In this document: in pieces, positions 1 through 36,195 of the stretch
Layout of the letters: each line of letters starts with the position of its first letter
Position numbering within the stretch: the stretch's first letter is position 1
NCBI GenBank assembly: GCA_003252535.1
Contig: QKDN01000026.1
Coordinates: 1 to 36,195 of the forward strand
Origin: Campylobacterota bacterium
GTDB taxonomy: Bacteria; Campylobacterota; Campylobacteria; Campylobacterales; Sulfurovaceae
DNA: 36,195 nucleotides
Reading direction: 5' to 3'
Notes under the pieces: model-generated
What the model saw: the letters and a program-made list of their open reading frames with translations, nothing else
Told to the model about the DNA's origin: nothing
Database searches by the model: none
Translations under genes and position numbers: made by a program

Positions 1-1
1 A

Positions 2-829
2 CGAAAGGTCAATGAGAGCGATGAGCTCATCAACGCCGATGTGCTCGATCCCGATCAGCTTGCCGGGGCTTTGAAGGGCTCGGATGTCATTTATCTCACG
101 ATCGGTTTCGCATACGATACCAAAACATGGCAGAAGAGCTGGCCCCATTTCATGAGAAATGTGATCGACATAGCTATCCGGCAGCAAAGCAAAGTAGTTT
201 TCTTCGACAATATCTATATGTATGATCCGGACTCTATGAGCTATATGACCGAAGATGCACCTATCAACCCCTCCAGTGACAAAGGAAAAGTCAGGGCAGA
301 TGTTGTGAAGATGCTGATGGATAGGATCGACACGGGAGAGCTCACGGCGCTTGTTGCGAGAAGTGCCGACTTTTATGGGCCCAATATCGAAAATACCTCA
401 ATGCTCATCGAAACCGTTTTCAAGCCGTTGAGTCAGGGCAAAAGATCCAATATCCTCATGAATGCAAACTACATCCATTCATTCTCCTATGTACCTGATA
501 TAGCAAAAGCGGTTGCTATGCTCGGTAATAGCGAACGATCCTATAATCAGGTCTGGCACCTGCCGACAGCCGCCCATCCGTTGACTCTGGAAGAGTGGGT
601 ACGATCTGTAGCCAAAGCATTTGGGGTCGAGGCCCGCTACCGGGTCATATCTCCGTTGCTGCTTTCTATCATGGGGATATTCATTCCTGTGATGAGAGAA
701 GTGAAAGAGATGGGATATCAATACGACAGGGATTATTGGTTTGATTCCAGTAAGTTCGAAAAAGCTTTCGATTTCATCCCGACAAGCTATGAAGACGGGA
801 TAAATGAAGTGATCCAAAAAGAGTTTTGA
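2..829 (+). CDS. NAD-dependent epimerase/dehydratase family protein (5' partial)
   Basis: This is the 3' part of an extended short-chain dehydrogenase/reductase. The frame is open from the first base of the window and ends in TGA at 827-829. A GTG at 41 is in frame but is unlikely to be the start, because the N-terminal Rossmann strand and its GxxGxxG motif must lie upstream. Visible family features are the segment around VIYLTIGFAY, a strand leading to FFDNIYMYDP, the stretch TEDAPINPSSDKGKVRA, and a C-terminal substrate-binding half. The classical Tyr-x-x-x-Lys pair is not seen; the equivalent region reads SDKGKVRA. Related atypical SDRs carry similar KKGEVRA-like segments, so the reaction cannot be named. 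It converges on the thiE-like gene, with 71 bp between the two stops. Confidence 0.8.
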   Translation, partial: RKVNESDELINADVLDPDQLAGALKGSDVIYLTIGFAYDTKTWQKSWPHFMRNVIDIAIRQQSKVVFFDNIYMYDPDSMSYMTEDAPINPSSDKGKVRADVVKMLMDRIDTGELTALVARSADFYGPNIENTSMLIETVFKPLSQGKRSNILMNANYIHSFSYVPDIAKAVAMLGNSERSYNQVWHLPTAAHPLTLEEWVRSVAKAFGVEARYRVISPLLLSIMGIFIPVMREVKEMGYQYDRDYWFDSSKFEKAFDFIPTSYEDGINEVIQKEF

Positions 830-857
830 GACAAATGATACATTATGGTTTGAGTTC

Positions 858-879
858 GTTCCGACGATATCACCGGAAC
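858..879. terminator. Stem-loop between convergent genes, possible terminator
   Basis: GTTCCG at 858-863 pairs with CGGAAC at 874-879 across a 10-nt loop. It sits in the 71-bp gap between the convergent SDR and thiE-like genes. No clear U-tract follows on either strand, so a terminator role is inferred from position only. Confidence 0.3.
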
Positions 880-900
880 AAAAGGAAGAGAATGGAGCCC

Positions 901-1401
901 TTACAGCTCCAGCAGACCGCTCCCTATGACCTTGTACCTGATGCTCTCATCGAAATAGTCGTTTGCTTTTACCCCGCCGATGAGCGCTACCGGATGTTTG
1001 GAGGACTTGGCTATTTCCAGCAAAGCATCGCCTCCTACACTCGCATCGCTCTTGGTGCCTGTGGAGCGGTAGGCTCCGAGACCGATATAGTCGATGTCGA
1101 GGAGGTTCGCCTGCTTGACCTCCTCGAGGTTGTGTGTGGAGAGACCGAGCATCTTGCGCCCGATCTTCGCCCTGATCGTTGCGACTGCTTTCACCGGGTC
1201 GGGATCATAGCCTGAAAGGTCCTCCTGACCGATATGCAGGCCGTCAGCGTACTCTACGAGGTCGATAGCGTCGTTGACGATGAGCGTCCCTCTGAAATGA
1301 TTTCTGATGAATTGCAGGTCGGCTATCCGTTCGGCATTCGCGCCGTTCTTGTTGCGGTATTGGATGATGGGGAGATCGTAAGGCTGTATGAGGAGCATCA
1401 T
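901..1401 (-). CDS. thiE: Thiamine phosphate synthase family protein (ThiE-like)
   Basis: ThiE joins HMP-diphosphate and thiazole-phosphate to make thiamine monophosphate. The protein shows the TIM-barrel signatures of the family: IQYRNK (the QxRxK-type phosphate site), LIVNDAIDLVEYADGLHIGQEDL-type strands, the loop STGTKSDAS, and the phosphate-binding GG near the C-terminus (ALIGGV). At 166 residues it is short; E. coli ThiE is about 210. The frame continues upstream of ATG 1401 to a stop at 1479-1477 and there encodes IYGLIDTQLL, which looks like the first barrel strand. No ATG, GTG or TTG is available for it; only an ATA at 1458-1456 fits. The true start may therefore be non-canonical, or the junction with accD may carry an indel. 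It is the last gene of the gltB operon. Family assignment is good; the exact N-terminus is uncertain. Confidence 0.7.
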   Translation of the reverse strand: MMLLIQPYDLPIIQYRNKNGANAERIADLQFIRNHFRGTLIVNDAIDLVEYADGLHIGQEDLSGYDPDPVKAVATIRAKIGRKMLGLSTHNLEEVKQANLLDIDYIGLGAYRSTGTKSDASVGGDALLEIAKSSKHPVALIGGVKANDYFDESIRYKVIGSGLLEL

Positions 1402-1442
1402 GTCCTCGAGGGAGATATCAGCTCCGACAAGGAGCTGTGTAT

Positions 1443-2342
1443 CTATGAGTCCATATATATCATCTCGTCTTTTTTTTTAACATCACTGAGAGCCTGGCTC
1501 TTGTACTTTTTGTTGAAAAATTTGAGAAGATCGCCGAGTGTCTGTCTCATATCACCTCTGTTGACGATCATATCGATCAGACCGTGATCGAGGAGGAACT
1601 CCGCTCTCTGGAAACCTTCCGGGAGATCGACACCGACGGTCTGCTTGATGACCCTCTGACCTGCAAAACCGATCAGTGCATCAGGCTCAGCCATGATAAT
1701 GTCGCCGAGCATCGCGAACGACGCGCTCACACCACCCATCGTAGGATCGGTGAGGACAGAGATGAACGGGAGCCCCTTCTGGTGGAGACGGTTGAGGGCT
1801 GCGGATGTCTTGCTCATCTGGAGCAGTGAGTAGGTACTCTCCTGCATTCTCGCACCGCCGCTGGCAGAGACGATGATCACACCGCTCTCGTTGGCGATAG
1901 CCCTGTTGATAGCCCTGACGATCTTCTCGCCCTCTACCGAACCAAGGCTGCCACCCATGAAAGAGAAGTCGAACACCACGAGCTCTACCGGCTGGCCCAT
2001 GATCGTGCAGCTGCCGCTCATTACCGCCGAGGTCTTGCCTGTCTTGGCCTTGGACTCTTCGATCCTCTTCTTGTAGCTCTGCTTGTCGATGAACTTGAGC
2101 GGATCGACCGGTGCGAGTGTGTTGTCATGCTCTGTGAAACTTCCCTCGTCGCATGTGACGGCGATCCTCTTCTCTGCGCCGATACGGAAGTGATGGTTAC
2201 ATTTTGGGCATACGTTGTGTTTCGCTTCTACCTCTTTGTAGTACATCAACGCCTGGCATTTGGTACATTTCGTCCAGTGGCTCGGTACATCTTCTGTTAC
2301 CGTTTGTTTCTTCATGCCGCCAAACAGGTTGCCAAAATTCAT
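1443..2342 (-). CDS. accD: Acetyl-CoA carboxylase carboxyltransferase subunit beta
   Basis: AccD is the beta half of the carboxyltransferase that moves CO2 from carboxybiotin to acetyl-CoA, giving malonyl-CoA for fatty-acid synthesis; it works with AccA in the cytoplasm. At 299 residues it has normal length. The N-terminal zinc ribbon is complete: Cys26, Cys29, Cys45 and Cys48. The crotonase-like core carries GGSLGSVEGEKI and SASGGARMQE, typical for AccD. The start ATG directly follows the TAA of the phosphatase gene (TAAATG). An AAGGAG ribosome binding site lies inside the end of that upstream gene, so translational coupling is likely. Near its 3' end there is a run of nine A followed by an (AT)4 repeat, at the junction with the thiE-like gene. 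accA is not in the window. Confidence 0.97.
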   Translation of the reverse strand: MNFGNLFGGMKKQTVTEDVPSHWTKCTKCQALMYYKEVEAKHNVCPKCNHHFRIGAEKRIAVTCDEGSFTEHDNTLAPVDPLKFIDKQSYKKRIEESKAKTGKTSAVMSGSCTIMGQPVELVVFDFSFMGGSLGSVEGEKIVRAINRAIANESGVIIVSASGGARMQESTYSLLQMSKTSAALNRLHQKGLPFISVLTDPTMGGVSASFAMLGDIIMAEPDALIGFAGQRVIKQTVGVDLPEGFQRAEFLLDHGLIDMIVNRGDMRQTLGDLLKFFNKKYKSQALSDVKKKDEMIYMDS

Positions 2343-3083
2343 TTATATCTCCTTTGTGTGATGCTTTTTGACAAGCTTCTCTATGAGTTTATTCAATTTT
2401 TTATCTTGTGACACTATAACATAATCATCATCAACAATCACTTCGAGATCCTCACAAAGTGCCAAACCTGCCGCAAGATCGTATATTCTGTACTCACCTA
2501 CGAAAAGCATGTACTTCACGCTCCTCGCATAGGCGAGGGAAAGCGCCAGTGCCCCGGGAGAGCGGAACTTGAGCCCTTTTTTGATCAGATCGTGCTGGAG
2601 TTCAGGATAGTTGTAGGATTTTTCGAAGAGTCCGACAGGGGATACAGGGCTTTTTCGCGGTGTTTCGAATAGTGACGAAGTGAGTTTGCCCTGCTTTGGC
2701 CTGGAGCCTTTGACCTTGAAGAAAAGATCACCGTTGACCAGGTTGCAGATAACAGCCTCTTTGAGTTTCCCTTTTTTGTCGACTCTCATAACAGATGTAC
2801 CGTAGTATGGGAAATAGGAGAGCGCATTGGAGCTGCCGTCTATAGGGTCGAGGATGATCCTGTTCTTCCCCTCACCTATCACGCCGCTCTCTTCGGAGTC
2901 GATGGTACCGTATGCTCCAAGGTGCCTGATGAATATCGTTTCAGCCGCGAGATCAAGCCCGTAGCTGATATCGCCTCCCGCTCCCCTCTTTCCTTTTTTG
3001 AAAAATGATTTCGGGTAGCTGCCGCGGAGCATCAATGCTATCTCGCGATTGGCAGCGATGCACGCCTGGACAAATTTCGTCAT
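2343..3083 (-). CDS. Inositol monophosphatase family protein
   Basis: This is a Mg-dependent phosphatase of the IMPase/FBPase/CysQ superfamily, 246 residues. Metal-site motifs are clear: Glu64-Glu65 in DSEESG, Asp79-x-x-Asp82 in DPIDGSSN, and a C-terminal Asp202 in YDLAAGLAL, matching the family WD-x-AA motif. The substrate (inositol phosphate, PAP, fructose bisphosphate or a sugar phosphate) cannot be read from the sequence. Its ATG overlaps the gltD stop by one base (TAATG) and its stop abuts the accD start, so it belongs to the gltB-gltD-accD transcript. The link to glutamate or fatty-acid synthesis is not obvious. Family certain, substrate unknown. Confidence 0.88.
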   Translation of the reverse strand: MTKFVQACIAANREIALMLRGSYPKSFFKKGKRGAGGDISYGLDLAAETIFIRHLGAYGTIDSEESGVIGEGKNRIILDPIDGSSNALSYFPYYGTSVMRVDKKGKLKEAVICNLVNGDLFFKVKGSRPKQGKLTSSLFETPRKSPVSPVGLFEKSYNYPELQHDLIKKGLKFRSPGALALSLAYARSVKYMLFVGEYRIYDLAAGLALCEDLEVIVDDDYVIVSQDKKLNKLIEKLVKKHHTKEI

Positions 3084-4477
3084 TAAGCGCGGAAGCTTCT
3101 GACGATCGCTTTTGCCGCGTCACGACCATCACGTACGGCTGTCACGACAAGGTCGGCACCCCTGTGGCAGTCGCCGCCTGCATAGACGCCTTTCTTGCTT
3201 GTTTCGTAGTTGGCATCTACGACGATACCGTTCCATTTGTCGAGCTCGATACCGTTGTCTTTGAGGAATGGGTACTCTACCGTATCGAAACCGAGAGCGA
3301 AGATCACGACATCGGCTTCTGCGACGAACTCGCTCCCCTCTACCTCTACGACCTTCTGTCTGCCGCTTGCATCAGCTTCCCCGAGCTCTGTACGGATCAG
3401 CCTCACGCCGCTGACATTCCCTTCAGCACCCATGATAAGCTCTTTCGGGGAGACGTTGAATTCGAATTCGACACCCTCTTCTTTGGCGTTGATATACTCT
3501 TTTTTGCTTCCTGGCATATTCCTGGCATCTCTTCTATAAAGACACTGAACACTTTTTGCCTTTTCCCTGAGCGATGTTCTCACACAGTCCATAGCAGTAT
3601 CACCGCCGCCGATCACGACGACGTTCTTATCTTCAACGTTTATGTCGAGTGCCGGCACTTCGCCGAAGATTTTTTTCTGGATCGACGTGAGGAAATCCAT
3701 CGCAAGGTAAGCGTTGGGCGCATCGTCGCCGTTGAGCCCCACTCTTCTCCCTTTCGTAGCGCCAACACCGATGAATACGGCATCGAATTTCTCCGTGAGC
3801 TCTTCGAAGCTCACATCCTTGCCCACTTCGCAGTTCTGGTGGAATACAGCGCCTGCTTCCCTGAGAAGTTCAACCCTTCTGGCGATCACGCTTTTGTCAA
3901 GCTTGAAACCCGGGATACCATAGGTGAGGAGTCCGCCGGCTCTGCTCTGTCTGTCATATATCTCTACATCGACACCTTCACGGAGAAGGAACGTGGCAGC
4001 AGAGAGACCTGCCGGGCCGCCGCCGATGACTGCGACTCTCTTGCCCATCTTTTTCTGAGCGAATTTCGGCTTGAGCCCGCTGCTGAGCCCCTCTTCGTTG
4101 ATGAAGGCTTCGATAGAACCGATCGTGATCGCGCCGTGCCCGTCATTGAGCGTGCATGAACCCTCACAAAGTCTGTCGTGTGGGCAGATACGTCCCATTA
4201 CTTCAGGGAACGGCGAAGACTCGTTGGAGAGATCGAACGCGAACTCAAGGTCTTTGCTTGCAGTAGCTTTGAGCCACTGCGGGATGAAGTTGTGCAGCGG
4301 ACAGCCATTGTGGCAGTACGGATCGCCGCACTGGATACATCTGCTCGATTGTTCGCCTGCTTTGGCAGGTCTGAATATCTCGTAGATCTCGTCGAAATTT
4401 TTGATCCTCTCTACGACGTCCTTTTTCTTGGCGTCTGATCTTTCTACATCAAAAAACTTTACCATCTTACTCTCCAT
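3083..4477 (-). CDS. gltD: Glutamate synthase small subunit
   Basis: GltD feeds electrons from NAD(P)H through FAD and 4Fe-4S clusters to GltB. It has 464 residues, normal for the beta subunit. The N-terminal cysteines are present (Cys47, Cys50, Cys55, Cys59, then Cys98, Cys104, Cys108). The FAD Rossmann motif IGGGPAGLSAA is at about 151-161, and a second dinucleotide fold carries VVVIGGGDTAMDC near 285-300. The first ATG (4477) overlaps gltB by 11 bases; a second in-frame ATG (4465, MVKFFD) would leave one base between the genes. Both starts are plausible and translation is surely coupled to gltB. The stop overlaps the start of the phosphatase gene. Confidence 0.96.
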   Translation of the reverse strand: MESKMVKFFDVERSDAKKKDVVERIKNFDEIYEIFRPAKAGEQSSRCIQCGDPYCHNGCPLHNFIPQWLKATASKDLEFAFDLSNESSPFPEVMGRICPHDRLCEGSCTLNDGHGAITIGSIEAFINEEGLSSGLKPKFAQKKMGKRVAVIGGGPAGLSAATFLLREGVDVEIYDRQSRAGGLLTYGIPGFKLDKSVIARRVELLREAGAVFHQNCEVGKDVSFEELTEKFDAVFIGVGATKGRRVGLNGDDAPNAYLAMDFLTSIQKKIFGEVPALDINVEDKNVVVIGGGDTAMDCVRTSLREKAKSVQCLYRRDARNMPGSKKEYINAKEEGVEFEFNVSPKELIMGAEGNVSGVRLIRTELGEADASGRQKVVEVEGSEFVAEADVVIFALGFDTVEYPFLKDNGIELDKWNGIVVDANYETSKKGVYAGGDCHRGADLVVTAVRDGRDAAKAIVRSFRA

Positions 4478-7400
4478 CCTCTATTTTGAGAGGTACTTTC
4501 ATATCTTTGGGGCGTACCATCCAGAAGTTTCTTATCTCGACCCTGAAGTTGTCGAGTATCTCTTTTGCTTTCGCACTCTTGGTCTCCGTGTAGTAGTCCT
4601 TGAGGAGTTTTTTGAGATAGTATCTTTCGATATCTGTATCTTCTGTATCCACTCTTCTGGCCTCGACGAGTTCCTGGTTGATATTTTCGATGAACTCGTG
4701 GTCTTTATCGTACACGAACGCTACACCGCCTGTCATACCTGCACCGAAGTTGATCCCTGTTCTTCCGAGGATCACGACCGCACCGCCTGTCATGTATTCG
4801 CACGGATGGTCACCCGTACCCTCTACGATGGCAATAGCTCCTGAGTTACGTACCGCGAATCTCTCTCCGACCTGTCCGTTGATATAGAGCTTGCCACCTG
4901 TCGCTCCGTAGAGACAGGTGTTGCCGCCGAGTGAGAACTCCTCACCGTTGTTATCGGCTGTGATGACGATACGTCCGCCGCTCATCCCTTTACCGATATA
5001 GTCGTTTCCGGCACCGTGGACGTGGAGACTCACACCGCTGATGAGGAACGCGCCGAGAGACTGCCCTGTCGTACCTTTGAGCCTGATGTCGATCGTACCG
5101 TCCGGGAGACCCTTGTCGCCGTAATACTTGGCGATCTCACCCGAAATGAGTGTACCGAAGCTTCTGTTGAGGTTGTGTATATCTTTCTCGACTATCATTT
5201 TCTCTTTTGGATTCTTGATAGACGGCATGATCTCCTTGAGCACCTGTTTTTCGAACTCGTTCTTGTCGTACGGTTCATTGAACGCTACCTGTTTCGTATT
5301 GAAACCGTCAAGTCTGTGGAGAAGTCTGTCGAAACTGAACTTCTTGGCGAACTCGTCGTCGATGATCTTGAGAAGCTCGTTGCGACCGACGATCTCTTCG
5401 AGTGTGTTGTAACCAAGTGCAGCAAGTATCTTCCTGACATCTTCAGCGAGAAGCGTGAAGTAGTTCATCACTCTCTCTACGCTGCCCTCATAGTAGTCTC
5501 TGAGCTTCTCTTCCTGTGTTGCGATACCGACGCTGCATCTGTTGAGATGGCAGATACGGAGGATCTTACAGCCGATCACCGTAAGCGCACCCGTACCGAA
5601 TGCGAACGACTCGGCACCGAAGATCGCCGCTTTGACGACATCGAGGCCTGTCTTGAGACCACCGTCCGTCTCGAGCTCCACCTGTCCCCTGAGGTTGTTC
5701 GCCTTGAGTGCGTTGTGCGCTTCGATCAGACCAAGCTCCCACGGGTTACCGGCGAACTTGATAGAGCCTATCGGAGCTGCACCTGTACCGCCGTCGGCAC
5801 CTGAGATGATGATCTTGTCAGCGTAACATTTTGCAACACCGGCAGCGATCGTACCGACACCGAGTGTCGAAACGAGCTTGACCGCGATCTTCGCCTCAGG
5901 GTTGATCTGCTTGAGGTCGAAGATCAGCTGTGCAAGGTCCTCGATAGAGTAGATATCGTGGTGCGGTGGCGGGGAGATGAGGGTCACGCCCGGCATCGTA
6001 TGTCTGAGTCTGGCGATAAGCGGGCTTACCTTGTGACCAGGAAGCTGTCCGCCCTCACCCGGTTTCGCACCCTGTGCGACCTTGATCTGGAGCTCTTCAG
6101 CCGATCTGAGGTAGGCAGGAGTGACACCGAATCTTCCCGATGCGACCTGCTTGATCTTGGAGTTCTTGACCGTGCCGAATCTCACTTCGTCTTCGCCACC
6201 CTCACCAGAGTTGCTCTTGCCGCCGAGTCTGTTCATCGCTTCGGCGAGACACTCGTGTGCTTCAGGCGAGATCGACCCGAGGCTCATCGCAGCTGTGGAG
6301 AATCTTTTGAAGATGCTCTCAAGCGGCTCTACCTCGTCGACCGATATAGGTGCCCTGTCGCTCTTGAGCTCGAAGAAGTCACGGATGAACTTTCTGTCCC
6401 TTTTGTCGATGAGATTCTTGAGCTTGTCGAAATCTTCCGTTTTGCCGCTCATCGAGAGTCTGTGGATCGCATGGACGACAGCCGGTGCGAAGTCATGGTA
6501 CTCACCGCCATCAAGATACTTGTAGTATCCGCCGATATTGAGCGGGAAGATGTTGTTCTTTCTCTCTTCTGCATAGGCATCCGTATGTGCCTTCTTGACC
6601 CTCTCTTCGATATCGGCATAGCAGAGACCGTGGAGTTCCGCATGTGCATCAGGGAAACATTCGCTGATGATCTTTTTGCTCAGACCGATGACATCGAAGA
6701 GACTTGAGTTACGGTAGCTCGATATCGTTGAGATACCCATCTTCGACATGATCTTGAGGAGCCCTGCGTTGATCGATTTTCTGACTTTTTTAAGCACTGT
6801 TGCGAGGTTGACACCTGGGTTGGCTCTCTTCTCCATCATCGCTACTGTCTGGTAAAGCATATATGGATAGATAGCTGCTGCACCGAAACCGATCAGTGAA
6901 GCCGCCATGTGTGAATCGTACATCTCACCGGTCACGGCAACGATGCTCACCAGGTGCCTCTCACCTGCTGCGAGAAGCTGCTGGTTGAGTTTTCCCACTA
7001 CGAGAAGCATCGGCATAGGGATCGAAGCAGCGTTCATGTCCCTGTCATCGAGGACGACCGTTCTGACACCCTCTTCTTTGACATCACGGATGATCGCGTC
7101 GACGAGTTCATTCAGGCTCTTTTCGAGATCGTTCGTGAACATCGTGCTGTAGCTCTTCGACTTGTAGCAGCTGTCGTATTTCGGGTCGTTCTCATCACCG
7201 AACTCCTGGAGGATGTTCAGCTTCTCGAGCGAGAGGATCGGAGAGACAGTCTTGAGTCTCTTCGCATGCTCCGCATCATCGGTAAGAATGTTACGAATCT
7301 CCCCAAAGCCTGTATTGAGGCTCATGACGACCTTTTCTCTGATCGGGTCGATCGGCGGGTTTGTTACCTGTGCGAACTTTTGTCTGAAGAAGTCGGAGAA

Positions 7401-8888
7401 GTTTCTCTGCGTGGTGGAGAAAGCTGCGAGCGGTGTATCGTCACCCATCGATGCTGTCGCCTCTTTGCCCTCTTTGGCCATCGGCTCGAACACCTGCTCC
7501 ATCACTTCGAGGGTGATGTTGAAGAACCTCTGCTGCGCCTCCATCACCTCTTTTTCAGGGATATCGATGGTGGAGAACGGGTCCTGCATATGCTCCTGGA
7601 GGTAGATCATGTTCTCGTTGAGCCACTTGTCGTACGGCTCTTTGTTCTTGAGGTACTCGTTGATATCGTCGTTCTTGAGGACGGTACCGTACTTGAGGTC
7701 GACGCCCATCATCTCGCCAGACTGGAGTCTCCCTCTCTGAACGATCTCTTCATCCGGGATATCGAGCACGCCGTACTCGGAGGCGATGAGGAGTCTGTTG
7801 TCTTTGGTGATGATGTATTTCGACGGTCTCAGACCGTTTCTGTCGAGGACACATCCGATGTGTCGACCGTCGGTCATACTCACCGCTGCCGGTCCATCCC
7901 ATGGCTCGAAGCATGTACTTGTATATTCATAGAAGGCTCTGAGCTTTGCATCCATGTGAGGCGCATTCTGCCACGGCGCAGGGAGAACCGAACGGGCAGC
8001 CTTGAAGAAGTCCACGCCGTTGACACGGAGGAATTCGAAGAAGTTGTCGAGGCTCGCCGAGTCGCTCATGCTCCCCTGGATGATACTGCCGATCTTCTTG
8101 AGCTCTTCATCACTGAAGACATCGCTGGAGAGGCTTTCGATCTTAGCCGCTACATTGAACCTGTTGGCTCTGACCGAGTTGATCTCACCGTTATGTGCGA
8201 TCGTTCTGAACGGCTGGGCAAGTCTCCACTCCGGAAGGGTGTTGGTAGAGAATCTCTGGTGGAAGAGACAGAATGATATCTCGAATCTCTCATCGGCGAG
8301 GTCACTGTAGAACTCTTTGATATGGGTCGGCATGACAAGACCCTTGTAAGAGACCACCGTCGTAGAGAACGACGGGATGTAGAAGTTCTTGTCAGCTTTG
8401 AGTCTGTGTTCGATCTCTTTGCGCGAGAGGTAGACGAGCGCATCGAATCTGCGCGTACCCATCAGCGAGTTCGGCGTGACAAATACCTGCGAGATGCCAG
8501 GGAGAGACGCGAGAGCCTGCTCACCGAGAGCATCGAGGTTGACCGGAACCTTTCTGGTGTAGAGTATCCTGAGGTCATTGTTCTCACATACTTCCTTGAT
8601 GACGGAGAAATCGCTCTCGTTTCTCGAGAATACCATAGCTACTGCGTAGACATCGGGGAGGATGATCCCCTCTTCCTTGGCTACCTTGGCGAAGAAGCTT
8701 CTCGGCAAAGAGAGCAGAAGTCCGCTTCCGTCCCCGGTCTTGCCGTCCGCAGCGATCGCACCCCTGTGCATCATTCTTGAGAGTGACTGGATGGCATCTT
8801 CCAAATTTTTGTGTGATGGCGTGTTGTCTATCGATGCCAATAGACCGAATCCACAGTTATCTTTAAACGAGGTAAAGAGATCTCTCAT
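4467..8888 (-). CDS. gltB: Glutamate synthase large subunit
   Basis: GltB makes two glutamates from glutamine and 2-oxoglutarate. At 1473 residues it is full length for the bacterial alpha subunit. The class II glutamine amidotransferase domain begins at Cys12 (DNCGFG); the preceding 11 residues would be the propeptide removed to expose the catalytic cysteine. A central domain spans about 460-730 and the FMN-binding synthase barrel about 780-1190 (GEGGEDEVRFG, GGTGAAP). The 3Fe-4S ligands are Cys1107, Cys1113 and Cys1118 (CKILRICHLNRC). A C-terminal GXGXG beta-helix follows at about 1220-1410. It heads the five-gene operon gltBD-phosphatase-accD-thiE and is divergent from recO. Nothing in the upstream region is recognisable as a nitrogen-control site. 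Confidence 0.98.
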   Translation of the reverse strand: MRDLFTSFKDNCGFGLLASIDNTPSHKNLEDAIQSLSRMMHRGAIAADGKTGDGSGLLLSLPRSFFAKVAKEEGIILPDVYAVAMVFSRNESDFSVIKEVCENNDLRILYTRKVPVNLDALGEQALASLPGISQVFVTPNSLMGTRRFDALVYLSRKEIEHRLKADKNFYIPSFSTTVVSYKGLVMPTHIKEFYSDLADERFEISFCLFHQRFSTNTLPEWRLAQPFRTIAHNGEINSVRANRFNVAAKIESLSSDVFSDEELKKIGSIIQGSMSDSASLDNFFEFLRVNGVDFFKAARSVLPAPWQNAPHMDAKLRAFYEYTSTCFEPWDGPAAVSMTDGRHIGCVLDRNGLRPSKYIITKDNRLLIASEYGVLDIPDEEIVQRGRLQSGEMMGVDLKYGTVLKNDDINEYLKNKEPYDKWLNENMIYLQEHMQDPFSTIDIPEKEVMEAQQRFFNITLEVMEQVFEPMAKEGKEATASMGDDTPLAAFSTTQRNFSDFFRQKFAQVTNPPIDPIREKVVMSLNTGFGEIRNILTDDAEHAKRLKTVSPILSLEKLNILQEFGDENDPKYDSCYKSKSYSTMFTNDLEKSLNELVDAIIRDVKEEGVRTVVLDDRDMNAASIPMPMLLVVGKLNQQLLAAGERHLVSIVAVTGEMYDSHMAASLIGFGAAAIYPYMLYQTVAMMEKRANPGVNLATVLKKVRKSINAGLLKIMSKMGISTISSYRNSSLFDVIGLSKKIISECFPDAHAELHGLCYADIEERVKKAHTDAYAEERKNNIFPLNIGGYYKYLDGGEYHDFAPAVVHAIHRLSMSGKTEDFDKLKNLIDKRDRKFIRDFFELKSDRAPISVDEVEPLESIFKRFSTAAMSLGSISPEAHECLAEAMNRLGGKSNSGEGGEDEVRFGTVKNSKIKQVASGRFGVTPAYLRSAEELQIKVAQGAKPGEGGQLPGHKVSPLIARLRHTMPGVTLISPPPHHDIYSIEDLAQLIFDLKQINPEAKIAVKLVSTLGVGTIAAGVAKCYADKIIISGADGGTGAAPIGSIKFAGNPWELGLIEAHNALKANNLRGQVELETDGGLKTGLDVVKAAIFGAESFAFGTGALTVIGCKILRICHLNRCSVGIATQEEKLRDYYEGSVERVMNYFTLLAEDVRKILAALGYNTLEEIVGRNELLKIIDDEFAKKFSFDRLLHRLDGFNTKQVAFNEPYDKNEFEKQVLKEIMPSIKNPKEKMIVEKDIHNLNRSFGTLISGEIAKYYGDKGLPDGTIDIRLKGTTGQSLGAFLISGVSLHVHGAGNDYIGKGMSGGRIVITADNNGEEFSLGGNTCLYGATGGKLYINGQVGERFAVRNSGAIAIVEGTGDHPCEYMTGGAVVILGRTGINFGAGMTGGVAFVYDKDHEFIENINQELVEARRVDTEDTDIERYYLKKLLKDYYTETKSAKAKEILDNFRVEIRNFWMVRPKDMKVPLKIEDGE

Positions 8889-8956
8889 AAACCAACCTTT
8901 AGTTTAGTTTTGATAGGCTGCTTTGATCGACAACAAAGCTCCTATAAATGGGGTAG

Positions 8957-8962
8957 ATTATA
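8957..8962 (-). promoter_or_regulatory. Predicted -10 element of the gltB operon
   Basis: A perfect TATAAT lies on the minus strand 68 bp upstream of the gltB start, giving a predicted leader of about 60 nt. No convincing -35 box is seen, as is common for Campylobacterota sigma-70 promoters. Predicted from sequence only. Confidence 0.5.
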
Positions 8963-9013
8963 CTAAAACAGAGTTAAAATCAGATGAAAGTCATCATATT
9001 TGGCTATATAAAC

Positions 9014-9019
9014 TATAAT
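9014..9019 (+). promoter_or_regulatory. Predicted -10 element of recO
   Basis: TATAAT in an AT-rich stretch, 26 bp upstream of the recO ATG, with no clear -35 box. With the gltB element this makes a divergent promoter pair in the 157-bp gap. Confidence 0.5.
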
Positions 9020-9045
9020 TTTTATCGAACAAAGCAGAGTGGATT

Positions 9046-9663
9046 ATGAAAGGTTTTGTCATCGGGCTTCACAGAGCCAGGAACGAAGATATGATAGCGC
9101 TTGTCCTCTCACCTACCGAGATCAGGAGCTATTACAGGTTTTTCGGCGCGAGGCATTCTATCCTCCAGCTCGGGCACCTGATCGATTTCGAAACAGAGGG
9201 TGAACAGGGGCACTTCATGCCGCGTCTGAGGAGTCTCAGCCATATGGGTTTCGGCTGGCTCCATGACCACAACCGTGTACTGGTCTGGCACAATTTCGTC
9301 AACCGTTTCAGGGACCACCTCAAGGATCTCGATACGGTAGAGAGATTCTACTACGACCTGCTGCTCGATGCCGCTCTCAAATGGGGACGCCAGAACCCCA
9401 AAAGGATCGTCTGCGAGAGCTATATCGAGTTGCTGAAGTTTGAGGGGAGGCTCCACCATGAGAACTTCTGCCATATCTGCGAAACCCCTCTGGGTGAACA
9501 GGTCGCCCTCATGCAGGCCTTTATCCCCGCCCACACAGAGTGCATCTACGCCCCGCCGCTGGACAAGGAGAAGCTCTTCAGATTCTTCGAGAGCGGCAGG
9601 GCGACACACTACGAGGACAGCGAGATAGAGTATCTTTATGAGGTGGTTATGAAGGGGTTTTAA
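9046..9663 (+). CDS. recO: Recombination protein RecO (epsilonproteobacterial type)
   Basis: RecO helps RecR load RecA on gapped single-stranded DNA during RecF-pathway repair. This 205-residue protein resembles the short RecO of Campylobacterota. The N-terminus (MKGFVIGLHRARNEDMI) is the OB-fold side, followed by YYRFFGARHS and then a helical half with WGRQNPKRIVCESYIELL. A CxxC pair (CHICETPL) lies in the C-terminal half; the full four-cysteine zinc site of some RecO proteins is absent. Identification rests on overall resemblance remembered from this group, not on a single diagnostic motif. It stands alone, divergent from gltB. Confidence 0.8.
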   Translation: MKGFVIGLHRARNEDMIALVLSPTEIRSYYRFFGARHSILQLGHLIDFETEGEQGHFMPRLRSLSHMGFGWLHDHNRVLVWHNFVNRFRDHLKDLDTVERFYYDLLLDAALKWGRQNPKRIVCESYIELLKFEGRLHHENFCHICETPLGEQVALMQAFIPAHTECIYAPPLDKEKLFRFFESGRATHYEDSEIEYLYEVVMKGF

Positions 9664-9739
9664 GCCCCCTTGTTCTCTCGTTAAACGTCTCCCGATATGG
9701 TACCCATCCAATACAGCGCATACCAAATCAATATCATCG

Positions 9740-9748
9740 TGCTATAAT
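9740..9748 (+). promoter_or_regulatory. Extended -10 promoter before small orphan gene
   Basis: TGCTATAAT is an exact extended -10 motif (TGn then TATAAT). It lies 123 bp upstream of the small AT-rich gene at 9872. The rest of the 9664-9871 gap shows nothing else recognisable. Confidence 0.45.
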
Positions 9749-9871
9749 ACCCATAGGAAGAACGCAATATTAATCCACTAACAGACACATCCATATTTTG
9801 GAAGCTGTACGAGGGTTCCATAACCGGAGATACAAACCAGATAGAATTTTGAGAAGGAAGCTAGACAAAAA

Positions 9872-10213
9872 ATGAAAAACTTTATACTGATTCTATTGAT
9901 AACCGTATCACTACGAGCAGAATACAAATCAATATTTGGTAATACGGAAGAAGAGAGACTCCAAAAACAAGATGAACTCTTAAACCATATGTTCAACACG
10001 CAAAAAGGAGTGTTTGAGAATGCGGGAAAACTCATAAACTACAAAATAAAAAAATACAAAGACGAAAAAGAAGCAGAAGAAAAAGCGATAATCGAAGAGG
10101 CGGAGAGAAAGGAAGCTAAAAAGAAACTCTTTGAACAAATGAACGGTGGAGAGAAAAACGACAGCCAGAGAGGCGAGAATATGATCATCATAACAGACAA
10201 CAAAAAGAAATAA
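9872..10213 (+). CDS. Small exported hypothetical protein with charged helix
   Basis: The function is not recognised. The 113-residue product begins with a hydrophobic stretch (MKNFILILLITVSLRA) that reads as a Sec signal peptide with cleavage near residue 16. The mature part is very rich in Lys and Glu; about 70-105 should form a single charged helix or coiled coil (KDEKEAEEKAIIEEAERKEAKKK). Expected location is the periplasm. The gene is clearly more AT-rich than recO upstream and the A2M gene downstream. The nearest purine-rich RBS (GAAGGA) is about 16 nt upstream, farther than usual. AT bias and orphan status suggest acquired DNA, but a real local gene is supported by the signal peptide and the upstream promoter motif. 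Confidence 0.6.
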   Translation: MKNFILILLITVSLRAEYKSIFGNTEEERLQKQDELLNHMFNTQKGVFENAGKLINYKIKKYKDEKEAEEKAIIEEAERKEAKKKLFEQMNGGEKNDSQRGENMIIITDNKKK

Positions 10214-10234
10214 TAATGAGAACTATATATTAAC

Positions 10235-10255
10235 TTTCACTGGTTCCCATCGTCT
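10235..10255 (+). repeat. Direct repeat, copy 1 (TTTCACTGGTTCCCATCGTC-T)
   Basis: This 21-bp word recurs exactly at 10415-10435, 180 bp downstream. The sequence after it has diverged from that of copy 2. Confidence 0.8.
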
Positions 10256-10414
10256 GAGATTGTGAAACAACTCATACTTTATCGGAATCGTTGGCTTTAG
10301 CCACGCCAAAGAAAAGCTAAATTTACCAAAAATGCTCTTTTGGGTATTCAATATTCGCTTTTTCGGGACTAAAAGTCTCCGATTCCATACGATCAAGTGT
10401 CATATTAAAGATGT

Positions 10415-10446
10415 TTTCACTGGTTCCCATCGTCTCTCGACGGGAA
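10415..10446 (+). repeat. Direct repeat, copy 2, forming a bulged hairpin
   Basis: Bases 10415-10435 repeat copy 1 exactly. Here the unit continues into an imperfect palindrome: TTCC, bulge, CGTC, loop TCTC at 10435-10438, GACG, GGAA. The following CCATACTTGA matches the usual continuation of such palindromic repeats. Confidence 0.7.
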
Positions 10447-10535
10447 TCCATACTTGATTTTCAATAGAAGGAAAATTCCACTTCGGCGATAGCCGATAGC
10501 TACATTCTTTCTTTTTGGGTGTTATCCCGTATGCA

Positions 10536-10556
10536 TACCCATCGGGACGATGGGTA
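10536..10556. repeat. Perfect 9-bp inverted repeat
   Basis: TACCCATCG at 10536-10544 pairs perfectly with CGATGGGTA at 10548-10556 over a 3-nt GGA loop. The CCCATCG core is shared with the direct repeat, so this looks like another, inverted copy of the same family. Confidence 0.75.
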
Positions 10557-10596
10557 CAAGGAATAGATCACAATCTCTCTATGCGTAGTAAGCTGA

Positions 10597-10650
10597 GCTG
10601 TCAGGGGACAGCACCCTACGGACGATCGGGATGTTGCTTGAGGCGTAGGG
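10597..10650. repeat. Two adjacent hairpins
   Basis: GCTGTC (10597-10602) and GACAGC (10607-10612) form a 6-bp stem with loop AGGG. CCCTACG (10614-10620) and CGTAGGG (10644-10650) form a 7-bp stem over 23 nt. The right end runs on into TACGTAACACGCACC, which resembles a known type of dispersed palindrome. Confidence 0.65.
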
Positions 10651-10665
10651 TACGTAACACGCACC

Positions 10666-10690
10666 GAATATCACGCATATCGTGACATTC
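10666..10690. repeat. Hairpin downstream of the A2M gene
   Basis: GAATATCACG (10666-10675) pairs with CGTGACATTC (10681-10690) with one mismatch over a 5-nt loop. It lies 47 bp past the A2M stop. There is no U-tract, so it is not a classical intrinsic terminator. Confidence 0.55.
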
Positions 10691-10736
10691 CATATCACTG
10701 AACATTTTCCTCGGTTCGCAGGAATCTGGGTAAAGT

Positions 10737-13700
10737 TTACCTCACCATATCGATCGTATCGATCCAGAATCCCCTCTCAGTATTGCTGATACCGAGTCTT
10801 TGTTTGCTGTGACCTCGGCGTTCTTTGTTCCCTTTGGATATCCTGTAGTCGAACTCTACGAGGACGTCATAGTAGCGACCGTTGTCGGCTTTGCCTACTA
10901 TCTCTACCCTTGTGAAAGTGTATTCCTTTTTCGGCCAGTCCTGGTTGTTGATATTCCTGTTCTCCATCAGGAACTCTTTGGTCGCGTTCCGTTTGCCAAA
11001 GAAGTTACGGATCGGGAAATTGAAATACCCCAGATATTCCGCAGGACGGACGTTCTTCTCTTCGAGCCTGTAGTAGTCCTTGACGAATCCGACTACGTCC
11101 TGTGAGACGGGAACAGTATTGTTCTTGGACTTTTTCGCCGTCTCTCTGTCCATGACCGTGATGCTTTCGCTCTCCTGTGCATAGTTGTTGATGCGGGTGT
11201 CGTACATCGCTTCGGCGATCACTGCCGGGAGCTGGCACTCGCCGCGTGCCGTCGCCATCAGCGGGGTGGTGACGGTGGCGATGTTCTGTACCTTCTGAAC
11301 TATGTTTTTCTTGGTGAATGGATCATAGCGGTTCTCGGTCTTGGCACTGAGATTGAAGAAGAGGAGGAGCCTGTCGTCGCGGATATCCTTGTTGGTGACG
11401 GTCATATTTTGCGTCTTGACACCGCTGCCGCTTCTTTGGCCGATGATCTCCATACAGGCAGGGATCCTCTGGTTGAGGACGACATTGTCAATCTTGTCCA
11501 TATTGGAGATGACCACCCTGGAGTAGAGCTTGCTCCCCTGCTCAATGGCAGAGAGATCGACAGGGTTTCCCTTCTCGTCTACGAACTCACGCTTGATCGA
11601 AAGGGTATCGGTATAGGAGAGTTCGTTCTTGATCTCTTTGGGGAGGTTCTTGTAAGCCTCGATGTCATAGTGGACTATGCCGGAGACCGGTTCGATAACC
11701 ACGGTATCATCATCCAGATCGACGGTCATGACCCGCGGTGCATCGAGCTTCTCCCTGACACCGTTGATGGTGAGCCAGAGTGACATCTTGTTGTTGACAC
11801 TCTGCCCGAGGTAAGCGTTCATAGCCCTGAAGGCCATCGCCTTGTCATGGGTGGAGTAGAGCTTGCCGAACTCTTTTTCCGCCTCGATGAGCGATGACTT
11901 CTTCTTGCCGAAGTACTTCGATTCGTAGTAGAAGACGAGGAAAATATCCCTCGCCTGCGATGAGAAGTCCCTCGCACCCGAAACATAGTTCACCTTGCGG
12001 ATATCCTCAAGCTTGATATGTGAGACCCCGGCATATATCCTGGCTGCCAACGGTTCGTTACCAAGGTTCTTGAAGATCGCCGCCATCTGGTACCATGAGA
12101 TATAGTACTCTTTGTAGATATTGTTGTCATAGAGCATATTGGCGATAGAGCTCTCGAGCATATCGTTCTCGGAGAGGACGAACGCCGCATAGACCCTCAG
12201 CGGATTGTCATACTTGCCGCTGAGGCTGCTTGAGGCATTGGCTATATTGACGAGTGTGTTCTTGAGCTTCTTTTTGACACTCTCATCGAGGGTGAATCCA
12301 CCGCGGTCAAGCTCCAGGAGTACTTCGGAGGCATAGATCGATGTATACGCGTCGACATAACCTTCCTGCCAGTAGTTGAGCTCGCCGTAATAGTTCTGGT
12401 ATTTGACCAGCTGCTTGATCCCCTGTCTGATGAAGTTGTCGCTCTCGCCGAGGAGTCGCTTGTCCCTGAGATAAGGCTTGGCATGATACATCGCCGCTAT
12501 CCTGGAGCTGATCTGCTCGGCACAGCCGTAGGGGTAATCGATAAGATACTTCAGTTCGCTGTAGAGGGCACCGACCGGATTGTCGGAGATGCTCACGATC
12601 GCTTTGCCACCTTTGTATCTCGATGCGATACGGACCACGCTTTTTTTGGTGACGGTATCGCGGTAGCTTTCGGTCTCGAGTGTATAGGGGGTCATCACCT
12701 CTATCTTGAGGGTATTGCTGTACTCTTTCCTGTCGACGACGGTGCTGATGGTGATCTCGGCTTTCCCCTCCTCGAGCGCTTTGAGCGAGGCGTTGACCAC
12801 CACTGAGGAGTTCGGCGCTACGGTGATCTCTTTCTGTCCGATATCGAAAGTGAGGTTTGTAGTATGGTTACTCTCCAGGCTCAGTGTTTTCGCCTCTCCG
12901 GTGGTATTGAACACCCTGACAGGAATGCTCAGCTTGTCCCCCTGTAGGAGGAATCTAGGGTAGGATGGCTTGATCATGATATCGTCCTTGACGATGAAAT
13001 CGCCGTTCGCCACCCCTACGCCGTCCTTCGTAAGTGCGATCGCTACGATGGTCGCTTTGCCGTTGAACTCAGGGATATCGAGGTTGACCCTTACCTTCCC
13101 TTCATAGGTGGAGGCAAAGGACGACCAGAGCATGAACGGTTTGATACGGTCGAGGTTCTCAGGTGGGAGGTGTTTCTTCCGTTTCTCGTCCGCATCGGCA
13201 CCGAAATCGATCAGTTTCCCTTCGGTGAGGTAGTTCATCACCCTGTCATAGATATCGAAATACATGAAGAGGGCATCGGCAGGGAGGTTGAAGAATTCGA
13301 ATATTTTCGGCGGTTTCTGCTCCGTGATACCCAGTATCCCCGCATCCACGACGGAGACCAGTACGAGCGCCTCCCTGTCGGTACTGACAGTGAGAGGCAG
13401 CAACGTCTTGGACGGCGATGTGGCATTGTAATCGAGCTCTATCTTGATACGCGACGCCTCGCGGTTGGGCTTGACGAACTTGTACCCGGTAGCACGGAAC
13501 GGTACGACCCCGTCGCTCAGGTCAGTCTTGCGTACCGCCGTAGCGTGGAGATAGAGTCCTCTTCCCATATCTTCTTCGAGAGGTATGTCAAGTGTCGCCG
13601 TCCCTTTGGAAAGCTCGACCCTTTTGTGCCACTGGACCTTCTCTCCTTCGAGGGTGACAAGGAGGTTCCCTTCGAGGATAGGGGATTTGAACGACGCCTG

Positions 13701-16445
13701 GATCGTATCCCCCCTGGAGTAGAGCTTGTCGGGGAAGGTGATATCGACGCTTCTGATGCTCTTTCTTGGAGAGATATTGCTGTAGCCCCAGCCGCTCACC
13801 TCGAGCTCGCCCGTAGCGCTGTGGCCGCCGAGCCTGTCGACCGCCTCGACGATGAAGTCGCCGTTCTCATGGACGATCCGCTCGAACGCTTTGCCGGCCT
13901 GTACGCTGAAGCTGTCGACCGTTTCGATCTCGCTCTCCCACTTGTAGTTGCCACCGCTGTAGCTGTAGTGCCATGTGCGTTTCTTGAGCACCACGGATAT
14001 CTCGCCATCCTGCTCCTTGCCGCTGACAGGGTCGATCAGTACCGCAGTTCCCTTGACCTTGTCATCGGACCTGATAAAACTCTGCTCGAGCCTGAGCCCT
14101 ACGAGCTTCTCGTACGGATAGATCGTGATCTCCCTGTAGCTTGCGACCGGCTGTGCGTCGTCCATGATCGTCGCAGTGATCGTCCCTTTGAGAACGGAGG
14201 GGACATTCTGCTCGGTGCTGCACGGTATGATCACCGATGCGGTCCCGTCGCTGCCGAGCGTGATATCCTGGGTGAGCTGTGCGTAAAGCTCTTCGTTCCC
14301 CTCCCCTACCAGAGAGTTGGTAAAGCTATAGTCCCTGTGCGCCTTGTCGGTATAGCTTTTCGCCGTGGCGGTGAACTCGACCGACCCGCCGAGTCCGCTG
14401 GCAGGCGCTCCGAAGAGATACCTGGAGGCGATCTTCGCATCGATGAACTCGCCCTCTTTACAGTACTCTCTGGCCGTTTTGACACTGTTCTCGATCTTCG
14501 GCGGCATGAATGCTTCGACCTCGAGCGACGCACTGCCGATGGTATCGTCACCCATTTTGACACTGAGGGTATACCTGCCGGTACCATCGCCGTTCTGAAG
14601 CCTGTAGGCGTACTCTATCGCCCCCTCGTCGTTGGTGGTGTAGGTGGATTCGTCGACGGTCTCGTAGTTGGGGTCCTTGAGGGTGACCTTGAGCGGTATT
14701 TTGGAGCCCGAGATGAAATCACGGTCCTTGAGGATGATCATCGAATTGATCGTCGCAGACGGTCTGACGATATCGCTCTGGAAATAGACGAATGCACTGT
14801 ATCGGGGTGGATTGCTGAATAGCTTCTCTTTGGTGACATCGTTGAGCGATTTGTCCAGCAGCAGGAAGCTCTGATCATCCCCGCTCTTTGCGACGATCAC
14901 CTTGGGTTCTTTGGAGAGGAGTGCATCTTTGGAGATGACAGCTATGCCGTCCCCGTCGGTAACGGCTTCGGCTATCATGATATTGTTGGCGGAGTAGAGC
15001 TCCACTTTCGCCCCTTCCACCGCCGCTGCATCACTGAGCTTCGAGAGGGAGATAAAGGCCTCTTTGTCGGAGAGATTGGCGCTGATAGCGATATCGCTGA
15101 CAAAGATCACTTTGCTTGCTTCCCTGTCGACCGTCTTGCCCTTCTCATCCTTGTCCTCGTATTTGATGACGATACGGTAGAGACCTTGTTTTGCGTTCCC
15201 GGTCAGACCGGGGAGCTTGACCTTCTGCCTGACGATCTCGTTGAGCGGGTTGTTGAGGGTAATGTCTTTGGCATAGAGCTCTTTGGTGAATTTGGGAGCA
15301 TCTTCGAGCCTGCTTTCATTATAGTTGATGAAGTAGCGGAAGTTGTCATCGGTGATCTTCTCGACGATCAGGGTCGCTTTGTCAATATTGACGGTCGAGA
15401 AGCCGATCTCACCAAGTGATGCTATATAAGGTTTATCCTGCTCGAAAGTGACCGCTTTTTTGCGGTTGCCGGTCCTGAGGGTGAAGTTGGCATCCTCTTT
15501 GAGCTCCTGGTAGTGGGAAAGCCCTTTTTTGAAGGTGATATTGTAGGAGGTGTTGGGCTTGAACTCATCGGAGAGGATATCGGTATAGTAGTAGCTCTCC
15601 ACACCCCATTTTTCACGATCTTTGTATTCTATATAGTTGTCTTTTTTGAACTGTATGTTGTTGATACCGTCTATATGGATGAACTCTCTGATCGGATTGG
15701 TATCGAAGGTATCATCGACAAAAACCCTGATGGCAAAAGTTCCGTCCTCGTTGGAGATCATGCGCGGCGGCTCATTGAAGAGCATCGCCGTTTTCTTCTC
15801 ATCGAGCTCGGCAGGTTTGACATTGCCTTTGTCGATCTCGAAGGTTTGCGCTTCGGCGAGTCTGGTACCGCTTTTGGTCGCAAGGGCAGTGAGGAGCTCG
15901 AGCTCGAGTTCCCCGTCGGTATCCTCGGTGATGTTCAGGGCGACCGTGCGGCCGTCATTGCTCGTATAGCGGTAGCCCAGCTTCGTCCTGGCGAGCTTGT
16001 TGACCTTGTAGATCACGACATTGTTGTTCAGCGTCGCAAGGTCGACCGTATCGTTGAAGTAGAGGATCAGCTTTTTTTCTTTGTCCAGGTAGTCCCAGTC
16101 TACGATCCCGAAGGTATCGGTACTGAACCCGAACGAGAGCTGCGGATCGCTCCGGGTATCCTTGAGGAAAGAGCTGTCGAGAGTACAGCTGAATGTCGTC
16201 GCACTCGGCAACGGCTCTCTGGGCACCATCGTCAGCTTCTTGGCCGAATCGTACTTGTAGACCGCAGCGATCTTCGGGTTGCACGATACCAGCTCTTTGT
16301 TGGTATAGAGGGTATCGTTCGCGAATATCTCCGCATTTGAACTGATCCCGATCGAATCGCCGACGCTGATTTCATTTTTGTCTATGCTCACGCCAAAAAC
16401 CGCCGTCATCGACAACACAAGCGGTAACAACCATCTCAATTTCAT
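10737..16445 (-). CDS. Bacterial alpha-2-macroglobulin with C-terminal NTF2-like domain
   Basis: Bacterial A2Ms are large periplasmic protease traps: a bait region is cut, and a reactive thioester then captures the protease. This protein has 1902 residues, with a Sec signal peptide at about 1-18 and no lipobox Cys, so it should be soluble in the periplasm, unlike lipoprotein A2Ms such as YfhM. Many beta-sandwich (MG-type) domains fill about 40-1270. The thioester motif CAEQ is intact, with Cys1308 and Gln1311 in DYPYGCAEQ, and a helical thioester domain spans about 1280-1560. A receptor-binding-like region follows to about 1760. The last 120 residues (1782-1902) look like an added NTF2/SnoaL-like domain, with FVKDYYRLEEK, NFFGKRNATKEF, WPKKEYTF and a final amphipathic strand. 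The start has a strong AAGGGGG site. No pbpC neighbour is seen, although PBP1C genes often accompany such A2Ms. Confidence 0.9.
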   Translation of the reverse strand: MKLRWLLPLVLSMTAVFGVSIDKNEISVGDSIGISSNAEIFANDTLYTNKELVSCNPKIAAVYKYDSAKKLTMVPREPLPSATTFSCTLDSSFLKDTRSDPQLSFGFSTDTFGIVDWDYLDKEKKLILYFNDTVDLATLNNNVVIYKVNKLARTKLGYRYTSNDGRTVALNITEDTDGELELELLTALATKSGTRLAEAQTFEIDKGNVKPAELDEKKTAMLFNEPPRMISNEDGTFAIRVFVDDTFDTNPIREFIHIDGINNIQFKKDNYIEYKDREKWGVESYYYTDILSDEFKPNTSYNITFKKGLSHYQELKEDANFTLRTGNRKKAVTFEQDKPYIASLGEIGFSTVNIDKATLIVEKITDDNFRYFINYNESRLEDAPKFTKELYAKDITLNNPLNEIVRQKVKLPGLTGNAKQGLYRIVIKYEDKDEKGKTVDREASKVIFVSDIAISANLSDKEAFISLSKLSDAAAVEGAKVELYSANNIMIAEAVTDGDGIAVISKDALLSKEPKVIVAKSGDDQSFLLLDKSLNDVTKEKLFSNPPRYSAFVYFQSDIVRPSATINSMIILKDRDFISGSKIPLKVTLKDPNYETVDESTYTTNDEGAIEYAYRLQNGDGTGRYTLSVKMGDDTIGSASLEVEAFMPPKIENSVKTAREYCKEGEFIDAKIASRYLFGAPASGLGGSVEFTATAKSYTDKAHRDYSFTNSLVGEGNEELYAQLTQDITLGSDGTASVIIPCSTEQNVPSVLKGTITATIMDDAQPVASYREITIYPYEKLVGLRLEQSFIRSDDKVKGTAVLIDPVSGKEQDGEISVVLKKRTWHYSYSGGNYKWESEIETVDSFSVQAGKAFERIVHENGDFIVEAVDRLGGHSATGELEVSGWGYSNISPRKSIRSVDITFPDKLYSRGDTIQASFKSPILEGNLLVTLEGEKVQWHKRVELSKGTATLDIPLEEDMGRGLYLHATAVRKTDLSDGVVPFRATGYKFVKPNREASRIKIELDYNATSPSKTLLPLTVSTDREALVLVSVVDAGILGITEQKPPKIFEFFNLPADALFMYFDIYDRVMNYLTEGKLIDFGADADEKRKKHLPPENLDRIKPFMLWSSFASTYEGKVRVNLDIPEFNGKATIVAIALTKDGVGVANGDFIVKDDIMIKPSYPRFLLQGDKLSIPVRVFNTTGEAKTLSLESNHTTNLTFDIGQKEITVAPNSSVVVNASLKALEEGKAEITISTVVDRKEYSNTLKIEVMTPYTLETESYRDTVTKKSVVRIASRYKGGKAIVSISDNPVGALYSELKYLIDYPYGCAEQISSRIAAMYHAKPYLRDKRLLGESDNFIRQGIKQLVKYQNYYGELNYWQEGYVDAYTSIYASEVLLELDRGGFTLDESVKKKLKNTLVNIANASSSLSGKYDNPLRVYAAFVLSENDMLESSIANMLYDNNIYKEYYISWYQMAAIFKNLGNEPLAARIYAGVSHIKLEDIRKVNYVSGARDFSSQARDIFLVFYYESKYFGKKKSSLIEAEKEFGKLYSTHDKAMAFRAMNAYLGQSVNNKMSLWLTINGVREKLDAPRVMTVDLDDDTVVIEPVSGIVHYDIEAYKNLPKEIKNELSYTDTLSIKREFVDEKGNPVDLSAIEQGSKLYSRVVISNMDKIDNVVLNQRIPACMEIIGQRSGSGVKTQNMTVTNKDIRDDRLLLFFNLSAKTENRYDPFTKKNIVQKVQNIATVTTPLMATARGECQLPAVIAEAMYDTRINNYAQESESITVMDRETAKKSKNNTVPVSQDVVGFVKDYYRLEEKNVRPAEYLGYFNFPIRNFFGKRNATKEFLMENRNINNQDWPKKEYTFTRVEIVGKADNGRYYDVLVEFDYRISKGNKERRGHSKQRLGISNTERGFWIDTIDMVR

Positions 16446-16499
16446 CCCATCCCCCTTATCGTTTGAACTTGGATACCCTGTCCTCAGGCATTGCCTACC

Positions 16500-16508
16500 A
16501 TTATATCA
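16500..16508 (-). promoter_or_regulatory. Extended -10 promoter of the A2M gene
   Basis: On the minus strand the sequence reads TGATATAAT, an exact extended -10, ending 54 bp before the A2M ATG. The predicted leader is about 48 nt. Confidence 0.5.
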
Positions 16509-16621
16509 TATTCGTACACAAACTGCTCAGGAAATCCGAACAACGTTTGTGCCATAGTGTCAAAACACCGTCATTTCGATCTCCAGGGCCTCATCTCTCA
16601 AAACCGCAAGCCAAAAGAATA

Positions 16622-16627
16622 TATAAT
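16622..16627 (+). promoter_or_regulatory. Predicted -10 element of the frdCAB operon
   Basis: TATAAT lies inside a very AT-rich patch in an otherwise GC-rich neighbourhood, about 108 bp before the frdC start. No clear -35 box. The predicted transcription start is near 16634. Confidence 0.45.
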
Positions 16628-16644
16628 AAAAGATATATTTATCA

Positions 16645-16661
16645 CAACGATCTGATCGTTG
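16645..16661. promoter_or_regulatory. Dyad in the frd leader, candidate operator
   Basis: CAACGAT, spacer CTG, ATCGTTG: perfect 7-bp arms about 11-27 bases after the predicted transcription start. The position fits a repressor site or a leader hairpin. No regulator is known to me for this exact sequence. Confidence 0.4.
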
Positions 16662-16722
16662 CCATCCAAATACTTTCTCCGCAAGTGAACGCGCTCTGCA
16701 GGAGGAAGTGTGCAATTTATAT

Positions 16723-16730
16723 AGAGGAGA
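16723..16730 (+). promoter_or_regulatory. Ribosome binding site that sets the frdC start at TTG 16735
   Basis: AGAGGAGA is spaced well from TTG at 16735. The upstream in-frame GTG at 16708 has AGGAGG only 2 nt away, which is too close. Starting at the TTG places all four heme histidines at the Wolinella numbers. Confidence 0.7.
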
Positions 16731-16734
16731 AGAT

Positions 16735-17472
16735 TTGCAACAAGAACATATCATAGAACTGCTCACTGGGAAGGACTCCCGCAAGAAAAAGAGCCGGATA
16801 CCCGCCAGGCTCGACCTGCTCCAGAGCGTCACGGGGCTGATCCTCGTCCTTTTCATCCTCTTCCACCTCCTCTTCGAGTCTTCGATACTCCTGGGCAAGG
16901 ATGCGATGTACGCCCTCACCAAGGGCTTCGAAATGAGCTTCATCTTCGAGGGAGGAGAACCGCTGGTGATCTCCTTCCTCGCGCTGATGATCTTCATCGT
17001 CTTCATCCTCCACGCTTTCATTGCGACACGCAAGTTCCCGGCATCTTATCGCGAGTCGATACGCTACCGCACCCATGCAAAGCTCCTGAAGCATGAGGAT
17101 ACCAACCTCTGGTTCATCCAGATCAGCACGGGGTTCATGATGTTCTTCCTCGGCTCGGTGCACCTCTACACCATGATGACGCAGCCTGAGAAGATCGGCC
17201 CGTTCGCCTCTGCCGACAGGGTCTACAGCGATACGGCGTGGCCCCTCTACCTGCTGCTCCTCGTCTCGGTGGTGCTCCACGCGGGAGCAGGGGTCTACAG
17301 ACTGATCGTCAAATGGGGGGTCTGTGACAGAACACGCTCCAAAACCATCATCAAGGCTGCGACCGCTTTCTACCTCCTCATCGGGCTCGTCTCGCTGGGC
17401 GCCTATATCAGGATAGGCTATGAACACCGCAACGACTACGGCCAGAGATACCACACGGAGGTGAGCAGATGA
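16735..17472 (+). CDS. frdC: Fumarate reductase diheme cytochrome b subunit
   Basis: FrdC anchors the enzyme in the inner membrane, binds two hemes b and exchanges electrons with menaquinol. From the TTG start it has 245 residues and aligns without gaps to the start of Wolinella succinogenes FrdC. The heme ligands fall at His44, His93, His143 and His182, and the menaquinol-site Glu66 is present ([11 protein letters not shown]). Five membrane helices are visible. The residue at the position of Wolinella Glu180, needed there for the transmembrane proton E-pathway, is Val180 (codon GTG 17272-17274). The C-terminus is shorter than in Wolinella. The stop overlaps the frdA start (ATGA). Confidence 0.95.
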
Positions 17473-19454
17473 AGATAGTCTATACCGATGCCCTCATCGT
17501 AGGGGGCGGACTCGCGGGACTGCGTAGCGCGATAGCGGCGAGGGAGAAAGGGCTCGATACGATAGTCCTCAGTATGGTGCCGGTCAAGCGCTCCCACTCC
17601 TCGGCAGCGCAGGGAGGGATGCAGGCGAGCCTCGGCAATACCTCCATGGGAGAGGGGGACAACGAAGATGTCCACTTCGCCGATACGGTACGGGGGAGCG
17701 ACTGGGGATGCGACCAGGAGGTGGCGCGGATGTTCGTCGCCACCGCACCCAAGGCGATCCGCGAGCTCGCTGCATGGGGTGTCCCCTGGAGCAGAATACG
17801 CCGCGGTGATCACACGGTCGTCATCAACGGACAGAAAGAGACCATCACAGAGAAGGACGAAGCACACGGACTCATCAATGCCCGCGATTTCGGTGGCACC
17901 AAGAAATGGCGCACCTGCTTCACTTCCGACGCCACCGGGCACACCATGCTCTACGCCGTCGCCAACGAAGCCCTCAGACGCGGCGTGGCGATCCATGACA
18001 AGAAAGAGGCGATCTCGATCATCCATGAGAACAGCCGCGCCCTCGGTGTCGTGGTCAGAGACCTCCTCAACGGCGACCTGATCGCCTATGTCGCCAAGGG
18101 GACGATGATCGCCACCGGCGGCTACGGCCGTATCTACAAGCAATCGACCAACGCCATCATCTGCAAGGGGATCGGCACCGCCATCGCCCTCGAGACGGGG
18201 ATCGTGGCTCTGGGCAATATGGAGGCGGTGCAGTTCCACCCCACCCCCATCGTCCCCTCGGGGATACTCCTCACCGAGGGGTGCCGGGGCGACGGCGGGG
18301 TGCTGCGCGACAAGGACGGCTACCGCTTCATGCCCGACTACGAGCCGGAGAAGAAGGAGCTCGCCTCCCGTGATGTCGTCAGCCGCCGCATGATGGAGCA
18401 TATCCGCGCGGGCAAAGGGGTCGACTCCCCTTACGGCCAGCACCTCTGGCTCGATATCTCGATCCTCGGACGCGAGCACATCGAGAAGAACCTCCGCGAT
18501 GTCCAGGATATCTCGAAGACCTTCAACGGCATAGATCCCGCCGACGAGGGGAGCAAAGGGTGGATGCCCGTCCTGCCGATGCAGCACTACTCCATGGGCG
18601 GTATCCGCACCAAATCGACAGGGGAGAGCCCGACGATGGAGGGGCTCTTCAGCGCCGGGGAAGCGGCATGCTGGGATCTCCACGGGTTCAACCGTCTCGG
18701 GGGCAACTCGGTGAGCGAAGCGGTGGTCTCGGGGATGATCGTGGGTGAATACTTCGCTCAGTACTGCAAGGATACCCATCTCCACGCCCACACCCAGACC
18801 ATCGAGAAGTTCCTCCGCAAAGAGTCCGACTATCTCGACGAGATACTCGCCTACGAGGGGGATGAGGATATCTTCGATATCAAAGACCAGATGCGCAATA
18901 TCATGCAGGAAAAGGTGGGTATCTTCCGAGACGAAGAGGGGCTCTTCTACGCCGTCACCGAGCTCGAAAAACTGCTGCAAAAAACGAAGCAGATCAAAGT
19001 GGGTTCCAAGATCAGGGGGAACAACCCAGAACTCAATGAAGCCTACCGCGTCCCCAAGATGATCAAGCTCGCCCTCTGCGCCGCCAAAGGGGCGCTGGAG
19101 CGGCGCGAGAGCCGCGGCGCCCATTTCAGGGAGGACTACCCCAAGCGCGACGATGCCAACTGGCTCAGACGCACCCTGGCGACCTGGCCGAACCCTGACG
19201 ATACAATGCCGACCCTCAGCTACGAGGCGCTCGATGTGATGACGATGGAGATGCCCCCTGCCTTCAGGGGGTACGGGCGCAAGGGGCAGCTTATCGAGCA
19301 CCCCAAGAGCGCAGTGAGAGAGGAGGAGATCGAGGCGGTCAGGGCATCGATGCCCGACGCCGACAGACACGCGCTCCAGCAGGCTCTCATGGGCTACGAC
19401 CTCCCCGAAAAGTACAGGGAAAAGAACGAGAGAATAGGAGTAGGATATGAATAA
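17469..19454 (+). CDS. frdA: Fumarate reductase flavoprotein subunit
   Basis: FrdA reduces fumarate to succinate, or the reverse, at a covalently bound FAD. It has 661 residues and matches the Wolinella protein closely. The FAD fold starts at IVGGGLAGL (10-18) and the FAD-linking histidine is His43 ([11 protein letters not shown]). The catalytic residues are visible: His257 (QFHPTP), Arg301 (ASRDVVSRR) and His373 (QHYSMGG). A short insertion, relative to Wolinella, lies just before His373 (DEGSKG). The C-terminal FrdA-type tail [12 protein letters not shown] is typical of the group. The ATG has GGAGG 7 nt upstream and overlaps the end of frdC; the 3' end overlaps frdB by 8 bases. Confidence 0.98.
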
Positions 19455-20193
19455 AAGCCACACATACGACCACGACAGCGGGCGGAAGATCACCCTCTCC
19501 ATCTTCCGCTACAACCCGAGCAACCCCGCTTCGGAGCCGTCGTTCAGGGAGTACACCCTCACCGAGACGCCGGGGATGACCCTCTATATCGCTCTGACCA
19601 AGATATACACGAGCATCGACCACGATCTGAGCTTCGATTTCGTCTGCCGCGCGGGTATCTGCGGCAGCTGCGCGATGGTGGTCAACGGCAAACCGCGCCT
19701 GGCGTGCAAGACCCTCACGAGCGAGTTCGCCGATGCCAGGATCACCCTCATGCCGCTGCCCACCTTCAAGCACAACAAAGACCTCTCCGTCGACACGGGC
19801 AACTGGATGAACGCGATGAGTCTCAAGGTGGAGAGCTGGATACACTCCAAAGAGCAGACCGATATCTCCCGCATCGAGAAGCGGGTCGATCCCGATACTG
19901 CCGACGAGATATTCGAGCTCGACCGCTGCATCGAGTGCGGCATCTGCCTCGCGTCATGCTCGACCCGGATCATGAGGGAGGACTTCATAGGCGCCGTGGG
20001 GCTCAACCGCGTGGCGAGATTCTCCATCGACCCCCATGACGAGCGCACCGACGAGGACTTCTACGAGCTCATCGGGGACGACAACGGGATATTCGGCTGC
20101 ATGAGCCTCATGGGCTGCGAAGACCACTGCCCCAAACACCTCCCCCTCCAGTCGCGCATCGCCTATATGAGGCGGAAGATGGTGAAGGTGTAG
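19447..20193 (+). CDS. frdB: Fumarate reductase iron-sulfur subunit
   Basis: FrdB passes electrons between the FrdC hemes and the FrdA FAD through three Fe-S clusters. It has 248 residues. All ligand sets are present: 2Fe-2S at Cys67, Cys72, Cys75 and Cys87; 4Fe-4S at Cys161, Cys164, Cys167 with Cys228 as a likely partner; 3Fe-4S at Cys171, Cys218 and Cys224. This agrees with the quinol:fumarate reductase family. The start ATG follows AGGAGTAGGAT and lies inside the end of frdA, so subunit stoichiometry is probably held by coupling. Confidence 0.97.
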
Positions 20194-20211
20194 GGATAAC
20201 GAGAGGGATCA

Positions 20212-21048
20212 ATGAAAAAACATTCCTCTAGTTCCATCCTCTCCCGAGGTGGAACTCACACCGTATTGTCAAACGATACCGCTCCACCACAGGAGTGGAG
20301 GAGCCAGGGGAAAAAACTATTTACTTTTTTCTCGCTCTTTGTACTTCTCGTTACACTCACAGGATACCTTCTCTACGATGGTATCATCTGGTTCAACAAT
20401 CCCTCCAAAACAGAATATCCCGTACGGGGTATCGATATCTCCCATTATCAGGGTGCGATCGACTGGGAACTCCTCAAAGAGGAGAAACTCAGCTTCATCT
20501 ACATCAAGGCTACCGAAGGCGGCGACTACAAAGACACGCACTTCTCAGAAAATTGGGACAATGCCATAAAATCGGGTCATTATGTCGGTGCTTACCACTT
20601 CTACAGACCATGCACCGACTGGGAACTCCAGGCGGGCAATGTCATCTCTACGGTTCCCAAATCTCCACAAATGCTTCCATTGGTCCTCGATCTCGAGTTC
20701 ATCGGCAACTGTAAAACACCCAGAGCTGCCGAAGAGATCAGAAGAGATATCCGGTCACTGAGCCAAAGACTCTCTGAGCACTACGGCGCTGCGCCATTGT
20801 TTTATGTAACGGAAGAGTTCTATGAACGCTATCTCATAGGTCACTTCGACGATATCGGACTATGGTATCGCGATATCTTCACCAAACCGCAACTCAAAGA
20901 CGGCAGAGATTGGCTCATCTGGCAATACTCCAACCGGGGGCATATCAGAGGGATCAAAGGATATGTAGATCAGAATGTCTATAACGGTGATCTGGGATCA
21001 TTTAAAAAATTGTTGCATACTGCACCTCGTTTGAATCCTTCGATCTGA
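20212..21048 (+). CDS. Membrane-anchored GH25 muramidase (lysozyme family)
   Basis: GH25 enzymes cut the MurNAc-GlcNAc bond of peptidoglycan. The protein has 278 residues: a Ser/Thr-rich cytoplasmic tail (1-33), one membrane helix (about 36-58), then the catalytic barrel. Family motifs are clear: GIDISHYQG with Asp75, YIKATEGG near 97-104, YHFYRP, and Asp160-Leu-Glu162 in LVLDLE, the predicted catalytic pair. WQYSNRGHIRGIKGYVDQNVY is the usual end of the fold. The topology puts the enzyme in the periplasm, tethered to the inner membrane. It starts 18 bp after frdB with a GAGAGGG site, so it may be read from the frd promoter, though no functional link to fumarate respiration is known. Confidence 0.9.
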   Translation: MKKHSSSSILSRGGTHTVLSNDTAPPQEWRSQGKKLFTFFSLFVLLVTLTGYLLYDGIIWFNNPSKTEYPVRGIDISHYQGAIDWELLKEEKLSFIYIKATEGGDYKDTHFSENWDNAIKSGHYVGAYHFYRPCTDWELQAGNVISTVPKSPQMLPLVLDLEFIGNCKTPRAAEEIRRDIRSLSQRLSEHYGAAPLFYVTEEFYERYLIGHFDDIGLWYRDIFTKPQLKDGRDWLIWQYSNRGHIRGIKGYVDQNVYNGDLGSFKKLLHTAPRLNPSI

Positions 21049-21139
21049 TGTCCAGCGAGTGTGATAACCAACACTGGTCGATGGTGAATGATCTGTAATT
21101 CTTGTCTGTATTGCTATCGAGAGATGGCGAAAGAGATAA

Positions 21140-21171
21140 ATATCGATTATTATGTTGCTTAAAATCGATAT
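21140..21171. repeat. 9-bp inverted repeat between convergent genes
   Basis: ATATCGATT (21140-21148) pairs perfectly with AATCGATAT (21163-21171) over 14 nt. It lies between the GH25 stop and the csp terminator. There is no U-tract on the plus strand, so its role as a terminator for the GH25 gene is uncertain. Confidence 0.45.
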
Positions 21172-21192
21172 GGTGGGAGGAGATAAATATAT

Positions 21193-21212
21193 CGGGCGGA
21201 GAGTTCCGCCCG
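21193..21212 (-). terminator. Intrinsic terminator of the cold-shock gene
   Basis: CGGGCGGA and TCCGCCCG form a perfect 8-bp GC-rich stem with a 4-nt loop, 7 bp after the csp stop. On the minus strand it is followed by the AU-rich stretch ATATATTTAT. Stem strength and position make this the clearest terminator in the window. Confidence 0.75.
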
Positions 21213-21219
21213 CAGAGAG

Positions 21220-21438
21220 TTACAGAGCTGTAACATTCTCAGCCTGAGGTCCTTTTTGACCCTGGCCGATCTGGAAAGTCACTTTTTGACCTTCATTGAG
21301 TGATACGCGACCGTATCCATTGCTGTTGATCTGGCGATAGTGTACGAAAACATCTTTCCCACCGTCTTCTTGTTGGATAAATCCGAAACCTTTTTCACTG
21401 TTGAACCATTTAACTGTACCGTTTACCAATGCTGCCAT
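21220..21438 (-). CDS. Cold-shock domain protein (CspA family)
   Basis: This is a 72-residue single cold-shock domain that binds single-stranded RNA and DNA and acts as an RNA chaperone. RNP1 (KGFGFI) and RNP2 (VFVHY) are intact, and the usual NGTVKWFN start and GPQAENV end are present. The length is typical. AAGGA sits 7 nt before the ATG. A sigma-70-like promoter lies about 155 bp upstream, giving a leader of roughly 150 nt as in other csp genes, and a strong terminator follows the stop, so it is monocistronic. Whether it is cold-induced or constitutive cannot be told. Confidence 0.96.
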
Positions 21439-21830
21439 TGTATATCCTTTATATGTTGAAGTAGACCCTATTGCTAAGGTAATTTAAAATCTAATTATGA
21501 AGCTTTCTCTTAGGTGGATTATAAAGGTAACAGTAAGTCATCAATGTAACGCAGACTAAAGATGTAACGACGAATCATCTTTTAATTGGTGCCACTATAG
21601 CTGAATAAATGACAAATGTAAAGGGTGATTTGCAATATCTTTGCACATTCTCAGAAACAATGATCACGAACACGGCAAAACTACGATAAAATTGAAGAAG
21701 AAACAGACAAGGATCGATGATGCCATTCATGCTTTTTTTTCAATAATAATCCGGCTTTGATAATATCGGTAGCAGTATGAGTTTTGCATTTCAGGATGCA
21801 GAGTAGGATATATATTCAAAAGAGGTAATT
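21439..21830. other. Intergenic region: csp leader and divergent promoters
   Basis: This 392-bp AT-rich gap separates csp (minus) and the erythromycin-esterase-like gene (plus). The left 150 bp is the predicted csp 5' leader. The csp promoter is at 21594-21622. On the plus strand a weak -10 candidate, GATAAT at 21759-21764, could serve the esterase-like gene. No reading frame of interest was seen. Confidence 0.5.
21594..21622 (-). promoter_or_regulatory. Sigma-70-type promoter of the cold-shock gene
   Basis: On the minus strand TTTACA (-35, 5 of 6) and TATAGT (-10, 5 of 6) are separated by exactly 17 nt. The predicted transcription start is near 21587. Confidence 0.65.
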
Positions 21831-23099
21831 ATGAAAAAAAAAGTATTGACAGCAGTTTTTTTGTGCTCGTTCCATCTGTTCGCAAATCAGGATATCATCG
21901 ATCTGTCCCAAAAAGAAAATCTTGCATTGGTCAAAAATGACCTGTGCAGTGCAAAGATCGTCGCATTGGGTGAGAATTCACATTTTGTCAAAGAGTTCTT
22001 TGAAGTAAAAGATTCAATGATCAAGTTATTGATCCGGGAGTGCAACACTTCGACTATCGCTTACGAGATAGGCTTCATCGAGGGACTGAAGATCGATCGG
22101 TGGATCAAAGGGGATGGGAAGGAGGAAGATATAGACAAACTTCTCTCCCATTTTTACTATCCCAACGAACTAAAGGGAACTCTGTCATGGATCAGAAGAT
22201 ACAATCATCAACATCATAACAAGATCACATTTTTGGGTCTGGATCTACCCAGAAACGGCGGTTCCCTCTATCCCAACCTACAGGTCATTGCGGATTTCAT
22301 AGTGAAAAACGATCTGAATGCATCAGAGTCCGACCTGATCGAAAGTATCCGTCCGATAGCCGGGAAATTGGATTTTGACTCGGCCGCACAGGTGGTCTTC
22401 ACCTATGATACGCTCTCGACCGAAGAAAAGAACACTCTGACGGCTGCACTGGAGAAATTGAAAATCAGATTTGAGAACCTTGAGCCTTTGTATCGTTCGG
22501 AAGCAGATAAGAGAGCGTTCGATATCACAATGCACAGTATCGACGGTCTCGTTTACTTCAATTACAATATGTCCTCCATGTCTGCACTGCTCAAGGGCAA
22601 TGCCAAACCCTCAGATATGGGAACCAGGGACAAATATATGTCGGATATCGTGTCATGGTATGCTACCGGGAACCCCGGCAGCAAAATAGTTTTGTTGGCG
22701 CACAATGCACATATCCAAAAAACACCTGTAGCGTTCGACGGTTTTATCAGCAGTATTCCCCTTGGTGTACGGCTCGATCAAGCCTTTGGGGAAAAATACC
22801 TGGCGCTTGGTATCACCTCGCTGACGGGAAATACGGCTGCGCTTTATCCAGATAAAGATCAGAAATATGGATTCAAGGTAGACATTACTACGCTGGAGCC
22901 CCCTGTCGCAGGGAGTATAGAGAGCTATCTGTCCCGGGAAAAGTTTCTCCGGGGGTATCTGTTTTTCAGATGCTCGCCTGATGGACTGCAACCTGACAAA
23001 ATCAGGTTTGACTCCGCTTATCTGACCGAAGATATCAAAAAAGCTTTTGACGGTATGATCTTTACACAAAGGTCTACGATATCTGAAGTCGTACGGTAG
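21831..23099 (+). CDS. Erythromycin-esterase-like periplasmic protein
   Basis: This belongs to the erythromycin esterase (EreA/EreB-like) hydrolase superfamily, whose members include macrolide esterases and many of unknown substrate. It has 422 residues with a clear signal peptide (cut near FA-NQ, residue 18), so it works in the periplasm. Active-site motifs are present: GENSH with Glu48 and His51, IAYEIGF with Glu79, RDKYMSDIVSW, and LLAHNAHIQ with His291 and His294. An AGAGGT site precedes the ATG. EreA and EreB themselves are cytoplasmic and lack a signal peptide, so the export argues against a simple resistance role. The substrate is unknown. Confidence 0.85.
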   Translation: MKKKVLTAVFLCSFHLFANQDIIDLSQKENLALVKNDLCSAKIVALGENSHFVKEFFEVKDSMIKLLIRECNTSTIAYEIGFIEGLKIDRWIKGDGKEEDIDKLLSHFYYPNELKGTLSWIRRYNHQHHNKITFLGLDLPRNGGSLYPNLQVIADFIVKNDLNASESDLIESIRPIAGKLDFDSAAQVVFTYDTLSTEEKNTLTAALEKLKIRFENLEPLYRSEADKRAFDITMHSIDGLVYFNYNMSSMSALLKGNAKPSDMGTRDKYMSDIVSWYATGNPGSKIVLLAHNAHIQKTPVAFDGFISSIPLGVRLDQAFGEKYLALGITSLTGNTAALYPDKDQKYGFKVDITTLEPPVAGSIESYLSREKFLRGYLFFRCSPDGLQPDKIRFDSAYLTEDIKKAFDGMIFTQRSTISEVVR

Positions 23100-23167
23100 A
23101 GTTGCGAGGTATCATCAAATGACCAATTTTTCTACACACCAACCGAAATATATTTTTCACCTACAGC

Positions 23168-23173
23168 TATAAT
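23168..23173 (+). promoter_or_regulatory. Predicted -10 element of the amidotransferase gene
   Basis: TATAAT lies 23 bp upstream of the ATG; a good RBS (ACGGGAGAG) follows. No clear -35 box. Confidence 0.45.
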
Positions 23174-23196
23174 ACCTCTTCCAAACGGGAGAGAAA

Positions 23197-23910
23197 ATGA
23201 AAAAGATATACATCATCAAGACAGGTTCTACATTCAAGGCGACACGGGATGAGTTCCAGGATTTCGAGGAGTGGATCATCGAGCGATCGTCTGCATCCCG
23301 GTCTGGATTTGTCACCGTCGATGTGCAGGCGGGCGAGCCCCTCCCCGATCTCGATCTCTGCGGCGGGATCATCGTCACCGGTTCCCACTCCATGGTCACA
23401 GACGAAGAGGGATGGAGCCAAACGACCGGAGAGTGGCTCGCCGATGCGGTCGTGAGGGAAGTCCCGCTGCTGGCCATCTGCTACGGCCACCAGCTCCTCG
23501 CCAAAGCGCTGGGCGGAGTATCGGACTATCACGGCAGCGGTATGGAGATCGGCACGGTGGGGATAGCCCTGTGCGAGGAGGCACGGGACGACCTGCTCTT
23601 CTGCGATATGCCCGGGAGCTTCGATGCCCATACGATCCACTCCCAGACCGTCCTCACCCTCCCCGACGGTGCGATACGGCTGGCATCCAATGCCCACGAT
23701 ACGAACCATGCTTTCAGAGTCGGGAGAAACGCATGGGGCGTCCAGTTCCACCCGGAATTTGGCAAAGGCATCATGGACTCGTACATCAAAGAGGTCTCGA
23801 AAACCCATGATCTCGACGGCTACACACAAGCCGCACTCCTTGAAAATACCCGCGAAACACACGAAGCCACTTCACTGCTCAAAAGATTCACCCGGATCGT
23901 TTTGGGGTAA
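23197..23910 (+). CDS. Class I glutamine amidotransferase (GuaA-like GATase domain protein)
   Basis: This stand-alone triad glutamine amidotransferase has 237 residues. The nucleophile is Cys95 in LAICYGHQ, and the other triad members are His185 and Glu187 in QFHPEF. The N-terminal GGIIVTGSHSMVTDE resembles the GMP-synthase-like group usually annotated as GATase or glutamine amidotransferase. There is no synthase domain, so ammonia would go to a partner, or the enzyme acts as a hydrolase on gamma-glutamyl compounds. No partner gene is adjacent. It carries its own predicted promoter, and a MITE-like element follows 13 bp after its stop. Confidence 0.88.
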   Translation: MKKIYIIKTGSTFKATRDEFQDFEEWIIERSSASRSGFVTVDVQAGEPLPDLDLCGGIIVTGSHSMVTDEEGWSQTTGEWLADAVVREVPLLAICYGHQLLAKALGGVSDYHGSGMEIGTVGIALCEEARDDLLFCDMPGSFDAHTIHSQTVLTLPDGAIRLASNAHDTNHAFRVGRNAWGVQFHPEFGKGIMDSYIKEVSKTHDLDGYTQAALLENTRETHEATSLLKRFTRIVLG

Positions 23911-23923
23911 TGTAGCTTTTTTT

Positions 23924-24062
23924 ACTCCTGCATTCTTGTGGGAGTGTACACAAGAACCTGTAAACACAAAATGAAACAATCATGCTATAATCATCCTCAT
24001 ATCCACTCTATTATGGCTATGTAACCTGCGCACTGTAGATACTCCCACAAGAATATAGGAGT
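23924..24062. mobile_element. MITE-like element with 22-bp terminal inverted repeats
   Basis: The left end at 23924-23945 reads ACTCCT, two variable bases, ATTCTTGTGGGAGT. The right end at 24041-24062 is its inverted copy with 20 of 22 positions matching. Each arm also holds its own short palindrome (ACTCC and GGAGT). The 95-bp interior codes for nothing but contains an extended -10 promoter. No target-site duplication could be found at the borders, so mobility is an inference from the repeat structure only. Confidence 0.5.
23983..23991 (+). promoter_or_regulatory. Extended -10 promoter inside the inverted-repeat element
   Basis: TGCTATAAT, identical to the motif at 9740-9748. It lies 98 bp before the AT-rich orphan gene. 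A transcript from it would carry the right inverted-repeat arm in its leader. Confidence 0.45.
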
Positions 24063-24089
24063 GAAGGAAATACGGGAGGAGCTTTATAA

Positions 24090-24800
24090 ATGATTAAGCC
24101 TATACAAACAAAAGAACAAATAATCTATGATCAGACATTTCTTGATATGCATAATACAATCAAAGTTTTGTTAAAGCAATATTTAAAACCATCAACTTTT
24201 TTAATTTCATATTTATCCGAAGATGATTCAGCTAAAAATAGATTTTTACAACTTCTTCTACAGAATACACATGATGGATATATTATGAATAAAGAAAATA
24301 CTGACGAATTTACTGCTTTAATAGATATGATTACCTCACATGCTGATAGATATGGCAAACGAAAGCTTGATTTCAAAAAGATAAAGAATAATATTAACCC
24401 TTCTATTGATTATTTTACAAAGATCATTGAAGGCAGGATAGACAACACTTGTGTTTTTTATCTCACTTATGATGAAAGTTTTTTCAATAAATTATATGCT
24501 CTATTATCCCCTCCGGAGATAATTTCCGGTGTCATTATGAACGATGTCAGTAGAAAAACAAAAACAAATGATAATTTAGTTGCAATTATTTTCGTTGGCA
24601 CGAAAGGTTCTAATGGCATTTATATTCAAAGCAATCTTGAACTAAAAACAAAAATTTATGATGCTTTAACGCTATATGGAAATCCTTATATAGAAGGATA
24701 TAAAAAAGGATTTTTTCTTGCGCGAGGACTTTTATGGGGTGTACCACCTATACCAAATAGCGAACAAGCTCAGCTTATCATTGATAACTTGAAAAGATGA
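24090..24800 (+). CDS. AT-rich orphan gene, function unknown
   Basis: No family is recognised for this 236-residue protein. It has no signal peptide and no membrane helix, so it should be cytoplasmic. The N-terminal half is rich in helix-forming Leu, Lys and Ile; the middle has a strand-like VFYLTYDESFF and a VAIIFVGTKGSNGIYI segment; the end is aromatic and Gly-rich (GYKKGFFLARGLLWGVPP). Its base composition is far more AT-rich than all neighbours, and codons ending in A or T dominate, unlike the amidotransferase gene just before it. GGGAGGAG gives a strong RBS. Together with the inverted-repeat element directly upstream, this points to horizontally acquired DNA. It could be a defence, toxin or phage-derived gene, but the sequence shows no such motif. 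Confidence 0.7.
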   Translation: MIKPIQTKEQIIYDQTFLDMHNTIKVLLKQYLKPSTFLISYLSEDDSAKNRFLQLLLQNTHDGYIMNKENTDEFTALIDMITSHADRYGKRKLDFKKIKNNINPSIDYFTKIIEGRIDNTCVFYLTYDESFFNKLYALLSPPEIISGVIMNDVSRKTKTNDNLVAIIFVGTKGSNGIYIQSNLELKTKIYDALTLYGNPYIEGYKKGFFLARGLLWGVPPIPNSEQAQLIIDNLKR

Positions 24801-24816
24801 ATTTCCTTCGTCCCGG

Positions 24817-24897
24817 GTAAAAGGGTCAGGTGATGTTAATGCTATTCAAACAACATTAAAAGGATATTTACAGCATTTGATCGCTAAAGTGTACTAG
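24817..24897 (+). pseudogene. Possible remnant 3' end of a lost gene
   Basis: A 26-codon frame, VKGSGDVNAIQTTLKGYL followed by QHLIAKVY and TAG, reads like a protein C-terminus but has no start or RBS. It follows the orphan gene in another frame. This is inference from amino-acid texture only. Confidence 0.25.
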
Positions 24898-24943
24898 AAC
24901 TTCAATCATAATTAAGCAAAAATGACTCTGAAAGCTCTCTCAA

Positions 24944-24962
24944 GGGTGGATTTTATCCACCC
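24944..24962. repeat. 7-bp hairpin
   Basis: GGGTGGA (24944-24950) pairs with TCCACCC (24956-24962) over TTTTA. It may help end transcription of the orphan gene, but no U-tract follows. Confidence 0.4.
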
Positions 24963-24981
24963 ATCCTATTACAAAATATAG

Positions 24982-25005
24982 TATCGCGCCAACATCGGCG
25001 CGATA
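24982..25005 (-). terminator. Terminator of the polysaccharide-lyase operon
   Basis: TATCGCGCC (24982-24990) and GGCGCGATA (24997-25005) form a perfect 9-bp stem with a 6-nt loop, 12 bp after the lyase stop. On the minus strand it is followed by CTATATTTTGT, moderately U-rich. It may also act on the plus strand. Confidence 0.65.
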
Positions 25006-25017
25006 TGGATAGGGCTA

Positions 25018-28000
25018 TTACTTGATGTTTTGGAAAAGTATCGAAGCGGGTATTTCACCATAAGGGATACCCGGGCCTTCCCAGAGTACTGAGAAGTGAG
25101 CGAGTTTGTTCGCGTACTGATGCACTTCGATCTTGTGCAGACCTTTTTCGAGATAGACTTCGCCTTCCCATTGCGGTGCGCGGCGCATCCCCCGTTCCTC
25201 GATCAATACCTTGCCATCCACCTTGAGCTGTACCATACGATCCATGCGGGTATAGAAGCGATAGAGCCCGGTGGTCGGGACATCGATATAGCCGCTTACG
25301 ATCACACCGACACCGGTGCCCGTCGTCGGCAACGGAGACAACTGCGCAAAACTCAACCCATGCACCACCGCTGAAGGTATAGGGGCAAAGTCATAACTGT
25401 TGCCGACAGGATCATCAAGGTCGAAATTGTAGGTGATACCCGAATAGTATCTCGCGATCAGCCCCTGATCACCTCCTGTCCCTGCAATCGCCGGAAGGGG
25501 TTTGTAGTAGCGTTCACGCATCGCATCGGCTTCGACGAATCCATCGGGATTATCAGCCGAGAAATCTACCTGCGCATGATCCTCGAGCGTGATCTTGCCG
25601 TTCGTCGTCACGCTGTGTGTCCCTGTGCCGTTGAGTACATAATCGACGCTCGTATCCGACGGAAGCGACACGATATCGATCGAACCGTTCTCATCCAGGG
25701 CATGTGCCGCTTTGGCATTGATCCGCTCGGAGCGGTCATTGCCCGGCAGGACGCGTGCGATATAGGGTACCGTCGTCGCACTGTTGACCAAACGGAGCTT
25801 TGCCGTCGCTGCGGTGCGTCGCGGGTAATGGATCTCCTGTGTCCCGTTGCTGTCGATCCATACGCCGGGATCGGTATTGACAAAGATACGGGTCTTGCCG
25901 CACGCGGTCTTGACGACACCGTGAATCGTATAGCTGTTGACGAATACCAGTTTGCCGTTACCGTCATAGTGTTCGAGCAGGAGCGTTTTCCCGGTCAGTT
26001 CATACCCTTCGTCCAGCGCCATATCGGTATCGAAGGCATTGGCCGCCGCACCGTCTTCGGTACGCCAGACACTCTGGATATTTCCGGTGAGCTGCGCATC
26101 GGATGCGACGAGGGTGCGGGCAGCATCGTTCATGCTCGTCCCCTGTACCATCCACATATCGCTTTGCGCACCCGATGTAGAGTGTGCGACCATCAGCGCG
26201 TCGGCAGTGATACCGTTGTAGCTCATCGTTTTGCGCCCGTCGAACGATACCAGGTATCTGTCGACCCTGCCGTTCTTCAGAGTGACGCTGATACCGATGG
26301 CATTCGTACCGATGTTCTCTCTGCTCACCGACTGGATAAAGGAACTGCCCGTCCCGTCAAGCACCTCATGGACGGCGACGAAGGTACTCTTGAGCGGTGC
26401 GGTTCCGGTGCGGTGGATCGTATATTGCGGTACTTCATGACCCGGATCGGTCCACTGCTCGGTCATACGGTTCAGGTAGAGCTCTCCCGCTTCCCCCTGC
26501 GCCGGGAAGTGCGAACGCGTACCGCGGTTGGGATCATCGCCAAAGGTGATATCGACCCAAAAAGCGTCATTGGCACCATACGAAGCCTTTTGAGTCTCGG
26601 TGAAGACCGCCTCTTTGGAGTCTGCGATCGGCATCGTAGCGGAGAGCGTCGTCAGGTTGGTCGTCGGATAGTTTTGCACCAAGACACCCGAACCGCGCAT
26701 CAGGTAGTCGTGCTGACTTCCCCCGTTCGATTCGAAGATATCGACGGTATAGGCTTTGGCAGGGTCGATGGTGTTTTGGATCAGCGTTCTACGATAGCGA
26801 TCCATCCAGATACCTCCCGTACCGTTCGCATTGCCGCCCTGCATGATGTGCGAGCCGTCCACACGCGCGAACTGTACACGCGGCATCGGGGCGAAGACTT
26901 CGACCCGTCCGCCGATATCGGAGACATATTTGTTCTGCCACTCCTCATCGACCATGACCAGATTCTTGTTCTGTGGGCCGTGGCTTTGGTTCTGATGCCC
27001 GGGGAAGCTGAGCAGGTTACGCCCGTTCCCGAAGAGTCCGAACATCAGCGTATCGTTGTGCGCGTGTCCGTTTGCCCCGGTTTTGGGCGAGAAGTGTATC
27101 AGAGACTGGGTTTGGAGATTTCGCTCGTCGAGCGTGCCGTCCCCGAGCCCCAGCTGCCCGTAACCCGACAGGAGGTAAGGGCGCGCCATTTTCTCTATGC
27201 TGTAGCCGAAGTGGTATCCGCCCGCACCCCAAGCCGATGTCAGGGTAGGATCGGAGGGGTCATGGTACTGGAGTCCCGTATCGTGCGACCCGCTGTCGGT
27301 ACCATCGGGAAGCGTCAGTTTGACCGCGTTGGTGACCATACCCCGTGTGCGCAGTGACGGCGGGATGATCTGGTCGTGGGTCAGCGGTGCAGTGATCTTC
27401 TTGACCCCAGCAGGCGGTGTCCAGTCGTCGGGGTCTTGGTAGCCGTCGAGCTGCGCAGCGATCATCTCCAGCCCGGAGAGCCACAGGAAGTGGTAGTTCA
27501 TCCCTTCCCCGCTCACCCCGTCCTGACTCACAAGGAGACTCAACCGTGCGTTGGACTGGACATACCGCAGCATCACATGGGCGATCTCCGGCCATCCTTT
27601 GTTGGGGTCATTGAAATCAGGCACATAGTTCGTGACCGCCATGACATGGAGGTTGCCATAGAGATACCCCATCTGTTCGCCGGTCAATATCTGCCGATAG
27701 TCATCCTGGGTATAGTCCAGGTATCCGGGGCTTTGCTCAGGAGCGCCTTTGGAGATCGCATCGATGAGCGGCGCCGTGCCGTCGCTGTCGGTATAGATGC
27801 CCCCTGTCAGCGCAGCGCTGCCGATATTGCAAACGGCCAGCTCAGGGGTGATCGTGACCATAGAACCCGTTGTCGTGGTGTTCCCGGTATCCGTAGTATT
27901 GCCGTCCGAAGTCGTCGAGTCTCCGGCAGTTGTCGTACTGTCAGCGGTATCGGCGGCAGTGTCGGGTGCACTCGTCCCTCCCCCTCCGCCGCATCCGATC

Positions 28001-28050
28001 AATAGTGTGATTAACGGCGCCCATAAGAGCGCTTTGACAGATTGTTTCAT
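25018..28050 (-). CDS. Lipoprotein heparinase II/III-like lyase with PA14 domain
   Basis: This 1010-residue exported lipoprotein has a signal peptide with lipobox LIGC (Cys20), then a poly-Gly and Asp/Ser/Thr-rich tether up to about residue 70. With Gly after Cys it should reach the outer membrane. An alpha-toroid region at about 90-290 contains DGVSGEGMNYHFLWLSGLEM, typical of heparinase II/III and related polysaccharide lyases. The beta-sandwich part follows with NGHAHNDTLMFGLFGNGR near 325-345, matching the family HAH-D motif. The last 150 residues (about 862-1010) form a PA14 domain (GLIARYYSG, TGLYRFYTRMD, VDGKVLIEE), commonly glycan-binding. The expected action is beta-elimination of a uronic-acid polysaccharide at the cell surface; the substrate is not predictable. 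It is second in an operon, 15 bp after the CBM6 lipoprotein gene, with AAGGAGAG as RBS. Confidence 0.78.
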   Translation of the reverse strand: MKQSVKALLWAPLITLLIGCGGGGGTSAPDTAADTADSTTTAGDSTTSDGNTTDTGNTTTTGSMVTITPELAVCNIGSAALTGGIYTDSDGTAPLIDAISKGAPEQSPGYLDYTQDDYRQILTGEQMGYLYGNLHVMAVTNYVPDFNDPNKGWPEIAHVMLRYVQSNARLSLLVSQDGVSGEGMNYHFLWLSGLEMIAAQLDGYQDPDDWTPPAGVKKITAPLTHDQIIPPSLRTRGMVTNAVKLTLPDGTDSGSHDTGLQYHDPSDPTLTSAWGAGGYHFGYSIEKMARPYLLSGYGQLGLGDGTLDERNLQTQSLIHFSPKTGANGHAHNDTLMFGLFGNGRNLLSFPGHQNQSHGPQNKNLVMVDEEWQNKYVSDIGGRVEVFAPMPRVQFARVDGSHIMQGGNANGTGGIWMDRYRRTLIQNTIDPAKAYTVDIFESNGGSQHDYLMRGSGVLVQNYPTTNLTTLSATMPIADSKEAVFTETQKASYGANDAFWVDITFGDDPNRGTRSHFPAQGEAGELYLNRMTEQWTDPGHEVPQYTIHRTGTAPLKSTFVAVHEVLDGTGSSFIQSVSRENIGTNAIGISVTLKNGRVDRYLVSFDGRKTMSYNGITADALMVAHSTSGAQSDMWMVQGTSMNDAARTLVASDAQLTGNIQSVWRTEDGAAANAFDTDMALDEGYELTGKTLLLEHYDGNGKLVFVNSYTIHGVVKTACGKTRIFVNTDPGVWIDSNGTQEIHYPRRTAATAKLRLVNSATTVPYIARVLPGNDRSERINAKAAHALDENGSIDIVSLPSDTSVDYVLNGTGTHSVTTNGKITLEDHAQVDFSADNPDGFVEADAMRERYYKPLPAIAGTGGDQGLIARYYSGITYNFDLDDPVGNSYDFAPIPSAVVHGLSFAQLSPLPTTGTGVGVIVSGYIDVPTTGLYRFYTRMDRMVQLKVDGKVLIEERGMRRAPQWEGEVYLEKGLHKIEVHQYANKLAHFSVLWEGPGIPYGEIPASILFQNIK

Positions 28051-28065
28051 GATCTCTCCTTTGAT

Positions 28066-31000
28066 TTATTCTTCAAATACGATCCAGTCGACCACGCCGA
28101 CTTTGCCCCAGACCTTTTCGTGGACGATGTAGAGGTCGTGGACACCCGTGGCTGTCCCCGTGACCGCTGCGGTATGCTCGTCGAACTCTGTCCACCACTC
28201 CTCCCTGTCGGGGAAGTCGCTCCCCGTCGCGTGGGTCGTGACCGTCGCGATGAGCGGCCCGTCGGGAGCGTCGAGTCTCACTTCGATATTTCTCCCTTCC
28301 ATACCGCTTTCGACGGCGATATTCATTATGACGCTCTTGGCGCCTTTGCTGCCGAAGTCAACATTTTGGTACATCGTCCAGGAGTATTTGTCGAAACTAC
28401 CGAACCCGAGATAGTCGTATACGGCAGTGTTGGCGAGATCATCGGCAGACTCCGCTTCGATGCGATTGTACGCATTGCGCGATATCTCCTGGGGGAGGAG
28501 CTGTGTCTCGCTCCCGGCGTTGATCTGCACATTGACCGTATCGTTGTCGCCGAGGGTCGCGCCGGAGGGGTTCTTCATCGAGATGCTGAACCCTTCTGCC
28601 CCCTCTGCAACGAAGTCGCGCTTGATCCTCACAGTGACATACTTCCTCCGCTCGAGCGGTCTGAATGTCACCTTCGTGGTACCGACCAGCTCGAAGTCGT
28701 CGCCCTCCGTCGCGCCGTTCTCCGTGATCTGCAGATCGACCGTGACAGCGGCATCGACCGCTTTGGAGAGGAGGACAGGGATGCGGATCACCCCTTCGGA
28801 CTCGTCGACGCTCATGCTGCCCGACTCGAAGCTCACCGTGACGGTGCCGTCGTTGGCAAAGGGGTAGCTCGTAGCCCACTGCGTCGTCGTATCGTTGAAG
28901 GCCTCTTTCCACTCCTCGAACGGGATATCGCCCGGAGCATATATCCTGCGCGTGGTGTCGGGCGCATAGAGGGTGTTGTCGGCGGATGTGGCGTTGGCGC
29001 CTATGATGTCGTAGTTGTCGTAACGCATCAGCTTGCCGTCACCGCTTTTGACGGCGATGATGTTGTCGGTCATGGTCAACCATTTCCCCATATAGACATC
29101 GGGGGTGTTCTGCTCGGTTCGCACCGGGTAGTAGAGGGTGGAGATGATGCCCCATGCCCCGCCGATATTGCTTTGTGCCATGACATTGTTCCTGAGATAG
29201 ACCTTTTCCGAATCGACCCGTACCCCCGCATCGTTGTTCTCGTAGATGCTGCTGTTGATCAGACCGAGATTGAGCTGATCGACCTCGAACCACACCGCCC
29301 CTCCATTTTGGGTGAAATAACAGTTGTCCAGGGTAATATCCTGATTTTGGGCATCGAACCAGATACCGTGGCGGGTATGGTGGGAGATGGTCGCATCTTC
29401 GAGGTAGATACGGCTGGAGAACATCACCTTGCCGTAGCCTGAGAGGTCGGGGCCGGTATAGTATCCCAGATCGTTGCGCCAGTGGTTATAGGAGAGGGTG
29501 AAGCCTCTCAGGTATGCGTTGGCATAGCCTCTTCTGGTTACGATGCCTGCCCTGCCGTTGTCGGTGAACTCTCCGCCCCTGACGACGAGATCGGCGCCGG
29601 GGCTGAAGAGCATCCCCGTAGAACCGTTGTCTATAGCATCGCAATCCTCCACCAGGAGATGGGAGCCCTCGATCCTCACCGCTTCTCCGCTCGTAGCAGA
29701 GTATGTGTTCTCGAACGACGCGTCGTGTTTGAAGGTGAGCCCTCTGAGCACGATGAAATCCCCCGAACTATGGAACAGACCGTCGTATACGCCCACCTCG
29801 ATCAGGCTGCTGTTGGGGTCTTTCGTGCTTCGCAGGTAGATCAGGTCGTTGGTCTCGTCCACATAGAAACCGTGATCGTCTCCCATCAGCGTCGTGGCGT
29901 TCGGGTTGAGTGTGCTGTTCTCGAGTCTCTCCAGGCTGGGGTATGGTCTCGCCATCACGCCGTCGACCGCTACGATCTCGCGGTGGTAGCGGACTTCGGT
30001 ATCGAGGTCGACCGTCGAGGGGAGCTGGAACGCCTTCCTGCCGTAGTTCTCCGTCCACACATGCGTCCAGATACCGCTGCCTGGCGAAGTCTCCGTCCAT
30101 GTGTTGCTCCAGACCTCCGAACCTTTGATCGTCACCGTTCCGGCTGTCTCGGCCTCTATCACGATAGGCTGGTAGAGTGAACCGCTCTTGTCGAGTGAAA
30201 TGTGCCCTTCGCGGTAGAGTCCCGGCTTGATAACGATCCGTTTTCCCGCTGCATCGGCATTGCTCATGGCGTTGATCTTCTCCACCGCCGCTTTGATGGT
30301 GGCCAGAGGCGCCGTCTTCGAGCCGTCGTTGGCGTCATTGCCGTTGGTTCCGTCGACATAGATCGTACCGGTAGTGGTCCAGGCACTCTCATACTTCGTT
30401 GCCCATAGCTTCTTTCTGAAGTCGGCAGCGTCGTATATCTCCTCTGGCGTGAGGAGTTTCTTTTCGATCACCACATTGCTCATCTTTCCGTAGTATTTAT
30501 GGTTGCCGTCACGATCCGAACCGATGCTGAGGGTATCGATGAGGGCGTTACCGGCGCTGCTGAAGTAGCGGCTGCTGTCGTGGACACCGTTGATGTAGAA
30601 GTCCGCTTTTTTCGATTTGGCATCATAGGTCACTGCCAGGTGCAGCCAGAGCTGGTTGACCTTTCTCTCATGATCCTGACTCTGGAGGTACTCTTTTTCG
30701 TGCTCCATGAAACGGCGGTACTGTGTCTCGACTGCCGTGTCGCTGTTTCCGGCTACTTCGAAGGACAAAGCGACATCTTTATCCTTGAAGGTATCCGCCT
30801 GGTTGTCTGTGATGCTGAGCTTGATATTCCCCGTGGCTGCACCGCTGTCGAGGAGTACCGTCTTCGCCTCCCGGAGATCGTCGATATAGACATGCATCAT
30901 AATGGTAATAGCATCACCGCTCCCCAGATCGGCAGCCGCTTCGACATACCCTCCGTCAAAGAGATAGGCATCGTTCTCGAGCGTCGATGTGCCGGAGGTG

Positions 31001-31203
31001 ATGTTCTGTGTGTTCATGCCCGTGACATTGCCGGGGATACCGTCGGCAAAATCGAGGCTGAAACTCTGACTGACCGCTGCATCGCTGCCGTCATCGGTCT
31101 GGATCGTTCCCTCTCCGTTTGCCGTACTGCCGCCGCCTCCGCCGCATGCAGCCAAAAAGAGTACCAGCAGGACCGGCACTCCCCATCGTATGAGCTGTTT
31201 CAT
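28066..31203 (-). CDS. Multidomain lipoprotein: LamG, beta-helix, Calx-beta, CBM6
   Basis: This 1045-residue lipoprotein has lipobox LAAC (Cys20) and a CGGGGG tether like its neighbour. Domains in order: a LamG/concanavalin-like sandwich at about 50-259 (FINGV-type strand, LSIGSDRDG, YYGKMSNVVI); a right-handed parallel beta-helix at about 275-735, starting YVDGTNGNDANDGSKTAP and carrying repeated short strands such as HLLVEDCDAIDNGSTGM; a Calx-beta domain at about 784-894 (MSVDESEGVIRIPV, ATEGDDFE); and a CBM6-type carbohydrate module from about 916 (RIEAESADDL ... HDLYIVHEKVW). The helix could be a polysaccharide lyase or hydrolase of the PL6/PL1 fold, but no catalytic residues are certain. 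It is first in the operon and has an AAGGAGAG RBS. It probably binds and trims an extracellular polysaccharide with the lyase encoded next. Confidence 0.8.
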   Translation of the reverse strand: MKQLIRWGVPVLLVLFLAACGGGGGSTANGEGTIQTDDGSDAAVSQSFSLDFADGIPGNVTGMNTQNITSGTSTLENDAYLFDGGYVEAAADLGSGDAITIMMHVYIDDLREAKTVLLDSGAATGNIKLSITDNQADTFKDKDVALSFEVAGNSDTAVETQYRRFMEHEKEYLQSQDHERKVNQLWLHLAVTYDAKSKKADFYINGVHDSSRYFSSAGNALIDTLSIGSDRDGNHKYYGKMSNVVIEKKLLTPEEIYDAADFRKKLWATKYESAWTTTGTIYVDGTNGNDANDGSKTAPLATIKAAVEKINAMSNADAAGKRIVIKPGLYREGHISLDKSGSLYQPIVIEAETAGTVTIKGSEVWSNTWTETSPGSGIWTHVWTENYGRKAFQLPSTVDLDTEVRYHREIVAVDGVMARPYPSLERLENSTLNPNATTLMGDDHGFYVDETNDLIYLRSTKDPNSSLIEVGVYDGLFHSSGDFIVLRGLTFKHDASFENTYSATSGEAVRIEGSHLLVEDCDAIDNGSTGMLFSPGADLVVRGGEFTDNGRAGIVTRRGYANAYLRGFTLSYNHWRNDLGYYTGPDLSGYGKVMFSSRIYLEDATISHHTRHGIWFDAQNQDITLDNCYFTQNGGAVWFEVDQLNLGLINSSIYENNDAGVRVDSEKVYLRNNVMAQSNIGGAWGIISTLYYPVRTEQNTPDVYMGKWLTMTDNIIAVKSGDGKLMRYDNYDIIGANATSADNTLYAPDTTRRIYAPGDIPFEEWKEAFNDTTTQWATSYPFANDGTVTVSFESGSMSVDESEGVIRIPVLLSKAVDAAVTVDLQITENGATEGDDFELVGTTKVTFRPLERRKYVTVRIKRDFVAEGAEGFSISMKNPSGATLGDNDTVNVQINAGSETQLLPQEISRNAYNRIEAESADDLANTAVYDYLGFGSFDKYSWTMYQNVDFGSKGAKSVIMNIAVESGMEGRNIEVRLDAPDGPLIATVTTHATGSDFPDREEWWTEFDEHTAAVTGTATGVHDLYIVHEKVWGKVGVVDWIVFEE

Positions 31204-31362
31204 TTCTCTCTCCTTAAGATACCAGCCTATTCCAGGCCGGACACCGGGGAAGAAAAGCTTTCAACGAAGGCATTGCATCCTGTCGATCTTTTGAAACCCC
31301 CGGTTTCCCGTCCTCACATCACGATAAGTCTGGTTTTTGATTTGCTGTATGTACTCTATAAA

Positions 31363-31402
31363 GCACAAAAGAACATATCTGTTGCGCTATGCTTTTTTGT
31401 GC
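31363..31402. repeat. Long-loop inverted repeat after the response-regulator gene
   Basis: GCACAAAA (31363-31370) pairs with TTTTGTGC (31395-31402) over 24 nt, just beyond the regulator stop. It may end the two-component transcript. The rest of 31204-31409 shows no gene and no clear promoter for the lipoprotein operon. Confidence 0.35.
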
Positions 31403-31409
31403 GTTATCC

Positions 31410-32096
31410 CTAGGGTCTCAGGCGATACCCCAGCGCATAGCTGTTTTCTACAAGTTGTTTGTTGTTATCGGTGCATCGGGCAATCTTCTTATTGAATCTG
31501 AAGATCAGCTGTATGAGCTTGTTGTCATAGGAGGCATCGGGAATTTCATCTGCCCATATACAGAGGATAAGAGCATCTTTGGAAATATAGTTCCCCGGGG
31601 AAGCAGTCAGAACTTGCATCAGTATACGCTCTTTTTTGGTAAGCTTGATGCTGAAATCTTTGTATAGAAGATCATACGTTTCCAAATCCAGAAGAAGGTT
31701 TTCTCCTATAAACAGGACTTTTTTCGCTTGTAGCTGATTGATCAGCATGATCAGTTTGTTTTTGAGAAGATTTTCATCGACAGGTTTGATGAAATAGGCA
31801 TCCAGCTTCAGATTGACCGCCTGGAGGAGCAGCTCCTGCTGGGAGTGTGCCGTCAGCATCACGACAGGCGTTTGCTGATCCTTCTGGCGTATTTTTTTCA
31901 ACATATCCAGACCGCTCACATGCGGCATACTGATATCCAGCAGCATGATATCGGGTCTCTTCTCATGATACTGTATGAGCGCTTCTGCCCCGTCTTGAGC
32001 TAAAAATATCTCTTTGAAGTAAGGTTTGAGGATAAAAGCATAATTCTCCCTTGTCTCCTGATCATCTTCGGCATAAAGTAGCGTCATGTCATACAT
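31410..32096 (-). CDS. OmpR-type response regulator
   Basis: A two-domain DNA-binding response regulator of 228 residues. The receiver domain (1-120) has the acidic pair Asp11-Asp12 (AEDD), phosphoacceptor Asp54 (LLDISMP), Thr in MLTAH, and Lys in FIKPV. The C-terminal winged helix (about 130-228) has LTKKERILMQVL and the ending ALGYRLRP. Two starts are possible: ATG 32096, or the fourth codon (ATG 32087, MTLLYAEDD), which has a better spaced AGGA. It follows the histidine-kinase gene by 105 bp, in the same direction, and is surely its partner. Targets are unknown; the adjacent lipoprotein operon is an obvious candidate. Confidence 0.93.
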   Translation of the reverse strand: MYDMTLLYAEDDQETRENYAFILKPYFKEIFLAQDGAEALIQYHEKRPDIMLLDISMPHVSGLDMLKKIRQKDQQTPVVMLTAHSQQELLLQAVNLKLDAYFIKPVDENLLKNKLIMLINQLQAKKVLFIGENLLLDLETYDLLYKDFSIKLTKKERILMQVLTASPGNYISKDALILCIWADEIPDASYDNKLIQLIFRFNKKIARCTDNNKQLVENSYALGYRLRP

Positions 32097-32201
32097 CCTG
32101 GAACCTTGAACTGAGAGTTGTCATCTATATTATCCTGTAATTGAACCTTTATTTGTACAATTATGTCACGAGAATATCTGCAAAAAATGACATTTTATGA
32201 T

Positions 32202-34211
32202 TTATCGGAGTATTTTTTTGGGAAGACCTATTGCAAACGAGACACCACTGTCGATATTCTCTACCTCCAGCGTGCCGTTCATGCTCTTTTCCACCAGCAT
32301 TTTGGCCACATAGAGTCCCAGTCCCGTACCCGAACCGGCAAATTTCGTCGTATAGTAGGGTTCGAAAATACGGTTGATGTTTTCCGCTTCTATCCCTCCG
32401 CCGTTATCTGAAAGTATGATATGGACGCTCTCCTGCTCTTCATAGAGCTCTATCCTGATCCGGGGATCGGGTGTCGATTTCGACTCGAAGTTATCGACGG
32501 CATTGTTCAAAATGATCAGGATGACCTGCTGGAGCTCTTTTTGGTAGGTAAAGAGCTCGATGCTTTGGTCAGAGAACACCTCCACCGTGACACCCTTCAG
32601 TCGCGTGTCGATCAACTCCAGTGCTTTCCGGATCGACTCCTGCACATGGAACAGACCCTTTTTTTTGTCAGGATGGAAGTAATTGGCGAAGTCTTCGATG
32701 GTATCCGACATATACCTGGTGTTCTTTTTGATATTATTAATCTTGGCGTGAAATATCTCCCTGTCGATCTCTCCGCTCTCGAGTACCGTACCCAGCACGG
32801 CAACATTCGAGTTGATACGGCTCAGCGGCTGGCGCCATTGATGGGCGATACTGTTGAGCATCTCTCCCATCTGTGCCAGACGGCTGTTTTGCATCATCAA
32901 CTCCTGCTGCTTCCTGTTCTTTTCGACCTCCAGTTTCACCCTGGACTCGAGCGTTCTGTTGAGCTCTTCAAGTTCGTTCCGGGTATTGATCAGGTCTTCC
33001 GTCCTGCTCTGCACCTCTTTTTCCAACGCCTGTTTGGCCTGGAGTTCGAGCTGCAGCTTCTCATTCTTGAGTATTTTGATCCTCTCTGCCAATGCAAGCG
33101 AAAAAAACACGATCTCATAGAGACTGCCCACCATCGCGCTGTAGCGGTTGAAGTAGCTATAGGGGAACCACCCCGCGGCCATCAGCGAGAATGGCAGGAG
33201 CAGGATGAAAAAGACCGCCTGCGCCAGCAGATAGTAATATGCCGCTTTATTTCCCAGGCGGTAGCTCATCACCGCGATGATAAAGAGGAGAGGGACAAAT
33301 ACCTGCGCTATCAGGTTGACCAGGAATATGATACGCGTACTCTCCGATACATTGAAAACGACTACCAATAGCGCCAATGCGATACTCAAACGGGCCGCCT
33401 TGTCGACTCTCGACATCAACTGCCTGGTCAAAAGGAGCTCCCGGCTGAAAAGGATGATAAAGATAAAAAGCGAAGATAAAGCAAATGCCGCGATCTGGTA
33501 AAGAGAAGCGCCGCCTATTCTGGTCAACGGAGGGAAACCGCTGATCGTAAACTGCCATAGCGCGAACGAACCGACATAAAAGATATAGTACAGGTATATC
33601 TTCTCGCGTATGGAGATGTAGAGAAAAAATGTATAAAAGATGAAGATCAGTGTAGCCCCGAAGTAGAGGCCGTACATCTGGTTTTTGATCAGGTTGGCTT
33701 CTGCTAGGGACGATCTGTCCCCGATCTGGATCGAGGTATAGAGCGTCGTCACGCAGCGCATACGGAGGTAGAGCGTTTTTGTCTCGTTTTGGGTCAGGCG
33801 AAGGGGAAACCTGATCGAAGAGGCAGGGATGATCCTCTCTTCGTACGGGATATCATTCCCTCCCCGCAAACGGGTCGTCTGCTCCGGGGAGATCACATAG
33901 AGGTCGACCTCGGATATATGCTTTTCAGTGATATCTACGATATACTCCAGCGTCTTATCGGTATGGTTGACGATATCGAACCTGTACCAAAAGACCGAAT
34001 CGGAGTAGCCCTCGGCGATGTTGTTCGTCGCTTCGGCGAACGCCTGCCGCTGCACCTGATCCAGCGGCATCGCTGCCGTTTTGTCTTCATAGCGCTGGAG
34101 CCTGAAACTGTCGATCAGCCCATTGTGATCTTCGACCACGAGCACATTGCCCGCATACAAACAATTCACAAAGAAGAATAGTACGATGAAAAAACGAGTG
34201 ATACTGCCCAT
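32202..34211 (-). CDS. 7TMR-DISM sensor histidine kinase
   Basis: This 669-residue membrane sensor kinase has a signal peptide (1-20) followed by a periplasmic 7TMR-DISM extracellular domain (about 21-175, with VFWYRFDIVN and YLRMRC). A seven-helix transmembrane unit covers about 178-380 and a coiled coil about 385-445. The HisKA-type dimer domain carries the phospho-acceptor His457 (NSIAHQWRQPL), and the ATPase domain has NNAVDN, SDNGGG and GTGLGL. DISM receptors often sense carbohydrates or other small ligands outside the inner membrane; the ligand here is not known. It is the first gene of the two-component pair. Confidence 0.94.
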   Translation of the reverse strand: MGSITRFFIVLFFFVNCLYAGNVLVVEDHNGLIDSFRLQRYEDKTAAMPLDQVQRQAFAEATNNIAEGYSDSVFWYRFDIVNHTDKTLEYIVDITEKHISEVDLYVISPEQTTRLRGGNDIPYEERIIPASSIRFPLRLTQNETKTLYLRMRCVTTLYTSIQIGDRSSLAEANLIKNQMYGLYFGATLIFIFYTFFLYISIREKIYLYYIFYVGSFALWQFTISGFPPLTRIGGASLYQIAAFALSSLFIFIILFSRELLLTRQLMSRVDKAARLSIALALLVVVFNVSESTRIIFLVNLIAQVFVPLLFIIAVMSYRLGNKAAYYYLLAQAVFFILLLPFSLMAAGWFPYSYFNRYSAMVGSLYEIVFFSLALAERIKILKNEKLQLELQAKQALEKEVQSRTEDLINTRNELEELNRTLESRVKLEVEKNRKQQELMMQNSRLAQMGEMLNSIAHQWRQPLSRINSNVAVLGTVLESGEIDREIFHAKINNIKKNTRYMSDTIEDFANYFHPDKKKGLFHVQESIRKALELIDTRLKGVTVEVFSDQSIELFTYQKELQQVILIILNNAVDNFESKSTPDPRIRIELYEEQESVHIILSDNGGGIEAENINRIFEPYYTTKFAGSGTGLGLYVAKMLVEKSMNGTLEVENIDSGVSFAIGLPKKILR

Positions 34212-34217
34212 CCCGTC

Positions 34218-34223
34218 ATTATA
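34218..34223 (-). promoter_or_regulatory. Possible -10 element directly at the kinase start
   Basis: On the minus strand TATAAT lies only 6 nt before the kinase ATG, so transcription would begin at or next to the start codon. No -35 box is evident. The rest of 34224-34431 shows nothing else recognisable. Confidence 0.35.
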
Positions 34224-34431
34224 CAGGAATATTGACTAAAGGTAGTGGCAACGATCCATCACACAAAAATAGCTGAAGCCAATTCACATCGGTTCCGCAC
34301 ATTCTTATGATAGCATGATTGGCTCCTGCCATTGATGAAGGGCATTTTACTAAAGGTTGCAAACCGTAATATTACAGACAGATGAAAATATCGGTGTTGT
34401 GAGGATACAATACCCTACAAAGCTCCACCTC

Positions 34432-34908
34432 TCATTCCCTGTGTATCGTCCATCCCGCGTTGTCGAACTGTTCGGCAGCCTCATCCTCAAGGATTCCCGT
34501 GATGACATCCGGAGGAGTCGCAAAGACGGGTTCGTATCTGACCAGTCCCTGATCCCGGAGGATATCCCACCTGGTATATCCCCCCATGTGCGGGGTGCGG
34601 AGGGCGAATACCACCGCTGCCATCTTCTGTTCACGGATCATGAAGGAGCACATCGGGCAGGGTTCACAATTGGAGTAGAGGGTGCAGCCGGAGAGGTCGG
34701 GAGTACCAAGCGCTTTTCTGGCTCTCCTCATGGCGATCACCTCCGCATGGTCGGTGATATCGTCATGGAGGGCAGAGTTTCGGGCTTCGGCAACGATCTC
34801 ACCATCCCTGACCACCACGGAGCCGAAGGGGTTGTCCCCGTCATCCAGTGCCTCCTGCGCCAGCTCGATACAACGCCTGATAAACCTCTCGTGCTCTTCC
34901 ATGATCAT
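34432..34908 (-). CDS. Nucleoside deaminase family protein
   Basis: This is a zinc-dependent deaminase of the cytidine/deoxycytidylate superfamily, 158 residues. The zinc and proton-shuttle motifs are present: His54-Ala-Glu56 (DHAEVIAM) and Pro83-Cys84-x-x-Cys87 (CEPCPMC). The sequence NPFGSVVVRDGEIV and the TPHMGGYTRWDI segment fit the guanine-deaminase/nucleoside-deaminase group better than TadA. The substrate is not certain. The ATG is directly preceded by an in-frame TAG; AAGGA lies 7 nt upstream. It follows amrS by 71 bp on the same strand and may share its transcript. Confidence 0.88.
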   Translation of the reverse strand: MIMEEHERFIRRCIELAQEALDDGDNPFGSVVVRDGEIVAEARNSALHDDITDHAEVIAMRRARKALGTPDLSGCTLYSNCEPCPMCSFMIREQKMAAVVFALRTPHMGGYTRWDILRDQGLVRYEPVFATPPDVITGILEDEAAEQFDNAGWTIHRE

Positions 34909-34926
34909 CTAATATTCCTTACCCAT
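34909..34926 (-). other. Five-codon mini-ORF before the deaminase
   Basis: ATG-GGT-AAG-GAA-TAT-TAG, in the same frame as the deaminase and ending directly at its ATG. GGAGG (34938-34934) is perfectly spaced 7 nt upstream. It may be a leader peptide, or the old N-terminus lost to a nonsense change. Confidence 0.35.
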
Positions 34927-34979
34927 GCTTCTTCCTCCAGAGAGTGTGCGAGCAGGTGTGTGCTCTCTTCGGAAGCAAT

Positions 34980-35966
34980 CTATTCCCATATCCCCTCGAT
35001 CTCTCTCCCGCATTTGGGGCAGTGACCGTCCCTGAGCCTGTTGACGGCGATCGAATACCCCGTCCTGTCTACCAGCAGTTCGCTGCATTCAGGGCAGTGG
35101 GTGTCACCATGCACGGGGACATTGCCGAGGTAGATATAGTAGAGCCCCGCCTCTTTGCCGATCCTTTTGGCACGCTGGAGTGTTTCAAGCCCTGTCCTGT
35201 GATGGTCGAGCATCTTGTAGTCGGGGTGGAAAGCGCTCAGGTGCCAGGGGACATGGGGGCCGAGGTCGTTCCTGATGAACTCCGCCATCCCCCTGATATC
35301 GTCGTCGCTATCGTTCTCACCCTCTATCAGCAGCGTCGTGACCTCTACCCATATCCCCGCTTTCACCATCCGTCTGAGCGTATCCTTGACCTCTTCGAGG
35401 CCACCTTTGAGGATCTTTCTGTAGTAGTCGTCGTTCCAGCTTTTGAGATCGATATTGGCCGCGTCCATCCACCCTCTCATATCTTCGATCACCTCGGGCG
35501 ACTCGAAACCGTTGCTGACGAAGATGTTCCTGAGCCCCTGCTCTTTTGCCAGTACGCCGATATCCCTGGCATAGGGATAGAATATCGTCGGTTCGTTGTA
35601 GGTGTAGGCGATCGATTCGCACCCCTCCCGGAGTGCCAGGGCCACCATCTGCCCGGGGGAGACAGTGATGCTCGTATCGATCCTGTGCTCCTGGGAGATA
35701 TCCCAGTTCTGGCAGAAGGGGCATTTGAAGTTGCACCCCACCGTCCCGAACGAGAGCGCCCTGCTGCCGGGGAGCAGGTGGTTGATCGGCTTCTTCTCTA
35801 CCGGGTCGACATGGACGGCGACAGGGTGGCCGTATACGAGTGTGGCCAGCTCGCCGTCGACGTTGCGGTTGACACCGCACATCCCGGTCTTGCCCTCTCC
35901 CAGCTTGCACGAATGACGGCAGAGCAGACAGATGATCTTCCCTTCTTCTTCACGATAGTACTTCAT
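34980..35966 (-). CDS. amrS: AmmeMemoRadiSam-system radical SAM enzyme
   Basis: This radical SAM enzyme of the AmrS (PflA-like) family has 328 residues. The 4Fe-4S/SAM motif is Cys78-x3-Cys82-x2-Cys85 (GCNFKCPFCQNWDIS). Cys13, Cys16, Cys20 and Cys30 form the typical N-terminal cysteine cluster (CLLCRHSC), and two CxxC pairs near the C-terminus (HCPECSELL, HCPKCGREI) look like a zinc ribbon. In many genomes the gene stands with an AMMECR1-domain gene and a Memo-like gene; neither is in this window. The physiological reaction of the system is not settled. The ATG has AAGGGGG upstream and a good sigma-70 promoter 39 bp before it. Confidence 0.92.
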   Translation of the reverse strand: MKYYREEEGKIICLLCRHSCKLGEGKTGMCGVNRNVDGELATLVYGHPVAVHVDPVEKKPINHLLPGSRALSFGTVGCNFKCPFCQNWDISQEHRIDTSITVSPGQMVALALREGCESIAYTYNEPTIFYPYARDIGVLAKEQGLRNIFVSNGFESPEVIEDMRGWMDAANIDLKSWNDDYYRKILKGGLEEVKDTLRRMVKAGIWVEVTTLLIEGENDSDDDIRGMAEFIRNDLGPHVPWHLSAFHPDYKMLDHHRTGLETLQRAKRIGKEAGLYYIYLGNVPVHGDTHCPECSELLVDRTGYSIAVNRLRDGHCPKCGREIEGIWE

Positions 35967-36004
35967 TCAAGCCCCCTTCGAGTCTGAAGTCTCAACAGGT
36001 TTTC

Positions 36005-36034
36005 ATGATACCATATCTGCATCAGGCTTGTCAA
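36005..36034 (-). promoter_or_regulatory. Sigma-70 promoter of amrS
   Basis: On the minus strand a perfect TTGACA is separated by 18 nt from TATCAT, which is preceded by TGG (extended -10). This is the best -35 match in the window. The predicted leader is about 32 nt. Confidence 0.7.
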
Positions 36035-36195
36035 TAGATGTGCCTTTCAGTACACGGTAATTCAACTTTTAACTCCAACAAAGAAAGACCGTAAAGAGAA
36101 AAGTTTGTAAGGGCTCCATGCAAAAAGCTTGCGAGCCTGTTTTATATTGGAGAAGTTGTTGAGATTGAATATGTTCATGGCTAAACTTCTGATAA

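Follow-up and report, generated by a model that had tools for sequence, protein, structure and literature searches.

A lipoprotein gene pair with a compact heparinase II/III-like core lacking two metal ligands in a member of the Sulfurovaceae

The window analysed here is the whole 36,195 nt stretch of contig QKDN01000026.1 (forward strand), taken from the assembly GCA_003252535.1 of a Campylobacterota bacterium of the family Sulfurovaceae, the genome of which is 99.95% complete. Two large codirectional genes lie on its minus strand with a gap of 15 bp between them. The upstream gene (28066-31203; open reading frame and Pfam) encodes BetaH, a lipoprotein of 1045 aa with LamG, β-helix, Calx-β and CBM6 parts, and the downstream gene (25018-28050; open reading frame, Pfam, tblastn, alignment and Foldseek) encodes HepL, a lipoprotein of 1010 aa in which a reduced heparinase II/III-like lyase core is joined to a C-terminal PA14 domain. 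Both open reading frames were found at exactly the positions given in the initial annotation of this DNA, and both starts are preceded by ribosome-binding sites of the AAGGAG type. An intrinsic-terminator-like hairpin with a 10-bp stem (24982-25005, minus strand) follows directly after the HepL stop and has the strongest stem among the terminator-like sites here, which as a class are no commoner in this DNA than in shuffled sequence. The two proteins would be produced from a single message.

The N-termini of HepL and BetaH are lipoprotein signals with the endings ...LIGCGGGGG and ...LAACGGGGG respectively, as had been proposed; that of HepL covers residues 1-20 (LIGC; 27991-28050, minus strand). 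Both proteins are probably anchored in the outer membrane. The matching CGGGGG tethers are present in both proteins, but a reading of them as the mark of a dedicated pair was rejected since a further lipoprotein encoded in this genome has the tether too, as does one from a different genus within the order. As the tether is a local style, the lyase-PA14 module of HepL has probably come to lie behind an export tether of the native type.

A two-component system lies directly upstream of BetaH in the same direction. It consists of a response regulator with a receiver and a winged-helix output (31410-32096, minus strand; Pfam), 206 bp from BetaH, and a sensor histidine kinase with a 7TMR-DISMED2 extracellular sensor (32202-34211, minus strand; Pfam), a domain reported to bind carbohydrate in NicD (PMC8544897). 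When orthologues of the kinase were sought in 40 relatives, almost all of the matches listed covered the kinase half and none was close over the full length. The initial annotation had noted that no SusCD, ABC or TonB transporter lies nearby, and no transporter was recognised among the window genes examined, but the two-component system with its carbohydrate-type sensor at 31410-34211 had been missed. Judged from its adjacency, this system probably controls the BetaH/HepL pair.

The domain architecture proposed for BetaH was recovered in full by Pfam, with all four domains well over the cut-off: LamG at residues 85-256 (30436-30951), a β-helix match to PF13229 at residues 509-674 (82.8 bits), Calx-β at residues 785-882 (28558-28851) and CBM6 at residues 932-1044 (28072-28410), all on the minus strand. 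The right-handed β-helix as a whole spans approximately residues 280-745 (28969-30366, minus strand). Over the first ~250 helix residues it shares 24% identity with a protein from Phocaeicola whose GH120-like nature is clear (E 3e-129 to 3VST). In the GH120 β-xylosidase XylC (3VST), D382 is the nucleophile and E405 the acid/base (PMC8954004). In a gapless scan, the best placement of BetaH residues 612-655 on the active-site stretch of XylC put D617 (29353-29355) and E640 (29284-29286) over D382 and E405, with the same spacing of 23 residues. The score of 24 in this register (shuffle maxima: 95th percentile 16, highest 23, n=300) and that of 29 with a Streptomyces relative (95th percentile 12, highest 43) are moderately above the shuffles, and another register was best for one of the four references in the gapless scan and was also the choice of MAFFT. 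BetaH resembles XylC at the start of the β-helix and probably in the segment matching the GH120 insertion, but differs from it in the additional LamG, Calx-β and CBM6 domains and in having no Pfam match to the insertion-domain model PF21258, which is present in the Phocaeicola relative. The single-sequence AlphaFold model of the helix reached a pLDDT of 37.8. The BetaH helix is thus similar to those of the GH120 glycosidases and may retain the Asp/Glu pair, a lead towards GH120 kinship and not an assignment to the family, and the role of BetaH may go beyond binding.

In HepL, Pfam reports the PA14 domain alone (residues 901-998; 25057-25350, minus strand). The core falls under every Pfam and NCBIfam threshold, PF07940 (Hepar_II_III_C) gives no match to HepL even at a maximum E of 10, and the whole genome holds no PF07940 match over the cut-off. 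By tblastn, the core is similar to haloarchaeal proteins annotated as heparinase II/III (E 4e-7), which themselves match PF07940. With the AlphaFold model of HepL as query (overall pLDDT 55.8, good in the sandwich only, the helical half below 50), the top Foldseek matches were PL17, PL40, PL39, PL12 and PL15 structures (E 1.6e-12 to 4e-7, probability 1.00), with TM-scores that are low (0.20-0.35) because the sandwich alone is well modelled. A profile of 24 aligned homologues matched PL40 and PL17 chains (1.7e-22 and 1.6e-20). Sequence homology, the Foldseek search and the catalytic motifs together show that the core is heparinase II/III-like, and the assignment of HepL as a heparinase-II/III-like-PA14 protein, made earlier from the sequence, is upheld by tblastn, the 24-sequence alignment and Foldseek for the core and by Pfam for PA14. 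Of the fold expected from structure prediction, the C-terminal antiparallel β-sandwich of the lyase type is present (Foldseek), but the toroid is incomplete and its helices are of low confidence.

The nearest relatives of HepL are two tandem proteins of the Gammaproteobacteria MAG BB4 (JADGDG010000001.1, L018), with 54% and 46% identity over the core and PA14. They share with HepL the compact toroid and identical Phe/Lys substitutions, and differ from it in having N-terminal PKD or cadherin repeats and no lipoprotein tether. The core is ~20-30% identical to haloarchaeal and Paenibacillus heparinase II/III proteins, which unlike HepL have a full-length toroid and an intact metal site. The alignment of 24 sequences comprises the three compact proteins (HepL and the two BB4 paralogues) and 21 others. 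By this alignment the catalytic Asn/Tyr/His set is kept in HepL as N133 (27652-27654) and Y186 (27493-27495), located in the reduced helical (toroid) region of approximately residues 95-310 (27121-27768, minus strand; alignment, with helices in the low-confidence part of the model), and H329 (27064-27066) in the β-sandwich of approximately residues 311-660 (26071-27120, minus strand; alignment, model and Foldseek). N133 is present in all three compact proteins and in 20 of the 21 others, and D177, G178, E182, Y186, H329, H331, D333 and R421 (HepL numbering) in all 24. The catalytic residues of the PL35 enzyme GAGase II are Asn192, Tyr246 and His401, and its Asn-Tyr and Tyr-His spacings of 54 and 155 residues are close to the 53 and 143 of HepL (PMC12088678).

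HepL departs from the heparinase II/III-like lyases of PL17, PL40, PL39, PL12, PL15 and PL35, with which it shares the sandwich fold and the Asn/Tyr/His motifs and spacing, in its short toroid, in Phe/Lys in place of the metal-binding Asp/His and in being unseen by PF07940. No complete N-terminal (α/α)5-7 toroid is found in HepL: from the lipid Cys to Asn133 there are at most ~110 residues, linker included, as against ~158 in GAGase II, counted from where its toroid starts to Asn192 (PMC12088678, Tables 3 and 4), and an estimated ~310-370 before the catalytic Asn in Paenibacillus-type homologues. The missing part corresponds to the one that carries the substrate-binding Arg87, Arg88, Arg94 and His136 of GAGase II (PMC12088678). 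At the metal site (His, Asp, Asp, His) HepL keeps H331 and D333, while Asp is replaced by F349 (27004-27006) and His by K362 (26965-26967). All three compact proteins have Phe and Lys at the two changed positions, and all 21 others have Asp and His; in 66 further homologous frames these positions are acidic (Asp or Glu) and His throughout, 59 of the frames passing the strict motif pattern and the other seven having Glu for Asp or HD for HN.

When any one of the four metal ligands of GAGase II was changed to alanine, activity was lost or fell substantially (PMC12088678), so that HepL is either adapted to metal-free work or inactive. Under the second option HepL would be a protein of heparinase-like lyase ancestry that binds glycans but no longer cleaves them, and the pair would be a surface adhesin or matrix tether. 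This accords with the loss of two ligands essential in GAGase II, with the missing N-terminal toroid part and with the several binding modules of the pair. We consider it unlikely, though a serious alternative, as nothing would keep the catalytic motif residues in a protein that only binds, and all of them are present in three proteins as diverged as 46-54% identity to HepL. This retention favours activity and suggests selection for function. The HepL clade may, as a tentative proposal to which we give somewhat less than an even chance, represent a distinct active class of lyases with half a toroid and metal-free catalysis, in which K362 replaces the structural metal, and thereby found a new PL family. 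As a surface carbohydrate unit the pair is of an ordinary kind, and its interest lies in this compact, metal-ligand-less clade, which offers a natural experiment on the extent of toroid fold that catalysis requires and on whether the sandwich metal is dispensable.

The compact type is of restricted distribution, and among the homologues found it occurs outside the HepL genome in BB4 only. The HepL core was absent from 60 relatives, from 397 genomes sampled across the phylum and, BB4 itself aside, from 186 genomes related to BB4, and phage and viral-contig collections contained no HepL relatives. When the HepL-family alignment was used to scan 84,980 species genomes, 63 loci were returned, namely BB4 and 62 distant ones, and the same type of contig scan with the HepL sequence alone as query returned zero matches. 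A search of the BB4 class (369 genomes) was swamped by cadherin and PKD repeats, with no other lyase core among the matches listed. For BetaH, matches across the phylum were confined to Calx-β, the helix start or the signal region. The rarity of the pair supposed at the outset is therefore confirmed, neither protein occurring in the 397 genomes beyond single shared domains, and from this restricted distribution a lateral origin is likely. The suggestion of acquisition from Gammaproteobacteria fared less well: the only close HepL relatives do occur in a Gammaproteobacterium, but a donor role is unsupported, as BB4 encodes no BetaH and its locus has a GC content of 35% against ~57% for the pair. 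Recent transfer from BB4 is unlikely on this composition, the GC3 of the pair (0.69-0.75) being like that of the host core and the neighbouring housekeeping genes. In a neighbourhood comparison for an empty site, a radical SAM gene alone was common to the loci compared. In BB4 the tandem compact lyases, with PKD versus cadherin N-termini, adjoin a TonB-dependent receptor and ferredoxin/DsbD-like genes (L018:2899-12841).

On a slight balance of probability, we regard the pair as a two-enzyme, surface-anchored polysaccharide-processing unit with a compact lyase devoid of the metal site, probably under sensor control, that trims acidic exopolysaccharide. In this mechanism BetaH would hold the glycan by LamG and CBM6 and perhaps hydrolyse it by the β-helix with its GH120-like Asp/Glu pair, and HepL, assisted by PA14, would cleave an acidic (uronate-containing) polysaccharide by β-elimination, with N133 neutralising the carboxylate and Y186 and H329 serving as acid/base. 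The compact clade would have lost the first part of the α/α toroid and the metal site of the sandwich, and K362 possibly takes over the charge of the lost metal. The two-component system with its sugar-type sensor would probably control both proteins, and their likely job would be the trimming or release of exopolysaccharide at the cell surface and not feeding. A bacterium from a sampled phylum otherwise without these proteins would carry a surface polysaccharide-cutting unit with a sugar-type sensor next to it, a finding of relevance to the way in which such cells manage their matrix.

With a lyase, a possible glycosidase, binding modules and a sugar-type sensor alongside, the unit also resembles a minimal utilisation locus, and the pair might accordingly break down algal or other external polysaccharide for uptake. 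This nutritional role appears rather improbable, as no transporter was recognised among the window genes examined and as KDPG aldolase, on the standard route for the products of uronate lyases, was not found in the 99.95%-complete genome (control search positive in 8/14 genomes). Being a single marker with other routes possible, the missing aldolase is a weak argument against uronate feeding and weakly favours remodelling of the cell's own exopolysaccharide; of the roles that we infer for the pair, trimming or release of matrix has the best support. That HepL is a normal full-length lyase decayed by random N-terminal truncation, as its toroid, shorter than in other homologues, might suggest, is very improbable, since in the two long paralogues of the unrelated MAG BB4 the homology begins at nearly the same point, following PKD or cadherin repeats, and since HepL is equipped with a signal peptide and a ribosome-binding site of its own.

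Other genes of the window deserve mention. The gene adjoining the pair at 24090-24800 is a strong compositional outlier (29% GC, GC3 0.21) with no confident family and is likely a recent acquisition. An erythromycin-esterase-family protein is encoded at 21831-23099 with a GC content of 0.45, below that of the neighbouring housekeeping genes. A GH25-type lysozyme gene (20212-21048) stands directly after the succinate dehydrogenase/fumarate reductase operon (16708-20193), and the gene at 10737-16445 encodes a bacterial α-2-macroglobulin-like protein of 1902 aa with a Big_5 domain.
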